Shown one piece after another: positions 1 to 64,000 of a DNA stretch of 64,000 nt. The position numbers and the translations under genes are program-made. The notes under the pieces were generated by a model. The model did no database searches. It saw nothing but the letters and a program-made list of their open reading frames with translations, and was not told the origin of the DNA. This DNA comes from Rhizobiales bacterium NRL2. GTDB lineage: Bacteria > Pseudomonadota > Alphaproteobacteria > Minwuiales > Minwuiaceae. The number at the start of each line of letters is the position of its first letter. Position 1 is the first letter of the stretch. Location: assembly GCA_001664005.1 (NCBI GenBank), contig CP016093.1, positions 3,897,031-3,961,030 on the forward strand, given 5' to 3'.

Positions 1-102
1 GTCCTGATCAGCCGGATCCGGCGCAAGATCGGCCGTCACTGGATCGAGACCATCCGTGGCCTAGGCTATTCCTTCCGCGCCGATCCCGGGCCGGCCGAAT
101 GA
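1..102 (+). CDS. Response regulator, OmpR/PhoP family (C-terminal end only)
   Basis: This is the last 33 codons of a gene cut by the left edge. The translation runs from a recognition-helix pattern (LISRIRRKIG) to the wing ETIRGLGYSFR, which is the hallmark end of an OmpR/PhoB winged-helix DNA-binding domain. The stop TGA overlaps the start ATG of the histidine kinase that follows (ATGA), so the two are translationally coupled as a regulator/kinase pair. Because the kinase has the PhoQ-type HSLKTP box, this is probably a PhoP-like regulator. The receiver domain is outside the window. Confidence 0.85.
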   Translation, partial: VLISRIRRKIGRHWIETIRGLGYSFRADPGPAE

Positions 103-1442
103 CGGCAGCGGCCCGCCGGCCGTCCCTCACCCGGCGCATGATCCTGCTTTCGGTCGCCGGGGTGCTGCTGGTGACCGCGGTGTCGGCCTGGATCGGCGCA
201 CGCCTGCTGGAACGGGAACTGGACGGCCTCAGGGACCGGGAACTCGGCCGTCTAGCCGATCACATCGTCCACGATCTGCGCGAGCAGGATCTCGCCGCGA
301 TCCGCACGGGCGAGAGCGTCGGCCCGCCCCAGTTCGCCGAGATCTTCTCCGGCGCCTACTGGCAGGTGCGCCCGCTCGCCGGCGACGGTGAGCCGTTGCG
401 ATCGCGTTCCCTGTGGGACACCGCGCTGCCCCCCGCGGCGGTACCGGACGGAGCGTCAGGCTTCGGCTTCGCCGCCGGCCCGCTGGATCAGCGCCTCAGG
501 GTCTGGATCGGCCGCGTCGAACGGCCGGAGGGCGATCTGCTGGTGCAGGTGGCGACCGACACCGCCGACTACGACCGGATCGGCCGGCTGATGACCCGCC
601 TCGCCACCGGCGCCATGATCGCCGAAGGTGTGCTGGCGGTGCTCGCGGTCTCGGTGCTGGGCTTCATGAGCCTGCGCTCGATGCGGCGCTTCGCCGGCGA
701 GATCAAGGCGCTGCGCAATGGGGAGCGCGAGGAACTGAGCGAGGAAGTGCCGGCCGAGATCGCCCCTGCGGCGCAGGAGGTCAATGCCCTCAAGGCGGCG
801 CAGAACCGGCTTCTCGCCCGCGCCCGCGACCAGGCGGCGGGACTGGCCCATTCGCTGAAAACCCCGCTGGCGGTGATGATCCAGGCCGCCGAGAGCGAGG
901 ACCGGGTGCCGTCCGAACTGGTCCGGACCCAGGCCGACCAGGCGCTGCGGCAGGTCAACCTGCACCTCGCCCTGGCCCGGTCCGCGGGCGGCGCGCACCG
1001 CAACGCCGCCACCGAGCTCGGCCCGGTGCTGGACGGGATCGCGCGGGTGCTGGGTTCCCGGCTCGACGAAGCCGGCGTGGCGCTGGAGATTTCCGCTCCG
1101 GACGCCTTCCGCCTGCCGCTCGAGGAGGCCGATCTCTACGACGTGCTGGGCAACCTGCTGGACAACGCCGCGCGCCACGCCGAGCGCGCGATCCACGTCA
1201 GCGCCTTCGCCAACGGGACCGGGGACGTCGTCCAGGTAGACGACGACGGGCCCGGACTCAAGCCCGCACAGATCCGCCAGGCGCTGTCGCGCGGCCAGAG
1301 CCTGGACGGCGCGCCGGGGCTGACGGGACTGGGTCTGACCCTGGCGCAGGACATCGTGCAGAGCTATGGCGGATCGCTGGAACTGACGCCCTCGCCGCTG
1401 GGCGGCCTCCGGGTCACGATCCGGATGGGCCGCCGCGTCTGA
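99..1442 (+). CDS. Sensor histidine kinase, PhoQ-like
   Basis: A 447-residue inner-membrane sensor kinase. Membrane segments lie at about residues 14-33 and 171-192 and flank a periplasmic domain of about 135 residues. A linker follows, then the phosphoacceptor box AHSLKTPLAV with His251, and an ATPase domain with N box (LLDNAARHAE) and G boxes (DDDGPGL, GLGLTLAQDI). The HSLKTP form of the H box is the one seen in PhoQ. It starts inside the stop codon of the upstream response regulator, so the two form one operon. The ligand cannot be read from the sequence; PhoQ proteins sense divalent cations, acid pH or cationic peptides. The gene ends directly against the convergent pntB. Confidence 0.9.
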   Translation: MTAAARRPSLTRRMILLSVAGVLLVTAVSAWIGARLLERELDGLRDRELGRLADHIVHDLREQDLAAIRTGESVGPPQFAEIFSGAYWQVRPLAGDGEPLRSRSLWDTALPPAAVPDGASGFGFAAGPLDQRLRVWIGRVERPEGDLLVQVATDTADYDRIGRLMTRLATGAMIAEGVLAVLAVSVLGFMSLRSMRRFAGEIKALRNGEREELSEEVPAEIAPAAQEVNALKAAQNRLLARARDQAAGLAHSLKTPLAVMIQAAESEDRVPSELVRTQADQALRQVNLHLALARSAGGAHRNAATELGPVLDGIARVLGSRLDEAGVALEISAPDAFRLPLEEADLYDVLGNLLDNAARHAERAIHVSAFANGTGDVVQVDDDGPGLKPAQIRQALSRGQSLDGAPGLTGLGLTLAQDIVQSYGGSLELTPSPLGGLRVTIRMGRRV

Positions 1443-2828
1443 TCAGCTCTCCAGCCGGGACAGCACCGTGTCGAGGCTCTCCTTGGCGTCGCCGAACAGC
1501 ATCCGCGTGTTGTCCTTGTAGAACAGTGGGTTGTCGACGCCGGCATAGCCGGTGGCCATGGAGCGTTTCAGCACCACCGTGGTCCGCGCCTTCCAGCATT
1601 CCAGCACCGGCATGCCGGCGATGGGGCTGTTGGGATCGTCCTGGGCGGCCGGGTTGACGATGTCGTTGGCGCCGATCACCAGAACGACGTCGGTCTTCGG
1701 GAAATCCTCGTTGATCTCGTCCATCTCCAGGACGATGTCGTAGGGCACCTTGGCTTCGGCCAGCAGCACGTTCATGTGGCCCGGCAGGCGTCCCGCGACC
1801 GGGTGGATGGCGAAGCGCACATTGACGTTCTTCGCCCGCAGCCGCCGGGTGATCTCGGAAACCGTGCCCTGCGCCTGCGCCACGGCCATGCCGTAGCCCG
1901 GGATGATGATGACCTCGTTGGCTTCCGTCAGCATCTCGGCAACGTTGTCGTGGCTGGTCGCCACCGCCTCGCCCTCGACGTCCGCGGACGCCCCGCCGGC
2001 CGTGCCGAAGCCGCCCAGGATGACCGAAACGAAGTGGCGGTTCATCGCCCGGCACATGATGTAGGACAGGATCGCACCGGAGGAGCCCACCAGCGCGCCG
2101 GTGACAATCAGCAGGTCGTTGCCCAGCATGAAGCCGGTCGCCGCCGCCGCCCAGCCGGAATAGCTGTTCAGCATGGAAACGACGACGGGCATGTCGGCGC
2201 CGCCGATCCCCATGATCAGGTGCGCGCCGACGATGAAGGCGATCACGGCCATGATCAGCAGCGCCCAGACGCCGCCATGATCCTCGACGCCCAGGAACAT
2301 GTAGCCCAGCCAGACGCAGATCAGCACGGCGATCAGGTTCAGCGCGTGGCGGAAGGGCAGCATCAGCGGCTTGCCGGAGATCCGGCCATCCAGCTTGCCG
2401 TAGGCGATGATCGAACCGGTGAAGGTGATCGCGCCGATGAAGACGCCGACGAAGATCTCCACCTCGTGGATGGTCTTCTCGACGCCGATGAAAACGTTGT
2501 TGGGATCGATATAGCTGCCGATGCCGACCAGCACGGCGGCGAGGCCGACGAAGCTGTGCAGCATGGCGACCAGCTGCGGCATGCCGGTCATGGCGACGCG
2601 GCGGGCGACGTAGACGCCGATGATCGCGCCGATGATCATTGCCGGCGCGATCACCGCGTAGTTCGCGACCTGCGGCGCGGCGATGGTTGCGATGATGGCG
2701 ATCGCCATGCCGACGATGCCGTAGATGTTGCCCCGGCGCGCGGTTTCCTGTTTCGACAGGCCCCCCAGCGCGAGGATGAACAGGATGCTCGCCGCGATAT
2801 AGGCGACGGTAACGAGCCCTTGAGCCAT
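1443..2828 (-). CDS. pntB: NAD(P) transhydrogenase subunit beta
   Basis: A 461-residue beta subunit of the proton-translocating transhydrogenase, which uses the proton gradient to drive NADH + NADP+ to NAD+ + NADPH. The N-terminal ~270 residues are a series of hydrophobic helices (domain II). The C-terminal ~180 residues are the NADP(H)-binding domain III, with the typical [10 protein letters not shown] loop and [22 protein letters not shown] stretch seen here in shortened form as [19 protein letters not shown]. It lies 6 bases downstream of pntA on the same strand with its own AGGGA ribosome binding site. It is convergent with the sensor kinase gene, and the two stop codons abut. Confidence 0.97.
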
Positions 2829-2834
2829 GGGTCC

Positions 2835-4403
2835 CTACTCCTTCGCCTCGTCCTTGCGGAACATGCCGAGCATGCGCTGGGTCACCCAGAACCCGCCGCA
2901 GATGTTGATGGTGGCAATCAGCACCGCGACGAAGGCCAGCGCCGTCACGATCCATGACGGGCTGGAAACTTGCAGCAGGGCGCCGATGACGATGATGCCG
3001 CTGATGGCGTTGGTGACCGACATCAGCGGCGTGTGCAGCGCCGGAGTCACGTTCCAGATCACCTGATAGCCCACGAAGCAGGCAAGCACGAAGACCGTGA
3101 GATGGGCCATGAAGTCGGCCGGCGCCACAGTCCCCAGTCCGAGCAGCGCGAGGGCGCCCGCCGCCATGGCGACAAGCGATCCCGCACCCGGACGCTTCTT
3201 CTCGGGTTTGGCCGCCGGTTTCGGCAATGCCGCCGCGGCCTTCGGTTTCGCCGCGACCTCGACGGCCGGCGGCGGCCAGGTGATCTCGCCGTCCTTGATC
3301 ACGGTCGCGCCGCGGATGACCACGTCGTCCATGTTGTGGTTGGGCTGCCCGTCCTTCGCAGGCGTCAGGTCGTCCAGGAAGTGCCGCAGGTTGGAGGCGT
3401 AGAGCTGGCTCGACTGCGCCGCCAGACGGCTGGGCAGATCGACCAGACCGATGATGGTGACGCCATGACGGACCACCACCTGACCCGGTTCCGTCAGTTC
3501 GCAGTTTCCGCCCTGCTCGGCGGCGAGATCGACGATGACCGAGCCCGGCTTCAGGGTTTCCACCATATCGGCAAGGATCAGTTTCGGCGCCGGCTTGCCC
3601 GGGATCAGGGCGGTGGTGATGACGATATCGACATCGGCGCACTGCTCGCGGAACAGCGCCATCTCGGCGTCGATGAACTCCTTCGACATTTCCTTGGCGT
3701 AGCCGCCCTGGCCGGAGCCTTCCTCCTCGAAGTCGAGCTCGAGGAACTCCGCGCCCATGCTTTCGATCTGCTCCCTGACTTCGGGGCGGGTGTCGAAGGC
3801 GCGGACGACCGCGCCCAGGCCGCGCGCTGCGCCGATCGCGGCGAGACCGGCGACGCCGGCGCCGATAACCATGACCTTGGCCGGCGGCACCTTGCCCGCG
3901 GCGGTGATCTGGCCGGTGAAGAAGCGGCCGAAATGGTTGGCGGCCTCAATGACGGCGCGATAGCCGGCGATGTTGGCCATCGAACTCAGGGCATCCAGCT
4001 TCTGCGCCCGGCTGATGCGCGGCACCGCGTCCATGGCGATCACGCTCGCCTTGCGGGCCGCCATCTTCTCCATCAGTTCCGGGTTCTGCGCCGGCCAGAC
4101 GAAGCTCATCAGGGTCTGGCCCTCGCGCAGCATCTCGGTCTCGTGGACGCCGGACGGATGCTGCTCGGGCGCGCGCACCTTCAGGACGATGTCGGAATCG
4201 GCCCAGACGTCGCGGGCGCTCTCCAGCACCTCGACCCCGGCTTCGCGATAGGCCTCGTCGGAGAAGTCGGCATGTTCGCCTGCGCCGCTCTCGACGGCGA
4301 GGCTGTAGCCGAGCTTCGCGATCTGCCGCGCGACGGACGGCGTCAGCGCCACGCGCCGCTCACCGTCGTGCACTTCCTTCGGAACGCCGATCTTCATTGC
4401 CAT
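2835..4403 (-). CDS. pntA: NAD(P) transhydrogenase subunit alpha (fused form)
   Basis: A 522-residue alpha subunit. Residues 1-~380 are the soluble NAD(H)-binding domain I, beginning [19 protein letters not shown] and containing the dinucleotide fold [11 protein letters not shown]. After a Lys/Ala/Pro-rich linker, the last ~110 residues form membrane helices (alpha2 region). So it is a single polypeptide like the E. coli protein, rather than the split PntAA/PntAB arrangement known from Rhodospirillum rubrum. I chose the ATG at 4403 because GGAGAGG lies 9 bases upstream. A TTG at 4427 in the same frame has no such support. It is followed after 6 bases by pntB, so both subunits come from one mRNA. 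Confidence 0.95.
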
Positions 4404-4520
4404 ACGGACGGCCTCTCCATGAAACAAACCGCGCGAATATACGGTGCCGGGTGCATATTAGAAGGGTCCGAAAGCGACGGCGGGTGCTTGATTTCGTCGC
4501 GGTGCAGCAACAATCGGCGC

Positions 4521-4967
4521 TCAGCCGAAGGCGCCGGCCATCCTGACACGGTAATCCCAGCTCATCATCCGCTCCGGCGCGATGCGGATTCGCACCTCCT
4601 CGGCGTCCCGGCCCAGCAGCCAGCGGCCGAAGGCGTGATCCTCGTCGCCGCCGTAGCGGCCATAGAGCTCCCGCAGCAGCGGCCCGCCATCGGGCAGGAT
4701 CTCCGCCCGGCCCTGCCCGCGGACGCCGAAATAGGGCGGCGCGTCGCCGGCGATCTCGAAGCCGCAGCGGGGGTTGGATTCCAGCGCACGCACGATGGCG
4801 GCGGAGCGGGCCGAGGCGCACCAGAGCGCGCCGTCCCGCCACAGGTACCAGACCGAGACGACCATCGGCCAGGCGTTGGCGCCGGCGCCGGAAAGGCGCA
4901 CCGGCACGACAGTCCGCGCCAGATGATCCTCGATCTCCGTTCTCGACCAGGGGCCTTTCAGCTTCAT
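4521..4967 (-). CDS. Pyridoxamine 5'-phosphate oxidase-fold protein
   Basis: A 148-residue split-barrel flavin-binding family protein. The visible pattern is typical of the small PNPOx-like group: strand AWPMVVSVWYLWRDGALWC, then IVRALESNPRCGFEIAGD, then VRGQGRAEILPD. Members of this family bind FMN, F420 or heme and are often general-stress or unknown-function reductases, so no substrate can be given. The open frame extends upstream to 5381, but the ATG at 4967 is preceded by GGAGAGG at a good distance and begins MKLKGPWSRTEIEDHL, a typical start, so the extension is read as noise. It is transcribed alone, divergent from the small lipoprotein gene. Confidence 0.85.
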   Translation of the reverse strand: MKLKGPWSRTEIEDHLARTVVPVRLSGAGANAWPMVVSVWYLWRDGALWCASARSAAIVRALESNPRCGFEIAGDAPPYFGVRGQGRAEILPDGGPLLRELYGRYGGDEDHAFGRWLLGRDAEEVRIRIAPERMMSWDYRVRMAGAFG

Positions 4968-5021
4968 GGTGTAATCCTCTCCGGGTTCCGTGGCGTATCG
5001 GTCGCGATACGGGAGCAACCG

Positions 5022-5195
5022 ATGCGGGATGTCATCACCAGTATACGGCACGGCGGCGTTTGCGGATGCCGCCGGCTGGCGGCGGCGGTCCTGATGACTG
5101 CCCTGGCGGCCTGCGCCGAGCACGAGACCTTGCCGGCCGGCGACACCAACCCCGCCTGCGAAGGCTATTCCGGCGGCTATACGGAGCGGTGCTGA
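5022..5195 (+). CDS. Small predicted lipoprotein (57 aa)
   Basis: A very short gene starting at ATG 5022, with GGGAG 6 bases upstream. The peptide has an Arg-containing N-region, a hydrophobic stretch LAAAVLMTALAAC with a lipobox (LAAC, acylated Cys at about position 31), and a short mature part of about 27 residues ending GYSGGYTERC. This fits a signal-peptidase-II lipoprotein of the kind often left unannotated. No family is recognised. It is divergent from the PNPOx-like gene and lies 124 bases before panB. The length and the clean lipobox are the only support. Confidence 0.55.
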   Translation: MRDVITSIRHGGVCGCRRLAAAVLMTALAACAEHETLPAGDTNPACEGYSGGYTERC

Positions 5196-5319
5196 GGCGC
5201 ATGCGGCGATCGGGGTGACACTGCGCCCCCGCGCCGTGCTAAGGACGGGGCGCCTTTGACGTCGTGCCGGCGAAGAGCGCCGCCGGCTTCTGAACCAGAA
5301 CCAGGGGAGCCCCGATCCG

Positions 5320-6135
5320 ATGTCCGCCGCCGGTCCCGTCACCGTACCCGCGATCCGCGCCCGCAAGGGCGGGACGCCCATCGTCTCGCTGACCGCCTAC
5401 GACTACCCGACCGCCCAGGCCATCGACGATCTGGTCGATTTCATCCTGGTCGGCGATTCGCTGGGCATGGTGGTGCACGGCCTCCCGACGACCCAGGGCG
5501 TGACGCTGGAGATGATGGCGATGCACGGCAAGGCCGTGATGCGTGGTGCGAAGCGCGCCCTCGTCGTCGTCGACATGCCCTTCGGCAGCTACGAGGAGAG
5601 CCCGGAAACGGCGATCCGCAACGCCATGTGGCTGATGCGGGAGAGCGGATGCAGCGCGGTCAAGCTGGAAGGCGGGACCGAGATGGAACGGACCATCCGC
5701 TTCATGACCGAGCGCGGCGTGCCTGTGCTCGCCCATGTCGGCCTGATGCCCCAGAAGGTCGCCATGATGGGCGGCTTCAAGACCCAGGGCCGCAACACGG
5801 AACTGGCCGACAAGGTCACGCGGGACGCCGAAGCGGTTACCGCGGCCGGCGCCTTCGCCACGGTCATCGAGGGCACGGTCGAGCCGCTGGCGCGCGAGAT
5901 CACGGAGAAGATCGCCATCCCCACCATCGGCATCGGCGCCTCGCCGGCCTGCGACGGCCAGATCCTGGTGATCAACGATCTGCTGGGCCTGGCCAGCGAC
6001 TACATGCCGAAATTCGTCAAGCGCTATGCCGAGACCTCGGCGACGATCCGCGCGGCGGTGAGCGCCTATGGCGAGGATGTCCGCGCCCGCCGTTTTCCCG
6101 GCCCCGAACACTGCTTCGGCGCGAAGAAGGGCTAG
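5320..6135 (+). CDS. panB: 3-methyl-2-oxobutanoate hydroxymethyltransferase
   Basis: A 271-residue enzyme of pantothenate (CoA) synthesis that adds a hydroxymethyl group from methylene-tetrahydrofolate to 2-oxoisovalerate. The family signatures are clear: [14 protein letters not shown] near the N-terminus, [13 protein letters not shown] (metal-binding Asp), [13 protein letters not shown] and [18 protein letters not shown]. The length is the family standard. The ATG has an AGGGGAG ribosome binding site. No panC is nearby. It is convergent with hmuV, whose stop lies 4 bases away. Confidence 0.97.
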
Positions 6136-6138
6136 CGG

Positions 6139-6942
<804 letters not shown>

Positions 6943-6945
6943 GAC

Positions 6946-8052
6946 CTAGAACCCCACCTGCCGGCGGCGGTAGAGCAGCCAGATGAAAAAGGGACCGCCC
7001 ATCAGGCTCATGACCACGCCGATGGGCAGGTCGGCCGGCGAAGCGGCGGTACGGGCCACCGTGTCGGCCAGGGTAATGACCAGCGCGCCCAGCAGCGCCG
7101 AGGCCGGCAGCAGGTAGCGGTGGTCGGGCCCGATCATCAGGCGCACCAGATGCGGCACCGTCAGGCCGACGAAGGCCACCACGCCGGACATGGCGACCGC
7201 CGCTCCGGTCGCCAGCGCGACGAGGACGATAGCCCAGCGCTTGGCCGCCTCGACGCCGATGCCGAGGTGTCTCGCCTCGGATTCGCCGAGCGCGATGGCG
7301 TTGAGGAAGCGCGTCAGGCGCTGCAGCCCGATCAGCCCCACAGCGACGCAGGGCAGCAGGATCGTCACCTTCTGCCAGGTGGCCGAGGCGATGGAGCCCA
7401 GCAGCCAGAAGTTCAGGTCGCGCAGTTCCCGGTCGTCACTGAGGAACATCATCAGCCCGACCACGGCGGCTGCGAGCGCGTTGAGCGCGATTCCGGCGAG
7501 CAGCAGCGTGGCGACGTCCGTGCCGCCGTCGCGCTGGGCGATGCCGTAGACCAGGGTGACGATCAGCAGGCCGCCGAGAAATGCGGCGAAGGGAATGGCG
7601 TAGGCCGACAGGCCCGCCGCCGCGCCGGTCAGCAGCGGCCCGCCCAGCACGATCATCATCACCGCGCCCATGGAGGCGCCGCTGGAGACGCCAATCAGCG
7701 CCGGGTCCGCCAGCGGATTGCGGAACATGCCCTGCAGCACGGCCCCGGAAACGGCGAGCGCCGCGCCGACGCAGAGGCCGAGGACCAGCCGCGGCAGACG
7801 GATCGCCATGAGGACCGCTTCCTCGCGCCCTTCGTAGGGGATGCCGAGGTCCAGCCCCAGCAGCCGATCCGCGAGGATGGCCAGGATGTGGACCGCAGGC
7901 ACATCGATGGCGCCGGTCCCGGCGGCGCCCAGCGCCACCACCGCGAGCGCCACCGCGAATCCCGCGATCCAGAGGCGACGGACGCGGGCCCGGCCCCGCG
8001 CCCGTTCGGCCAGATCGAAGCTGTTTCGCGCCACGCCCGCCAGATCGCTCAT
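6946..8052 (-). CDS. hmuU: Hemin ABC transporter, permease
   Basis: A 368-residue FecCD-family permease with about nine or ten hydrophobic helices. Typical family segments are visible: LPRLVLGLCVGAALAVSGAVLQ (shortened: RLVLGLCVGAALAVSGAV), NPLADPALIGVSSGA, and near the C-terminus VAFVGLTVPHLVRLM followed by PIGVVMSLMGGPFFIWLL. It forms the membrane channel with HmuV and receives heme from HmuT. Its ATG overlaps the hmuT stop (ATGA), so the two are translationally coupled. Confidence 0.95.
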   Translation of the reverse strand: MSDLAGVARNSFDLAERARGRARVRRLWIAGFAVALAVVALGAAGTGAIDVPAVHILAILADRLLGLDLGIPYEGREEAVLMAIRLPRLVLGLCVGAALAVSGAVLQGMFRNPLADPALIGVSSGASMGAVMMIVLGGPLLTGAAAGLSAYAIPFAAFLGGLLIVTLVYGIAQRDGGTDVATLLLAGIALNALAAAVVGLMMFLSDDRELRDLNFWLLGSIASATWQKVTILLPCVAVGLIGLQRLTRFLNAIALGESEARHLGIGVEAAKRWAIVLVALATGAAVAMSGVVAFVGLTVPHLVRLMIGPDHRYLLPASALLGALVITLADTVARTAASPADLPIGVVMSLMGGPFFIWLLYRRRQVGF

Positions 8053-8939
8053 TCCGCGTCCCAGGGACCGGCCGGGAGCTCGATATCCGGATGCAGCGCG
8101 CGGGCGAGCCGCGCCGCCGCCTCCGGTGTGCGCGGGCCGAAGCCAAGCAGCAGCAACCCGTCCATGGCGACCACGCGCCCCGACTCGGCCGCCGGCGTCG
8201 CCGCGAGGCCGGGCAGCGCCAGCAGCGCCGCCTCCCCGCCCAGCATGTCGACGGTGCGCCGTGTCACCAGGATCACGTCCGGCGCCAGCGCCACGCCGGC
8301 CTCGGGCGTGAGCGGGCGAAAATTGGTGAAGTCCCGGATCGCGTTCTCGCCACCGGCCATTTCGATGATGCCGGCGGCAGAAGTCTCCAGCCCCGCGACC
8401 AGCGGCGCGCCGGACCCGGTCGACAGCACGAACAGCACCCGCGGCCTTTCTCCGGTTGTGGCAACAGCTTCACGAACCTCGCCCCAGCGCGCCAGCATGT
8501 CGCTCTTCAGCGCTTCGCCCGCCGCCTCCCGGCCCAGCGCAGCGGCGACGGCATCGATCTTGGCCGCAACGCCCGCGATGTCGGGCTCGTCCGGTGCGGT
8601 CACCACCTCGACGCCGGCGGCGCGGAGCTGGGTCAGCGCCTCGGGCGGTCCGGCGTCGGCCTCCGCCAGCACCATGTCGGGGAAGAGTGAGAGCACCGGT
8701 TCCGCCGACAGGGCGCGCAGATAGCCGACATCGGGCAGGTTGCGGACCTCCGGCGGATGGAAGCTGGTCGAATCCACGCCCACCAGCCGGTCGCCCGCAC
8801 CCAGCGCATGAATGATCTCGGTGACCGAACCGCCGGCGGAAACGATGCGCCGGGGCTCGGCCACCGCCGATGCCCCGCTGCCGAACAGCAATCCGAGGGC
8901 AAGGACGATGCGTCCGGTGCTTGCGGCGTGGAGGGGCAT
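8049..8939 (-). CDS. hmuT: Periplasmic hemin-binding protein
   Basis: A 296-residue substrate-binding protein with a signal peptide (hydrophobic run then ASAVAEPRR). The first mature segment is RRIVSAGGSVTEIIHALGAGDRLVGVDSTS, shown here as IVSAGGSVTEIIHALGAG, which is the start of the cobalamin/heme-binding fold (PF01497). A strong AGGAGAA ribosome binding site precedes the ATG. It sits between the outer-membrane receptor and the permease and hands heme from the periplasm to HmuUV. Confidence 0.94.
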   Translation of the reverse strand: MPLHAASTGRIVLALGLLFGSGASAVAEPRRIVSAGGSVTEIIHALGAGDRLVGVDSTSFHPPEVRNLPDVGYLRALSAEPVLSLFPDMVLAEADAGPPEALTQLRAAGVEVVTAPDEPDIAGVAAKIDAVAAALGREAAGEALKSDMLARWGEVREAVATTGERPRVLFVLSTGSGAPLVAGLETSAAGIIEMAGGENAIRDFTNFRPLTPEAGVALAPDVILVTRRTVDMLGGEAALLALPGLAATPAAESGRVVAMDGLLLLGFGPRTPEAAARLARALHPDIELPAGPWDAE

Positions 8940-8958
8940 GCGGGTTCTCCTTGTCGGG

Positions 8959-11100
8959 CTACCAGCGCCGGGTCAGGGTCACGCGACCCTTGACGTTGCG
9001 GCCGGGTTCGAAGGCGTCGTTGAAGACACGGGAATAGGCGCGGTCGGTGACGTTATCGACCCCGAGATCGACGCGGATCTCGGTGTCCTCGGCCAGGTTC
9101 CGCGCCCAGGCGAAGTAGAGGTCATGGACGACGTAGCCCGCGCGCTCGTCGGCGGCCGCATCGACCTTGTCGAAGTCGAAGGCCCCCAGTGTGCGCACGC
9201 CGGCGATGGCGCCGAACTCGGGGAACTTGACGCCGAGGTCCAGGGTCACCTGCGCCGGCGTCAGCACGCCCAGCTTGCCGCCGTTGGTGAGGTCGTCGCC
9301 ATCGAGATTACCGAAGCCGAAGGCGACGCGGGCGCGGCGGCTGTCATAGCGGGCCTCGATCTCGTTGCCCTCCAGCAGGGCTTCGGGAATGTTGACCGCC
9401 TGGGTGGTGCCGTCGCAGGCCCCGGGAATGAAGGGATTGCAGTCGACGAAGGGCGTCGGCTGGTTCACCTGCAGATCGATGAAGTCCTCGGCCCGGGTGC
9501 GGAAGCGCGTCGCCTTGAACTCGACGCGATCGCCCTGCGCAAGCACGCTGGTGAATTCCAGTCCGAAGCCGATCTCCACCGTCGAGGTGCGCTGCGACTG
9601 CAGGTCCGGATTGGGGACGAAACGGTTGACGATGCCGGCGCCGACCGGGATCTCGAAATGCACGCCGTCCAGGAAGGCCTCGTCGAAGCTGGGCGCACGG
9701 AAGGCGCGGGAATAGTTGCCGAAGACCATGGCCCAGGGCGTCGGGAACCAGGTCGCGCCGAAGCGCGGCGACAGCGCGACATCGGTGACGTCGCTTGAGA
9801 TAGCGCTGGTGGAGCGGAAATAGTCGAAGCGCATGCCGGGCAGCAGGACGAAATCCCCCGTGCCCGCCCCGAAGGGTTCGTAGAAGCGGAATTCCGCCTG
9901 CCCGAAGACGCCGCCGAACAGGTTCGTCGAATCCGGCACGCCGTCGCGCTCGCCGCCGTTCTCCGCGCCGTCCTGGACGTCGCGATAGCCCTCGAGCCCG
10001 TAGACGAAGGTCACCGCGCCGTCGTCGATCCAGTCCAGCGCCGAGCGGTTGTCGGCGCGGAAGCCGAGCGTGTCCACGTCGCGCTTCAGCTCGTCGCCCT
10101 GCGCGCCGGCGCCGGCGTTGTCCAGACGCGTCTCGTCGATGCGGAAACGCGTGTAGTAGAGCTGCGCGTCCAGATCGATCAGCGGATCGTCCGGCGCGTC
10201 GTAGCGCCAGCTCAGACGGGCCGTGTCGTTGGTGATGTCCTTGTCGACCTCGTCGGCGCCGGCCGCGCCCTGGCCGACATTGGGCTCGGTTGCGTCATTA
10301 CGGAAATGCAGCAGGGAGAGTTCCAGCTCGTGGCCGCCGCCGGCGTCGTAGGACGACCGGAACAGGCCGCTCAGAATGTCGTCGTCCGCGCGCCTCAGCT
10401 CGCTGCCGTCGCCCAGACGGATGGTGCCCGGATCGCGGTAGACCAGGCTGGCGGTCAGATCCCAGTTCTCGGTCGGTCGGGTGAAGCTGGCGACGCCGAA
10501 CAGCTCCTCGTCATCGACATCCTGATAGCCCGCCGAGAGCCGGAGCGCCGCGGTTTCGCCCTCCTCCAGCACGTCCTCGGCCCTCAGCGTACGGAAGGCG
10601 ATGACGCCGCCCGTGCCGCCCGAGCCGTAGAGCGCCGAGGCGGGTCCGCGCAGGACCTCGACCTCCCGCAGCATCATCGGGTCGATGAAGAAGCGGCCGT
10701 CATGGCCGGCGTTGAGGTTCTGGCGCGCGCCATCGATCAGGACCACGATGTCGCTGCCCGAGAAGCCGCGGATGCTGGGCGTCTCGCCGGTGCGGCGCGG
10801 CCCGCCGGTGAACTCGACATTGGGGATGAAATTCAGCAGGTCGTCCGGCGAGGAGGCCTGGCGCAGGTCGATCTCCTCCTGCGGCATGACGGTCACCATG
10901 CCCGGATACTCGAACGCCTCGATCGGGGTCCGGGTCGCGGTGACCGAGATCGGCGGCAGCACCAGTTCGCCCTGGCCTTCCCCGCTCGCGACCTTCTCGC
11001 TCTCGGTCGATCCCGGCGCTTCCGCCGGCGTTTCCTGGGTCAGCCCGACGGCCGGCGTCAACGCGGCAAGCAAAACAAGGGTTGATGGTCTCGGCAGCAT
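8959..11100 (-). CDS. hmuR: TonB-dependent outer-membrane heme receptor
   Basis: A 713-residue receptor with a signal peptide. After an acidic Glu/Gly-rich stretch comes a probable TonB box (LPPISVTATRTP), then the plug domain (SIRGFSGSDIVVLIDGARQN) and a 22-strand barrel ending in an aromatic residue (RVTLTRRW). The heme-receptor hallmark is present: FRAP at about residue 465 and NPDL at about 495, with a histidine between them. This defines the HemR/ShuA/HmuR class. It lies 114 bases after hmuP and 19 bases before hmuT. Its ribosome binding site is inside a hairpin (see 11107-11132), so its translation may be controlled separately from the rest of the operon. Confidence 0.95.
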   Translation of the reverse strand: MLPRPSTLVLLAALTPAVGLTQETPAEAPGSTESEKVASGEGQGELVLPPISVTATRTPIEAFEYPGMVTVMPQEEIDLRQASSPDDLLNFIPNVEFTGGPRRTGETPSIRGFSGSDIVVLIDGARQNLNAGHDGRFFIDPMMLREVEVLRGPASALYGSGGTGGVIAFRTLRAEDVLEEGETAALRLSAGYQDVDDEELFGVASFTRPTENWDLTASLVYRDPGTIRLGDGSELRRADDDILSGLFRSSYDAGGGHELELSLLHFRNDATEPNVGQGAAGADEVDKDITNDTARLSWRYDAPDDPLIDLDAQLYYTRFRIDETRLDNAGAGAQGDELKRDVDTLGFRADNRSALDWIDDGAVTFVYGLEGYRDVQDGAENGGERDGVPDSTNLFGGVFGQAEFRFYEPFGAGTGDFVLLPGMRFDYFRSTSAISSDVTDVALSPRFGATWFPTPWAMVFGNYSRAFRAPSFDEAFLDGVHFEIPVGAGIVNRFVPNPDLQSQRTSTVEIGFGLEFTSVLAQGDRVEFKATRFRTRAEDFIDLQVNQPTPFVDCNPFIPGACDGTTQAVNIPEALLEGNEIEARYDSRRARVAFGFGNLDGDDLTNGGKLGVLTPAQVTLDLGVKFPEFGAIAGVRTLGAFDFDKVDAAADERAGYVVHDLYFAWARNLAEDTEIRVDLGVDNVTDRAYSRVFNDAFEPGRNVKGRVTLTRRW

Positions 11101-11106
11101 GTCTGG

Positions 11107-11132
11107 TTCCTCTCAAGTGTCTTGAGACGGAA
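11107..11132 (-). promoter_or_regulatory. Hairpin that sequesters the hmuR ribosome binding site
   Basis: Read on the minus strand, TTCC, a single G, TCTCAAG, a 3-base loop ACA, CTTGAGA and GGAA follow one another. This gives an 11-bp stem interrupted by one bulged G. The 3' arm contains the hmuR Shine-Dalgarno sequence (GAGAGGAA), which ends 6 bases before the ATG at 11100. In the folded mRNA the site would be closed. Shigella shuA, another heme receptor gene, is known to carry an RNA thermometer in its leader; that parallel and any temperature or heme response here are inference. Confidence 0.6.
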
Positions 11133-11214
11133 TCCCTGAAGCTGGCTGCCTGGGCGGTCGGCCTTGGTGGCTGGCGTGGATCCGGTTCCGTGCGGGACAG
11201 GCGCGTCCCGCGGT

Positions 11215-11394
11215 CTATTTCGTCAGTATCAGCTTCCCGCTGTGGGTGCGGCGCAGGCGGTAGACCTCGCCGCCATGGTCGATCTCGATCTCGCTGGCAT
11301 CGCCCAGCAGGTCCTCGCTGCGGAAGCGCGGGCGGCCCTGGGCGCCGGTTCCGCCTGTCGGCGGGCGCCGGCAGGAGGCGGAAGGGTCAGCCAT
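11215..11394 (-). CDS. hmuP: Hemin uptake protein HmuP/HemP
   Basis: A 59-residue protein of the HemP/HmuP family. The conserved C-terminal half is clear: SEDLLGDASEIEIDHGGE followed by YRLRRTHSGKLILTK. In Bradyrhizobium, HmuP acts with Irr as a coactivator of hmuR transcription, so a regulatory job in heme uptake is likely. The start ATG at 11394 overlaps the last 8 bases of the upstream monooxygenase gene. It precedes hmuR in the same direction. Confidence 0.88.
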   Translation of the reverse strand: MADPSASCRRPPTGGTGAQGRPRFRSEDLLGDASEIEIDHGGEVYRLRRTHSGKLILTK

Positions 11395-11695
11395 CCAGCA
11401 CCACCTCGAAGCCCTCGAACATCGGATGGCCGATATAGAGGCCGCGCCGATCGCCGGCGCCGGCGTGAGCCTTGCGGAACGCCTCCGACTTCGTCCACGC
11501 CTCGAAGGCCTCGCGCGAGGCCCAGACGGTGTGGGAGGCATAGAGGGTGTGATCCTCCTCCTCCGGTCCCTTCAGAAGCTGGAACTCCTTGTAGCCGGGC
11601 ACCTGGTCGAGGTGCCGGTCGCGCTCCCGCCAGACCTGCTCGAAGGCCTCTTCCTCGCCCTTGACGATCTTGAAGCGGTTCATTGCGATGAACAT
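11387..11695 (-). CDS. hmuQ: Heme-degrading monooxygenase, IsdG/HmuQ type
   Basis: A 102-residue ferredoxin-like ABM-fold protein that should cleave the heme ring after import to release iron. The three residues that define IsdG-type heme oxygenases are present at matching positions: Asn6 (AMNRF), Trp67 (EAWTKS) and His77 (RKAHAG). It is the first gene of the hmu run, overlaps hmuP, and lies just downstream of a candidate iron operator. No HmuS/ChuS-type heme protein is present in the window, so this enzyme is the obvious intracellular step of the pathway. Confidence 0.88.
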   Translation of the reverse strand: MFIAMNRFKIVKGEEEAFEQVWRERDRHLDQVPGYKEFQLLKGPEEEDHTLYASHTVWASREAFEAWTKSEAFRKAHAGAGDRRGLYIGHPMFEGFEVVLDG

Positions 11696-11741
11696 GACTG
11701 CTCTCCCCCACGCCTTTCATACGACTTGCTGGCGATTCTTT

Positions 11742-11760
11742 ATTGCAAACAATTCGCAAT
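11742..11760. promoter_or_regulatory. Candidate iron-responsive operator upstream of hmuQ
   Basis: An exact inverted repeat ATTGC - 9 bases - GCAAT lies 47 bases before the hmuQ start, in an AT-rich pocket that is unusual for this GC-rich sequence. Its core resembles the TGCAA-type half-sites of alphaproteobacterial Fur/Mur proteins. Irr or Fur control is therefore plausible for the whole hmu operon, but which protein binds cannot be decided from sequence alone. Confidence 0.45.
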
Positions 11761-11802
11761 ATCAAGATGCAATCTCGCCGGCCCGGTCGACGGGCCACGG
11801 AA

Positions 11803-12921
11803 TCAGGCGTTGAGGGCGCGCGCCACCGGCACGTGCCGATAGCCGAGATTCTCCGCAACCGGCTGGCAGGTGACCTGGTTGTTCCAGACGTTCAGACCTT
11901 CGGCCAGGCAGGGATCGTCGCTCAGCGCCCGCTTCCAGCCGTCGTCGGCAATCCTGAGCGTGTGCGGCAGGGTGACGTTGTTCAGCGCGTAGGTGGACGT
12001 GCGCGCCACCGCGCCGGGCATGTTGGCCACACAGTAATGAACGACCTCGTCGATCACGTAGGTCGGATCGGCGTGGGTCGTGGGGCGGGATGTCTCGAAG
12101 CAGCCGCCCTGGTCGATGGCGACGTCCACCAGCACCGCGCCGCGCTTCATGTCGCCCAGCATTTCGCGGGTCACCAGTTTCGGCGCTGTGGCGCCGGGAA
12201 TCAGCACCGCGCCGATGACCAGATCGGCCTCGGTGACGCATTCGTGCAGATTGTGGGCGTTGGAGAAGCGGGTCTTGGCCCGGTTCTCGAAATGGATGCC
12301 GAGGCGCTCCAGCACCTCGGGACTGCGGTCCAGAATGGTGACGTCCGCGCCTAGGCCGGCCGCCATCTGCGCGGCGTTGAAGCCCACCACGCCGCCGCCG
12401 ATGATGGTGACCCTGCCGGGCATGACGCCGGGCACGCCGCCCAACAGGACGCCGCGGCCGCCATGGGCCTTTTCCAGCGCATTGGCGCCGGCATGCACGG
12501 ACATGCGGCCCGCGACCTGGCTCATGGGCTTCAGCAGCGGCAGGCCGCCATGACGGTCGGTGACAGTTTCATAGGCGATGCAGGTGGCGCCGGAGGCCAC
12601 GAGGTCGCGGGTCTGGTCGGCGTCGGGCGCGAGGTGGAGATAGGTGAACAGGATCTGGCCGCCGCGCAGCATGGCCCGCTCCGCCGACTGCGGCTCCTTC
12701 ACCTTCACGACCATGTCGGCCTCGGCAAAGATCTGCGCCGCGTCGTCGACCAGCGCCGCGCCCGCGGCCTCGTATTCGGCGTCATGGGCGCCGATTCCGT
12801 CGCCGGCGCCGCGCTCGATCAGCACCCGGTGGCCGTGCCTGACCAGTTCGGCCGCGCTCTCGGGCGTCAGGCCGACGCGGTATTCGTGATTCTTGATCTC
12901 CCTCGGCGTGCCGACGATCAT
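11803..12921 (-). CDS. ald: Alanine dehydrogenase
   Basis: A 372-residue NAD-dependent enzyme converting L-alanine to pyruvate and ammonia, or the reverse. It starts [20 protein letters not shown], the family's N-terminal signature with the substrate-binding Arg and Lys region. It has the catalytic-His segment TYLHLAPD and the dinucleotide fold [14 protein letters not shown]. The length is standard. It stands alone: the hmu promoter lies beyond its 3' end and the tRNA-Leu gene lies upstream on the same strand. No Lrp-type regulator is adjacent. Confidence 0.96.
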
Positions 12922-12973
12922 GTCTGCCTCCCGCGCCGCTGTCCGCCCGCCGCAGCCGCGCGGGCGAGGATGA

Positions 12974-13060
12974 TGGTGCCCCAGGCCCGACTCGAACGGG
13001 CACTCCGTTGCCGGAAACAGATTTTGAGTCTGTCGCGTCTACCGATTCCGCCACTGGGGC
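12974..13060 (-). tRNA. tRNA-Leu (CAA)
   Basis: The minus strand folds as a class II tRNA. The acceptor arm GCCCCAG pairs with CTGGGGC, the D arm carries GGCGGAATCGGTAGACGC, the anticodon stem ACAGA/TCTGT encloses the loop CTCAAAA (anticodon CAA, reading UUG), there is a long variable arm, and the T loop is GTTCGAGTC. The CCA end is encoded (12974-12976). Both the long variable arm and the anticodon identify leucine. Confidence 0.96.
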
Positions 13061-13223
13061 AAGGCCGGCGGATCATAGCGAACGGGCCGCGCCCTTCAAG
13101 GGAGAGCGAACGGCGGGGACATTGCCCACTTGCCCCGCTGCCGCGGCTTCGCTATAAGCCCCGCTTCCGAACAACCGAGCATGCGCCGCGCCGCTGCGGC
13201 GGCAGAGAAACCGAGGCCCAGCG

Positions 13224-13445
13224 ATGAAGCCCGATATCCATCCCGACTACCATGAGATCACGGTCCAGCTGACCAACGGCGAGACCTACAAGACCCGCTC
13301 CACCTGGGGCAGCGAGGGCGACACCATGGTGCTGGAGATCGATCCCTCCAGCCATGCCGCCTGGACCGGCGGTCAGCAGCGCGTCCTCGACAAGGGTCAG
13401 GTCGCCAAATTCCGTGCCCGCTACGCCAATTTCGGCATCAAGTAG
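13224..13445 (+). CDS. rpmE: 50S ribosomal protein L31
   Basis: A 73-residue ribosomal protein. It begins [20 protein letters not shown] and has the L31 segment [20 protein letters not shown]. It has no cysteines, so it is the zinc-free form of L31. A strong terminator follows 40 bases after the stop, so it is a single-gene unit. It lies next to the tRNA-Leu gene, which runs the other way. Confidence 0.96.
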
Positions 13446-13484
13446 CCTTCGAATCATTCAGCCCCGCCAAGGGGTTGCGAGAGA

Positions 13485-13515
13485 AGCCCGCCGGTCCGCA
13501 CCGGCGGGCTTTTTT
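13485..13515 (+). terminator. Rho-independent terminator of rpmE
   Basis: AGCCCGCCGG - TCCGCA - CCGGCGGGCT forms a perfect 10-bp GC-rich stem and is followed by a run of T residues (TTTTT). It lies just after rpmE and before the heat-shock promoter of hsp20. Confidence 0.95.
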
Positions 13516-13529
13516 GTGCGCTGGAAACT

Positions 13530-13557
13530 CTTGAACCCCGGCGAAGCCACCACATAT
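13530..13557 (+). promoter_or_regulatory. Candidate sigma-32 (RpoH) promoter of hsp20
   Basis: CTTG (13530-13533), 17 bases, then CACATAT (13551-13557). The spacing and the CTTG box match the alphaproteobacterial RpoH pattern (CTTG-N17-CYTATNT); the -10 box matches only partly. The site lies about 140 bases before the small heat-shock gene, just past the rpmE terminator, leaving a long 5' leader. Confidence 0.5.
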
Positions 13558-13642
13558 CCGCTTCCGGAAGCGATGTCCCGCCACGGGAATCCTTCCCGAA
13601 CCCTGCCGGCGCCGGAGCATCCGGGCCGGTGGACAGACTGGT

Positions 13643-13693
13643 CACCCCGCGAGCCGGGGTGTCGTGCTGAGACGCATTGCTTCGAATGGAGGA
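13643..13693 (+). promoter_or_regulatory. Possible ROSE-like RNA thermometer in the hsp20 leader
   Basis: The leader can form a stem CACCCC (13643-13648) / GGGGTG (13656-13661). Next to the start codon lies TTGCT (13677-13681), followed by the Shine-Dalgarno GGAGGA (13688-13693). A U(U/C)GCU box facing the SD, just before the start of a small heat-shock gene, is the signature of ROSE thermometers in rhizobia and other alphaproteobacteria. The pairing here is imperfect and was not folded computationally. Confidence 0.4.
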
Positions 13694-13699
13694 TGTGAA

Positions 13700-14158
13700 A
13701 TGCGCACCTTTGATCTTACCCCCCTTTTCCGCAATTCCGTCGGCTTCGACCGGTTCGACCGGCTGTTCGACGTCGCCTTCAATTCCAACGAAGGTCCGGT
13801 CTTTCCGGCCTATGACATCGTGAAGTCCGGCGACGACGACTACCGCATCAGCCTGGCCGTGGCCGGCTATGGCGAAGACGATATCGACATTACCCAGGAA
13901 GGCCGCACGCTGACCGTCAGCGGCAAGGTGGAAGAGCGCCAGGAAGAGAGCGAGCAGACCTCGTTCCTCTACCGCGGCATCGCCCGCCGCGCCTTCACCC
14001 GCCGCTTCCATCTGGCCGACACCGTCAGGGTGACCGGCGCCAAGATGGAGAACGGCCTGCTGCACATCGATCTGGTCAACGAGATCCCGGAGGCCGAGAA
14101 GCCCCGGCAGATCGAGATCAACGGCGGCAAGCAGAAGAGCCTCCCGCAGGCGGCGTAA
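13700..14158 (+). CDS. Small heat shock protein, Hsp20 family
   Basis: A 152-residue alpha-crystallin-type chaperone that holds unfolding proteins and prevents aggregation. The alpha-crystallin domain runs from about residue 35 to 135 (YDIVKSGDDDYRISLAVAG at its start). It contains the conserved A-x-x-x-NGLLxIxL segment (AKMENGLLHIDL) and an I-x-I end (IEI) that docks in the oligomer. The N-terminus resembles IbpA (MRTFDLTPLFRNSVGFDRF). The ATG at 13700 has GGAGGA 6 bases upstream; the in-frame codons before it belong to the leader. Heat regulation is suggested by the promoter and leader features just upstream. Confidence 0.94.
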   Translation: MRTFDLTPLFRNSVGFDRFDRLFDVAFNSNEGPVFPAYDIVKSGDDDYRISLAVAGYGEDDIDITQEGRTLTVSGKVEERQEESEQTSFLYRGIARRAFTRRFHLADTVRVTGAKMENGLLHIDLVNEIPEAEKPRQIEINGGKQKSLPQAA

Positions 14159-14183
14159 CCGCCGCCTGACCGGGTCAGGACAC

Positions 14184-14219
14184 GGGGCCTCGCCGGGTTT
14201 CGCCCGGCGGGGCCCCTTT
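14184..14219. terminator. Bidirectional terminator between hsp20 and the SDR gene
   Basis: GGGGCC, T, CGCCGGG, loop TTTCG, CCCGGCG, G, GGCCCC: a 14-position stem with one G-T wobble, followed by TTT. It sits between two convergent genes and could stop transcription from both sides, though the T-run is short. Confidence 0.7.
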
Positions 14220-14233
14220 CCGTTTCTCCGGCC

Positions 14234-15043
14234 TCAGGTGGAGCGCAGTCCTCCGCCGCCGTCGACCGGCACCACCGCGCCGGTGACGAAGCGCGCCTCG
14301 TCGGAAGCCAGGAACAAGGTCGCGTGGGCCGTGTCCCAGGCCGTGCCCATGCGCCCGCCGAGCGGCACGCGGGCGTTCCGGGCCCGGCGCACCTCCTCGG
14401 CCGGGACGCCCAGCGCCGCCGCCGTTCCCGTGATCGCCATCGGCGTGTCCATCAGGCCGGGCGCCACGGCGTTGCAGCGTATGCCGTATTTCGCGTTGGA
14501 AAGGGCGACATGGGCGGTCAGCCGGTCGAGGCCGGCCTTCGACATCTCGTAGGCGACCATGTTCCCGCCGGCCCGGGCGGCCAGCGAGGAGATATTGACG
14601 ATGGCGCCGCCGCCCTTCTCCCGCATGGCCGGCACGGCCGCGGCGATAGTCCGCCATGCGCCCTTCAGATTGACGTCGATGATGCGGTCCAGCGCGTCCG
14701 CGTCCGCCCGGTGCGCCGGGGCGTCGCCACCGCCGCCGATGCCGACATTGTTGACCAGGATGTCGATCCTCTCCCAGCGCGCCGCCGCGTCCGCGATCAA
14801 CGCCGCGCAGGACCCGCGGTCGCGCACGTCGACGGCGGTGGCCGCTGCCTTGCCGCCTTCCTCGCGAATCTGCGCCGTGGTCTCCTCGGCCCGGTCGAGG
14901 TGGAGGTCGGCACAGAGCACTTCGGCGCCGGCGCGGGCGAACAGAACGGCAATGGCGCGGCCATTGCCGATGGTCTCGCCCGGCGTCTGCCCTGCGCCGA
15001 CGACGATGGCCGTCCGGCCCTCCAGACGGCCGGCGACGCTCAT
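14234..15043 (-). CDS. Short-chain dehydrogenase/reductase (SDR)
   Basis: A 269-residue NAD(P)-dependent oxidoreductase of the classical SDR family. It has a cofactor loop variant (GAGQTPGETIGNGRAIA in place of TGxxxGIG), the NNVGIGGG motif, and the catalytic Ser and Tyr-x3-Lys (ISSLAARAGGNMVAYEMSK). The substrate is unknown. The start ATG at 15043 overlaps the stop of the upstream carboxymuconolactone decarboxylase-like gene (ATGA), so the two are an operon and may act on the same compound. The longer open frame to 15265 is a shadow of that upstream gene. Confidence 0.9.
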   Translation of the reverse strand: MSVAGRLEGRTAIVVGAGQTPGETIGNGRAIAVLFARAGAEVLCADLHLDRAEETTAQIREEGGKAAATAVDVRDRGSCAALIADAAARWERIDILVNNVGIGGGGDAPAHRADADALDRIIDVNLKGAWRTIAAAVPAMREKGGGAIVNISSLAARAGGNMVAYEMSKAGLDRLTAHVALSNAKYGIRCNAVAPGLMDTPMAITGTAAALGVPAEEVRRARNARVPLGGRMGTAWDTAHATLFLASDEARFVTGAVVPVDGGGGLRST

Positions 15044-15606
15044 CGCTTTCTCAGGTCCGGATCCAGTTCCATGCCCGCGTCGAGCTGGATCCCGAAGCTG
15101 TTGAGGATCATGGAGACCTGGGTGTACTGGCCGACGGTGAAGACCACGTCCATGCGCTGCTTTTCGGTCAATTCGGACAGCGCCTGCCATGTCGCGTCGG
15201 TGATGAAGTGGTCGGTGACCAGTTCGTCCGTGGCCTGCAGCAGCGCCCGCTCCAGCGGCGTCCATTCCGGCGTGTCGGGCCCCTGCTTGATGCGTTCGAT
15301 CTCAGCGTCGGTCAGGCCGCAGTCGCGGCCGATCTCGACATGCTGGCCCCATTCATAGCCCGCCTTGCAGAGCCAGCCGGTGCGCAGGATGATCAGTTCG
15401 CGCTCCCGCGGCGGCAGGTCGTTGCGCTCCGAGAGCACATAGCCGCCCCAGACGTTGAAGCGCTTGAAGGCGCGCGGGGCCCGCACCAGCGTGCGGAAGA
15501 TGTTCAGCACCCAGCCCTGTTTCAGGAAATAACCGAGGGCGTCCTTGTGCTCCTCGGTGAACTCCTCGTCCTTCAGCGGTTCGATCCGCGGCCTGTCAAG
15601 ACGCAT
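15040..15606 (-). CDS. Carboxymuconolactone decarboxylase family protein
   Basis: A 188-residue AhpD-fold protein. The family core is visible at RERELIILRTGWLC followed by YEWGQHVEIGRDCGL, with the conserved Glu and His placed as in CMD-type enzymes. It has a single Cys in this region instead of the CxxC of AhpD, so a peroxidase-partner role is unlikely. The substrate cannot be named. It is translationally coupled to the SDR gene that follows. Confidence 0.85.
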   Translation of the reverse strand: MRLDRPRIEPLKDEEFTEEHKDALGYFLKQGWVLNIFRTLVRAPRAFKRFNVWGGYVLSERNDLPPRERELIILRTGWLCKAGYEWGQHVEIGRDCGLTDAEIERIKQGPDTPEWTPLERALLQATDELVTDHFITDATWQALSELTEKQRMDVVFTVGQYTQVSMILNSFGIQLDAGMELDPDLRKR

Positions 15607-15682
15607 GTGGTCTGCCCTCCCCCTTTGCGATTTGCGCCACCGATTGGATCAGGCGGACGGGTCCGCGTCCAGCACGTCGGGT

Positions 15683-16153
15683 TCAATCGCCCATGAATGC
15701 GATCAGCCGCCCGCAGACCAGGGCGCCCAGCCAGCAGACCATCGACAGCAGCGCATGACGGCGGAGCGTCGCGTCGGACGCAACCTGCAGCAGAAAGCCG
15801 TGGCGGAGATGGGCGAGCAGCGCCGCAATTACGCCGGCCAGGATCAGCGCCAGCTTGACGCGAAAGACGGCCAGATCCGCGTACTCGCCCGCCCGGACGG
15901 AAAAGAGCAGCAAACCGGCGATGACGGCCAGGGCCAATCCTGCCGCGGCGGTGGGTACCAGGACACGGACCAGCGAGGCCCGCTCGACGGACCGCCAGAA
16001 TCCGAGCAGCCGCAGGTCGAGCGGCACGATCGCGCCCACCAGCAGGGCGAAGCCGAGAATGTGGCCTGCGTTCAGCGCCGCATAGCCCCAGCGCGCCGAC
16101 CGGAAGTACTGCGCGAAGCCGGCGCCCTCGAGCGCCTGGAGCGCCGTCTCCAC
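15683..16153 (-). CDS. Small integral membrane protein of unknown function
   Basis: A 156-residue protein with four hydrophobic helices, at about residues 24-45, 65-85, 100-118 and 133-150. It resembles the DUF2214/DUF6644 type of membrane protein. It has a GTG start 6 bases after the stop of the preceding DUF6152 gene, and so is almost certainly cotranslated with it. Function unknown. The pairing with a secreted protein suggests a shared envelope role. Confidence 0.7.
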   Translation of the reverse strand: METALQALEGAGFAQYFRSARWGYAALNAGHILGFALLVGAIVPLDLRLLGFWRSVERASLVRVLVPTAAAGLALAVIAGLLLFSVRAGEYADLAVFRVKLALILAGVIAALLAHLRHGFLLQVASDATLRRHALLSMVCWLGALVCGRLIAFMGD

Positions 16154-16159
16154 GCGCGC

Positions 16160-16528
16160 TCAGTTCCTGTCGGGATAGAGCACGTACTCGGTCTCGCCGA
16201 GCCAGAAGCGCTCCACCTTCAGCAGCCTCTCCGACTTGTCGGCCGCCGGTTCGCCGATGGCGCGGATCTCCGCGCCGGGCGCCAGATCGCCGTCCTTCAC
16301 GCCGGCGCGCTCGTTGCGCCAGGGCTGGCCCACCTCCAGCGTCCAGGTCTCGCCCTCGACGTCGACCGTGAGCACCCCGTGCGGATTACCCAGCTCGGCC
16401 TCGGTGATCACGCCGGTCAGATCGATGTTGCCGCCTGTCGTCCACGCCCAGCCATGATGGGCGATCGCGGCCCCGGTCTGCCAGAAGAGGCCGAGCGCCA
16501 GGACGGCGGCGGCGAGAATCCGTTTCAT
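16160..16528 (-). CDS. Exported protein of the DUF6152 family
   Basis: A 122-residue protein with a clear signal peptide (MKRILAAAVLALGLFW, then IAHHGWAW). The HHGWAW motif at the mature N-terminus and the LGNPHGVLTV segment are characteristic of DUF6152. A role is not established for the family; the paired histidines at the new N-terminus could bind a metal. The start at 16528 was chosen for the signal peptide. It is the first gene of a two-gene unit with the four-helix membrane protein. Confidence 0.75.
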   Translation of the reverse strand: MKRILAAAVLALGLFWQTGAAIAHHGWAWTTGGNIDLTGVITEAELGNPHGVLTVDVEGETWTLEVGQPWRNERAGVKDGDLAPGAEIRAIGEPAADKSERLLKVERFWLGETEYVLYPDRN

Positions 16529-16707
16529 GATCGATCTCCATTGCTCCGACGGAACGCTCCGCCTGAAGGTGGGCGGCAAGCGCCCGCCCGGCAACGCGCC
16601 GCGCGCGAATGTGAACGCATCGCGGATCAACTGGCGTCGCGCGCCAGTTTGTGCTTGTTTTCCTCCCCATCCGAAACAGCGTCTTGATCTGGGGAGGTAG
16701 AAGACGA

Positions 16708-17163
16708 ATGGCTGGACTCTGGTACGACGAATTCGAGATCGGGATGGTGTTCCAGCACCCGATCCGCCGCACGATCACCGAGACCGACAATGTCTGGTTC
16801 ACGGCGATCACGCACAACCCGGCGCTGCTTCATCTCGATGAAGAGTATTGCAGGGAGCATACGGAATACGGTCAGCGCATCGTCAATTCCGGCTTCACGC
16901 TGGCGCTGATGGTCGGCATCTCCGTGGGCGACACCACGCTGGGGACGACCGCCGCCAATCTCGGCTGGGACGAAGTGCGGTTCCCCGCACCGCTGTTCCA
17001 TGGCGACACCATCCGCGTCGAGACAGAGATCGTCGACATGCGCGAGAGCAAGTCCAAGGGCGACCGCGGCATCGTCACCTTCCTGCACCGCGCCTACAAG
17101 CAGGACGGCACCCTGGTCGCCCACTGCAAGCGCGCCGGCATGATGCTGAAGAAGCCGTCATGA
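16708..17163 (+). CDS. MaoC-type hotdog dehydratase/hydratase
   Basis: A 151-residue single-hotdog enoyl-CoA hydratase-type protein. The catalytic region TETDNVWFTAITHNPALLHLD has Asp27, His36 and His42 in the pattern of MaoC hydratases (quoted in part: FTAITHNPALLHLD). GGGGAGG precedes the ATG at 16708. Its stop overlaps the start of a CitE-like lyase gene (ATGA). Pairs of this kind act in mesaconyl-CoA/methylmalyl-CoA and itaconyl-CoA/citramalyl-CoA chemistry, where a double bond is hydrated and the product is then cleaved. The actual substrate is not shown by the sequence. Confidence 0.85.
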   Translation: MAGLWYDEFEIGMVFQHPIRRTITETDNVWFTAITHNPALLHLDEEYCREHTEYGQRIVNSGFTLALMVGISVGDTTLGTTAANLGWDEVRFPAPLFHGDTIRVETEIVDMRESKSKGDRGIVTFLHRAYKQDGTLVAHCKRAGMMLKKPS

Positions 17164-18053
17164 CGGAGGCCCCGCTCCGCTCCATGCTGTTCGTCCCCGG
17201 CGACAGCGAGAAGAAATTCGCCAAGGCGCACGATGTCGGCGCGGACGCCCTGATCCTCGATCTGGAGGATTCGGTCTCGCCGGCGAAGAAGCCGGGCGCG
17301 CGGGAGACCGTGCTGGCGATGCTGGCCCAGCGGCGGACGGAAGGCCCCGAACTCTGGGTGCGCATCAATCCGCTCGACACCGAGTTCGTGCTCGACGATC
17401 TCGCGGCCATCGTGAAGGGCAGGCCCGATGGCATCATCGCGCCCAAGACCAACGGCCCGGACGATGTCCGCCAGCTCGGCCACTACCTGGACGCGCTGGA
17501 GGCGCGGGATGGCGTCGACCCGGGTTCGATCCGGATCATTCCCGTGGCGACCGAAACGGCTCGCGCGCCGTTCACCCTGGGCGATTTCGCCGACGCGGGC
17601 CTCACCCGCCTGCTGGGTCTGACCTGGGGTGCGGAGGATATCTCGACAGCCATCGGGGCCACCACCAACATGGCGCCTGACGGACGCTGGGCGCTGACCT
17701 ACCGCACCATCCGTTCGCTCTGTCTGCTGGCCGCGAAGGCCGCCGGCGTGCAGGCGCTGGAGACGGTGGCCACCGACTTCCGCGACGAGGAGGCGCTGCG
17801 CCGATCCTCCCGGGAGGCCCAGCGCGAGGGCTTTACCGGCCGCATGGCCATCCATCCCGCCCAGGTCGCGCCGATCAACGAGAGCTTCACGCCCGACACC
17901 GAGGACGTCGACTTCGCCCGCCGCGTGGTGGACGCCTTCGCGGCGCAACCGGACGCCGGGACGGTCGGTCTTGACGGCAAGATGCTGGACATCCCGCACC
18001 TGAAGCAGGCGCAGCAGGTTCTCGCCCTGCACGACGCTTACAGCAACCGCTGA
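17160..18053 (+). CDS. CoA ester lyase, CitE/HpcH family
   Basis: A 297-residue TIM-barrel lyase. It begins LRSMLFVPGDSEKKFAKA, the family's N-terminal signature. It has LILDLEDSV with the metal-binding acidic residues, WVRINPLDT with the CoA-contacting Arg, and the metal site in GLTWGAEDIS. Relatives cleave malyl-, methylmalyl- or citramalyl-CoA to acetyl- or propionyl-CoA plus a 2-oxoacid. It is translationally coupled to the MaoC hydratase and followed 67 bases later by an acyl-CoA ligase on the same strand. The three may convert one dicarboxylic acid into central metabolites. Confidence 0.88.
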   Translation: MTEAPLRSMLFVPGDSEKKFAKAHDVGADALILDLEDSVSPAKKPGARETVLAMLAQRRTEGPELWVRINPLDTEFVLDDLAAIVKGRPDGIIAPKTNGPDDVRQLGHYLDALEARDGVDPGSIRIIPVATETARAPFTLGDFADAGLTRLLGLTWGAEDISTAIGATTNMAPDGRWALTYRTIRSLCLLAAKAAGVQALETVATDFRDEEALRRSSREAQREGFTGRMAIHPAQVAPINESFTPDTEDVDFARRVVDAFAAQPDAGTVGLDGKMLDIPHLKQAQQVLALHDAYSNR

Positions 18054-18120
18054 ACCAACGCCGCACGCCGGCCGCAGGTGATGCCGGCAGGCGGCGCAGA
18101 CCAAGGAGGCACAGGCCCCG

Positions 18121-19794
18121 ATGAATCCGATGAACCCGCTCCATACGATGGAATTCGACGTCGAGAGTTTCCACAACCGCCGCAACGACCAGCGCTGGAA
18201 CCGCGTTTCGGTGGGCGACATCATCGAACGCTATACATGGAACGACCCGCACAAGACGGCGCTGGTCGCCACGCCGGACGCGACCATCAATCCGGCGCAT
18301 GCCCGGCTGAGCTACCGCGAAGCCAACGACCTGATGAACCGTATCTCCAACGGTCTGCTGAACAAGGGTCTGGAGCGTGCGACCGTCGTCGCCATGCTGT
18401 GCGACAACTCCAACGAGGCATGGCTTTCCAAGGTCGCGATCGGCAAGGCCGGCATGGTCGCCGCACCCGTCAACGCCATGATGGCGCCCGACGTGATCAC
18501 CGACGCGCTGAAGCGGGTGGGCGCGGAGTGCGCCATCGTCGACGCTCTGCTCTGGGAAAAGCTGTCCGGCGCATTCGACGCCGCCGGCGTGAAGCCGATC
18601 ATGCTGATCGGCGGACCGGAGGACGGCGAGACGCCCAATTTCGATCAGTTCATCGAGAAGCAGACCGCCGACGAGCCGGACGTCAGGATCCACGGCGACG
18701 ATATCTGGCAGATCCTGTTCACCTCCGGCACGACGGCCGCGCCGAAGGCGGTGATGATCTCCCACACCTATACCTACATGTGCGCCTACAGCTACGCGCT
18801 GTCGATCACCCGCGGTCTGGCGCACGAATCCGATCTTCGCCAGGGCGTCTTCACGCCGATGATCTTTCACATCGGCGACCAGATCTGCATGTTCTCGCCG
18901 CTGCTCTGCGGCGGCACCGTGGTCATGGGCCGCAAGCCCGAGGGCCACAACATGGCCGGCGCCATCACCCGGGAACGCATCACCTGCCTGTTCGGCGGTT
19001 CGCCGCAGTTCGTCGAGGATATGATCCGGGCCTGTCAGGACAACCCCAAGTCCTACGACCTCTCCTCGATCACGGTGATGTACTACGGCTGGGCGCCGAT
19101 GGCGCCGGGCTCGCTCGCCGCCTTCCGCAAGATGTGTTCGCCGGATGCGACCTTCTTCGAGATCATCGGCCAGACCGAATGCGTGCCGTGCCACAAGTTC
19201 GTCATCGACCGGCACCTTGACGTCTACATGCGCAACGCGCCGGCGGTGAACCATGTGGGCCTGCCGGCGCCCATCCTGGCGTCCACGATCATGGACGAGG
19301 AGGGCAACGACCTGCGCGGCCAGCCCGGCGTGCAGGGCGAGGCGGTCTACCGCTCGCCGGCGATCTTCTCCGGCTACTACAAGGATCTGGAGGCGACGAA
19401 GGAATCGCTGAAATATGGCTGGTTCCGGTCGGGTGACAGCTTCGTCTTCGACGAGACCGACGAACTGCGGATCATGGTCGACCGCTACAAGGACATCGTG
19501 AAATCCGGCGGCGAGAACGTCTCCTCGATCCGCGTGGAATCGGTGCTGCAGCAGCATCCGGCGGTCGAGCGCGCGGCGGTGATCGGCCTGCCTGACGACC
19601 GCTGGGGCGAAGCCGTGACCGCGTGCATCATCCCGGCAAACGGCAAGGAACTCGACGAGAAGGACATCATCGCCTTCTGCCGCGAACGCCTGGCCGGCTT
19701 CGAGACGCCGAAACGGATCGTCCCGGTCAAGGAGTTCCCGACCACCGTCGGCGGCAAGATCCTGAAGTACAAGCTGCGCCAGCAACTCGGCTGA
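18121..19794 (+). CDS. Acyl-CoA synthetase (AMP-forming)
   Basis: A 557-residue adenylate-forming ligase. Core motifs are intact: the P-loop ILFTSGTTAAPKAVM, the A5 segment FFEIIGQTE, the A7 hinge region GWFRSGDSFVF, and the C-terminal catalytic lysine in GGKILKYKLR. It activates a carboxylic acid through acyl-AMP to acyl-CoA. As the third gene after the MaoC hydratase and the CitE-like lyase, it would supply their substrate. It is more divergent from the two other ligases in this window than they are from each other. Confidence 0.9.
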   Translation: MNPMNPLHTMEFDVESFHNRRNDQRWNRVSVGDIIERYTWNDPHKTALVATPDATINPAHARLSYREANDLMNRISNGLLNKGLERATVVAMLCDNSNEAWLSKVAIGKAGMVAAPVNAMMAPDVITDALKRVGAECAIVDALLWEKLSGAFDAAGVKPIMLIGGPEDGETPNFDQFIEKQTADEPDVRIHGDDIWQILFTSGTTAAPKAVMISHTYTYMCAYSYALSITRGLAHESDLRQGVFTPMIFHIGDQICMFSPLLCGGTVVMGRKPEGHNMAGAITRERITCLFGGSPQFVEDMIRACQDNPKSYDLSSITVMYYGWAPMAPGSLAAFRKMCSPDATFFEIIGQTECVPCHKFVIDRHLDVYMRNAPAVNHVGLPAPILASTIMDEEGNDLRGQPGVQGEAVYRSPAIFSGYYKDLEATKESLKYGWFRSGDSFVFDETDELRIMVDRYKDIVKSGGENVSSIRVESVLQQHPAVERAAVIGLPDDRWGEAVTACIIPANGKELDEKDIIAFCRERLAGFETPKRIVPVKEFPTTVGGKILKYKLRQQLG

Positions 19795-19804
19795 CGGGCT
19801 CGCT

Positions 19805-19843
19805 GTGGGGGACGGCTCGCGAAGCCGCCAGCCGCGCCCCCAC
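19805..19843. terminator. Inverted repeat between convergent genes, possible terminator
   Basis: GTGGGGG (19805-19811) pairs with CCCCCAC (19837-19843), and an inner GGCT/AGCC pair stiffens the loop. It lies between the ends of the CoA ligase and the SIMPL gene. There is no T-run, so intrinsic termination is uncertain. Confidence 0.35.
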
Positions 19844-19850
19844 GGCTCTT

Positions 19851-20576
19851 CTATTCCTCGATCTCGTAGACCGCACTCAGACCGACGCTGACTTCGGATT
19901 CGCCCGGCGAGACGGGTGTCGGCGCCGAATCCATCGCTTCGGCGCGCATCGCGTACTCCATCGGGCGCGGCGGGCGCATGCCGCCGGATTCGGAGAGACT
20001 GAGCAGCCGGCCGATCTTCAGCCCGGCCGTGCGGGCGTAGAAATCCCGGCGCGCCTCCAGCGCCGCGACCGCGTTCGTGCGCGCCTCGGTCAGCAATTGC
20101 TCCTGTTCGCTGAAGGCGAAGGAGATGTTGCCGATGTCATTGGCGCCCGCGGCCACCAGGGCGTCGAGCGCTGCACCGACCTTTTTCAGGTCACGCACCG
20201 TGATGTTCACCCGGTTCGTGGCGCGATAGCCGTTGATCCGCGGGCTGCTGCGCTCGGGATTGCGGTGGTAGATCGGCGACAGGCTGATGCCGGCGGTCTG
20301 GATATCGCGTTCGTCGACACCCGAATCGCGAACCGTCGCGACAATGCGGTTCATCCGAGCGCGCTGCTCCGTCATCGCCTCGCTGGCGCTGTTGGCCTCC
20401 GCCACCACGCCGGCGGAAACCCGCGCCACGTCCGGCACGGCGCTGGCCGTGCCCTCGACGGAAATGTGCAGTTTGCCCGGCTCCCGCTCCTGAGGCTGCG
20501 CCATCGCGGCCGGGGCAAGAGTCAGCACGATCAGCCCGACGCCGGCGGCGCCCGCTCTCAATGTCGATAACAACAT
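19851..20576 (-). CDS. SIMPL (DUF541) domain periplasmic protein
   Basis: A 241-residue exported protein: signal peptide (LLSTLRAGAAGVGLIVLTLA, cleavage near AMAQ), then a SIMPL domain (LHISVEGTASAVPDVARVSAGV at its start, quoted in part: VEGTASAVPDVARV). Family members (YggE, BP26) are periplasmic and are linked to oxidative stress; the mechanism is not known. The ATG at 20576 is preferred over 20588 because GGAG lies 6 bases before it. Single gene, convergent with the CoA ligase. Confidence 0.85.
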   Translation of the reverse strand: MLLSTLRAGAAGVGLIVLTLAPAAMAQPQEREPGKLHISVEGTASAVPDVARVSAGVVAEANSASEAMTEQRARMNRIVATVRDSGVDERDIQTAGISLSPIYHRNPERSSPRINGYRATNRVNITVRDLKKVGAALDALVAAGANDIGNISFAFSEQEQLLTEARTNAVAALEARRDFYARTAGLKIGRLLSLSESGGMRPPRPMEYAMRAEAMDSAPTPVSPGESEVSVGLSAVYEIEE

Positions 20577-20689
20577 GGCTCGCTCCATCGGTTGCGCGGC
20601 GGACGGGATCGCCCGCCGGCGCCTTCATGCCACCGCATCGTGACCGGTTCGAGGCTCACGAAGGCGGCTGGAGTCTCACCATGTGGTAA

Positions 20690-22348
20690 TCAGGATGCGC
20701 GCGCCAACCGGTCGCCCTTCAGCCGGATGCCGGCGGCCTCCCGGTCCCAGGTGTCGTCAGTGACGCCTTCCTTGCGCAACTCCGCCTTCTGGACCTTGGC
20801 CGTCGGCGTCTTGGGCAGTTCGGCGACCACGCGGACATAGCGCGGGACCATGAAGTGGGCCATGCGCGGTTTCAGGAACTCGATCAGCTCCACCGGGTCG
20901 ATCTCGCGGCCCTCGACGGGCGCACAGACCACCATGACCTCGTCCTCGCTCATCTCATTGGGCACGGCGATCGCCGCGACTTCCCGCACGGCCGGATGGG
21001 CGCCGACCTCGGCTTCCACCTCGAACGACGAGATGTTCTCGCCGCGCCGGCGGATGGCGTCCTTCATGCGGTCGACGAAGTAGAAGTTGCCCTCGCCGTC
21101 CATGCGGAAGGCATCGCCGGTGTGGAACCAGCCGTTCCGCCAGGCCTTCGCCGTCGCCTCCGCGTTGTTGTAGTAGCCCGAGTTCATGGCCCATGGCCGG
21201 TCGGTGCGGATCATCATCTCGCCGATCTCGCCGACCGGCACCTCGCAGTCGTTGTCGTCGACCAGCCGGACCTCGACACCGGCGCGGGCCTTGCCGCAGG
21301 TGCCGCGGATCTCGGGGTTCGGCTCCGAGAAGATCGGCGTGGAGACCTCGGTCATGTTGAAGATCGTGTAGACCTCGACGCCGAAGCGCGCGGCGAATTT
21401 CCTGATGTCGCCCGCCAGCGGCACCATGAACATCACGCGCAGCGGATTGTCCGCGTCGTTCTCCGTCTCGGGCAGCTTCTCGATGAACTGCGCCATCACG
21501 CCCAGCAGGAAGGTCGCCGTCGTCTCCGTCTTCCGGATCACGTCCCAGAAGGAGGCGGTGTCGAAGCGGTCCACCAGCGTGATCGAGCCGCCGCGCACCA
21601 GCATGTTGTAGGTGATGCCGGAACCGCCGATGTGGAACATCGGGAGGTTCACCAGATAGCGGTCCTCGCCGGTGACGCAGGGCCAGCTCTCCGGCCCCGC
21701 GTTGGAATAGAGGTGCAGATAGGAGCACAGCACCGCCTTCGACGGCCCGGTGGTGCCGGACGTGAAGATGATCTGATGCGGATCCCAGGGCTCGATGGTG
21801 CGCTCGGGCGCCGCAATCGTCCCCTTCTCCGGCAACAGGACGTCTGCATAGGCGCGGCAATCCAGCCCTTCGATCTCCGCCGTCCCGGCGACGCCGATCA
21901 GTCGCTCCAGCTTCGCCGTGTCGATTTCCGCCAGCCGCGGCGCCAGATCCGCGTGTGCCACGATCAGCCGGGCGTCGGAGATATTGACGACATGGGCCAG
22001 CAGGTTGCCGCGATAGCTGGTGTTGATCCCCACATAGACCGCGCCGAGATAGTTCAGCGCCAGGAAGAGGCGCAGGTTCTCGGGCGAGTTCGGCAGCCAG
22101 ACAATGACGTGATCGCCCTGACGCACACCCATCTGCTGCAGGCCGAGCGCCGTCTGCAGCACCTTCTCGCGCAGTTCGGCATAGGTCCAGTTCGCGCCGT
22201 CCTCGAACACCACGAAGGCCTTGTCGGGGCATTCGCGGTTCCAGCGCTCGATCAGGTTGCGCACGACGACGTCGTCGCGCGGCGGGATGCGCGGATCGGC
22301 GGTCTCCGCTGACGCGTCGGCCGGCTCGGTCTGGATGTCGATGCTCAT
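20690..22348 (-). CDS. Acyl-CoA synthetase (AMP-forming), CaiC-like
   Basis: A 552-residue adenylate-forming ligase with P-loop IIFTSGTTGPSKAVL, an A7/A8 region containing GDAFR and RMKDAIRRRGENISSFEVE, and the C-terminal catalytic lysine in PTAKVQKAELR. The RRRGENIS segment is the form seen in carnitine/crotonobetaine-CoA ligase relatives. It is a close paralogue of the ligase at 59031-60665: the two share long identical stretches near the C-terminus such as RMAHFM and TWDREAAG. It follows a double-hotdog dehydratase and a TRAP transporter on the same strand, so the natural reading is import followed by CoA activation. The first in-frame ATG is at 22348; the codon upstream is TTG. Confidence 0.9.
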   Translation of the reverse strand: MSIDIQTEPADASAETADPRIPPRDDVVVRNLIERWNRECPDKAFVVFEDGANWTYAELREKVLQTALGLQQMGVRQGDHVIVWLPNSPENLRLFLALNYLGAVYVGINTSYRGNLLAHVVNISDARLIVAHADLAPRLAEIDTAKLERLIGVAGTAEIEGLDCRAYADVLLPEKGTIAAPERTIEPWDPHQIIFTSGTTGPSKAVLCSYLHLYSNAGPESWPCVTGEDRYLVNLPMFHIGGSGITYNMLVRGGSITLVDRFDTASFWDVIRKTETTATFLLGVMAQFIEKLPETENDADNPLRVMFMVPLAGDIRKFAARFGVEVYTIFNMTEVSTPIFSEPNPEIRGTCGKARAGVEVRLVDDNDCEVPVGEIGEMMIRTDRPWAMNSGYYNNAEATAKAWRNGWFHTGDAFRMDGEGNFYFVDRMKDAIRRRGENISSFEVEAEVGAHPAVREVAAIAVPNEMSEDEVMVVCAPVEGREIDPVELIEFLKPRMAHFMVPRYVRVVAELPKTPTAKVQKAELRKEGVTDDTWDREAAGIRLKGDRLARAS

Positions 22349-22385
22349 CGTCAATCAGCTCCAGTCATTGTCGGACGGGGGGCGC

Positions 22386-23252
22386 TCAGACGGAATGCAG
22401 TTCCGCGACGCCGCAGGAGAGCACCGGGCGGCCGTCGGCGTTGACCGTGTCGAACTCTATCCCGTCGCCCGCCGCGCGGTGGCGGACGGTGATCGTCTCC
22501 CCGGGGATCACCATGCCCGTGAACCGGCAGGCGAAGCGCTTCAGCCGCCTGGGGTCGCCGCCGGCATGAGCCCGGATCACCCGGTCCATTGCCAGCGCCC
22601 AGGTGGCCGACCCGTGCAGGATGATATCGGGAAGGTCAGCGGCCAGCGCAACCAGCCGCTCGGTATGGATCGGGTTCCAGATCGGCCCGCCCTCGGAGTA
22701 GATGTGCGGCAGGTGGCGGGCGACGGGCACATCCGTCTTCGCCACCTGCCCTTCGTCGAGAGCGGCCGGCTGCAGCGCGCCGGCGGCGGAATCGCCGGCG
22801 CGGGAGCAGTCCAGCTCCCAGCCGCGCAACATGCCCGAATTGTAGCTGGTGAAGACCGGCGCGCCCTCCCCGTCCACGGTGTCGTAGCGGCAGGTCATCA
22901 GCACGCCGGCCCGGGTCTGACGCAGTACCTCCAGCCAGCCCGTGGTCGTCAGGGTCTCGCCCATGCGGGGCGGACGGTGATAGCGGCTGTCCTGCTCGGC
23001 GTGGACACCGACCTTTCGATACTGGGCCAGGGTCACGCCGATCAGTTCGGAGATCCGAACGCCATCGGCCAGCGGCCATTCGATGGCCGCACACATGGCC
23101 GGCATCATCTCCGCCCCGCCGGGCCGGGCGTCGTCCAGATAGCAGTCGTCGCCCAATTCCAGTCCGGCCGAATAGGCCAGGAGGCGCCTCGGTGTCAGCT
23201 CGGATTCGATCGTTCCGAGCTTCTCCCCCACGCGCGCGCTCGATATCCGCAT
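22386..23252 (-). CDS. MaoC-like double-hotdog dehydratase
   Basis: A 288-residue protein with two hotdog halves. The C-terminal half contains the conserved hydratase-type segment PIHTERLVALAADLP and LHGSATWALAMDRVI. The N-terminal half has the HRPPRMGETLTTTG pattern of FAS1-like dehydratase domains. It should hydrate or dehydrate an acyl-CoA. The start ATG at 23252 lies 16 bases after the stop of the TRAP large permease, and the CoA ligase gene follows 37 bases later. All are on one strand, so it probably acts on the acid brought in by that transporter. Confidence 0.82.
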   Translation of the reverse strand: MRISSARVGEKLGTIESELTPRRLLAYSAGLELGDDCYLDDARPGGAEMMPAMCAAIEWPLADGVRISELIGVTLAQYRKVGVHAEQDSRYHRPPRMGETLTTTGWLEVLRQTRAGVLMTCRYDTVDGEGAPVFTSYNSGMLRGWELDCSRAGDSAAGALQPAALDEGQVAKTDVPVARHLPHIYSEGGPIWNPIHTERLVALAADLPDIILHGSATWALAMDRVIRAHAGGDPRRLKRFACRFTGMVIPGETITVRHRAAGDGIEFDTVNADGRPVLSCGVAELHSV

Positions 23253-23268
23253 GTCCGTTCTCTCCCTC

Positions 23269-24576
23269 TCAGCCCAGCAGGTTCGGCAGGTAGAGAATGA
23301 TCTCGGGGAACGCGATGAGGGCGACGACGACGAACAGATCCGCCACAAGGAACCACGCGATGCCGCGGAAGATCAGCCCCGTCGACGCCAGGTCGCCCAC
23401 CACTCCCTTGATGACGAAGACGTTCAGGCCGATGGGCGGCGTGATCATCCCGATTTCCAGGAACTTGGTGAGCAGCACACCGAACCAGATCAGGCTGAAC
23501 CCGGCCGTGTCCAGAATCGGCAGCAGGATCGGCAGGGTCAGCAGCATCGCGCCGATCGGCTCCAGGAACATCCCCAGCAGCAGATAGATCAGCGAGATGC
23601 CGATCAGCAGCATCAGCGGATCCGCGCCGATGGCCGAGACGCTGTCGGACAGGTAGTCGCCGGCGCCGGAAAACGCCAGGAACCGTGTCAGCATGGAGGC
23701 CCCGATGGCGATGATGAACAGCGATGCCGAGGTCAGCAGCGTCTCCACCAGCGCGTCGCGGAAGCTGGCCCAGGTGAGCGAACCCTTCATCGCCGCGATG
23801 ATGGTCGCCAGCGCGGCGCCGACGGCGCCGGCCTCGCTGGGGGTGAAGGCGCCGGAGAACAGACCGCCGAAGACGCCGAGCATCAGCAGGAACACCGGCC
23901 AGGTTTCCCGCAATGCCAGGATCTTGTCGCGGAAGGTGACTTCCTCGTGAAGCGGCGGCGCAAGTTCGGGGTTCAGCTTGGCGCGGATCACGATCACCGC
24001 GATGTAGCCGAAGGTCGTCAGCAGACCGGCGCCGACGCCGCCCAGGAAGAGCTGGCTGATCGGCACTTCGGCGATGATGCCGTAGAGGATCATCAGGATC
24101 GATGGCGGAATCAGCGCCCCGATGGTGCCGGCTGCGGCCACCGTGCCCGTGGCCAGCGACGGCGCGTAGCGGTGACGCATCATCTCCGGCACCGCGATCC
24201 GGCCCATGGCGGCGGCGCAGGCGACCGAGGATCCGGTGACTGCGGCGAAGCCGGCGGCGCCGAAGACGGTGGCGATGGCGAGACCGCCGGGCAACCGCGA
24301 CAGCCACATCCGGGCGGCGTCGAACATGCCCTTGGTCAGGCCGGCATGGTAGCAGAGAAAGCCCATCAGCAGGAACATCGGTACCGAGCTGAGATGCCAG
24401 GAGGCGGCGAAGCTGTAGGGAATGACCCCCAGCGAACCCCAGGCGGCGCGATCGCCGACCAGAACCCAGATACCGAAGAAGGACACGCCGATCAGCGAGA
24501 CCCCGATGGGCACGCGCAGGGCGATGAGAGCGAGCAGGATGCCGATTCCGGCGAATCCGATCTGGACGTCAGACAG
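23269..24576 (-). CDS. dctM: TRAP transporter large permease DctM, CTG start
   Basis: A 435-residue, 11-13 helix permease that forms the translocation path of a TRAP carrier, with typical segments VTGSSVACAAAMGRIAVPEM and LIPPSILMILYGIIAEVP. Without an ATG or GTG in the right place, the best start is CTG at 24576: AGGAGG lies 6 bases before it, and the peptide then begins (M)SDVQIGFAGIGILLALIAL. This aligns residue for residue with the paralogue at 54342-55649 (MSDLQIGGLGLVILI), and both proteins are exactly 435 residues. The first conventional start (GTG, 24513) would remove most of the first helix. The dctQ stop is in the same frame four codons upstream. Confidence 0.88.
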   Translation of the reverse strand: MSDVQIGFAGIGILLALIALRVPIGVSLIGVSFFGIWVLVGDRAAWGSLGVIPYSFAASWHLSSVPMFLLMGFLCYHAGLTKGMFDAARMWLSRLPGGLAIATVFGAAGFAAVTGSSVACAAAMGRIAVPEMMRHRYAPSLATGTVAAAGTIGALIPPSILMILYGIIAEVPISQLFLGGVGAGLLTTFGYIAVIVIRAKLNPELAPPLHEEVTFRDKILALRETWPVFLLMLGVFGGLFSGAFTPSEAGAVGAALATIIAAMKGSLTWASFRDALVETLLTSASLFIIAIGASMLTRFLAFSGAGDYLSDSVSAIGADPLMLLIGISLIYLLLGMFLEPIGAMLLTLPILLPILDTAGFSLIWFGVLLTKFLEIGMITPPIGLNVFVIKGVVGDLASTGLIFRGIAWFLVADLFVVVALIAFPEIILYLPNLLG

Positions 24577-24585
24577 GGCGGCCTC

Positions 24586-25110
24586 CTATTCGGCGACGAT
24601 GTTTTCGGACCCGCCAGGCTGCGGGCGGCCGGAAAGATAGCTGGCGAAACGGAGCAGCAGCATCAGGACCATCAGTCCCGCGCCCAGCGGCAGCAGGAAG
24701 TGGCCGGGCCAGATCGGCACCTTGGTGCTCTGCTCCATGATGAAGGAGCCGAGATCGTACTTGTCGAGCGCGTCGAACAGGCTGCGATAGGTCAGCAGGC
24801 TGAAGATCACCGCCGAGTAGAGGCAGGTCCAGCCGTGAATGTGACGCTGCCAGCGCGGCGAGAACTGTTCGGTCAGCACTTCGACGGAGATGTGCGAGTT
24901 CCGCCGTTCGGTGAGCGCCAGCGGCAGGAACGCCACCACGACCATGTAGTAGTTCGAGACAAGCGTGATCGTCGCCGGCACGGGCAGGAAGAAGATGAAC
25001 TTGCCCACCACGTCGACCGTGATGTGGATCATCATCAGGACCACGGCGATCGCGCCGATGACCGTCGTCAGATTCGTGGCCCTGGCGAGCCACCTATCGA
25101 TGAAAGACAT
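24586..25110 (-). CDS. dctQ: TRAP transporter small permease DctQ
   Basis: A 174-residue membrane protein with four helices, at about residues 14-34, 47-65, 90-108 and 133-153. It has the RNSHISVEVL motif after helix 2, which is typical of DctQ. It pairs with the DctM encoded directly downstream; the TAG stop is in the same frame as dctM and separated from its CTG start by three codons. It closely resembles DctQ at 55649-56176 in layout. Confidence 0.92.
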   Translation of the reverse strand: MSFIDRWLARATNLTTVIGAIAVVLMMIHITVDVVGKFIFFLPVPATITLVSNYYMVVVAFLPLALTERRNSHISVEVLTEQFSPRWQRHIHGWTCLYSAVIFSLLTYRSLFDALDKYDLGSFIMEQSTKVPIWPGHFLLPLGAGLMVLMLLLRFASYLSGRPQPGGSENIVAE

Positions 25111-25193
25111 GTTGCGGTTCCGGAATTCGTGACGTTCTGGCCGGGGCGGCGGCAGGAGACGGCGGCATCAGCCGCCGCCTCTGCCGTTCGGCC

Positions 25194-26339
25194 TCAGTCC
25201 AGGCCGTAGGTCGTGAGGTCGACCTTCGACATGATCTCGTCCCAGTAGAGCTGGGCCAGGGCCTCAGGATCGTCGGCCATGTCCTTGGTCAGCTTCTTGT
25301 ACTTGTCGACGAGCTCCGCGACCTTTTCGATCTTCGCCTGGGCGTTGTCGACGCCGTAGTCATTGGTGAACTGTTCGGCGATCACCTTCAGATCGCTCTC
25401 CACGAATTCATTGGAGAATTTCACCATTTCCTCGGTCGGCTCGATGATCTCGATGCCCTTGTCCGGCGCGTCGTTGAGGTTGCGCTTCGCGTCGGCGTAG
25501 TACTTCCAGGTCACGTCGGCGTTCGAGCGCGCCGAGGCCTTGAAGATCACTTCGCGCTGTTCGGGCGTCAGATCGGCCCAGACGTCACGGTTGATGTTGT
25601 TGGTCGCAACGCCGGCGAAGACGCCGCCGGGAATCTTCGTGGTGATGTACTTGGTCACGTCGAAGAGCTGCAGGTTGGTCAGCTCGGTCGCCGAGAACAT
25701 GCCGCAGTCCACGACGCCCTGGGCCATCGCTTCGTAGATATCGTTGCCCGGCACCGAGACCTTGGTGCCGCCGACCGCCTCGGCCCAGCGGCCGAAATTG
25801 GCCGCGCCGGAACGGTATTTCTTGTTCTTCAGATCCGCCATCGTGCGGATCGGCGTCGTGCAATGGAGGATGTAGGTCGGGCTGGTGCCGGTGCCCAGAT
25901 AGACCTGGTTCATCCGCTTGTGCTCGGTGAGGCATTCGGGGCAATGCAGGAAGACATATTCCGTCATGGCTGCGCCCATGGCCGTCCCGGGGCTCTCGAT
26001 CTGCTCGCCGGTGGTCGCCAGCATGGAAAGATTCGCCGCCAGATTGGTTTCCGCGTATTCCGCAGGGTAATAGGGCGGGAGAACGAAGCCCATGTCGGCG
26101 ATGCCGTCACGGATGCCCGGCGGCGTCTCCTTCAGGTTCAGCAGCGAAAGCGCGAAGACCTTCGCCTTCATGTCGCTGTTCGCCTCGATGTTCTTCGCCA
26201 GATTGTCCAGCGCGTAGAACGCGGCGCTGCCCGGCGGAAAGCCGACCGCGATCTTCAGATCCTGGGCCTGCGCCGTCGCGGCGCCGCCCAGCATGGCTGC
26301 GCCCGCCGCCGCCATGATCATGCTCCGGATGTGCTTCAT
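25194..26339 (-). CDS. dctP: TRAP transporter solute-binding protein DctP
   Basis: A 381-residue periplasmic binding protein with signal peptide (MIMAAAGAAMLGGAATAQA). The DctP fold is shown by the segment IRTMADLKNKKYR, which contains the carboxylate-binding Arg region, and by VPGNDIYEAMAQGVVDCG. An unusual Cys pair (Cys133-Pro-Glu-Cys136) lies in the middle of the protein, and the second DctP in this window has an equivalent pair. The ligand is unknown but should be a carboxylate. It is the first gene of the run dctP-dctQ-dctM-dehydratase-CoA ligase. Confidence 0.92.
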   Translation of the reverse strand: MKHIRSMIMAAAGAAMLGGAATAQAQDLKIAVGFPPGSAAFYALDNLAKNIEANSDMKAKVFALSLLNLKETPPGIRDGIADMGFVLPPYYPAEYAETNLAANLSMLATTGEQIESPGTAMGAAMTEYVFLHCPECLTEHKRMNQVYLGTGTSPTYILHCTTPIRTMADLKNKKYRSGAANFGRWAEAVGGTKVSVPGNDIYEAMAQGVVDCGMFSATELTNLQLFDVTKYITTKIPGGVFAGVATNNINRDVWADLTPEQREVIFKASARSNADVTWKYYADAKRNLNDAPDKGIEIIEPTEEMVKFSNEFVESDLKVIAEQFTNDYGVDNAQAKIEKVAELVDKYKKLTKDMADDPEALAQLYWDEIMSKVDLTTYGLD

Positions 26340-26440
26340 CTTTGTTTTCCTCCCTGTTTGACCGTATCCCGACGGCCCGTGGATATCCTAGCAGGGCCGT
26401 GGAGCAATCCGTTCCGGGAAAATTCGTCGGGTGCGTCGGG

Positions 26441-26476
26441 GGGCGCACGCCGGGCCAGAGGCCCCGGCGTGCGCCC
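26441..26476. repeat. Perfect 14-bp inverted repeat, possible terminator
   Basis: GGGCGCACGCCGGG (26441-26454) and CCCGGCGTGCGCCC (26463-26476) with an 8-base loop. It lies in the 291-base gap between the sensor kinase end (26631) and dctP start (26339), so it probably ends the upstream kinase transcript. There is no T-run on the minus strand. The rest of this gap shows no gene; an AT-rich patch at 26535-26565 may be the dctP promoter region. Confidence 0.55.
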
Positions 26477-26630
26477 AGCGATACGCGCCCCTCTCCTCCC
26501 CAAGATCAGACCGCCGGAGCGGAAGATACTCGCGGGTAGGATAATTTGCAAAGGGGTTACATTCACGATCGGCGAAAACCGGTCGAATCCGCGCCGCGCC
26601 AGACCTTTCCCCGGCGTAAAAAGCGCGAGC

Positions 26631-27971
26631 TCAGGCAGCCGGCAGGCGGAGGGTCGCCGTCAGGCCACCGCCCTGCCGATTCTGCAGCACGATGTCGCCG
26701 TCTTGCACCCGCGCGATCTCGCGGGCGATGGCGAGCCCCAGTCCCGCGCCACCGGTGGCGCGGCTGCGCGAACCTTCGAGACGCGCGAAATCGCCGAACA
26801 TCTCCTCCAGCCGCGACTCGGGTATGCCCGGCCCGTCATCATCCACCTCGACCACGGCGGCCTCCACCCCGGCGGCGACGCGCAGCCGCGCGCCACCGCC
26901 ATATTTGACCGCGTTCTCCACGAGATTGCGGATCGCGCGGCGCGTCAGTACCGGCCGGAGCGAGACGATCACGCGTGGCGACGGCTCGAAGACGACGTCG
27001 GCGCCGAGTTCGGCGAAATCCTCGGCCACGGCGTCCGCCAGCGCCGAGAGATCGACGGTCGTCGGTGCTTCCGCCGACTGGTGGACGCGGGCCAGGGTAA
27101 GGATGTCCTGCAGCGTCGCGCTCATCTCCTCGCAGGTGGCGATCATGCGTTCGCGCTCTTCCGGGTCCTCGACACTTTCCGCGCGCAGGCGGAGCGAGGC
27201 GAGTGGCGTGCGCAGGTCGTGGCCGATGGCGCCGAGCATGCGGTCCTTCTCGGTGAGCATGGCCGCGATCCGGCGCTGCATGTCGTTGAACGCCTCGGTC
27301 AGCCGACGGACATCTGCAGGTCCTTCCGCGCGCAGTTCCCGGCCGCCACCGCTGGCGCCGAACCCGGCGGCCGCATCGGTCAACCGGCCCAGGGAGCGGG
27401 CCGCGCGACGGCCGAGCCAGAGCACCGCCAGCAGCACAACGCCATAGATGACTGCCGTCTGCACCAGCAGGCGCCCCAGCAGCCAGTCATCCTCGCGCGG
27501 CGCGATCGCCGGCACGTTGATCCAGAGCGCCTGTCCGGCCTTCGCCGAGACCAGATAGAGCTGACGGGGTTCCGGCTCGCCATCCGGCCCGGGCGGCTGT
27601 CGGCGCGGATTGCCCCGCCATTCGCCGGCCCCGGTCACGCGGACCTCGGCAACATTCGCGCCGAGGGCACCCAGCCCGTCGGCGATGCGCGCCTCCAGCG
27701 CCGGCTCCCGCGGCGCGGCGGCGTCGACCGCGCTGTCGGCGCTGATCCGGACGCGCCGGCCGAAAGGTCCCCGCCGCTCCCCGACGCCCTGCTGCAGCCG
27801 TTCGGCCGCATCATGTATGCGGGCGATGGCAGGCGCGCTAATGGCGTTCAGGCTGCGCTCCCGCCGCTCGCCATAAAGCAGCGCGAAGTTGATCGCCTGG
27901 GCGACGAACAACGCCGCGGCGACCAGCAGGGCGAGCTGGGCGGCCAGCGTCCTGGGGCGGGCGAGTCTCAC
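26631..27971 (-). CDS. Sensor histidine kinase, EnvZ/OmpR type
   Basis: A 446-residue membrane kinase: helix at about residues 10-32, a periplasmic domain of roughly 130 residues, a second helix at 165-187, then a HAMP linker and the H box GHDLRTPLASLRLRAE with His251. The ATPase domain has LVENAVKYGG, DDDGPGIP and GGAGLGLAIAREIAR. Its start overlaps the stop of the response regulator gene by 4 bases. A gene for an eight-EF-hand protein lies upstream on the same strand. The stimulus is unknown. Confidence 0.93.
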   Translation of the reverse strand: MRLARPRTLAAQLALLVAAALFVAQAINFALLYGERRERSLNAISAPAIARIHDAAERLQQGVGERRGPFGRRVRISADSAVDAAAPREPALEARIADGLGALGANVAEVRVTGAGEWRGNPRRQPPGPDGEPEPRQLYLVSAKAGQALWINVPAIAPREDDWLLGRLLVQTAVIYGVVLLAVLWLGRRAARSLGRLTDAAAGFGASGGGRELRAEGPADVRRLTEAFNDMQRRIAAMLTEKDRMLGAIGHDLRTPLASLRLRAESVEDPEERERMIATCEEMSATLQDILTLARVHQSAEAPTTVDLSALADAVAEDFAELGADVVFEPSPRVIVSLRPVLTRRAIRNLVENAVKYGGGARLRVAAGVEAAVVEVDDDGPGIPESRLEEMFGDFARLEGSRSRATGGAGLGLAIAREIARVQDGDIVLQNRQGGGLTATLRLPAA

Positions 27972-28690
27972 AGCCGCTCCACCTCGGCAGCGAGCGAGTA
28001 CCCGCCCCCGCGGACGGTACGGATCAACTCTGGATTACGGGGGTCCACCTCGATCTTGCGGCGCAGGCGGCTGACCTGATTGTCGACGGCGCGGTCGAAC
28101 GCGCCGGCCTCTCGGCCCTGGGTGATATCGAGGAGGTGGTCGCGCGACAGCACCTGGCGCGGGCGCGTGACCAGCGCAAGCAGCAGATTGAATTCGCCGG
28201 TCGACAGCGCCACGGAGACGCCGTCGCGGTCGACGAGCGCCCGCTCGCCGGCCTTCAGCACCCAGTTGCCGAAACGGTAACTCGCCGTCTCCGGCGCCCG
28301 CTGCGGCCGCGGGCCGCCGCCGGCGCGGCGCAGTATGCCGCGGATGCGCGCGACCAGTTCGCGGGGATTGAAAGGCTTCACCACATAGTCGTCGGCGCCC
28401 ATCTCCAGGCCGACGATGCGGTCCGTCTCGTCGCTGCGCGCCGTCAGCAGGACGACGGGCAACTCGCCGTTGACCCGGATGTGGCGGCAGAGGCTGAGCC
28501 CGTCCTCGCCCGGCATCATGATGTCCAGCACGACAAGATCGACCGCGTAGGCGGCAAGCCGCGCGCGGGCCGCACCCGCGTCCGCCGCCTGGGTGACGCG
28601 GAAACCGTTGCGCGACAGGAAGGCGGCGAGCGGCTCCCGGATGGCGCGCTCGTCATCGACGAGCAGGATATGCGGCTTCGTGTCGTTCAT
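27968..28690 (-). CDS. Response regulator, OmpR family
   Basis: A 240-residue DNA-binding regulator. The receiver domain (1-~120) has the acidic pair D12/D13, phosphoacceptor Asp56 (VVLDIMMPG) and Lys105 (VVKPFNP). The winged-helix domain ends VRGGGYSL. The ATG at 28690 gives the normal N-terminus (HILLVDDE); an in-frame codon at 28708 is less likely. It is cotranslated with the kinase, and the EF-hand gene ends 110 bases upstream in the same direction. Confidence 0.93.
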   Translation of the reverse strand: MNDTKPHILLVDDERAIREPLAAFLSRNGFRVTQAADAGAARARLAAYAVDLVVLDIMMPGEDGLSLCRHIRVNGELPVVLLTARSDETDRIVGLEMGADDYVVKPFNPRELVARIRGILRRAGGGPRPQRAPETASYRFGNWVLKAGERALVDRDGVSVALSTGEFNLLLALVTRPRQVLSRDHLLDITQGREAGAFDRAVDNQVSRLRRKIEVDPRNPELIRTVRGGGYSLAAEVERL

Positions 28691-28800
28691 GAGCCCCCGG
28701 CGCGGCATGGCCTATCGCTTGTCATCAGATCGGTCGCCGCCCGGGGAAATCCAGTGTCCGGGGGCGACGGCGCGCCGCCGCCCCCGTTGACCGGCGGCAC

Positions 28801-29541
28801 CTACTGACGGTGCTGCTTCTTCCAGTTCTCGCGCGCGCTCTCGCGCTCGGCTTCGGTGACGACGCCGTCATTGTCGGCGTCCATCCTGTCGAAGAAGCCC
28901 AGCACGCGGCCCTCGAACTCCGATTTCGAGACGCTGCCGTCGCCGTCGGAATCCATCATGCCGCGCTTGCCGTGGCCGCCCTTGCCGGACCGCTCGCCGT
29001 GATGTTCTGCCCAGGCGGCCTTGATCTCCTCCCGGCTGACGGCGCCGTCGCCGTCGGCGTCGAGCCGGGCGAACTTCTCGGCACGGGCCGCGTCGAACTC
29101 GGTGCGGGTGACCGAGCCATCGCCGTCGCTGTCCATCCTGGCGCCACGCTTGCCATGGCGGCCCGTCATCTCGTCAGCAGCGATGACGCCATCGCCATTG
29201 TCGTCCATGCGGGCGAACCTGTCGTCGGCGCGGGCGTCGAACTCGGCGCGCGAGATCGTGCCGTCACCGTCGGGGTCCATCGTGCCATGCTTGCCGCCAT
29301 GGCCGTCGCCGCGCTTCTCCGCATGTCGGCTCCAGGCCGCCTTCATCTCCTCGCCGGAGATCAGGCCGTCGCCATCGACGTCCAGCCTCGCGAAGTGCTT
29401 CTCGACACTGGCCGTCATCTCCTCGCGGGTCAGTTTGCCATCGCCGTCGGCGTCCGCACGGAACTTGCCGCCGGCCTGGACGGCCAGCGAGCCGGTCAGC
29501 AGCATCGCCGCCGCGCCGGCCAGAATGATCGATTTCTTCAT
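28801..29541 (-). CDS. Exported protein with eight EF-hand calcium-binding loops
   Basis: A 246-residue protein with a signal peptide (SIILAGAAAMLLTGSLAVQA). The mature part is almost entirely EF-hands: canonical DxDGDG loops begin at residues 30, 54, 89, 113, 137, 161, 197 and 221, each with Glu or a fitting residue at position 12. Most are spaced 24 residues apart, and basic Gly/His-rich linkers separate them into blocks (2, 4, 2). It should bind several Ca2+ ions in the periplasm. It precedes the response regulator and kinase on the same strand and is divergent from the BON-domain gene. No known family gives its job; a Ca2+ buffer or sensor for the two-component system is inference. Confidence 0.88.
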   Translation of the reverse strand: MKKSIILAGAAAMLLTGSLAVQAGGKFRADADGDGKLTREEMTASVEKHFARLDVDGDGLISGEEMKAAWSRHAEKRGDGHGGKHGTMDPDGDGTISRAEFDARADDRFARMDDNGDGVIAADEMTGRHGKRGARMDSDGDGSVTRTEFDAARAEKFARLDADGDGAVSREEIKAAWAEHHGERSGKGGHGKRGMMDSDGDGSVSKSEFEGRVLGFFDRMDADNDGVVTEAERESARENWKKQHRQ

Positions 29542-29747
29542 CTCGGGTCCTTTCCGTTGATGGGTTCGGCGCATCGCGCCGCCTGTCATCAATCTGGCGA
29601 CCTCGTGTCGCCCTTGTTTGCCGATTTCGTGGAGTTATGTCGCGGATTGTTACAGGCAGCGGGAACCATCGGCCGCCCCTGCGGCGTCCTGCAGATGACA
29701 GCCGCGCCAGGAAGAACGCATTCGAAGAAGAACACTGGGAGGATTCC

Positions 29748-31295
29748 GTGAGAACGATCCCGACATTCAGCGGCGCGCGCACCGCTCTGATCGTTACAGC
29801 CCTGTCAGCCACGATGCTGGCGGGCGGCGCAACATCTGCGCCGCAGAGCGCCGCGGAAATCGACGATCCCAACCTGGCCGATGCCGTGGCCGACGAGATC
29901 GCCCACGAGCAGGGCGTCGAGAGCAGCACCATCCAGGCGACCGCGGAGGATGGTGTGGTGACTCTCTCCGGCACCGTTCAGGATCTGCTGGCGAAGCGCC
30001 GCGCCGAGACCATCGCGGGAACGGTCCTGGGCGTGAAGTCGGTGGAGAACGAACTGACAGTGAATCCGCCGGAGGATCTGCAGTCCGACCGGGTCGGCAC
30101 CATGGTCGTCGCCGCGCTGGCCGCCGATCCGGCCACGGAGAGCTGGGAAATCGACGTCGAGACCGACAGTGAAGGCCATGTCGCCCTGTCCGGCCGGGTC
30201 CAGTCCGGGCAGGAAGCGCGGCTGGCCGAACGCGTCGCCATGAGCGTCGCCGGCGTCACCGGGGTGACCAACGCGCTGACCATCGAACCGGCAGTGACCC
30301 GGTCCGACGGCGAGATCCGCGAGGACGTCACCGCCCGCCTCGACTGGTCGGCCCTGTTCAGTGACGAGTACATCGACGTTGCGGTGGCCGACGGCGTCGT
30401 GCATCTCAGCGGCGACGTCTTCAGTGCAGCGGAACGGGCGCGCGCCGTCTCCGAGGCCCATGTGCGGGGCGTGACCGGGGTCGACGCGAGCGGACTGAAG
30501 GTCGCATTCGCCGAGAACGGGCGCGCGCCGGCGAATCCGGAGCCGGGCCAGCCGCGGGACGATGCGGCGATACGCCAGGCCGTTCAGTCCGCGCTGATGG
30601 CGAATCCCCGCGTCGACCGGGGCGGCACCGAGACCTTCGTCGACGACGGGGTCGTCACGCTGCGGGGCGGGGTCGACAATCTCGCGGCCAAGGAGGCCGC
30701 GGGCGATGCCGCCGGCAAGATCATCGGCGTCGAACGGGTCGAGAACCGCATGCACGTCAACCGCTCGAAACCGATGAGCGACCCTGAACTCGAACAGGAC
30801 ATCGTCAACGCGTTCATCCGGCATCCGGACGTCGAGGCCAGCGATTTCGTGGTGAAGGTCCGCAACGGCGTCGTCAGTCTCTACGGCAACGTGGACAGCT
30901 TCTTCGAACAGTCGCAGGCCTACAAGGCGGCGAGCCGCGTGGGCGGCGTCGCGCGGGTCGAGAACCACATGGATGTGCGGGACAATGTCAGGCCCTTCGT
31001 CAGCGACCTCTACGCCGACAACGTCCGCTACGAGAGCTATGACTGGTGGTCCGACTACCGGGAGCCGCGGACGATGAAGAGCGACGCAGAAATCGCCGCG
31101 GCCATTCGCGACGAGCTTTCGTGGAGCCCCTTCGTGCTGGCGGAGAACGTGGAAATCGTCGTGCAGGATGGCCGGGCGACGCTCGGGGGAACCGTGAACT
31201 CCGTGCGTGCGCGTCAGGCCGCGATCGAGAACGCCTGGGAAGGCGGAGCGGTGTGGGTTCGCAACGAGATCGAGGTCGCCGCGCCGCGTTCCTGA
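29748..31295 (+). CDS. Exported protein with six BON domains
   Basis: A 515-residue protein starting at GTG 29748 (GGGAGGA upstream), with a signal peptide (ALIVTALSATMLAGGATSA). The rest is six consecutive BON domains, each with a variant of the core D-G-V-V-x-L-x-G-x-V (for example DGVVTLSGTV, DGVVHLSGDV, NGVVSLYGNV). BON domains bind membranes or lipids; OsmY, with two, is an osmotically induced periplasmic protein. Six is many for the family. It is divergent from the EF-hand/two-component group, with 206 bases between, which suggests shared control of envelope stress genes. Confidence 0.88.
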   Translation: MRTIPTFSGARTALIVTALSATMLAGGATSAPQSAAEIDDPNLADAVADEIAHEQGVESSTIQATAEDGVVTLSGTVQDLLAKRRAETIAGTVLGVKSVENELTVNPPEDLQSDRVGTMVVAALAADPATESWEIDVETDSEGHVALSGRVQSGQEARLAERVAMSVAGVTGVTNALTIEPAVTRSDGEIREDVTARLDWSALFSDEYIDVAVADGVVHLSGDVFSAAERARAVSEAHVRGVTGVDASGLKVAFAENGRAPANPEPGQPRDDAAIRQAVQSALMANPRVDRGGTETFVDDGVVTLRGGVDNLAAKEAAGDAAGKIIGVERVENRMHVNRSKPMSDPELEQDIVNAFIRHPDVEASDFVVKVRNGVVSLYGNVDSFFEQSQAYKAASRVGGVARVENHMDVRDNVRPFVSDLYADNVRYESYDWWSDYREPRTMKSDAEIAAAIRDELSWSPFVLAENVEIVVQDGRATLGGTVNSVRARQAAIENAWEGGAVWVRNEIEVAAPRS

Positions 31296-31435
31296 GTCCC
31301 GGTCACCTCAACGGCGGCGGCAGAGGACGCCGAAGCGCTGAGCTTCCGCGTCTCTCTCCTGCCCGGACCTCGGGGCTTGTGCGGTCGCGCCCGCCGTGAC
31401 CAAGTAGGCGGGAACGAAGAGCCGGAAACAGGCCC

Positions 31436-31942
31436 ATGAGCAGTATCCTCGCCATCCACCTGCCCGACCGCATCGAGGCGGCGGTGCACGCGTTCCTGGA
31501 CGCCGCCTGCGACCAGGGACTGCGGGTGGCGACCGCCGAAAGCTGCACCGGCGGCCTCCTTGCATCGCTGCTGACCGACATCGAGGGCTCCTCCCACGCC
31601 TTCGAGTGCGGTCTGGTGGTGTATACGGACAAGGCGAAACGCGACATCCTGGCCGTGCCGGCGGCGGTCCTTGAGCGTCACGGCGCCGTGGCCGAGGCGA
31701 CCGCCATCGCCATGGCCGAGGGGGCAATGCGTCGAACCGCGGCCGACATCGCCATGGCGGTGACAGGATTCGCCGGCCCGGCGGGGGTGGACGACGAAGA
31801 GGGACTGGTGCATTTCGCCTGCGCCCGGAAGGGGCGCGAGACCCGCCATCGCGAGGAGCACTTCGGACCGATCGGTCGCGGACAGGTGCGCGTGGCGTGT
31901 ATAGAGATTGCGATTGCGATGATGAGCGAGATGCTGAAATGA
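31436..31942 (+). CDS. pncC: Nicotinamide-nucleotide amidohydrolase (CinA C-terminal family)
   Basis: A 168-residue stand-alone CinA C-domain protein that converts NMN to nicotinate mononucleotide and ammonia, recycling NMN made by DNA ligase and other NAD-consuming enzymes. The active-site loop AESCTGG (residues 34-40, with Ser36) and the segment AVTGFAGP are intact. Its stop overlaps the nadE start (ATGA). This places NMN deamidation and the last step of NAD synthesis in one transcript, which strengthens the assignment. Confidence 0.9.
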   Translation: MSSILAIHLPDRIEAAVHAFLDAACDQGLRVATAESCTGGLLASLLTDIEGSSHAFECGLVVYTDKAKRDILAVPAAVLERHGAVAEATAIAMAEGAMRRTAADIAMAVTGFAGPAGVDDEEGLVHFACARKGRETRHREEHFGPIGRGQVRVACIEIAIAMMSEMLK

Positions 31943-34008
31943 GCAGAGAGCGGACCGGCCCCGATCATTTCCATGCCATGCACCGCCACGGTTTCGTGCG
32001 GGTGGCGACCAGCACGCCGCGCGTGCTGACCGCCGATGTCGGCTTCAACCGCGACGCCATACTGGCGGAAGCCCGGCGGGCCGACGCGGCGAACGTCGAC
32101 CTGCTGATCTACCCGGAACTCTGCGTCTCCTCCTACGCGCTCGACGACCTGCACCTCCAGACGGCGCTGCTCGACACGGTCGAGGACGCCATCGCCGAGA
32201 TCATCTCGGCGAGCGCGGAACTGTCGCCCGTGCTGCTGATCGGCGCGCCGCTGCGCCATCGCGGCCGGCTCTACAACTGCGGCCTGGCCGTCTCGCGCGG
32301 CCGGCTGCTCGGCGTGGTGCCGAAGTCCTTCCTGCCGAACTACCGCGAATATTACGAGAAACGCTGGTTCGCCCATGGCCGGAACATCCGCAACGAAACC
32401 ATCCGGGCCGGCGGCGTCGAGGCGCCGTTCGGCAGCGACCTGATCTTCGAGGCCGAGGATCTGGCGGGCTTCTTCTTCCACATCGAGATCTGCGAGGACT
32501 TCTGGGCCGCCGTGCCACCGTCCTCGGCCGCCGCCCTCGCGGGCGCGACGATCCTGACCAACCTGTCGGCCTCCAACATCACCATCGGCAAGTCCGACGA
32601 GCGCCACATGCTGTGCAAGTCGCAGTCGGCGCGCGCGGTCGCGGCCTACGCCTATTCCGCCGCCGGGCCGGGCGAAAGCACCACGGATCTGGCCTGGGAC
32701 GGACAGGGCATGATCTACGAGCTGGGCGACCTGATGGCCGAATCCGAGCGCTTTCCCACCGAGCCACAGCTCTGTATCGCCGACATCGACACCGCCCGCA
32801 TCCTGGGCGAGCGGATGCGGCACCAGACCTTCAACGATTCGGCCAACGACCAGCACCACCCCGAACGCGAATTCCGCCGCATCGCCTTCATGCACCAGCC
32901 CTGCTACCGCGACATCGGGCTGATCCGCCCGATCCGCCGCTTCCCCTTCGTGCCCAACCGCCAGAGCCACCTCGATCAGGACTGCTACGAGGCCTTCAAC
33001 ATCCAGGTGGAAGGTCTTTGCCGGCGCTTTCAGGCGACAGGCGGCGGCAGCATGGTGATCGGCGTCTCGGGCGGGCTCGATTCGACCCACGCGCTGATCG
33101 TCGCGGCCAAGGCCTGCGACCGGCTGGGGGTTCCGCGCAAGAAGATCCTGGGATTCACCCTGCCCGGTTTCGCCACCAGTTCGGGCACCAAGAGCAACGC
33201 CTGGAAGCTGATGGACGCGCTGGGCGTGACGGCCGAGGAGATCGACATCCGGCCAGCCGCCGAGCAGATGCTCAAGGACATGGGCCATCCCTTCTCGCAA
33301 GGGGAGCCGGTCTATGACATCGCCTTCGAGAACGTCCAGGCGGGCCTCAGGACGGACTACCTGTTCCGGCTCGCCAACCAGCGCGGCGGCTTTGTCGTCG
33401 GCACGGGCGACCTATCGGAACTGGCACTGGGCTGGTGCACCTACGGCGTGGGCGACCAGATGAGCCACTACAACGTCAACGCCGGCGTGCCGAAGACGCT
33501 GATCCAGTACCTGATCCGCTGGACCGAGCGCACCAGCCAGTTCGACGATGCGGCGAATGCGGTGCTGGACGCCATCCTGGATACGGAGATCTCGCCGGAA
33601 CTGGTGCCCACGGGCGAGGAGGAGGAACTGCAGAGCACCCAGGACAAGATCGGTCCCTACGAACTGCACGACTTCTTCCTCTATCACACGATCCGCTACG
33701 GCCAGCCCCCCTCCAAGGTCGCCTTCCTGGCCTTTCACGCCTGGCGGGACGTGACACAGGGCCTCTGGCCCATCGACTTCCCCGACGATGCGCGCAACCA
33801 GTACGACCTGGCTGCGATCCGCAAGTGGCTGGAAAGCTTCCTGTGGCGCTTCTTCGAGTTCAGCCAGTTCAAGCGCTCGGCCCTGCCCAACGGACCCAAG
33901 ATCTCCTCCGGCGGGGCGCTTTCGCCCCGCGGCGACTGGCGCGCGCCTTCGGACGCCAAGGCCACCGTTTGGCTGGAGGAACTGCGCCGCTCGGTGCCGG
34001 AAGCGTAG
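31939..34008 (+). CDS. nadE: Glutamine-dependent NAD+ synthetase
   Basis: A 689-residue two-domain enzyme, the long form known from Mycobacterium and many alphaproteobacteria. Residues ~20-310 are a nitrilase-type glutaminase with Glu (YPELC), Lys ([17 protein letters not shown], in part) and nucleophile Cys in the motif EICEDFW. The C-terminal synthetase carries the pyrophosphatase loop [13 protein letters not shown] and later [12 protein letters not shown]. It makes NAD from nicotinate adenine dinucleotide, using ammonia released from glutamine. The ATG at 31939 lies in the pncC stop; the next Met is near residue 28 and could be the start instead. Confidence 0.95.
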
Positions 34009-34123
34009 CCGCCGAATCGCAGGGGCATCGCCGCCGGTACGATCCGGGTGCGGAAGGGGTGGCGTGAAACCGCGCGCCAGCGGATAATCGGCGGAACGCG
34101 ATTCAAGGGGGTGGTGCGGGACA

Positions 34124-34708
34124 ATGCTGCCAGCCACGCCGCGATTACCGGAGCCGATACGCGCGCGCTTTGCCGGCGCAAGCCCTCAGATCGTGGAGTT
34201 TCTCGAACTCTGGAACCGTTCCCGTCATGGCGCGCTGGTGCCGCTCCGGCGCGAGCTCGATCCCTTCCAGGCGCCCCGGCTGCTGCGTCATGTCTGGCTC
34301 TACCAGTACCTGCCGGACAGGGACGACTTCGTCTGCAAGCTGGCCGGAGAAAACGTCAACGAAGCCTGGGGCGGCCGGCTGAAGGGCCAGATGCTGAGCG
34401 ACGTGGTCGGGCCAGCCCACAGGGACGCCGCGATCCGCCGCTGGCGAGGCGTGATCGAGACGCCCTGCATTCTCTACGGCGCCATAGGCCCCGAACGGCA
34501 AGACGCCGACGGCCGCCCGATCGCCGAGCGGCTGGTGCTGCCGCTGGCGACAGCGATCGACATCGTCGACCACACGATCGGCATCAGCCTCTACAGCGTC
34601 AGCCAGACCGACCGGGATCTCATCCGGCCGGTATGGGACGACATGCTGCGCATTCCCTGCGCCGAGTTCCAGGCCTTCGATTCGCCCGATCCGCCGGACG
34701 CCGCCTGA
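34124..34708 (+). CDS. PAS domain protein (PAS_5 type)
   Basis: A 194-residue soluble protein consisting of one PAS-like domain. The pattern (FLELWNRSRHGALVPLRREL, then LRHVWLYQYLPDRDDFVCKLAGENVN, in part LAGENVNEAWGGRLKG) is that of the short stand-alone PAS_5 proteins common in Rhodospirillales-type alphaproteobacteria. It has no output domain, so it may regulate a partner. Function unknown. It stands alone between nadE and a convergent small membrane protein. Confidence 0.75.
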   Translation: MLPATPRLPEPIRARFAGASPQIVEFLELWNRSRHGALVPLRRELDPFQAPRLLRHVWLYQYLPDRDDFVCKLAGENVNEAWGGRLKGQMLSDVVGPAHRDAAIRRWRGVIETPCILYGAIGPERQDADGRPIAERLVLPLATAIDIVDHTIGISLYSVSQTDRDLIRPVWDDMLRIPCAEFQAFDSPDPPDAA

Positions 34709-34717
34709 CGGCGGCGG

Positions 34718-34876
34718 CTATCTCTTGGCGATGATCCAGATGGCGTGGATGATCCCCGGGATATAGCCGAGCAGGGTGAGCAGGATGTTGAGCCAGAAGT
34801 GAAGGCCGAGGCCGACCTGCAGGAACACGCCGAGGGGCGGCAGGATGATGGCCAGGATTATTCGAAGGATGTCCAT
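34718..34876 (-). CDS. YqaE/Pmp3 family membrane peptide
   Basis: A 52-residue, two-helix proteolipid (MDILRIILAIILPPLGVFLQ, then HFWLNILLTLLGYIPGIIHA). The LPPLGV and GYIPGIIHA motifs define the Pmp3 family, which is induced by salt and cold and affects membrane potential in yeast and plants; the bacterial role is little known. It lies downstream of the phospholipase D-like and exchanger genes on the same strand, separated by 113 bases. Confidence 0.9.
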   Translation of the reverse strand: MDILRIILAIILPPLGVFLQVGLGLHFWLNILLTLLGYIPGIIHAIWIIAKR

Positions 34877-34989
34877 GGTTCTCTCGCCTGGTTCTTTGCT
34901 GTTCTTTCCAGCTTCGCAGATGGCGAGCCGCCGACCGCGCGCAAGGCCGTGGCGGCGGCCTGTGTCAGCGTTATTCTGACGCGCCCGCT

Positions 34990-36648
34990 TCACACATAGC
35001 GGCTTCGCACGAACGGCGAGGGCCGGGCTTTGCGCCGCGCCCGGCGGTCCTCGAATGCGATGGCGAAGCCGGGCCGCTCGGTAATCCCCGCGCGCATGTT
35101 CACCGCAGCTGCCCTGTTCCACAGCGCCAGCGCAGAATGACGGGCGGGGTCGAATCCGTCGCGCATGGCGAAACCCAGATGATGATGCCAGAGCCGGCGG
35201 CGGAACTCGCGCACCGCTGACGGCTGCCGCCAGAGAATGGCGGCTTCCGTATCGAGTTCCAGACTGCGCCCGTTGAGATTGGCGGACCCGACCATGGCCA
35301 GCCGGTCGTCGGCGATGATCGTCTTGGCGTGCACATAGACGCCCCTGGCGCCAAGGGCCGTGTCCTCGGGCGCGTCGCCGTCGTCGACGGGCTGGCGGCT
35401 GACCAGCGTATAGACGCCGAAGCGCCCGCCCAGCGCCCGGCGCAGACGGCGGATATTGCGGTACTGCAGCCAGTGGCCGTGGCGCGTCGGTGCGCTCCAG
35501 CCGCCATCCGGATCCAGCCGGTCCGGCGCCAGCGGCAGCAGAAGAATGATCTCCAGTTCCGGATTGTCCCGCGCCGCCCGGATCAGCCGGTCCGTCACGC
35601 TCCGGGCGCGGAGATACTGGGTCTCGATGTAGAGAAAGCGCCGCGCCGCGCCGACAATCTCGTCGATCGCCGCCGAAATCGAGGTGATGCGCCGGTCGAC
35701 GTCCAGCGCCGCGGGGCTCTCGCCGCCGGAACGGGAGGTCGCCACGGCCACCTCGCCGTCGGCGCCGGCCCCGCCGGCCGCCTCGGCCCCGTCCTTCATC
35801 GGATGAAGCTCTGCGGGCCTGACGTCTGCCTTCTCGTCCACGTCCGGCAACGCGTCCATGAAGTCCCTGAAGGCCACCAGCTCGACGTTCCAGCGATCGA
35901 CAAAATGATGCGTCAGCAGGGCGACGGCCGGACCCTCGAGCCGGCAGGCGAGATCATGCCAGGGCGTCTCGCGGTCATGGCAGAGCGTGTCGTAGCGGCG
36001 CTCTCCGATATCCAGTCCGCCCACGAAGGCCATCCGCCGGTCGACAATGCAGAGCTTTTCGTGATGGGTGCCGGGCAGCAGGTTCGCCGGCCGCGGCAGG
36101 CGGCGCACGAAACGGGCTCCGCGGCGGGCGATGTGCCGCCAGAGACCGGGCGCCGTCGCGAAGGCGCGCCGCGCCGCGTCGGCGTCGCCACGGCCTTCGT
36201 CCGCGCTCGCCGCCAGGCGCTTGATGAGCCTTCCGATCCTGAACTGCGCGGCGACGTTGCCGGCAACAATCTCCGGCAGTCCGGGCCGGACGGGGTTCTG
36301 CGAGCACATTACCTGGACCGTCGCATCCGCACGTCCCGCCGGCCCCGACAGGTCCATCAGGCGCCGGTAGGTGCGCCAGGCGCTGCGGTGAAGCGTCGGT
36401 GTGAAGACGGGGTCGAAGTCGGCAAGCAGGATGCGGAAGCGGACGCCCCGCTCCACGGCGCGATTGAGCAGGGCTTCCCAGTTCTCCGCCTTGTCCGTGA
36501 CCAGGTCCAGATCCGGCGTCAGTGTCCAGTAGGCCATCAGCACCTCGTCCTCGGCGCGGTCGATGGCCGTCTCGATCGCGGCGTAGGTCTCCTCCGCCTC
36601 GATCAGGGGCTGTACGCAATGTCCCTTCTGGAAGACCGGTCCGTGCAC
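34990..36648 (-). CDS. Phospholipase D-like protein
   Basis: A 552-residue enzyme with two HKD motifs, HEKLCIVD in the first half and HAKTIIAD in the second, each followed by the usual GG/GSxNxxxRS segment (VGSANLNGRS). It has no membrane helices, unlike bacterial cardiolipin synthases with N-terminal anchors, so it may be a phospholipase D or a soluble cardiolipin/phosphatidyl transferase. The GTG at 36648 is chosen because AGGAG lies 7 bases upstream; a TTG 8 codons earlier would run into the exchanger gene. It follows that gene closely. Confidence 0.85.
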   Translation of the reverse strand: MHGPVFQKGHCVQPLIEAEETYAAIETAIDRAEDEVLMAYWTLTPDLDLVTDKAENWEALLNRAVERGVRFRILLADFDPVFTPTLHRSAWRTYRRLMDLSGPAGRADATVQVMCSQNPVRPGLPEIVAGNVAAQFRIGRLIKRLAASADEGRGDADAARRAFATAPGLWRHIARRGARFVRRLPRPANLLPGTHHEKLCIVDRRMAFVGGLDIGERRYDTLCHDRETPWHDLACRLEGPAVALLTHHFVDRWNVELVAFRDFMDALPDVDEKADVRPAELHPMKDGAEAAGGAGADGEVAVATSRSGGESPAALDVDRRITSISAAIDEIVGAARRFLYIETQYLRARSVTDRLIRAARDNPELEIILLLPLAPDRLDPDGGWSAPTRHGHWLQYRNIRRLRRALGGRFGVYTLVSRQPVDDGDAPEDTALGARGVYVHAKTIIADDRLAMVGSANLNGRSLELDTEAAILWRQPSAVREFRRRLWHHHLGFAMRDGFDPARHSALALWNRAAAVNMRAGITERPGFAIAFEDRRARRKARPSPFVRSRYV

Positions 36649-36659
36649 GTCTCCTCTCC

Positions 36660-37697
36660 TCAGAACAGCCAAATCAGGGCCGCCACGCTGGCGACATAGA
36701 GACCCAGCATGGTGACGCTCTCGAAGCCGACATTGGCCAGGCCATAGCGCTCCCGCCGCAGCATGCCGACCAGCAGCACGGCGGTCATCAGGATCGCCAC
36801 CAGGACGATGAGACGCTGATCCTGTGCCATCTCGTGGTAGATCGACCCCGGGCGGTAGGCGACATCGGAGAACGCCGCGAACAGGACGTCGAACGCGTTG
36901 CCGCCAAGAATGCCGCTGACGGCGAGGGTCAGCGCGCCCCGGCGAACGGCCGCCACCGTCGTCACCAGTTCGGGCGTCGAGGTGGCGATGGCGGTCATCA
37001 GCGCACCGACGACACCCTCGCGCACTCCCGCCTTCTCGACCATGGCGATGCCGGCCTCCGCGATCAGCAGTCCGGCCACGCCGACCAGCGCGCCGAGCAG
37101 CAGGATCCAGCCGCCAAGGCGAAGCACGGATTCGCCGCCGCGCTCGGGTTCGTCAGGCTCGTCCAGATTGGTGAGGGCTGTCTTCGCCGGTCCCCACATC
37201 GGCCGGGCACCCGCTTCTGCAGCGATGCGCATGCCAAGGCCATAGACGATGAGCAGCAGCGGCGTCACCGGATGCACGCCCAGGATGGACACCGGCGGCA
37301 GCGCCTCGGCCGCCAGCAGCATGGTCAGCAGCACGATCAGCACCGCGCCGCTGACCATCGTCGGCAGCGAGGCGGCCGCGTGTTCCAGATTGGCGCGCCG
37401 GTAGGCCAGGTCGGCAATCACCAGGAAGGCGGTCTGCGCGGTGATGCCGCCCAGCGCGTTGGACAGCGACAGTTCCGGGTGCCCCGTGGCCGCCGTCCAG
37501 ACCGACGTGACGCTGCCGGACAGCGAGGTGATGAGGCCGAGAAAGACCGCGCCGGTCAGCGCCTCCCCGATGCCGCTGACATCGGCGAAGCGGTCGGCCA
37601 GCCGCGTCAGCCGCGCGCCGGCCAACAGCACCACGATCCCCGCCGCCGCGAAGGCGGTGAGGATCAGCGGCAGGGAGAGACCCGCGAGATCGATCAC
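36660..37697 (-). CDS. Sodium/calcium exchanger family protein
   Basis: A 345-residue CaCA-superfamily antiporter with about ten helices in two halves. The two alpha repeats are visible: SLSGSVTSVWTAATGHPELS, ending SNALGG, in the first half; and ATSTPELVTTVAAVRRGAL, then GILGGNAFDVLF, in the second. The first repeat is degenerate, with SLSGSVTS where the usual core is TSxPE. It probably exports Ca2+ or another cation against Na+ or H+. It is 11 bases upstream of the phospholipase D-like gene, so they are cotranscribed. Confidence 0.85.
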   Translation of the reverse strand: MIDLAGLSLPLILTAFAAAGIVVLLAGARLTRLADRFADVSGIGEALTGAVFLGLITSLSGSVTSVWTAATGHPELSLSNALGGITAQTAFLVIADLAYRRANLEHAAASLPTMVSGAVLIVLLTMLLAAEALPPVSILGVHPVTPLLLIVYGLGMRIAAEAGARPMWGPAKTALTNLDEPDEPERGGESVLRLGGWILLLGALVGVAGLLIAEAGIAMVEKAGVREGVVGALMTAIATSTPELVTTVAAVRRGALTLAVSGILGGNAFDVLFAAFSDVAYRPGSIYHEMAQDQRLIVLVAILMTAVLLVGMLRRERYGLANVGFESVTMLGLYVASVAALIWLF

Positions 37698-37867
37698 GAG
37701 ATCACGTCTCCCGTCACCGCGCTGGCGGTTCCATCCGATCCTTCCATGTTCGCAGCCCGCACGCCGTCTTCTTCTCCATCCGCGACTTTCCGGCCGTACC
37801 CGGGCAGGTAGGCAGGGCGGGGGGAGATTGCCACCTCGATCCGAACGGGCGGCGACGCCCGGAAGTT

Positions 37868-39214
37868 TCAGACGGCGACGGCGTGACGGGCCGGGCCCAG
37901 GTTCAGACGGGCGTCGAAGGCAGCCGCGACGACCCGGCTGAGCGGGCGGAACGCCTCGGCGACGACGATGCGGTCGCCGTCACGCCTGACGATCCCGTCG
38001 GCCTCCAGGGCGGCAAGGTCCGCCTCCGGCGCAGGGCGGCCATGAGCCGCGGCGAGCGCGGCCAGATCCACCGTCAGATCGCACATGATCCGCTCGATGA
38101 TCTCCCGGCGCATGCGGTCATCGCCGTCGAGGGCGAGGCCGCGTGCGATGGCGAAACGCCCGTCGATTATCTCCCGGCGCCAGTTCTCGGTCGCGGCATC
38201 GTTCTGAACGTAGCCCTCGGGCAGACTGCCGATGGCGGAAGCGCCAACGCCGAGCAGCACGGGCGCTTCGTCCGTCGTGTAGCCCTGGAAGTTGCGCCTG
38301 AGGCGGCCGCTCTCCAGCGCCCGGGCCATCGGGTCGTCGGCGCGGGCGAAATGGTCCAGTCCGATCTGCCGGTAACCTCCGGAAACCAGACGTTCCGCAA
38401 TGGCGTCGGCCTGGGCCAGCCGCCCGGCGGCGTCCGGCAGGTCTTCCTCGCGGATCATCCGTTGATGCGGTTTCATGTGCGGCACATGAGCGTAGCCGAA
38501 GACAGAGATGCGGTCGGGCGTAAGCTCGAGCAGCCGGTCGGTGGTCTCGATCACGCCATCGACGGTCTGCAGCGGCAGGCCGTAGAGCAGATCGGCATTC
38601 ACACCCTCGATGCCGCCCGCCCGCAGCCGCGCGAATGCGTCGGCAACCGTTTCGAAGGGCTGCACGCGGTTGATCGCCCGCTGGACCTTCTCGTCGAAGG
38701 TCTGGACGCCAAGGCTGACGCGGTTGACCCCGGTCTCGGCCATGGCGTCGACCAGTTCATCGCAAAGGTGGCGCGGATCGACCTCGAGAGCGACCTCCGC
38801 GTCGCGCTTGAAGGCGAAGCTGCGGCGGATGCGCTGCATGATCCCCCGGAACCGTGCGGCGCGGACGAGGCTGGGGCTGCCGCCGCCCCAGTGCAGATGC
38901 TTAAGCGGCAGCACCGACGGCAGCGCGCGCGAAAGCAGGTTGAGTTCCATTTCCAGCGTGTCGAGATAGCGCTCCAGCGGCTCGTTGCGCAGCGTCGCCC
39001 TGGTGTTGCAGCCGCAGTACCAGCACATCGTCCGGCAGAATGGCACGTGGACGTAGAGCGAAACCGGGGTGCCCGATCGGATCCCGGAGAGCCAGGTCCT
39101 GTAGGTGTCCTGCGTGACCCCGGGGCCGAAATGAGGGGCGGTGGGATAGCTCGTATAGCGCGGAATTCGCTTGTCGGCGTGCGCGAGAATGAGCGCCGTT
39201 CGGTTCGCGGACAT
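37868..39214 (-). CDS. hemN: Oxygen-independent coproporphyrinogen III oxidase
   Basis: A 448-residue radical SAM enzyme of heme synthesis that decarboxylates coproporphyrinogen III to protoporphyrinogen IX without oxygen. The cluster motif CxxxCxxC is at Cys60, Cys64 and Cys67, followed by Cys69 (CRTMCWYCGC). The SAM-binding GGGSPS segment follows, and the length is that of true HemN rather than the shorter HemW. An FNR-type box lies 66 bases before the start, matching the common anaerobic control of hemN. Confidence 0.95.
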   Translation of the reverse strand: MSANRTALILAHADKRIPRYTSYPTAPHFGPGVTQDTYRTWLSGIRSGTPVSLYVHVPFCRTMCWYCGCNTRATLRNEPLERYLDTLEMELNLLSRALPSVLPLKHLHWGGGSPSLVRAARFRGIMQRIRRSFAFKRDAEVALEVDPRHLCDELVDAMAETGVNRVSLGVQTFDEKVQRAINRVQPFETVADAFARLRAGGIEGVNADLLYGLPLQTVDGVIETTDRLLELTPDRISVFGYAHVPHMKPHQRMIREEDLPDAAGRLAQADAIAERLVSGGYRQIGLDHFARADDPMARALESGRLRRNFQGYTTDEAPVLLGVGASAIGSLPEGYVQNDAATENWRREIIDGRFAIARGLALDGDDRMRREIIERIMCDLTVDLAALAAAHGRPAPEADLAALEADGIVRRDGDRIVVAEAFRPLSRVVAAAFDARLNLGPARHAVAV

Positions 39215-39279
39215 GATGTCTGGGGCCTCGCTCCTTGATCTTTCGGACGCGAGTCCAGCATGTCCCGCCGGGGGAGCTT

Positions 39280-39293
39280 TTGACCTATCTCAA
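39280..39293. promoter_or_regulatory. FNR/FixK-type box upstream of hemN
   Basis: TTGACCTATCTCAA: TTGA and TCAA arms separated by 6 bases, as in the FNR consensus TTGAT-N4-ATCAA (the two inner bases differ). It lies 66 bases upstream of the hemN start and downstream of the glp operon end. Oxygen-responsive activation of hemN is the expected role. Confidence 0.7.
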
Positions 39294-39319
39294 ATGCGGC
39301 GGCGAATTCCGGCGCGCGT

Positions 39320-39601
39320 TCAGACCTTCCAGAACACGAACAGCGCCCAGGCGATGGCGATCGCCAGTCCGCCCCAGAGCGGCGTGCCCTGAAACGCCAT
39401 CCAGCCGATGAAGATGAAGGCGCTGCCCAGCAGCGTCATGAACAGCCGGTCGCCCCGGGTGGTGTCCAGGCCGAAGACGCCGCGCCGGGGGGCGCCGCCG
39501 GGCGAAAAATACTCCCACACGCCCATCGATGCGATGGCCAGCGCGATGAAGACGAAGAAGGCGGCGGTCGGCCACGTCCAGGCCATCCACGACAGGCCCA
39601 T
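39320..39601 (-). CDS. glpU: DUF2160 small membrane protein of the glycerol transporter operon
   Basis: A 93-residue protein with two or three hydrophobic helices, at about residues 9-30, 52-72 and 74-92. It is last in the glycerol ABC operon, 1 base after glpQ. A gene of this type (DUF2160) occupies the same place in rhizobial glpSTPQUV operons, from which the symbol is taken. It may be an accessory part of the transporter; its role is unproven. Confidence 0.8.
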   Translation of the reverse strand: MGLSWMAWTWPTAAFFVFIALAIASMGVWEYFSPGGAPRRGVFGLDTTRGDRLFMTLLGSAFIFIGWMAFQGTPLWGGLAIAIAWALFVFWKV

Positions 39602-39602
39602 C

Positions 39603-40400
<798 letters not shown>

Positions 40401-40404
40401 CGCA

Positions 40405-41265
40405 TTACTCCTCGTTCCGCATCATCAGGGTGTAGAAGACCCAGCTCAGCAGCAGGATGATGACGAAGTAGATCAGCGACATGGCCGCCGCGGGGCCGAG
40501 GTCGAACTGCCCCAGCGCGATCTTCACCAGGTCGATGGAAAGCAGCGTCGTCGAGTTGCCCGGGCCGCCGCCGGTCAACACCACCGGCTCGGTATAGATG
40601 TTGAAGCTGTCCATGAACCGCAGCAGCACCGCGATGGTCAGCACCCGCTTCATCTTGGGCAGCTGGATGTAGCGGAAGATGGCCCAGGGGCTGGCGCCGT
40701 CGATGCGGGCGGCCTGATAGTAGGCGTCGGGTATCGAGACAAGGCCGGCATAGGCCAGCAATACCACCAGCGAGGTCCAGTGCCAGACGTCCATCAGCAG
40801 CAGCGTGAACCAGGCCGCGGTCGGCTGGCGGGTGTAGTTGTAGTCGAAGCCGAGCTCGTTGAGCCCCCAGCCCATCAGGCCGATCTCGGGCAGGGCGAAG
40901 ATGTTCCACATCGCGCCGACGACGTTCCACGGTATGAGCAGCGGCAGCGCCATCAGCACCAGGCAGACCGAGACCCAGAAGCCGCGCCGCGGCATGGCCA
41001 GCGCGATGACGACGCCCAGCGGCACCTCGATGGCCAGGATGGAGAAGGTGAAGATCATCTGCCGCGTCAGCGAATCGTGGAACCGCGGCGAACTGATCAC
41101 CTGCTCGAACCAGATCATGCCGGCCCAGAAGAACTCGTTGTTGCCGAAGGTCTCCTGCACCGAGTAGTTGACCACCGTCATCAGCGGCACGATGGCGTTG
41201 AAGGCCACCAGCACGAGGACCGGCAGCACGAAGAACCAGGCGCGCTGGTTGACCGTCTTCCTCAT
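40405..41265 (-). CDS. glpP: Glycerol ABC transporter, permease GlpP
   Basis: A 286-residue six-helix permease of the MalF type. Its EAA loop reads LAYAGLVSIPDAYYQAARID, followed by GASPWAIFRYIQLP. It is the heterodimer partner of GlpQ. Its ATG overlaps the stop of glpT (ATGA), which couples their translation. Confidence 0.93.
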   Translation of the reverse strand: MRKTVNQRAWFFVLPVLVLVAFNAIVPLMTVVNYSVQETFGNNEFFWAGMIWFEQVISSPRFHDSLTRQMIFTFSILAIEVPLGVVIALAMPRRGFWVSVCLVLMALPLLIPWNVVGAMWNIFALPEIGLMGWGLNELGFDYNYTRQPTAAWFTLLLMDVWHWTSLVVLLAYAGLVSIPDAYYQAARIDGASPWAIFRYIQLPKMKRVLTIAVLLRFMDSFNIYTEPVVLTGGGPGNSTTLLSIDLVKIALGQFDLGPAAAMSLIYFVIILLLSWVFYTLMMRNEE

Positions 41266-42344
41266 GACGCCGCCCTCCCGCCGGCAAGCCAGCCGTTCTC
41301 GTAGATACGGGTGCGCGCGGGCTCGAACGCCAGATGCGCTTCCTCCGAGGGCAGCGGCTCCTCGTTGGAAACCAGCAGCTTGACCATCTGCCCCTCACGC
41401 GTCGCCGTCTCCACCACGCGGTAGCGGCCGGCTTCCATGACCCGGGTCACCCGCACGGGCAGGCCGCTGTCGGCAAAACGCACGAACTCCGGGCGGACGC
41501 CCAGTTCCAGGCCGGAATTGGCGGTGACCGCCGTGACGTTCTCCGCTTCCACCGGCGCGCCACAGACCACGGCCCGGCCGCCGTCCATGGCGCAGGGCAG
41601 CAGGTTCATGCCGGGCGAGCCGATGAAATGGCCGACGAAGGTGTGGGCGGGGCGCTCGAACAGGTCGACCGGCGTGCCGATCTGGACCACCTCGCCGTCC
41701 TTCATCAGCACCACCTGGTCGGCGAAGGTCAGCGCCTCGACCTGGTCGTGGGTGACGTAGATCATGGTCCGGTCGATGCGCCTGTGCAGCTCCTTCAGTT
41801 TGGAGCGCAGCAGCCATTTCAGATGCGGATCGATCACCGTCAGCGGCTCGTCGAACATGATGACGTTGACGTCGTCGCGGACCAGCCCACGCCCCAGCGA
41901 GATCTTCTGCTTGCCGTCGGCTGTCAGCCCGGACGCCCGGCGGTCCAGCATCTCCGTCAGGTCGGTCATGTCCGCGATCTCGGCCACCTTGGCGGCGATC
42001 TCGGCCGCCGGCACGCCGCGGTTGCGCAGCGGGAAGGCCAGGTTCTGGCGCACGGTCATGGTGTCGTAGATCACCGGAAACTGGAACACCTGGGCGATGT
42101 TGCGCTCAGCCGGTCCCCTGCCCGCCACGTCCTCGCCGTCGAACAGCACCCGGCCCCGGCTGGGTGTCAGCAGGCCGGAGATGATGTTGAGCAGCGTGGT
42201 CTTGCCGCAGCCGGACGGCCCCAGCAGGGCGTAGGCCCCGCCGTCGGCGAACTCGAAGTCGAGCTGCTTCAGCGCCCAGTCCTCGGGCGTCTGCGGGTCG
42301 GGCGCGTAGGCATGGCCGAGGCCGTCGAGTGTGATCCGCGCCAT
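41262..42344 (-). CDS. glpT: Glycerol ABC transporter, ATPase GlpT (degenerate signature)
   Basis: A 360-residue ATPase of the MalK type with a C-terminal OB-fold domain. Walker A is canonical (GPSGCGKT, 42-49), Walker B is VIMFDE (Asp165, Glu166) and the switch His199 is present (YVTHDQVEAL). The ABC signature, however, reads LTADG (140-144) where LSGGQ is expected; the flanking helix (KQKISLGRGLVRD) aligns without gaps to GlpS. So this subunit can bind and hydrolyse ATP in its own pocket but offers a defective signature to its partner. It follows glpS after 2 bases. Confidence 0.93.
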   Translation of the reverse strand: MARITLDGLGHAYAPDPQTPEDWALKQLDFEFADGGAYALLGPSGCGKTTLLNIISGLLTPSRGRVLFDGEDVAGRGPAERNIAQVFQFPVIYDTMTVRQNLAFPLRNRGVPAAEIAAKVAEIADMTDLTEMLDRRASGLTADGKQKISLGRGLVRDDVNVIMFDEPLTVIDPHLKWLLRSKLKELHRRIDRTMIYVTHDQVEALTFADQVVLMKDGEVVQIGTPVDLFERPAHTFVGHFIGSPGMNLLPCAMDGGRAVVCGAPVEAENVTAVTANSGLELGVRPEFVRFADSGLPVRVTRVMEAGRYRVVETATREGQMVKLLVSNEEPLPSEEAHLAFEPARTRIYENGWLAGGRAAS

Positions 42345-42346
42345 GC

Positions 42347-43429
42347 TCAGCCCGCCCTGTCGCCGGCCGCGCCGGCCATGTGGCCGTCGGCGTCGAAGTA
42401 CATCGCCCGGGACATGTCGACGTGGAACGTCGCCGGGGCGCCGATCTCGAAATCATGCACGCCGTGGCTGAGCGAAACCCAGTCATTGCCCTGCAGCACG
42501 AAATGGACCGTGCTTTCGGAGCCGCTCAGCTCGGCGATCTTGACGGCGCCGGTCACCGCCACGGGCTGGTCGCCGCGCGGTTCGATGGTGACCCTGTGCG
42601 GCCGGATGCCCAGGCGGTACTCGCCGTCGGGCATGTCGTCCAGGGCCGGATCGGCGTCCCAGGCCAGGTCGCCCAGGCTGAAGCGGCGCCCCGCCTTCTG
42701 CACCGGCGCCTCGTTCATCGGCGGTTCGGAGAAGACCTGGGCGCTGACCAGGTCGATCGGCCACTTGTAGATTTCCATGGTCGGGCCGAACTGGGTCACC
42801 CGGCCTTCGTGCAGCGTCGCGGTGTTGCCGCCGAACAGCAGCGCCTCCATGGGTTCCGTCGTGGCGTAGACGGCGATGCAGTTGCGGTCCGCGAACAGCT
42901 TCGGCAGTTCGTCGCGCAGTTCCTCGCGCAGCTTGAAGTCGAGATTGGCCAGCGGCTCGTCGAGCAGGACGAGATTGGCGTCCTTCACCAGTGCCCGGGC
43001 CATGGCCGTACGCTGCTGCTGGCCGCCGGAGAGTTCCGAGGGACGCCGCTTCAGGAACGGCGTCAGCCGCATCAGCTCCGCCATTTCGTGAACCCGGCGG
43101 TCGATGTCCGCCTTCGCCATCCGCGCCAGCTTCAGCGGGCTGGCGATGTTGTCGTAGACGGAGAAGTTCGGGTAGTTGATGAACTGCTGATAGACCATCG
43201 AGACGTTGCGCTTCTGGACCGACACGCCGGTGACGTCGCGGCCGTCGAAATGGATCTCGCCTTCCGTCGGCCGCTCCAGACCGGCCATGAGCTGCATCAG
43301 CGTGGTCTTGCCGGCAAGTGTCGTGCCCAGCAGCACGTTGAAGCTGCCCGGCTCCAGCGTCAGGTCCATCGGGTGGATATGCGTCACGCCCTCGACGCGC
43401 TTGCCCACAGATTTAAGTTCCAGCGCCAT
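42347..43429 (-). CDS. glpS: Glycerol ABC transporter, ATPase GlpS (no switch histidine)
   Basis: A 360-residue MalK-type ATPase. It has a canonical signature LSGGQQQR (133-140) and Walker B LVLLDE (Asp157, Glu158). The Walker A is unusual (GTTLAGKT, 35-42), and the switch histidine is replaced: the aligned segment is YATTEPMEAL, with Thr191 where GlpT has His199. It therefore complements GlpT: its signature serves the GlpT pocket, while its own pocket lacks the histidine and faces a bad signature. It is the first ATPase gene after glpV, separated by a hairpin. Confidence 0.93.
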   Translation of the reverse strand: MALELKSVGKRVEGVTHIHPMDLTLEPGSFNVLLGTTLAGKTTLMQLMAGLERPTEGEIHFDGRDVTGVSVQKRNVSMVYQQFINYPNFSVYDNIASPLKLARMAKADIDRRVHEMAELMRLTPFLKRRPSELSGGQQQRTAMARALVKDANLVLLDEPLANLDFKLREELRDELPKLFADRNCIAVYATTEPMEALLFGGNTATLHEGRVTQFGPTMEIYKWPIDLVSAQVFSEPPMNEAPVQKAGRRFSLGDLAWDADPALDDMPDGEYRLGIRPHRVTIEPRGDQPVAVTGAVKIAELSGSESTVHFVLQGNDWVSLSHGVHDFEIGAPATFHVDMSRAMYFDADGHMAGAAGDRAG

Positions 43430-43475
43430 CTCGTGAATATACTCAAAAGAAACGCCCCGGGGCGGGGCGGAAAGG

Positions 43476-43503
43476 CCCGGCGCGCCCCGAGGGACGCGCC
43501 GGG
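43476..43503. repeat. Hairpin between glpV and glpS
   Basis: CCCGGCGCG (43476-43484) pairs exactly with CGCGCCGGG (43495-43503), and the loop can add CCC/GGG pairs. It lies 18 bases after the glpV stop in the only gap (92 bases) between glpV and the ATPase/permease genes. Hairpins here commonly protect the binding-protein mRNA or partly stop transcription, giving more binding protein than transporter. No T-run follows. Confidence 0.6.
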
Positions 43504-43521
43504 TTCAGTTTCCGACAGACC

Positions 43522-45258
43522 TCAGTTGGCCTGCCAGCGCTTGATCAGCTCGTCATAGGCGATGGTCTCGCCCTGCGGCTTCTCGTTGGGGAGCTTGGCC
43601 TTGGCGCCGCCCTTGCCGATCCACTCGGAAGGATCCTTGGGCTCGTTGAGGCGAGGGCCACAACCGCCATAGGTGTTGTTCGCCTTGTCCGCACGCTCCA
43701 TGCGGGCCATGGTCGTGTCCATCTCCTGAGCCAGCCGGTCCATGGCCTCCTGCGGCGTGAAGGCGCCGGAGTTCACGTCACCGATCTGCTGCCACCAGAT
43801 CTGGGCCAGTTTCGGATAGTCGGGCACGTTCACGCCGGTCGGCGACCAGAGAACGCGATCGGGCGAGCGGTAGAACTCCACCAGGCCGCCCAGTTTCGGC
43901 GCGCGGTCGGTGAAGGACTGATGGTTGATGTCGCTGTCGCGGATGATCGTCAGACCGACATGGCTCTTCTTCAGCGAGGTCGTCTTGGACACGGTGAACT
44001 GGGCGTAGAGCCAGGCAGCCTTGCGGCGGTCGACCGGGGTCGACTTGAACAAGGTCCAGGAACCCGCGTCCTGATAGCCCAGCTTCTGGCCTTCCTCCCA
44101 GTAGGGCCCGTGCGGCGACGGCGCCATCCGCCAGAGCGGCTTGCCCTCATCGTCGACGGTGTTGTTGCCCTCCGACTTCGGCGCGACCATGGAGGCGGTG
44201 AAGGCCGTGTACCAGAAGATCTGCTGGGCCACGTTGCCCTGGCTCAGCGCCGGCAGCGACTGGTAGAAGTCGTAGTCGGCGGCGCCCGGAGGCGCGTACT
44301 TCCTCAGCCATTCGTCCCACTTGCGGATGGCGTAGACGGCCGCAGGGCCGTTCGCGCCGCCGCCGCGGCTGACCGAAGCGCCTTCCGGATTGCAGGAGCC
44401 TTCCTCCATGCGGATGCCCCATTCGTCGATGGGCTGGCCGTTGGGCAGGCCCTTGGAGCCGGCGCCAGCCATCGACAGCCAGGCGTCGGTCATGCGCCAG
44501 CCGAGATCCGGCGCGCGCTTGCCATAGTCCATGTGGCCATAGACGCGGACGCCGTCGATCTCCTTGACGTGCTCGGAGAAGAACTCGGCGATGTCCTCAT
44601 AGGCCGACCAGTTGACCGGAACGCCCAGGTCGTAGCCGTACATCTCCTTGAACTGCTTCTGCAGTTCCGGACGGTCGAACCAGTCCTTGCGGAACCAGTA
44701 GAGGTTGGCGAACTGCTGGTCGGGAAGCTGGTAAAGCTTGCCGTCCGGGCCGGTGGTGAACGACTTGCCGATGAAGTCGTCGATGTCCAGCGTCGGCAGG
44801 GTCACGTCCTTGCCGTCGCCAGCCATCCAGTCGGTCAGGTTGACGGCGAGCTGCAGTCTGGAGTGCGTGCCGATCAGATCCGAATCGTTGATGTAGGCAT
44901 CGTAGAGGTTGCGGTTGGTCTGCATCTGGGTCTGCACGGCCTGCACGACCTCGCCCTCGCCCAGAAGCTGGTGATTGACCTTGATACCGGTTATTTCCTC
45001 GAAGGCTTTCGTCAGCACTTTCGATTCATATTCGTGTGTCGGGATGGTTTCCGACAGCACGTTGATCTCCATGCCCTTGAAAGGCTCCGCGGCCTTGATG
45101 AACCATTCCAACTCCGCCTGCTGCTCTTCCTTGGTCAGCGTCGATGGCTGGAACTCGTTGTCGATCCACTTCTTCGCCTCCTCCATGCCGGCAAAAGCCG
45201 GCCCGGATGTTGCGAGAAGCGCGCCGGCCGCGACAGCGGCGAGCAGGTTCCTTTTCAT
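43522..45258 (-). CDS. glpV: Glycerol ABC transporter, solute-binding protein GlpV
   Basis: A 578-residue periplasmic binding protein with a signal peptide (LLAAVAAGALLATSGPAFA). It is unusually long for a CUT1 binding protein, as is usual for this glycerol-transport type, and belongs to the extracellular solute-binding family 1 fold (segment VLTKAFEEITGIKVNHQLLG). It leads the glpV-S-T-P-Q-U operon and is divergent from the DeoR-type glpR and from glpD, which fixes the substrate as glycerol or glycerol-3-phosphate; glycerol is best supported by the Rhizobium leguminosarum operon. Confidence 0.92.
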   Translation of the reverse strand: MKRNLLAAVAAGALLATSGPAFAGMEEAKKWIDNEFQPSTLTKEEQQAELEWFIKAAEPFKGMEINVLSETIPTHEYESKVLTKAFEEITGIKVNHQLLGEGEVVQAVQTQMQTNRNLYDAYINDSDLIGTHSRLQLAVNLTDWMAGDGKDVTLPTLDIDDFIGKSFTTGPDGKLYQLPDQQFANLYWFRKDWFDRPELQKQFKEMYGYDLGVPVNWSAYEDIAEFFSEHVKEIDGVRVYGHMDYGKRAPDLGWRMTDAWLSMAGAGSKGLPNGQPIDEWGIRMEEGSCNPEGASVSRGGGANGPAAVYAIRKWDEWLRKYAPPGAADYDFYQSLPALSQGNVAQQIFWYTAFTASMVAPKSEGNNTVDDEGKPLWRMAPSPHGPYWEEGQKLGYQDAGSWTLFKSTPVDRRKAAWLYAQFTVSKTTSLKKSHVGLTIIRDSDINHQSFTDRAPKLGGLVEFYRSPDRVLWSPTGVNVPDYPKLAQIWWQQIGDVNSGAFTPQEAMDRLAQEMDTTMARMERADKANNTYGGCGPRLNEPKDPSEWIGKGGAKAKLPNEKPQGETIAYDELIKRWQAN

Positions 45259-45309
45259 TGATTCAACCCTCCCTAGTGGCGAATGTTCCGATCATCAAAT
45301 GAAGCAAAT

Positions 45310-45335
45310 CGAAAGTCAATACGAACCAGAACGAA
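45310..45335. promoter_or_regulatory. CGAA repeats in the glpV-glpR divergent promoter region
   Basis: The 165-base gap 45259-45423 between divergent glpV and glpR is AT-rich for this genome. CGAA repeats at 45310, 45322 and 45332, about one helical turn apart, and again at 45416 near the glpR start. DeoR-family GlpR proteins often bind tandem TTCG/CGAA-containing repeats, so this is a candidate operator that would control both directions. Confidence 0.4.
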
Positions 45336-45423
45336 ATTCCATGCTTGCCTATTCGCATGGATATGATGGAAAATTGCGCTGCCAATCGGATGTTGCGGGC
45401 GCGTCTCGCAATTGCGAACCAAA

Positions 45424-46224
45424 ATGAAAGAAATCGAACTTTTCAAGATGACTCCCCGCCAGTCCGATATCCTGGCCCGGGCGCGCGAGAGCGGACGCGT
45501 CGACGTCGATGACCTCGCCGCGCTGTTCGAGGTGACGCCCCAGACCATCCGCAAGGACATCAACGAGCTCAGTGAGCGCGGCCTGCTGCAGCGCGTTCAC
45601 GGCGGAGCCGTCTATCCGTCCAACGTCACCAACTTCGCCTATGATTCACGCAGGGTGCTGGCGGCCGAGGCAAAGACGCGCATCGGCGCGGCGGCGGCGG
45701 CGCTCATCCCCGACAATTCCTCCATCATGCTGAACATCGGCACCACGACCGAACAGGTCGCGGTCGCCCTGCGCCAGCACCGCGGCATCATGGCGATCAC
45801 CAACAACCTCAACGTCGCCAACATCCTGCGTGAGGCCCCGGCCGCGGAAGTCATCATCGCCGGCGGCGTGGTGCGGGCCTCCGACGGCGGCATCGTGGGC
45901 GAGGCCACCATCGATCTGATCAGCCAGTTCAAGGTGGATTTCGCCGTCGTGGGCGCATCCGCCATCGACGCCGACGGCACGCTGCTGGATTTCGACTACC
46001 GCGAGGTCCGCGTCGCCCAGGCGATCATCGGCCATGCCCGGCGCACCATACTCGTCGCCGACCACATGAAGTTCCAGCGCAGCGCGCCGGTGCGCATCGG
46101 CCATCTGTCCGACATCGACGTCTTCGTCACCGACCGCCAGCCGCCCGCGGACATCGTCGAGTGCTGCGCCACCTGCGGCGTGCAGCTGCGGATCGCGCCG
46201 CTGGCTGCGATCGGCGTGGCCTGA
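45424..46224 (+). CDS. glpR: Glycerol regulon repressor, DeoR family
   Basis: A 266-residue DeoR-type regulator. The N-terminal helix-turn-helix is clear (RQSDILARARESGRVDVDDL, then FEVTPQTIRKDINELSERG). The sugar-phosphate-binding C-domain has IMLNIGTTTEQVA and the family segment DFAVVGASAIDADGTLLDFD. It should respond to glycerol-3-phosphate. ATG 45424 is used; the codon upstream in frame is TTG. It is divergent from the transporter operon and 8 bases before glpD, the usual position of the pathway repressor. Confidence 0.93.
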   Translation: MKEIELFKMTPRQSDILARARESGRVDVDDLAALFEVTPQTIRKDINELSERGLLQRVHGGAVYPSNVTNFAYDSRRVLAAEAKTRIGAAAAALIPDNSSIMLNIGTTTEQVAVALRQHRGIMAITNNLNVANILREAPAAEVIIAGGVVRASDGGIVGEATIDLISQFKVDFAVVGASAIDADGTLLDFDYREVRVAQAIIGHARRTILVADHMKFQRSAPVRIGHLSDIDVFVTDRQPPADIVECCATCGVQLRIAPLAAIGVA

Positions 46225-46232
46225 GCGCCGCC

Positions 46233-47729
46233 GTGCGGGAGGTCGACGTATTCGTCATCGGCGGCGGCATCAACGGCTGCGGCGTCGCGCGCGACCTGAC
46301 CGGCCGCGGCTACACGGTCGCCCTGGCCGAGATGGCGGACCTGGCCCAGGGCACGTCTTCGGGCTCCACCAAGCTGATCCACGGCGGCCTGCGCTATCTG
46401 GAGCACTACGAATTCCGCCTCGTCCGCGAATCCCTGATCGAGCGCGAGCGGCTCTGGGCCATGGCGCCGCACATCATCTGGCCTCTGCGGTTCGTGCTGC
46501 CGCATCACGGCGGGCTGCGCCCGGCGTGGATGCTGCGCCTGGGCCTGTTCCTCTACGACCATCTGGGCGGGCGGAAGCGCCTGCCGGCGGCGCGCACGCT
46601 CGACCTCAGGAACGATCCCGCCGGCACGCCCCTGAAACCGGCCTTCGTCAAGGGCTTCGAGTATTCCGACTGCTGGGTCGACGACGCGCGGCTGGTGGTG
46701 CTCAACGCCCGAGACGCAGCGGACCGAGGCGCCGACATCCGCACCCGCACGGAAGTGATCTCGGCGCGGCCCGGCGCGGACGGGCGCTGGACCATCGAAA
46801 CCGAGAACCTCGCCGGCGGCGCGCGGGAGCGCCTTTCGGCGGGCGTGCTGATCAACGCCGCCGGGCCCTGGGTGGACAGGGTGCTGGCCGGCGTGCTGGG
46901 CCGCAATGCGGTGCACAACGTGCGCCTGGTCCAGGGCAGCCACATCGTGGTGCGCAAGCTGTTCGACCACGACCGCTGCTACATCTTCCAGAATGCCGAC
47001 GGCCGCATCGTCTTCGCCATACCCTATGAGGGCGACTACACCCTGATCGGCACCACCGACCGGGACTACGAAGGCGATCCCGCGTCCATCGAGATCAGCG
47101 AGGAGGAAAAGCGTTATCTGGTCGAGGCGGCGAGCGAGTACTTCGCCCGGCCGGTGACGACGGACGATATCGCCTGGACCTATTCGGCGGTGCGCCCGCT
47201 CTACGACGACGGCGCTTCCAGCGCTCAGGAAGCGACCCGCGACTACGTGCTGACCTCGGAGCAGGTCGAAGGCGCGGGACTGATCAACGTCTTCGGCGGC
47301 AAGATCACCACCTACCGCCGCCTGGCGGAGGAAGTGGCGGACAGGGTCGACGATCTCAGCGGCCGGCGCACCAGTGCATGGACGGCAGGCGCGACGCTTC
47401 CCGGCGGCGACATGGGCGTGGACGGCGTCGAACGGCTGATCGCGGAGCTGTCGGCGGCCCACCCCTTCCTGACGCGGGCGGCGGCGGCGCGGCTGGTGCA
47501 CACCTATGGCACCGGGAGCCGGACGATCCTCGGCCAGGCGAAAACCGCGGATGACCTCGGCGAGGATTTCGGCGCCGGGCTGACCGAAGCCGAACTCCGC
47601 TATCTGGTGGAGAAGGAATGGGCGCGTTCGGCCGAGGACGTGCTCTACCGGCGCACGAAGCTGGCGCTCCACCTCGACGAGGACGGCCGGGAACGGCTGG
47701 CGCGGTGGTTCGCCGCGAACGTCGCCTGA
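46233..47729 (+). CDS. glpD: Aerobic glycerol-3-phosphate dehydrogenase
   Basis: A 498-residue FAD-dependent membrane-associated enzyme that oxidises glycerol-3-phosphate to dihydroxyacetone phosphate and passes electrons to quinone. The FAD-binding motif GGGINGCGVARDL is at residues 10-22; HGGLRYLEHYEFRLVRE and the C-terminal domain match GlpD. The start is GTG at 46233, 8 bases after the glpR stop, with no clear ribosome binding site, so translation is likely coupled to glpR. No glycerol kinase gene is in the window and must lie elsewhere. Confidence 0.95.
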   Translation: MREVDVFVIGGGINGCGVARDLTGRGYTVALAEMADLAQGTSSGSTKLIHGGLRYLEHYEFRLVRESLIERERLWAMAPHIIWPLRFVLPHHGGLRPAWMLRLGLFLYDHLGGRKRLPAARTLDLRNDPAGTPLKPAFVKGFEYSDCWVDDARLVVLNARDAADRGADIRTRTEVISARPGADGRWTIETENLAGGARERLSAGVLINAAGPWVDRVLAGVLGRNAVHNVRLVQGSHIVVRKLFDHDRCYIFQNADGRIVFAIPYEGDYTLIGTTDRDYEGDPASIEISEEEKRYLVEAASEYFARPVTTDDIAWTYSAVRPLYDDGASSAQEATRDYVLTSEQVEGAGLINVFGGKITTYRRLAEEVADRVDDLSGRRTSAWTAGATLPGGDMGVDGVERLIAELSAAHPFLTRAAAARLVHTYGTGSRTILGQAKTADDLGEDFGAGLTEAELRYLVEKEWARSAEDVLYRRTKLALHLDEDGRERLARWFAANVA

Positions 47730-47751
47730 GCCGGGCCCGGCCGGTCCGCAG

Positions 47752-48138
47752 CTATTCGGAGAACTGCTTCAGATAGGCGATGACGTCGGCGATTTCCTGT
47801 TCCTTCTTCAAGCCCGGAAAGGCCATCTTGGTGCCCTTGACATGCTTGCGCGGCGCCTCGAGGTACGCGGCCATCGTCTCCTCGGTCCAGACCAGTCCTT
47901 CCTCGCCGGCCTTCTTCATCGCCGGCGAGTAGTTGTAGCCGTCCAGCGTACCTGCCTGACGGCCCATGATGCCATTGAGCGGCGGCCCGACGCGGTTCTT
48001 CGCGCCTTCGCCGACCATGTGGCAGACCTTGCACTTCTTGTAGACCTTCTCCCCGGCGGCCGGGTCGCCTTCGGCAAGGGCCGGACCTGCGGCGAGCAAG
48101 AGGGCGGCGAGCGCCGCCGGCGCGATGGCTTTCAACAT
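47752..48138 (-). CDS. Class I cytochrome c
   Basis: A 128-residue periplasmic electron carrier: signal peptide (AIAPAALAALLLAAGPALA), heme-binding CKVCH (Cys36, Cys39, His40) and the distal ligand Met105 in KGTKMAFPG. The spacing and the end segment DVIAYLKQF are those of cytochrome c2/c550-type proteins. A strong AGGAGG lies upstream. It is a single gene, convergent with glpD and divergent from the acyl-CoA dehydrogenase gene. Confidence 0.92.
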   Translation of the reverse strand: MLKAIAPAALAALLLAAGPALAEGDPAAGEKVYKKCKVCHMVGEGAKNRVGPPLNGIMGRQAGTLDGYNYSPAMKKAGEEGLVWTEETMAAYLEAPRKHVKGTKMAFPGLKKEQEIADVIAYLKQFSE

Positions 48139-48383
48139 CTTCCCAATCCTCCTGACGGCGTCCCGGTCAACCCGCATCGGGCCAGCCTGGCCGGACGCCA
48201 ATAAGACACCGGCAGTGTTCTGGATCGTCCGGTCCCGGATCGCAACCCTGAGGCGGAGCGGCGCGACGCCGCGCCGGAGAATCCCGTTCCACGCTGGCCG
48301 CAACTTGCCGGAGGGCCTACGATCGCGGTTCCGGGGAACTGGCGGCGCGGGCCGCCGACGCGATCATCGTTTGGGGGAGAGGC

Positions 48384-49541
48384 ATGAGCGAAGTATTCAC
48401 CGACGGAGAAAAGAAGCTGCTGGCTGCGAACGAGAAGGTCGCAGAGGTGGCGGCCAGGGTCGCCGGCGACTGCGAAACCGGCCGGCGGCCGCCGCGGGAA
48501 GTCTGGCAGGCCTATGCCGAAGCGGGGCTCAAGGGCATGCTGGTGCCGAAGGAAAAGGGCGGCCTCGCCGTCCGCGCCACGGTGATGGCCAGCATGTCCG
48601 AAGTGCTCGGCCGCGCCGACCCCATCGCGGCGCTGACCTTCGTGCCGCAGGAATACTGCATGGCGGCAATCGACCGCTATGGCCATCATCCCTGGCACGA
48701 GGAGATGCTGAAGCGGCTGATGGCGGCGGAGGTCTCGACCGGCTTCCTGCTGACAGAGCCGGCGGCCGGTTCCGACGCCACCGCCATGACCACCACGGCG
48801 GCGAAGAACGCCGGCGGCTGGGTGATGAACGGCGCCAAGGCCTGGGTCACCAACGCCCCGCATATCGACGAGTACTTCGTCTTCGCCCAGACCGAACCCG
48901 GCAGCGGCGCGAAGGGCATCGCCGGCTTCCTGGTGCCGCGCGAGGCCGACGGCGTCGAGGTGAGCCAGCCCTACGACATGTTGAGCGGTCATGTCGCCTC
49001 CATCGCCGACGTCACGTTCCGGGACGTCGCACTGGCGCCGGAGCGGATGGTGGTGCCGCCCGGCGAGGGGCTGCGGGCTGCGCTGTCGGCCATCGACATG
49101 GCTCGGATCAATGTCGCGGCCATGTGCTGCGGCGCGCTCGCCGTGGGCCTGGAAACCGCGCTGGATTACACCACGCAGCGGCGCGCCTTCGGCACCGAGG
49201 TGGCGCAGTTCCAGGGCATGCAGTGGCAACTCGCGGAGGTCGCCACGGACCTGCACGCCGCGCGGCTGATGACCTACGACGCCGCCGCCCGGCTGGAGGC
49301 CGAGGGCAAGGCTTCGGTCGAAGCGGCGCACGCGAAGAAGTTTGCCACCCGTGCGGCCATGGAAGGCCTGGACATCTGCATGGGCCAGATGGGCTCCAAC
49401 GGCCTGAAGCACGACACGCCGCTGCCGCGGCTGTTCGCGGCGGCCAAGATCGCCAAGACCCTGGACGGCTCGACCGAAATCCAGAACGTGGTGATCAGCC
49501 GGGCGCTGCTGGGCCCCTACAGGGACCGGCTCTCGGGCTGA
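48384..49541 (+). CDS. Acyl-CoA dehydrogenase family protein
   Basis: A 385-residue flavoenzyme with the three-part acyl-CoA dehydrogenase fold: N-terminal helices, a beta middle domain with TGFLLTEPAAGSDA, and a C-terminal helix bundle with RRAFGTEVAQFQGMQ and the end segment LDGSTEIQNVVISRALLG. It oxidises an acyl-CoA to the enoyl-CoA using FAD. The chain length cannot be read. It is followed 27 bases later by an antiporter gene and faces the long minus-strand carboxylase operon. Confidence 0.9.
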   Translation: MSEVFTDGEKKLLAANEKVAEVAARVAGDCETGRRPPREVWQAYAEAGLKGMLVPKEKGGLAVRATVMASMSEVLGRADPIAALTFVPQEYCMAAIDRYGHHPWHEEMLKRLMAAEVSTGFLLTEPAAGSDATAMTTTAAKNAGGWVMNGAKAWVTNAPHIDEYFVFAQTEPGSGAKGIAGFLVPREADGVEVSQPYDMLSGHVASIADVTFRDVALAPERMVVPPGEGLRAALSAIDMARINVAAMCCGALAVGLETALDYTTQRRAFGTEVAQFQGMQWQLAEVATDLHAARLMTYDAAARLEAEGKASVEAAHAKKFATRAAMEGLDICMGQMGSNGLKHDTPLPRLFAAAKIAKTLDGSTEIQNVVISRALLGPYRDRLSG

Positions 49542-49568
49542 TGCCATGACCGGGAGCGTGGACTGAGG

Positions 49569-50762
49569 ATGGATCTGGCCCCGCCCCTGATTACCTTCGG
49601 ACTGCTGCTTCTGGTCGGCCTGGGGCTCGATGCCCTGGGCCGGCTGACCCAGCTGCCCCGCATTACCCTGCTGGTGCTGTTCGGGGTCGCCATCGGACCG
49701 GCGGCGCTGGACGTCCTGCCGATCGATCCGGACGGCTGGCGCGACACCATCGCCGCGCTGGCGCTGACCATGATCGCCTTTCTGCTGGGCGGCGAGCTGT
49801 CAGGACCGGCGCTTCGCACGCACGGGCGCGCCATCCTGGCGGTATCGCTCTGCGTCATCTCCGTCTCCTTCACCGTGATGACCGCCGGTCTGTTGCTCGC
49901 CGGCGCGCCGCTGGTGCTCGCCCTTCTGCTGGCCGGCGTGGGGCTGGCTACGGACCCGGCGGCGACCAGGGACATCGTCAACGAAACCCGGAGCGACGGA
50001 CCGGTGACGAAGACGCTGCTGGGTGTGGTCGCCATCGACGACGCCTGGGGCGTCATCGCCTTCAGCGTGGTGCTGGGCTTCGTGAGCGCGGGCGGCGGCC
50101 TCGTCGCGGGCCTCGGCCATGGCCTGATCGAGGTCTTCGGCGCCATCGCCCTCGGGCTGGCCGTGGGGCTGCCGGCGGCCCTGCTGACCGGCCGGGTCCG
50201 GCCGGGCGAGCCGACCCTGGCGGAAGCGCTGGGGCTGGTTCTGCTCTGCGCCGGGCTTTCGATCTGGCTGGAGGTGTCGCCCCTGCTGACCGGCATGACC
50301 ACCGGCGTGGTCGTGGTCAATCTGGCCCGGCACCACGACTACCCCTTCCACGAAATCGAGCACATCAGCGGTCCCTTCCTGGTGCTGTTCTTCGTGCTGG
50401 CCGGCGCGTCGGTGGACCCGGCGGCCGTGGTCGCCGCGGGGCCGCTGGGACTGGCATTCCTCGCCCTGCGTACGGGCGGCCGGATGGCAGGCGGCTGGCT
50501 GGGCGGCCGGCTGGGCGGAATGTCGGACTCTCAGGCGCGGATGATGGGGCTGACCCTGCTGCCCCAGGCCGGTGTCGCGCTCGGCATGGCGCTTGTGGCC
50601 AGCGTGGCCGTGCCCGAACACGCGGTGACCGTGACGACGGTGACGGTGGCGACGACGGTGGTCTTCGAACTGCTCGGGCCGATCGCCACACGGCTGACGC
50701 TCATCCGCCTCGGCGAAACGGGACGCGCCAGGCCGGAACCGTCCGGCGACCCCTCAGGATAG
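49569..50762 (+). CDS. Cation/proton antiporter, CPA family
   Basis: A 397-residue membrane protein with 11-13 helices. The core motif VAIDDAWGVIAF carries the Asp-Asp pair of Na+/H+ antiporters, and the preceding helix has GLATDPAATRDIVNET, with the DPAAT form of the DPVAT/S motif. There is no TrkA-N domain. It exchanges Na+ or K+ for H+. It may be cotranscribed with the acyl-CoA dehydrogenase; its stop is 8 bases from the convergent ferredoxin oxidoreductase gene. Confidence 0.88.
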   Translation: MDLAPPLITFGLLLLVGLGLDALGRLTQLPRITLLVLFGVAIGPAALDVLPIDPDGWRDTIAALALTMIAFLLGGELSGPALRTHGRAILAVSLCVISVSFTVMTAGLLLAGAPLVLALLLAGVGLATDPAATRDIVNETRSDGPVTKTLLGVVAIDDAWGVIAFSVVLGFVSAGGGLVAGLGHGLIEVFGAIALGLAVGLPAALLTGRVRPGEPTLAEALGLVLLCAGLSIWLEVSPLLTGMTTGVVVVNLARHHDYPFHEIEHISGPFLVLFFVLAGASVDPAAVVAAGPLGLAFLALRTGGRMAGGWLGGRLGGMSDSQARMMGLTLLPQAGVALGMALVASVAVPEHAVTVTTVTVATTVVFELLGPIATRLTLIRLGETGRARPEPSGDPSG

Positions 50763-50769
50763 GCCGAGG

Positions 50770-53700
50770 CTACTCCGCCGCCTGAACGCCAGCCATCGGG
50801 TCGCGGAAGCTGGCGAGCAGCGCCTGCTCCTTGCGCTTCGCCTTCGCCACGTTGCGTTCCTTGACGTGCCCGAAACCGCGCATCTCCTCGGGCACCTCGG
50901 CGATCTGGACCGCCAGCCCGTGGTTGCCGGCATCAAGTTCGCTCAGCACGTTCTCGATCGTCGCCATGTAGTCGGCGATGAGCTGCCGCTCCATGCGGCG
51001 CTCCTCGGTGCGGCCGAAGATGTCGAAGCGCGTGCCCCGCAGCCCCTTCAGTTTCGCCAGCACGCGGAAGACATGGATCATCCAGGGGCCGTATTCGCGC
51101 TTCTGCAGCTCGCCCGTCTCCGGATCCCGCGCCGACGCGATGGGCGGCGCCAGATGGAACTTCAGGCGGTAACCGCCGGCGAACTGACGGCGGACCTTGG
51201 CCATGAAAGCCGGGTCCGTATAGAGCCGGGCGACTTCGTATTCGTCCTTGTAGGCCATCAGCCTGAACAGCGATCGGGCGACCGCTTCGGCCAGATCGGT
51301 CCGTCCTGGCGCCTTCGCCTTCTCGGCGGCGGCCACGCGCTCCACGAAGGTGCGGTAGCGGGCGGCATAGGCCGCATCCTGGTAGTCGGTGAGCCGGCGC
51401 ACGCGGTCGGCGACGATCTCCTCGAAGCCCTGCGGCCGCTTCTTCGGCGCAGTCTGCCTGGGCTCGGCGGCGGCGCGCACGGCGTCCGGGTCGTGAGCCG
51501 CCAGGCGGCCCCAGGAGAGCGCCTGCTTGTTGGCCTCGACGGCGACGCCGTTGATCTCGATGGCCCGCTCGATGGCCTCCAGGCTGAGCGGAATCAGACC
51601 CTTCTGCCAGGCGAAGCCGAGCAGGAAGGGGTTGGAGGAGATCGTGTCGCCCATGATCTGGCCGGCGAGGCTGGTGGCGTCGATGAAGTCGGCGTGGTCG
51701 TCGCCCAGGGCCTCGCGGATACGATCGGCCGATTCGGCTTCGCCGAGATCGATGTCGTTGTTCTGCACGAAGGCGGCGGTCGGCTGCACGGCGCTGTTGA
51801 GCACCGCGCGGGTGACCCCCTGCTCCATCGTCCCGATGGCCTTGGGGCTGGCCGCGACCACCATGTCGCAGCCGAGGATCACGTCGGCGCCGCCCGCGGC
51901 GATGCGGACGGCATGGATGTCCTCGGGCTCAGGCGCCAGGCGAACATGGCTCATCACCGCGCCGTTCTTCTGCGCCAGACCGGTGAAGTCCAGCGCCGTC
52001 GCACCGCGCCCCTCGACATGGGCGGCCATGGCAATCAGGGCGCCGACGGTAATCACGCCCGTGCCGCCGATGCCCGTGACCAGGATGCTGTAGGGCTCCG
52101 TCAGCTCCCGCCGCTCGGGCTCGGGCAGGCCGGCGAAGGGATCGGCCTCCGCGCCGACGACCTTGAGGTCCGGCTTGGGCGCGCGGCGAACACCGCCGCC
52201 CTCGATCGTGACAAAGCTGGGGCAGAATCCCTTCAAGCAGGAGAAGTCCTTGTTGCAGTCGGACTGATCGATGCGGCGCTTCCGGCCCAGATCCGTCTCC
52301 AGCGGCTTCACCGAGACGCAGTTGGACTGGACCGAGCAGTCGCCGCAGCCCTCACAGACCTCGTCGTTGATGAAGACCCGCTTCGCCGGGTCGGGAAAGG
52401 TGCCGCGCTTGCGCCGGCGGCGTTTCTCGGCGGCGCAGGTCTGATCGTAGATCAGCACCGTCAGTCCCGGCGTGCCCCTCAGCTCCTTCTGCACGGCGTT
52501 GAGTTCGTCGCGGTGATGGATGGTCACGCCCGGCGCCCAGTGGACGCCCATGGGGTACTTGTCGGGCTCGTCCGTGACGATGACGACGCGCTTCGCGCCC
52601 TCGTCATGAACCTGACGGCTGATGTCCCAGACGGTCAGCGGCCCGTCATGCTGCTGTCCGCCGGTCATGGCGACCGCGTCGTTGAACAGGATCTTGTAGG
52701 TGATGTTGACGCCGGCCGCGGCCGCAGCGCGGATCGCCAGCAGGCCGGAATGGTAGTAGGTGCCGTCACCCAGGTTCTGGAAGACGTGGGGTTCGTCGGT
52801 AAAGGGCGACTGGCCGATCCAGGTCACGCCCTCGGCGCCCATGTGGGACATGGTCTGCGTCCGGCGCTCGGGCATCCAGACGGCCATGCCGTGACAGCCG
52901 ATGCCGGCCATCGCGCGGCTGCCGTCAGGCACCTGCGTGGAGGTGTTGTGCGGGCAGCCGGAACAGAAATAGGGCGTGCGCACGGTCTTCGGCGGCGGCC
53001 CGTGCAGCGCCGCCTGCTTCGCCTCCATGCGGGCCAGCCGCTGGCGCAGGGCCGAATCCATCGCGCCACGCTTCTCCAGGCGGTCGGCGAGCACCCGCGC
53101 GACCATGCCGGGATCAATCTCACCGATCTTGCTGAGCAGCGGCGCGCCGGTCTCGTCGGCCTTGCCCACGACCACCGGACGGCGGTCCGCCGGCAGGTGA
53201 TAGAGCAGCTTCATGAGCTGGTCCTCGATCAGGCCGCGCTTCTCCTCGACGACGATGACCTCCTCCAGGCCCTCGGCGAAACCGAGCGCGCCTTCGCGCT
53301 CCAGCGGCCAGGTCATGGCGACCTTGTAGATGCGGACGCCGAGTTCGTTCAGGCGGCCCTCCGGCAGGCCGAGATCTTCCAGCGCCTGGCGCAGGTCCAT
53401 GTAGGCCTTGCCCGTGGAGATCACGCCGATGCGCGCCGGCCGGTCCGGTTCGAAGACGATACGGTCGATGTGGTTGGCGCGGGCGAAGGCGGCGACCGCT
53501 TCCAGCCGCGGCCCGTTCGCCAGCATCTCCGCGCCGGCCGGATCGTAGCCCAGGCGGATGTTCAGGCCGCCGGGGGGCATCTCGAAATCGTCCGGAATGA
53601 CGATCTGCAGGCGGTCGGGATTGACCCGGACCGAAGCGCTGGACTCGACGGTCTCCGAGATCGCCTTGAAGCCGATCCAGGCGCCCGAATAGCGCGACAT

Positions 53701-54264
53701 GGCGAAGCCCAGCAGGCCGAGATCGAGATAGTCCTGCACGCTCGCCGGATTCAGCACCGGCACCAGCGAGGCGATGAGAACCTGTTCCGACTGGTGCGGC
53801 AGCGTGGACGAGACTGCGCCATGGTCGTCACCGGCCATCAGCAGGACGCCGCCGGTTGCGCTCGCGCCGGCGTGGTTGCCGTGCTTGATAGCGTCGACGG
53901 AGCGGTCGACGCCCGGCCCCTTGCCGTACCAGATGCCGAAGACGCCGTCGTATTTCGCGCCGGGGAACAGATTGACCTGCTGGCTGCCCCAGACGGCGGT
54001 GACCCCCAGATCCTCGTTGACGCCGGGCTGGAAGTGGATGTGGTTCTGCTCCAGCAGGCTGCGGGCGTCCCAAAGCGCCTTGTCGTAGCCGCCGAGCGGG
54101 GAGCCGCGATAGCCGGAGATGAATCCGCCGGTGTTCAGCCCCTGCGCCAGATCGCGCTGACGCTGCATCAGCGGCAGCCGCACCAGCGCCTGCACCCCGT
54201 TGAGGAAGATGCGCCCGCTCTCCAGACGGTACTTGTCCCGCAGATCGACCTTCGCCAGTTCCAT
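50770..54264 (-). CDS. Indolepyruvate:ferredoxin oxidoreductase, fused alpha-beta
   Basis: An 1164-residue single-chain 2-oxoacid:ferredoxin oxidoreductase. It contains pyrimidine and TPP-binding domains (GIGCHGMAVWMPERR and FCSGCPHNTST regions), iron-sulfur ligands in CEGCGDCSVQSNC (about residue 640) and CNKDFSCLKGFC (about 670), and a C-terminal gamma-type domain (GIGGTGVITVGA, about 730). It decarboxylates aryl or branched 2-oxoacids to acyl-CoA, reducing ferredoxin. The long fused type occurs in aerobic alphaproteobacteria. ATG 54264 is preferred over 54297 because GGAGG lies upstream. It ends the long carboxylase/TRAP run, 77 bases after dctM. Confidence 0.93.
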   Translation of the reverse strand: MELAKVDLRDKYRLESGRIFLNGVQALVRLPLMQRQRDLAQGLNTGGFISGYRGSPLGGYDKALWDARSLLEQNHIHFQPGVNEDLGVTAVWGSQQVNLFPGAKYDGVFGIWYGKGPGVDRSVDAIKHGNHAGASATGGVLLMAGDDHGAVSSTLPHQSEQVLIASLVPVLNPASVQDYLDLGLLGFAMSRYSGAWIGFKAISETVESSASVRVNPDRLQIVIPDDFEMPPGGLNIRLGYDPAGAEMLANGPRLEAVAAFARANHIDRIVFEPDRPARIGVISTGKAYMDLRQALEDLGLPEGRLNELGVRIYKVAMTWPLEREGALGFAEGLEEVIVVEEKRGLIEDQLMKLLYHLPADRRPVVVGKADETGAPLLSKIGEIDPGMVARVLADRLEKRGAMDSALRQRLARMEAKQAALHGPPPKTVRTPYFCSGCPHNTSTQVPDGSRAMAGIGCHGMAVWMPERRTQTMSHMGAEGVTWIGQSPFTDEPHVFQNLGDGTYYHSGLLAIRAAAAAGVNITYKILFNDAVAMTGGQQHDGPLTVWDISRQVHDEGAKRVVIVTDEPDKYPMGVHWAPGVTIHHRDELNAVQKELRGTPGLTVLIYDQTCAAEKRRRRKRGTFPDPAKRVFINDEVCEGCGDCSVQSNCVSVKPLETDLGRKRRIDQSDCNKDFSCLKGFCPSFVTIEGGGVRRAPKPDLKVVGAEADPFAGLPEPERRELTEPYSILVTGIGGTGVITVGALIAMAAHVEGRGATALDFTGLAQKNGAVMSHVRLAPEPEDIHAVRIAAGGADVILGCDMVVAASPKAIGTMEQGVTRAVLNSAVQPTAAFVQNNDIDLGEAESADRIREALGDDHADFIDATSLAGQIMGDTISSNPFLLGFAWQKGLIPLSLEAIERAIEINGVAVEANKQALSWGRLAAHDPDAVRAAAEPRQTAPKKRPQGFEEIVADRVRRLTDYQDAAYAARYRTFVERVAAAEKAKAPGRTDLAEAVARSLFRLMAYKDEYEVARLYTDPAFMAKVRRQFAGGYRLKFHLAPPIASARDPETGELQKREYGPWMIHVFRVLAKLKGLRGTRFDIFGRTEERRMERQLIADYMATIENVLSELDAGNHGLAVQIAEVPEEMRGFGHVKERNVAKAKRKEQALLASFRDPMAGVQAAE

Positions 54265-54341
54265 GATCCCCGACCTCCCCAAGATTGGCTGCGACATACT
54301 AGACCGCGGTTCGCCGTTTGGCGAAGCGTGTCAGCAATGCC

Positions 54342-55649
54342 TCAGTAGAGGAGCTCCGGCAGGAAGAGCGTGATCTGCGGAAACCCGATCAGCAGGGCGA
54401 GGGTGATCAGGTCCGCGACCACGAACCAGAGGATGCCCTTGAAGATCACCTCTGTCTTGATGGCGTCGCCGACGATTCCCTTGATGACGAAGACGTTCAG
54501 ACCGACGGGCGGCGTGATCAGGCCGATCTCGAGATACTTGACGATCAGGATGCCGAACCAGATCAGGTCGATGCGAAGCGATTCCACCACCGGCAGGAAG
54601 ATCGGCAGCGTCAGCAGCATGATGCCCAGCGGGTCGAGGAACATGCCGAGCGCGAGATAGACCACCGAGATGCCGAGGATCAGCGCGATCTCGCTGATGC
54701 CCTCCGCCAGCACCACGTCCGCCAGGAAGTCGGAGACTCCCGCGAAGGCGAGGAAGCGCGTCAGCAGGTTGGCGCCGATGGCAATGATGAAGATGGCCGC
54801 CGTCGACTGCATGGCCTCCATCGTGGCGTCGCGCAGCCGGGCCCAGTTGAGCGACCGCTTCAGAAAGGCGATCACGATAGACAGCGCCGCGCCGATCGCG
54901 CCCGCCTCGGTCGGTGTGAAGACGCCGCCGAACAGGCCGCCGAAGACGCCGATCACCAGCAGGATCACCGGCCAGGTGTCGTAGAAGGCGTAGAAGCGGT
55001 CGCGCCAGGAAATCTGCTCGTGGACGGAGGGCGCAAGCGATGGCGTCGCCTTCACGCGGAGATAGATCATCAGCGCGAACATGAACGCGGTGAGTATGCC
55101 CGGCAGGAAGCCGCCCACGAACAGCTTGCCGATGGGCACTTCGGCAAAGATGCCGAAGATCAGCAGCAGGATGCTGGGCGGTATCAGCGAGCCGATGGTG
55201 CCGGCCGCGGCGACGGAGCCGGCGGCCAGCCCCTTGTCGTACTTCGCCTTGAGCATCTCGGGCACGGCGATTCGGCCCATGGCGGCGGCGCAGGCGACCG
55301 AGGAGCCGGTCACCGCCGAGAAGCCGGCGGCGCCGCCCACGGAGGCGATGGCGAGGCCGCCCGGCAGGGCCGACAGCCAGTAACGCGCCAGCCGGAACAG
55401 CGATTCCGTCAGATTTGCGTGGTAGCAGACATAGCCCATGAGCAGGAACATCGGCACCGAACTCAGCGTCCAGTGCGCCACCAGTTCGTAGGGCACCGCG
55501 GTGACGATGCCCAGCGTCGGCTTCAGACCCAGAAGGGTGTAGATGCCGACGAGGGAGACGCCGCCCAGCGCAATGCCCACCGGCACCCGGGCGAGCAGCA
55601 GCATGATGAGGATGACGAGGCCGAGCCCGCCGATCTGAAGGTCGGACAT
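54342..55649 (-). CDS. dctM: TRAP transporter large permease DctM (second system)
   Basis: A 435-residue permease of about a dozen helices with segments VTGSSVACAAAMGRIAVPEM and SLIPPSILLLIFGIFAEVP. It is a clear paralogue of the DctM at 23269-24576, of identical length, but has a normal ATG overlapping the dctQ stop. It forms the translocation unit of the TRAP system in the carboxylase operon. Confidence 0.94.
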   Translation of the reverse strand: MSDLQIGGLGLVILIMLLLARVPVGIALGGVSLVGIYTLLGLKPTLGIVTAVPYELVAHWTLSSVPMFLLMGYVCYHANLTESLFRLARYWLSALPGGLAIASVGGAAGFSAVTGSSVACAAAMGRIAVPEMLKAKYDKGLAAGSVAAAGTIGSLIPPSILLLIFGIFAEVPIGKLFVGGFLPGILTAFMFALMIYLRVKATPSLAPSVHEQISWRDRFYAFYDTWPVILLVIGVFGGLFGGVFTPTEAGAIGAALSIVIAFLKRSLNWARLRDATMEAMQSTAAIFIIAIGANLLTRFLAFAGVSDFLADVVLAEGISEIALILGISVVYLALGMFLDPLGIMLLTLPIFLPVVESLRIDLIWFGILIVKYLEIGLITPPVGLNVFVIKGIVGDAIKTEVIFKGILWFVVADLITLALLIGFPQITLFLPELLY

Positions 55650-56176
55650 CAGGCTTCGTCCAGTTCGACTGATTCATTGCCTTCCTGGATCAGGCGCTCC
55701 GCGCCGCGGAACATCATGATGGCTTTCCAGAGAAGGACGAGAGTGAGGAGGCCGCAACCGAGCGGCACGAAGAAGCGGGTCTGCCAGATCTCCAGCGGCA
55801 CGGTGCCGTAGAGATACTCGCCGATCTCGTACTTGTTGACCGCATCGTGCCAGGTGCGCGCGGTCAGGATGGAGAAGTAGACCACCCCCAGCAGGGAAAC
55901 CACGCCGATCAGGATCCGGCGAATCCTCGGCGCCAGATACTGCGAGACGATCTCCACCGTGATGTGACCGTTGCGCAGTTCGACCGCCGCCAGCGGAAAG
56001 AACACCACCGCCACCATGTAGTAGTGCGAGGTCATTTCGATGGTCACGGGCAGAGGCAGGCCGAGAAGCCATTTGCCGGCCACGTCGATACTGACGTGAA
56101 GCAGCATGGCGAACATGCCGAGCATGCCGATCCAGCCGAAGACCCTGGCCAGGATCCTGAGCGTCCTCTCGATCAT
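55649..56176 (-). CDS. dctQ: TRAP transporter small permease DctQ (second system)
   Basis: A 175-residue, four-helix membrane protein with the DctQ segment ELRNGHITVEIVSQYL after helix 2. Its stop overlaps the dctM start, and dctP lies 92 bases upstream. Layout and sequence pattern parallel the DctQ at 24586-25110. Confidence 0.92.
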   Translation of the reverse strand: MIERTLRILARVFGWIGMLGMFAMLLHVSIDVAGKWLLGLPLPVTIEMTSHYYMVAVVFFPLAAVELRNGHITVEIVSQYLAPRIRRILIGVVSLLGVVYFSILTARTWHDAVNKYEIGEYLYGTVPLEIWQTRFFVPLGCGLLTLVLLWKAIMMFRGAERLIQEGNESVELDEA

Positions 56177-56268
56177 TGCGTTCTCCTCCCCTGTACGGCG
56201 GCAGGGCGGGCCGCCCGGGTGGCGCCCCGCCCCATCGTCATCGCCGGTCCGGCACGAGGCCGGTCCGC

Positions 56269-57402
56269 CTACATGCCGTAGGTCGAGACGTCGACCTTCG
56301 AGATCACGTCGGTCTTGAAGCGCTCACGCAGCGCATCGACATCGCCGTCGACCTCTTCGTAGATCTGCGTCCACTTGTCGACGAGCGCGCTCATCTTCTC
56401 GATCAGCGGCTCGGGGTTCTCGATGCCACGGGTTCCCTTGCCCTTCTCGACGAGGCCGGCCTTCTCCGCGGCGACGTACTCATCGCGGATCGCCTTGAAT
56501 TCGTCGGAGATCTCCTGCACGCGGATGCCCTTGGCCTTGCTCTCTTCCAGCGCTTCCCGGTCCGTCGCCATGTAGCCGGCGGCGATGCCGAAATTGGCGT
56601 CGGACGCTTCCTCCAGCATGATGCGGCGCTGCTCGTCGGTCAGCGCGGCCCAGCTGTCGGGGTTGAACGCGAAGGTGTTGATCGCGCGGTAGGCGCCGAC
56701 GTTCACCAGCAGCACGTCCTTGGTCATGTCCCACAGGCCGTAGGTCTTGAGCGAGGCGGCCACGTGGAAGGAAGCGTCGACGACGCCGCGGCTCTGCGCC
56801 TCGTACTGCTCGGACGAGGGCACGTTGACCGGCGTCGCGCCGACGGCCTTGACGAAGTTGTCCCAGGCTGCGCCGGCCGAGCGGATCTTCAGGCCTTCGA
56901 TGTCTTCGGGGCTGTCGATCATCTTCGACGACATGATCACCATCGGCGGCACCGCGTAGGTGCCGGTGTAGACGTTGCCGCGCTGCTTGTACTCCTCGCG
57001 GCAGGGCTCGCACTGGGTCAGGATCAGTTCGGTCGTCGCCGCAGTGACGATCAGCGCGTTGGTGCCGATCGCGGCCATGTCGTTGATGAAGGCCGTGTGC
57101 GGAAACTCCGCCGGATGGTAGCCGACGATGACGTAGCCCAGATCGACCACGCCGTCGCGGATACCCTCGGACGCCGCCTTCGGGCCGAGCAGCGAACCGC
57201 CGAGGAACAGCTTCACGGTCACTTCGCCGCCTGTCCGCTCCTTCACGGCTTCGGCAAAGGGTTCCCAGCCGTCGGCGACGGTGTTGTTCTTGGGCGGCAG
57301 ATGAACGGAGGCCTTCAGCTCCTTCGCCGCCGCGCCACCCGCGACGCCGGCGGCCATGCCGGCGGCGAGAGCGATCGCCGTCAGATGTTTCATGTAGGTC
57401 AT
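56269..57402 (-). CDS. dctP: TRAP transporter solute-binding protein DctP (second system)
   Basis: A 377-residue exported binding protein (signal peptide AIALAAGMAAGVAGGAAA). DctP family segments DSPEDIEGLKIRSAGAAWDN and VPSSEQYEAQSRGVVDASFH are visible. It has a Cys131-Glu-Pro-Cys134 pair at the same place as the pair in the first DctP. The substrate should be an organic acid used by the neighbouring ligase and carboxyltransferases. The ATG at 57402 has GGGGAG upstream. Confidence 0.92.
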   Translation of the reverse strand: MTYMKHLTAIALAAGMAAGVAGGAAAKELKASVHLPPKNNTVADGWEPFAEAVKERTGGEVTVKLFLGGSLLGPKAASEGIRDGVVDLGYVIVGYHPAEFPHTAFINDMAAIGTNALIVTAATTELILTQCEPCREEYKQRGNVYTGTYAVPPMVIMSSKMIDSPEDIEGLKIRSAGAAWDNFVKAVGATPVNVPSSEQYEAQSRGVVDASFHVAASLKTYGLWDMTKDVLLVNVGAYRAINTFAFNPDSWAALTDEQRRIMLEEASDANFGIAAGYMATDREALEESKAKGIRVQEISDEFKAIRDEYVAAEKAGLVEKGKGTRGIENPEPLIEKMSALVDKWTQIYEEVDGDVDALRERFKTDVISKVDVSTYGM

Positions 57403-57466
57403 CGGTTTTCTCCCCTGTCTCAGGATTGGCCCGGGACTTCTCGCCCCGGGGTCTTGTTTGCCCGGT

Positions 57467-59005
57467 TCAGAACGGCTCGATGCTCCGCTTCCTTGTGGTG
57501 CGCTCGGGCGGGCGCGGAAAGGTGCCAAGGGTGCGGATCAGGATGTCACGCGTCTCCGCCGGATCGATGACATCATCGAAGCCGAAGCGTTCGCCGACGC
57601 GCAGCGAGGTGTTGTAGGCCTTGAGTTCGTCGGTGTAGTCGCGGTGCGCCTGGGCGCGGGCCGCCGGATCCTCGATGGCCGCCAGTTCCTTCTGGAAGAT
57701 GATGCTGGCCGCGCCTTCCAGGCCCATGCCGCCGAACTCCGCGGTCGGCCAGGCCAGCAGGATCGCCGGCGTCAGCGGGCGCGAGCCCATGATGTAGTAG
57801 CCCAGCCCGTAGGCCTTGCGCAGCACGACCGTCATCAGCGGCACGGTGGCGTTGGCGAGCGCCGAGAGCAACCGTGCGCTGCGGCGGACCAGGCAGGTCT
57901 GCTCGATTTCCGGGCCGACCATCAGACCCGGCGTGTCACAGAGCAGCAGGATCGGGATGTCGTAGGCGTCGCAGATCTGGACGAAGCGCGCCGCCTTCTC
58001 GCAGGCCGGGCCATCCATCGCGCCGGCCATGAACATCGGCTGGTTGGCGATGACGCCGACCGTCTGCCCGCCCATCCGGGTCAGCGCCGTGACCATGGCG
58101 CGGCCGTAGGCGGGCTTCAGCTCCAGCATCTGATCGCCGTCGGCCATGACCTCGATGACCTTGCGCACGTCATAGGCTCGGCGCGGGCTTTCCGGCACCA
58201 TCTCGCGCAGCTTCGTCTGGTCCTGGGCCGTGACGGTCTCCTGCGGGCCGCTGAAGAAGGAGAGATACTTCTTCGCCAGCGCGCAGGCTTCCCGTTCGTC
58301 CTCGGCCAGCAGGTCGATGGCCCCGGACTTGTAGTGCACTTCGGCCGGTCCGATCTCCTCGGGTGTCAGCTTCACGCCCAGCGCAGCCTCCACCAGCGGC
58401 GGCCCCGCCATGCCCATGGAGGCGTTCTTCGTCGCGATGGCGACATCGCAGAGTCCGGCCAGGTTGGCGTGACCGGCGAAGGCCCGGCCGGGCACGATAC
58501 CGACGGTCGGCGCCTGTCCCGAAAGCCGGGAGAAGGTCACGAAGGTCGGTGAGCCGAGCCGGTTCGGCACGAACATGTCGTGCGGACGCGCGCCGCCGCC
58601 GTCCAGCCAGCAGATCACCGGCAGGCGCTGCTTCTCGGCAAACTCGAACATCCGGCTGATCTTCGTGTGGTTCACCGCGCTCTGGGTGCCCGCGTAGACG
58701 GTATAGTCATAGGCGACCATGACGACAGGCCGGCCGTCGACCGCACCGGTCCCCGTCACAAGCCCGTCGGCCGCGCCGGACATGCCCTCGGTCGCGGGCT
58801 TCGCCAGCGCGCCGTATTCGACCAGGCTGTCCGGGTCCAGCATGCCGGCGATGCCCTCCCGCGCCGTCCAGCGCCCGCGGGCATGCTGCTTGTCGACGGC
58901 GGCCGTCCGCGCCTCGTCGCGCGTCGCCTGGCGCGCCTCCAGGATCTGGCGCAGCGCCTCGCGGATCTCGCCGGTCTCGCCGGGCATGGGTTCGTGTCGG
59001 TTCAT
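57467..59005 (-). CDS. Acyl-CoA carboxylase carboxyltransferase (first copy)
   Basis: A 512-residue biotin-dependent carboxyltransferase with both crotonase-like halves in one chain, as in propionyl-CoA carboxylase beta or MmdA. Segments include LPVICWLDGGGARPHD (N half) and LLLCDTPGLMVGPEIE, then AWPTAEFGGMGLEGAA (C half). It transfers CO2 from biotin on a carrier to an acyl-CoA, or the reverse. It lies between the ligase gene (25 bases upstream) and dctP. It is a paralogue of the carboxyltransferase at 60763-62325; no biotin carboxylase is nearby. Confidence 0.9.
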   Translation of the reverse strand: MNRHEPMPGETGEIREALRQILEARQATRDEARTAAVDKQHARGRWTAREGIAGMLDPDSLVEYGALAKPATEGMSGAADGLVTGTGAVDGRPVVMVAYDYTVYAGTQSAVNHTKISRMFEFAEKQRLPVICWLDGGGARPHDMFVPNRLGSPTFVTFSRLSGQAPTVGIVPGRAFAGHANLAGLCDVAIATKNASMGMAGPPLVEAALGVKLTPEEIGPAEVHYKSGAIDLLAEDEREACALAKKYLSFFSGPQETVTAQDQTKLREMVPESPRRAYDVRKVIEVMADGDQMLELKPAYGRAMVTALTRMGGQTVGVIANQPMFMAGAMDGPACEKAARFVQICDAYDIPILLLCDTPGLMVGPEIEQTCLVRRSARLLSALANATVPLMTVVLRKAYGLGYYIMGSRPLTPAILLAWPTAEFGGMGLEGAASIIFQKELAAIEDPAARAQAHRDYTDELKAYNTSLRVGERFGFDDVIDPAETRDILIRTLGTFPRPPERTTRKRSIEPF

Positions 59006-59030
59006 CGTGTTCGGTTCCGCTCCTTCGGCT

Positions 59031-60665
59031 TCAGGCCGCGCCGATGCGGTCGCGGCGGATCTTCACGCCCGCCGCCTCGCGGTCCCAGGTGTCTTCCGTC
59101 ACGCCCTCGGCGCGCAGCAGATGCTTCTGGACCTTCTGCGTCGGCGTCTTGGGCAGGTCGTCCATGACCCGGATGAAGCGCGGGATCATGAAGTGCGCCA
59201 TGCGGGGCTGGAGGAAATCCAGCAGCGCCGCCGGATCCACCGACCGCCCCGGCACGGGCGCGACGACGACGAGCACCTCGTCCTCCGAGAACTCGCTGGG
59301 CACGGCCACCGCGGCGCTCTCCCGCACATCCGGGTGCGCGTTGACCTCGTTCTCCACCTCGAACGACGAGATGTTCTCGCCGCGGCGGCGGATCGCGTCC
59401 TTGGCCCGGTCCAGGAAATAGAAGGTCCCGTCGGCGTCCTTGCGGAACATGTCGCCGGTGTGGAACCAGCCGTTGCGCCAGGCTTTCGCCGTGGCTTCCG
59501 GATTGTTGTTGTAGCCGTGGTTGAGGCCCCAGGGGCGCTCCTCGCGGACGATCATCTCGCCGATTTCGCCGACCGGCACCTCGCAATCGTTCGCGTCGAC
59601 CAGCCGGACCTCGGCGCCGGGCCGCACCTTGCCGCAGGAACCGACCTTCTGCGGGTTCCGCTCCGACATCAGCTGGCACGAGATCTCGGTCATGTTGAAG
59701 GTGGTGTAGACGTCGAGTCCGAAGCGCTGAGTGAAGGCCGTGACGTCCTCCGACAGCGGCACCATGAAGACGGTGCGCAGCGGGTGGTCATGGTCGCGCG
59801 GGCTGGGGTCCGCCTTCATCAGGAAGGGCGTCATCGCGCCGAGCAGGGTCACGCAGGTGGAGCCGGATTCGCGCACCGTGTCCCAGAACGTGTCCGTCTT
59901 GAAGCTGTCGACCAGCGCGATGGAGCCGCCCTTGGCCAGCATGCCATAGCTGTTGCCCGTGCCACCGGCATGAAACAGCGGCAGGTTGATCAGCCGCCGG
60001 TCCGTGTGGTCCAGCATCGGCCGGGCGCTCGTCGCCATGGTGAAAAGGTGCAGGTACGACGACAGCACACCCTTGGACGGTCCCGTCGTGCCGGACGTGT
60101 AGATGATCGACTGCAGGTCCCAGGGATCGATCGGCCGCTCCAGCGGCGCCGGCTCGTCGCCTGGCGCGCCCAACGCGTCCTCCGGTTCCACCGGCAGGCG
60201 GTCGAAATCCGTCTCACCGCCGACAACGATCAGCCGTTCCAGCTTTGCCAGGTCGATGTCGGAAAGCCGCTCGACCAGATCGGCGTGCACGATCATCAGC
60301 TTCGCGTCCGAATTGCGGACGACGTGCTCCAGCAGCGCGCCGCGATAGGCGGTGTTGATGGGGACGTAGGCCGCACCGACGTAGTTGATGCCGAACCAGC
60401 AGCGCAGCATCAGCGGCCCGTTGGGCAGCCAGACCAGCACACGGTCGTCGCGCGCGACGCCGATCTTCTGCAGGCCGGCGCCGGTGCGGGCGGCTTCGGA
60501 CCGCGTTCGGGCATAGTCCCACAACTCGCCGCCCTCGAACCAGGCGAAGGGCGCATCCGGCGTCGCCTCGGCATGCCGGTCCAGGATATGGCGCAGCACG
60601 CAGCGGTCGCGGTTCGGGATGCGCGGGTCGCTGAACTCGCCCGCTTCGCTGACCTGCTGGTTCAC
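59031..60665 (-). CDS. Acyl-CoA synthetase (AMP-forming) of the carboxylase operon
   Basis: A 544-residue ligase with P-loop IIYTSGTTGPSKGVLSS, hinge region HTGDMFR, RAKDAIRRRGENISSFEVE and the C-terminal catalytic lysine in PTQKVQKHLLR. It is a close paralogue of the ligase at 20690-22348. The likely start is GTG 60665, preceded by GGGGAGGAG; an ATG at 60680 in the same frame lies before that ribosome binding site. It sits between the two carboxyltransferases, so its product is their probable substrate. Confidence 0.9.
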   Translation of the reverse strand: MNQQVSEAGEFSDPRIPNRDRCVLRHILDRHAEATPDAPFAWFEGGELWDYARTRSEAARTGAGLQKIGVARDDRVLVWLPNGPLMLRCWFGINYVGAAYVPINTAYRGALLEHVVRNSDAKLMIVHADLVERLSDIDLAKLERLIVVGGETDFDRLPVEPEDALGAPGDEPAPLERPIDPWDLQSIIYTSGTTGPSKGVLSSYLHLFTMATSARPMLDHTDRRLINLPLFHAGGTGNSYGMLAKGGSIALVDSFKTDTFWDTVRESGSTCVTLLGAMTPFLMKADPSPRDHDHPLRTVFMVPLSEDVTAFTQRFGLDVYTTFNMTEISCQLMSERNPQKVGSCGKVRPGAEVRLVDANDCEVPVGEIGEMIVREERPWGLNHGYNNNPEATAKAWRNGWFHTGDMFRKDADGTFYFLDRAKDAIRRRGENISSFEVENEVNAHPDVRESAAVAVPSEFSEDEVLVVVAPVPGRSVDPAALLDFLQPRMAHFMIPRFIRVMDDLPKTPTQKVQKHLLRAEGVTEDTWDREAAGVKIRRDRIGAA

Positions 60666-60762
60666 GTCGCTCCTCCCCATTGTCGTTCCCTTGTCGGCCT
60701 GGACGGCCGGCGCCTCCCCTTGCGCCGACCGCCCACCGGGCCTCTCCGCTCCCCAGCGGAAC

Positions 60763-62325
60763 TCAGATCGGCGAGATCGATCTCACCTTCGGCGGCACGT
60801 TGTTCTCCCGGCGGCGCGGCGCGCGCGCCAGGACCTCCACCAGACGCCGGCGGGTGTCTTCCGGCGCCACGATGTCGTCGATGCCGAAGCCCTCGGCCCC
60901 GCGCAGCGGGCTGACCCGCGCGCGCATCTCCGCGATCAGTTCCTGGCGTTTCGCATCCGGATCCTCGGCCTGCTCGATCTGCTTGCGGTAGGCGACATTG
61001 GCCGCGCCCTCCAGCGACATGGCGCAGATCTCCGAGGTCGGCCAGGCCAGCGCCGCGTCGGCATCGAAGCTGCGCCCGCCGCACATGGCGATGTAGCCCA
61101 GGCCATAGCCCTTGCGCAGGACGATGGAGACCCGCGGCACCGTGGCGTGACCCAGTTCATAGATCATCCGCGCGCTGCGCCGGCCCAGCTGCGAACGCTC
61201 GGCAGACGAGCCGATGGAAAATCCCGGCACGTCGATGAGGTAGACCAGCGGCAGGCCGAAGGCGTCGCAGATGGCGACGAAGTGCGAGATCTTCTCGCAG
61301 GCCGGCGAGGTCAGCATGCCGCCCAGATGCATCGGCTGGTTGGCGATGACGCCGACCGGCCGGCCCTCCAGCCGGGCGAAGGCGGTGATGGCGTTCTTCG
61401 CATAGGTAGGCTTGATCTCGAAGACGCTGCCCGTGTCGGCGAAACCCCTGATCACCCGGCGGACGTCATAGGCCTTGCGGGTGTCGGCCGGCACCATGGC
61501 CGCCAGCTTGTCCTGATCGCCGCTCTCGCCGCCCTCGGTTTCGGGCGGCGTCATCCGCGCATTGGTCGGCAGGAAGGACAGATAGCGCTTCACCGCGTCC
61601 AGCGCTTCGGCTTCCGTCTCCACGCCCAGATCGGCCAGCCCGTGCCGGTCGACCTGAACCTCCGCGCCGCCCAGCGACTGGATGTCGATATCCTCGCCCG
61701 TGCCCGCCTTGACCAGCGCCGGCCCGGCGAGGCCCATGCAGGCCTGACCGCGCACCATGACGACGAAATCCGACATGCCGGCGTAGTTGGTCGGACCGGC
61801 GAAGCCCGCGCCCATCATCGCCGAAACCACCGGCACCCAGCCGGAGATGCGGGCGAGATTGTGGAACATGGGGGAACCGTTGGCGAAGTGCCGCGAATCC
61901 TGGCCGTCCTGGATACGGTGACCGCCGCCGTCCAGCAGGAAGATCATCGGGCAGCCCTCACGGATCGCCTGCTCGACGGCGCGGCGCAGCTTGGCGCTGC
62001 CCAGCTTGCCGCTGCTGCCGCCGTGGACGGTGAAATCCTGCGCGGCGATCACGACCGGGCGGCCGTCGATCCGCGCGCCGCCGGTGACCACGCCGTCCGC
62101 GGGCCGCGAGTCGCGGTCGCCGCCGTCATCGCAGACCAGCGCCCCGATCTCCCGGAAACTGCCTTCGTCGACCAGACAGGCGATGCGCTGGCGCGCGGTC
62201 ATTTCCGCGCGGCGAAGCATGCGCTCGACCGCCCGGGGGCGGCTTTCGTCGCTCAGCGCTTCGCGCGCCGCCGCAATCGCCGCTTCCGCCTCGGCCCCGC
62301 TTCTGTGCGGCATCGGATTGGACAT
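60763..62325 (-). CDS. Acyl-CoA carboxylase carboxyltransferase (second copy)
   Basis: A 520-residue biotin-dependent carboxyltransferase. Segments include MIFLLDGGGHRIQDGQ (where most relatives have GGAR), YLIDVPGFSIGSSAE and AWPTSEICAMSLEGAA. It follows the stand-alone biotin carrier gene by 7 bases, so the two very likely work together. It differs from the copy at 57467-59005 in the N-terminal oxyanion region, which suggests a different acyl-CoA. Confidence 0.9.
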   Translation of the reverse strand: MSNPMPHRSGAEAEAAIAAAREALSDESRPRAVERMLRRAEMTARQRIACLVDEGSFREIGALVCDDGGDRDSRPADGVVTGGARIDGRPVVIAAQDFTVHGGSSGKLGSAKLRRAVEQAIREGCPMIFLLDGGGHRIQDGQDSRHFANGSPMFHNLARISGWVPVVSAMMGAGFAGPTNYAGMSDFVVMVRGQACMGLAGPALVKAGTGEDIDIQSLGGAEVQVDRHGLADLGVETEAEALDAVKRYLSFLPTNARMTPPETEGGESGDQDKLAAMVPADTRKAYDVRRVIRGFADTGSVFEIKPTYAKNAITAFARLEGRPVGVIANQPMHLGGMLTSPACEKISHFVAICDAFGLPLVYLIDVPGFSIGSSAERSQLGRRSARMIYELGHATVPRVSIVLRKGYGLGYIAMCGGRSFDADAALAWPTSEICAMSLEGAANVAYRKQIEQAEDPDAKRQELIAEMRARVSPLRGAEGFGIDDIVAPEDTRRRLVEVLARAPRRRENNVPPKVRSISPI

Positions 62326-62332
62326 GATGACC

Positions 62333-62545
62333 TCAGCTCTCCAGCCGGACCACGATCTGGCCTTCCTGGACGCTCTCGGCTTCCTCGACCAGGATCTCGG
62401 CGATGCGCCCCGCCGCGGGGGCCATGACCGGGATTTCCATCTTCATCGATTCAAGGATGAGGATTTCCTCGTCCTCTTCCACCGCGTCACCGACGGCGGC
62501 CACGATCTTCCACACCTTGCCGGCGATTTCCGATTTGACGTCCAT
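62333..62545 (-). CDS. Stand-alone biotin carboxyl carrier protein
   Basis: A 70-residue biotinyl domain and nothing else. The biotin attachment motif ESMKMEIP places the modified lysine at position 35, and the flanks (VGDAVEEDEEILIL, GRIAEILVEEAESV) are those of the biotin/lipoyl hammerhead. In classic carboxylases this domain is fused to biotin carboxylase or carries an N-terminal linker as in AccB; here it is free. It is the gene directly before the second carboxyltransferase. Confidence 0.93.
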   Translation of the reverse strand: MDVKSEIAGKVWKIVAAVGDAVEEDEEILILESMKMEIPVMAPAAGRIAEILVEEAESVQEGQIVVRLES

Positions 62546-62593
62546 GTACCTTCTCCCAACGTGGCGCGGCTCCCGGCGGCGCCCGAAATTCCA

Positions 62594-63217
62594 TCAATGT
62601 GCGGCCAGAACCTGCCGGAACATGCCCACGAGGTCGTCGCGGGCGCTGTCCAGGTCGGTCTTGCCGCCGTCGACCAGCGCCTGGACGATGACGCCGCGCA
62701 CTGCGCCCAGGATCATGGTGGCAAAGCGTTCGATATCGACGTCCGCGCGCAGCTCGCCCAGTTCCCGGGCCTCCTGCAGGTGGCGGCGGAAGCCCTCCCG
62801 ATAGCCTTCGCCCAGCGCCCTCATGCGCGGCTTCAGCTCCGATGCGGAGCCCATGGACTCCACATAGAGCTGGTAGACCGCAACGGTCGCGGGCGCGCTG
62901 TCGCGGGCGCCGGCCATGTGTGCGCCCATGCGCACGAACAGCGCGTCCAGACCGCGCCTGTCGCCCAACGCCTTCGCCAGGCGGCGCTGGAACCAGGCGT
63001 CGCAGGTGTCGACCACGGCCTCCAGCAGCGCCTGCTTGGTGCCGAAGCGCGCCACCGGCAGGCCGCGGCTGTAGCCCGATTCCGTGCCGATCTGCGCCAG
63101 GCTGCAGCCCGCCGATCCGTTCCGCGCGATAAGGCGGAGCGCCGCGGCGATCATCTTCCTGTCCGACTGGGCCCGCCTTTCGGTCTGGCTGCGGCGCGGC
63201 TGTGGAGCGTCTGGCAA
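62594..63217 (-). CDS. TetR/AcrR family regulator
   Basis: A 207-residue regulator with an N-terminal helix-turn-helix (MIAAALRLIARNGSAGCSLA, then GYSRGLPVARFGTKQALLE). The C-terminal ligand/dimer region is of the TetR_C acyl-CoA-pathway type. The probable start is TTG 63217: the open frame extends to 63292, but the extra codons cover a palindromic operator. It lies 48 bases before the biotin carrier gene on the same strand, so it probably controls its own operon in response to a pathway acyl-CoA. Confidence 0.85.
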   Translation of the reverse strand: MPDAPQPRRSQTERRAQSDRKMIAAALRLIARNGSAGCSLAQIGTESGYSRGLPVARFGTKQALLEAVVDTCDAWFQRRLAKALGDRRGLDALFVRMGAHMAGARDSAPATVAVYQLYVESMGSASELKPRMRALGEGYREGFRRHLQEARELGELRADVDIERFATMILGAVRGVIVQALVDGGKTDLDSARDDLVGMFRQVLAAH

Positions 63218-63227
63218 GGGTGAACCT

Positions 63228-63249
63228 ATTTGCTTGTTGACCAGCAAAT
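63228..63249. promoter_or_regulatory. Palindromic operator upstream of the TetR gene
   Basis: ATTTGCT (63228-63234) and AGCAAAT (63243-63249) form an exact inverted repeat with an 8-base centre, in an AT-rich patch 10 bases before the TTG start. Size and position fit an autoregulatory TetR operator that would control the operon downstream. Confidence 0.6.
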
Positions 63250-63339
63250 ATAAGGCAGAAGAAACGGGCGCTGGCAACCGTGGATCAGCCATGCGTCAAA
63301 CGCCTGATCGATCGTCCAGTCAGATCAGGGAGATAGCGG

Positions 63340-63750
63340 TCAGACGACCGGCTCGGCGAAGTATCGCGCGGCCCCGCCGGAGAGTTTTTCCGCGTCGGCC
63401 TGGAACAGTTCCAGCAGCACGCCGTCCGGCGCGGGGCACATGATGTACTTCCAGGCGCCGAAGTCCCGGATGCCGCTCCGGAAGGCGACGCCCGCCGCAC
63501 GCAGCCGCGCTTCCAGCGATTCCAGGTCGTCGGTGCGGATGCCGATGTGGTGGACGGCGCCACGGCCCTGGTCGCGCGGCGGCTGTTCGTAGATGTGCAG
63601 CCGCCCGCCGCCGACGCGCATGAAGACGTTGCGTGCCCCGCCGAAATCGTCGTCGAAGGCGACCTCGCCGCCCAGCATGTCCCGCCACCAGGCGACGGTC
63701 GCATCGATGTCGGACGAGAAAATGTGGACGTGATGAAGCTGCTCGGTCAT
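63340..63750 (-). CDS. VOC family (glyoxalase-fold) protein
   Basis: A 136-residue metal-binding VOC protein made of two beta-alpha-beta-beta-beta units. Likely metal ligands are the His cluster at the N-terminus (LHHVHIF), Glu in RLHIYEQ, His in AVHHIGIRTDD and Glu in VLLELFQ. VOC enzymes include methylmalonyl-CoA epimerase, glyoxalase and dioxygenases. An epimerase would suit the carboxylase operon, but the sequence does not prove it. It lies 122 bases upstream of the TetR gene on the same strand. Confidence 0.82.
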   Translation of the reverse strand: MTEQLHHVHIFSSDIDATVAWWRDMLGGEVAFDDDFGGARNVFMRVGGGRLHIYEQPPRDQGRGAVHHIGIRTDDLESLEARLRAAGVAFRSGIRDFGAWKYIMCPAPDGVLLELFQADAEKLSGGAARYFAEPVV

Positions 63751-63789
63751 GGACGCATTTCTCCCCTTTGCGCACCACGGCGGCCACGT

Positions 63790-64000
63790 TCAGGCCCCGG
63801 CCGGAGACCTTCCCTTCTCCACGAGGTCCGGGGCGAGCGCCGCTACCGCCTGATAATGCGACAGGAACATACGGCCCGACAATTCGTCCAGGAAACCCGT
63901 TCGCCCGAGCCGGTCCGTGACCGGTCCCTTCACTTCGGACAGATGGAAGGCGACGCCCAGTTCGCCCAGCCGTTCGTTGATCGCCTCCAGGCTCTCCAGG
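63790..64000 (-). CDS. SulP family anion transporter, C-terminal STAS domain (partial)
   Basis: The last 69 codons of a gene cut by the right edge. The translation (GELGVAFHLSEVKGPVTDRL, then GRTGFLDEL and FLSHYQAVAAL) matches the C-terminal STAS domain of SulP sulfate/bicarbonate transporters, in which the SEVKGPVxDxL segment is characteristic. The membrane part lies outside the window. Confidence 0.8.
   Translation of the reverse strand, partial: LESLEAINERLGELGVAFHLSEVKGPVTDRLGRTGFLDELSGRMFLSHYQAVAALAPDLVEKGRSPAGA

Follow-up and report, generated by a model that had tools for sequence, protein, structure and literature searches.

Acyl-CoA carboxylases are usually described with biotin carboxylase (BC) and biotin carrier joined or co-encoded. 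The Propionibacterium transcarboxylase (12S, 5S and 1.3S subunits) has two carboxyltransferases (CTs), the second of which (5S) is a keto-acid CT, together with a carrier separate from the CTs and no BC. Bacillus BLAP (1z6h; NF006079) is a single-domain carrier of ~70 aa, and its gene adjoins a BC gene. In the LCC/YCC carboxylases (4rcn, 5fif), BC, carrier and CT form a single chain; single-chain members of this clade adjoin AMP-binding ligases, TetR regulators and solute importers, and carboxylase activity is documented for multidomain bacterial relatives (PMC6491548). In actinobacteria, several CTs use one BC-BCCP protein encoded elsewhere (AccA3 with AccD4 and AccD5; AccA2 with MccB). The CT paralogues AccD4 and AccD5 interact (PMC4347857), MccB is encoded together with a CoA ligase, and the use of ligase SamR0482 and MccB with an alpha subunit of primary metabolism in the stambomycin system provides a precedent for BC supplied in trans (PMC5187497).

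Here, a gene run on the minus strand of the window (the whole 64,000-nt stretch of DNA that was analyzed) was compared with these systems. It comprises, with the gene that follows it:

63340..63750, minus strand: VOC/glyoxalase-fold protein, 136 aa (PF00903)
62594..63292, minus strand: TetR/AcrR-family regulator (start uncertain, maybe 63154)
62333..62545, minus strand: free single-domain biotin carrier, 70 aa (PF00364, ESMKME motif)
60763..62325, minus strand: CT1, acyl-CoA carboxyltransferase, 520 aa (PF01039)
59031..60680, minus strand: AMP-forming acyl-CoA ligase, 549 aa (AMP-binding profile)
57467..59005, minus strand: CT2, acyl-CoA carboxyltransferase, 512 aa (PF01039)
56269..57402, minus strand: DctP, TRAP solute-binding protein, 377 aa (Pfam/NCBIfam)
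55649..56176, minus strand: DctQ, TRAP small permease (Pfam/NCBIfam)
54342..55649, minus strand: DctM, TRAP large permease (Pfam/NCBIfam)
50770..54297, minus strand: indolepyruvate ferredoxin oxidoreductase family protein, 1175 aa (NCBIfam)

The genes from VOC to DctM had been named in an earlier note, and Pfam and NCBIfam profiles bore out their presence and positions, matching VOC, TetR, Biotin_lipoyl, PF01039 twice, an AMP-binding ligase and all three components of a complete TRAP transporter. Intergenic gaps from VOC to DctM were 47, 48, 7, 82, 25, 64, 92 and -1 bp, with the carrier ending 7 bp ahead of CT1, and no terminator-like sites were found on the minus strand inside this run, which may be transcribed as an operon. 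The oxidoreductase gene lies 44 bp past DctM on the same strand. No BC is encoded in the window, as the same note had observed. The genome is a single contig of 4.70 Mb, and genome-wide statements made here are based on family searches.

The carrier matched Biotin_lipoyl (PF00364) with 60.9 bits and contains the canonical MKM motif (ESMKME), a putative biotinylation site. Its closest solved structure was BLAP, followed by the transcarboxylase 1.3S subunit, the latter a generic family match. Like BLAP it is a single domain of about 70 aa, but it was not accepted as a BLAP since it scored 81.8 bits against NF006079 vs a cut-off of 95. The two CTs scored 404 and 363 bits against PF01039 and are 44% identical to each other. 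Single-chain BC-BCCP-CT1 proteins of 1095-1101 aa fall inside the CT1 clade, with CT parts ~62% identical to CT1 and with BC, carrier and CT domains all confirmed by Pfam; two of these chains adjoin members of the ligase family (57-60%). One genome (G767) has no close CT1-clade protein other than such a BC fusion, and in Rhodococcus opacus the CT1 homologue (55%) lies 8 bp from a BC-BCCP gene, with two AMP-binding proteins and a single-chain carboxylase close by. Among solved structures, CT2 came closest to 5fif and 4rcn, both single-chain enzymes, with whose CT domains it grouped. However, CT2 is a free 512-aa protein, and here, unlike in LCC/YCC, the 70-aa carrier is encoded on its own and BC is missing. 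The locus resembles the actinobacterial carboxylases in having more than one CT and a BC that would be encoded elsewhere, but their carrier is fused to BC, whereas here the carrier goes with the CTs and BC does not.

The earlier note had proposed looking for the same gene set in other genomes. Eight other genomes of the genus and family were compared, and five of them have the core of carrier, CT1, ligase and CT2; the ligase stands between the CTs in four of these five congeners, the fifth (G006) being fragmented with no ligase called. Most of the set was also found in a second alphaproteobacterial family, where an ABC importer stands in for TRAP and the locus likewise lacks a BC. As carrier, CT1 and CT2 are kept together in five congeners and, among different neighbors, in this other family, the cluster is not a chance assembly. 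Ligase homologues 56-82% identical accompany CT1 or CT2 in other genomes, and TetR homologues stand ahead of the carrier in congeners (48-64%) and ahead of ligase-CT2 in the other family (45-48%); the TetR protein probably regulates the cluster. The oxidoreductase was found at the locus in one near-identical congener (G004) and in no other; it was rejected as a core member because it is not present at most congener loci, and it probably lies outside the core set. VOC was likewise present at the locus only in G004 among congeners, and its assignment as methylmalonyl-CoA epimerase was rejected (30.1 bits vs a curated cut-off of 114.95). Neither the ligase nor DctP could be used to assign a substrate, as the nearest solved relatives of both are distant and mixed; a literature check on the ligand of 4p56, the top match of DctP, gave nothing useful. 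Literature searches found no published description of the gene set.

Overall, gene content and homology make it likely that the cluster encodes a split, substrate-dedicated acyl-CoA carboxylase whose BC is supplied in trans. An organic acid would be taken up by the TRAP transporter (DctPQM) and converted to its CoA ester by the AMP-forming ligase. An ATP-dependent BC encoded elsewhere would then place CO2 on the 70-aa carrier, from which CT1 and/or CT2 would move the carboxyl group of carboxybiotin to the acyl-CoA at its alpha carbon; the product would be a malonyl-type 2-carboxyacyl-CoA. Having two CTs probably means that each accepts a different acyl-CoA or that both join in a mixed complex. 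The idea of a dedicated cassette for import, CoA activation and carboxyl transfer, already raised in the earlier note, is supported, as ligase, CT and carrier of the same families recur together with either TRAP or ABC importers. That note had left two explanations for the missing BC, supply in trans or transcarboxylation; the former is now favored because BC is fused to, or encoded next to, close relatives of CT1 and because CT2 clusters with carboxylases of the single-chain type, while no positive evidence emerged for the latter.

BC genes were found in every genome examined for them, but in neither family did any genome with the free-carrier set show a BC at the locus. As this gap recurs in relatives, the cluster most likely relies on a BC encoded elsewhere in the genome; for the same reason, no genetic link was found to any particular BC. 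Of the seven BC genes in the genome, the closest lies at 3,602,524, ~350 kb away, and a check for BCs lacking their own carrier domain, another suggestion of the earlier note, identified two without a fused carrier. Among carrier-free BCs, AccC alone is clearly orthologous in the two complete genomes holding the set and, on that comparison, is the simplest candidate for loading the carrier. The carrier-free 486-aa BC was rejected as a dedicated supplier, since it has its own carrier and CT; its relatives (54-55%) also occur in a genome without the set (G005), and it is therefore not tied to the set. Among the BCs of this genome, that of its own single-chain enzyme is the nearest to the CT1-fused BCs (52-56%). 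No single-chain LCC-type BC was seen in G003, a complete relative holding the set, and this BC would therefore be no general supplier. Also present in the genome are a second free carrier and ~7 further CTs in whose neighborhood neither BC nor carrier was seen.

An ATP-independent acyl-CoA:acyl-CoA transcarboxylase, derived from a BC-coupled carboxylase via BC loss, would explain the two divergent CTs, the single free carrier and the lack of a local BC, a combination kept in the genus: one CT would strip CO2 off a malonyl-type CoA ester formed from the imported acid and the 70-residue carrier would shuttle it to the other CT for transfer to a second acyl-CoA, with neither ATP nor BC. The locus shares a separate carrier, two CTs and the lack of BC with the Propionibacterium enzyme, whose 12S subunit was the best PDB match of CT1 and whose 1.3S subunit came second for the carrier, although these are generic family matches. 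CT1-clade and CT2 proteins occurred together in all seven outside genomes checked. This co-occurrence is also expected of a coupled two-CT system and counts against the split-carboxylase reading. Conversely, ligase-CT2 pairs occur without an adjacent CT1 in several genomes, the near relatives of CT1 are linked to BC, and the locus has no 5S-like keto-acid CT, both CTs being acyl-CoA enzymes of PF01039. Transcarboxylation is unnecessary to explain the cluster, and we regard it as unlikely.

CT reactions are reversible in principle and TRAP systems import organic anions, so that an imported substituted malonate might instead be converted to its CoA ester and then lose its carboxyl group to biotin, with carboxybiotin discharged by reverse BC action or decay. 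The best NCBIfam match of both CTs was indeed mmdA, the methylmalonyl-CoA decarboxylase alpha subunit (TIGR01117), but at 422 and 335 bits vs a cut-off of 998.8 this assignment was rejected, and scores against malonate decarboxylase beta profiles also fell far under cut-off. No match to OAD_beta, the membrane subunit of sodium-pumping decarboxylases, was found in the genome, which therefore has no sodium-pump subunit; this disfavors a sodium-pumping enzyme, and decarboxylation in general appears improbable. It is also unlikely that just one of the CTs works catalytically with the carrier while the other is structural or unrelated and the neighbors form two or more independent units. VOC and oxidoreductase are missing at most congener loci, the transporter type varies, and CT1 has Pro in place of the second Gly of the 12S AGGA motif, yet this Gly is also missing in the single-chain 5fif and 4rcn (AGNA), both CTs retain RKxYGLGY, and the order carrier-CT1-ligase-CT2 is kept in the genus.

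The proposed split layout is a variation on known biotin-dependent acyl-CoA carboxylases, and its supply of BC in trans has a precedent in the MccB/ligase pair of stambomycin. In two alphaproteobacterial families the carrier accompanies CTs, ligase and importer without BC, while close relatives are BC-fused. This natural series from fused to split allows one to ask which BC loads the free carrier and whether the module works without BC. Given the further CTs and the second free carrier in this genome, the question may extend to many orphan carboxyltransferases named by domain only.

The nine genes of the cluster named in the earlier note are all present on the minus strand of the window where it had placed them, and Pfam and NCBIfam matches confirmed each one. 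Here CT1 and CT2 are the two PF01039 acyl-CoA carboxyltransferases (CTs; 520 and 512 aa), on either side of an AMP-forming acyl-CoA ligase.

Genes of the cluster and its downstream neighbor
63340-63750, minus strand, VOC protein
62594-63292, minus strand, TetR regulator
62333-62545, minus strand, biotin carrier
60763-62325, minus strand, CT1
59031-60680, minus strand, CoA ligase
57467-59005, minus strand, CT2
56269-57402, minus strand, DctP
55649-56176, minus strand, DctQ
54342-55649, minus strand, DctM
50770-54297, minus strand, indolepyruvate ferredoxin oxidoreductase family protein (1175 aa), 44 bp downstream of DctM

Intergenic gaps from VOC to DctM measure 47, 48, 7, 82, 25, 64, 92 and -1 bp, and no terminator-like sites were found on the minus strand within the cluster, a layout that would fit a single transcript. 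The 70-aa carrier keeps its MKM motif. As had been claimed, no biotin carboxylase (BC) is encoded anywhere in the window. Adjoining the cluster, at and past the window end (L059 12821-16416), genes for SulP-like transporter, metallo-beta-lactamase-fold, ArsR-type regulator and rhodanese-like proteins (by eye) possibly form a sulfur-handling island.

The same gene set was sought elsewhere, and carrier, CT1 and CT2 occur together in five of the eight other genomes searched in the genus and family (G001-G004 and G006). The ligase lies between the two CTs in G001-G004; none was called there in the fragmented G006. At the thresholds used, the set was not found in G005, G007 or G008, and no BC was found at the locus in any congener holding it. 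G004 is 97-100% identical through DctM and has both VOC and oxidoreductase; the oxidoreductase is common at this locus only to this near-identical genome. In G001 and G002 both genes are missing from the locus, the TRAP transporter differs (DctP 26-30%, DctM 59%), a second ligase lies upstream, and the gene downstream encodes a periplasmic binding protein that looks TAXI-like by eye. Drawn from gene content at these loci, the core would therefore be carrier-CT1-ligase-CT2 with TetR, and VOC, oxidoreductase and the particular TRAP would be accessory.

A paralogous TRAP and ligase module lies elsewhere in the window (20690-26339, minus strand; ligase 58%, DctM 60%, DctQ 39% and DctP 30% identical to those of the cluster), with a probable MaoC-type dehydratase in between (by eye) and no CT. 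DctM of the G001 CT cluster is 65% identical to this module's DctM versus 59% to that of the window's cluster.

CT2 was used to query 398 genomes of the phylum, where one free ortholog was found (65%, genome G243), then the class and the family of G243, which yielded additional free orthologs. Some of the genomes compared are fragmented, and short genes may have been missed in relatives because gene calling there relied on a basic codon-usage script, with names assigned by eye and from BLAST matches to the window's proteins. The 26-kb contig of G243 encodes CT1 (61%), carrier (51%), ligase (58%), CT2 (65%) and a branched-chain-type ABC importer. Importers of the same kind accompany TetR-carrier-ligase-CT2 in G831 (lying opposite the importer), ligase-CT1 plus CT2 in G796, and TetR-ligase-CT2 without CT1 in G803 and G767; a second G803 locus holds ligase, CT1, a TetR-like regulator, carrier, another CT and a second ligase. 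No BC was found on the G243 contig or at the split loci of the other four genomes, where tblastn was run for carrier and BC. The importer is exchangeable, the constant parts being ligase, CT and often carrier.

The window's genome, a single 4.70 Mb contig, encodes seven BCs, the nearest about 350 kb from the cluster: AccC, a 486-aa BC (L045), three BC-carrier fusions (655-671 aa), a pyruvate-carboxylase-sized protein (1150 aa) and a single-chain carboxylase (1125 aa). The proposed search for a BC without its own carrier domain thus returned AccC and the 486-aa protein, but the latter has its own separate carrier and CT. In congeners G003, G001 and G005, a lone 492-aa BC (L137, L139, L142; 54-55% to the 486-aa BC) lies by a gene resembling enoyl-CoA hydratase, and the 5-6 kb seen around it showed neither carrier nor CT.

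Full-length PF01039 matches number 13, counting that of the single-chain enzyme, and two partial matches resemble AccA and AccD. For about seven other CTs, no BC or carrier was seen within the 18 kb fetched around each (L048-L054); the orphan at L049, 53-54% identical to CT1, is kept in five congeners. OAD_beta is absent from the genome. Two of 14 Biotin_lipoyl matches are free mini-carriers, the second (73 aa; G000:C1:4427468-4427671, L044 8463-8684) being 63% identical to that of the window. It is kept across the genus, including G005, which lacks the cluster, has 57-61% homologues in G008 and G243, and no BC or CT was seen near it.

A transcarboxylase moving carboxyl groups between two acyl-CoAs, as the earlier note had speculated, would also match the presence of two CTs and one carrier in the absence of a BC, and CT1-clade proteins (59-65%) accompany CT2 in 7/7 outside genomes checked. 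However, ligase-CT2 loci exist without CT1, no 5S-type CT is present at the locus, and in one genome the sole close CT1-clade protein bears its own BC, making this reading improbable. CT1-clade proteins in a single frame with a BC occur once each in G831, G803 and G767 (predicted 1095-1101 aa; BC, Biotin_lipoyl and Carboxyl_trans domains); those of G831 and G803 adjoin a solute-binding-like protein and a member of the ligase family (60% and 57%, respectively), and no ligase was called beside that of G767.

In a 57-row tree (quick search, SH-aLRT support alone, methylcrotonyl/geranyl-type CTs as outgroup), the fusions nest among free CT1s (13 rows, support 99), and free CT2s group with single-chain CTs (26 rows, support 100). 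The BC parts of the fusions are nearest to BCs of single-chain carboxylases, and the solved structures nearest CT2 are two such enzymes, 5fif and 4rcn. Rhodococcus opacus PD630 encodes a CT1 homologue (55%) 8 bp from a 582-aa BC-carrier gene; close by are two AMP-binding proteins and a single-chain carboxylase with a CT part 44% identical to CT2. Both CTs are therefore close kin of enzymes working with BC.

The principle of BC in trans is already published: the stambomycin carboxyltransferase MccB, whose gene accompanies that of a probable fatty acyl-CoA ligase (SamR0482), partners the alpha subunit of primary metabolism (PMC5187497), and mycobacterial AccD4 and AccD5 each interact with AccA3 and with one another (PMC4347857). 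Five BC orthologs (72-85% identical) are shared by the window's genome and G003, the two set-bearing genomes that are complete; AccC is the only carrier-free one and hence the natural candidate for loading the carrier. The proposed pathway of import, CoA-ester formation and carboxyl transfer is retained, and it is most simply explained by a split acyl-CoA carboxylase dedicated to its substrate, with BC in trans: TRAP would import the substrate, the ligase would attach CoA, and the free carrier, charged by the BC encoded elsewhere, would donate the carboxyl group. Carboxylation would probably be at the alpha position, because the CTs were placed away from the methylcrotonyl/geranyl-type enzymes.
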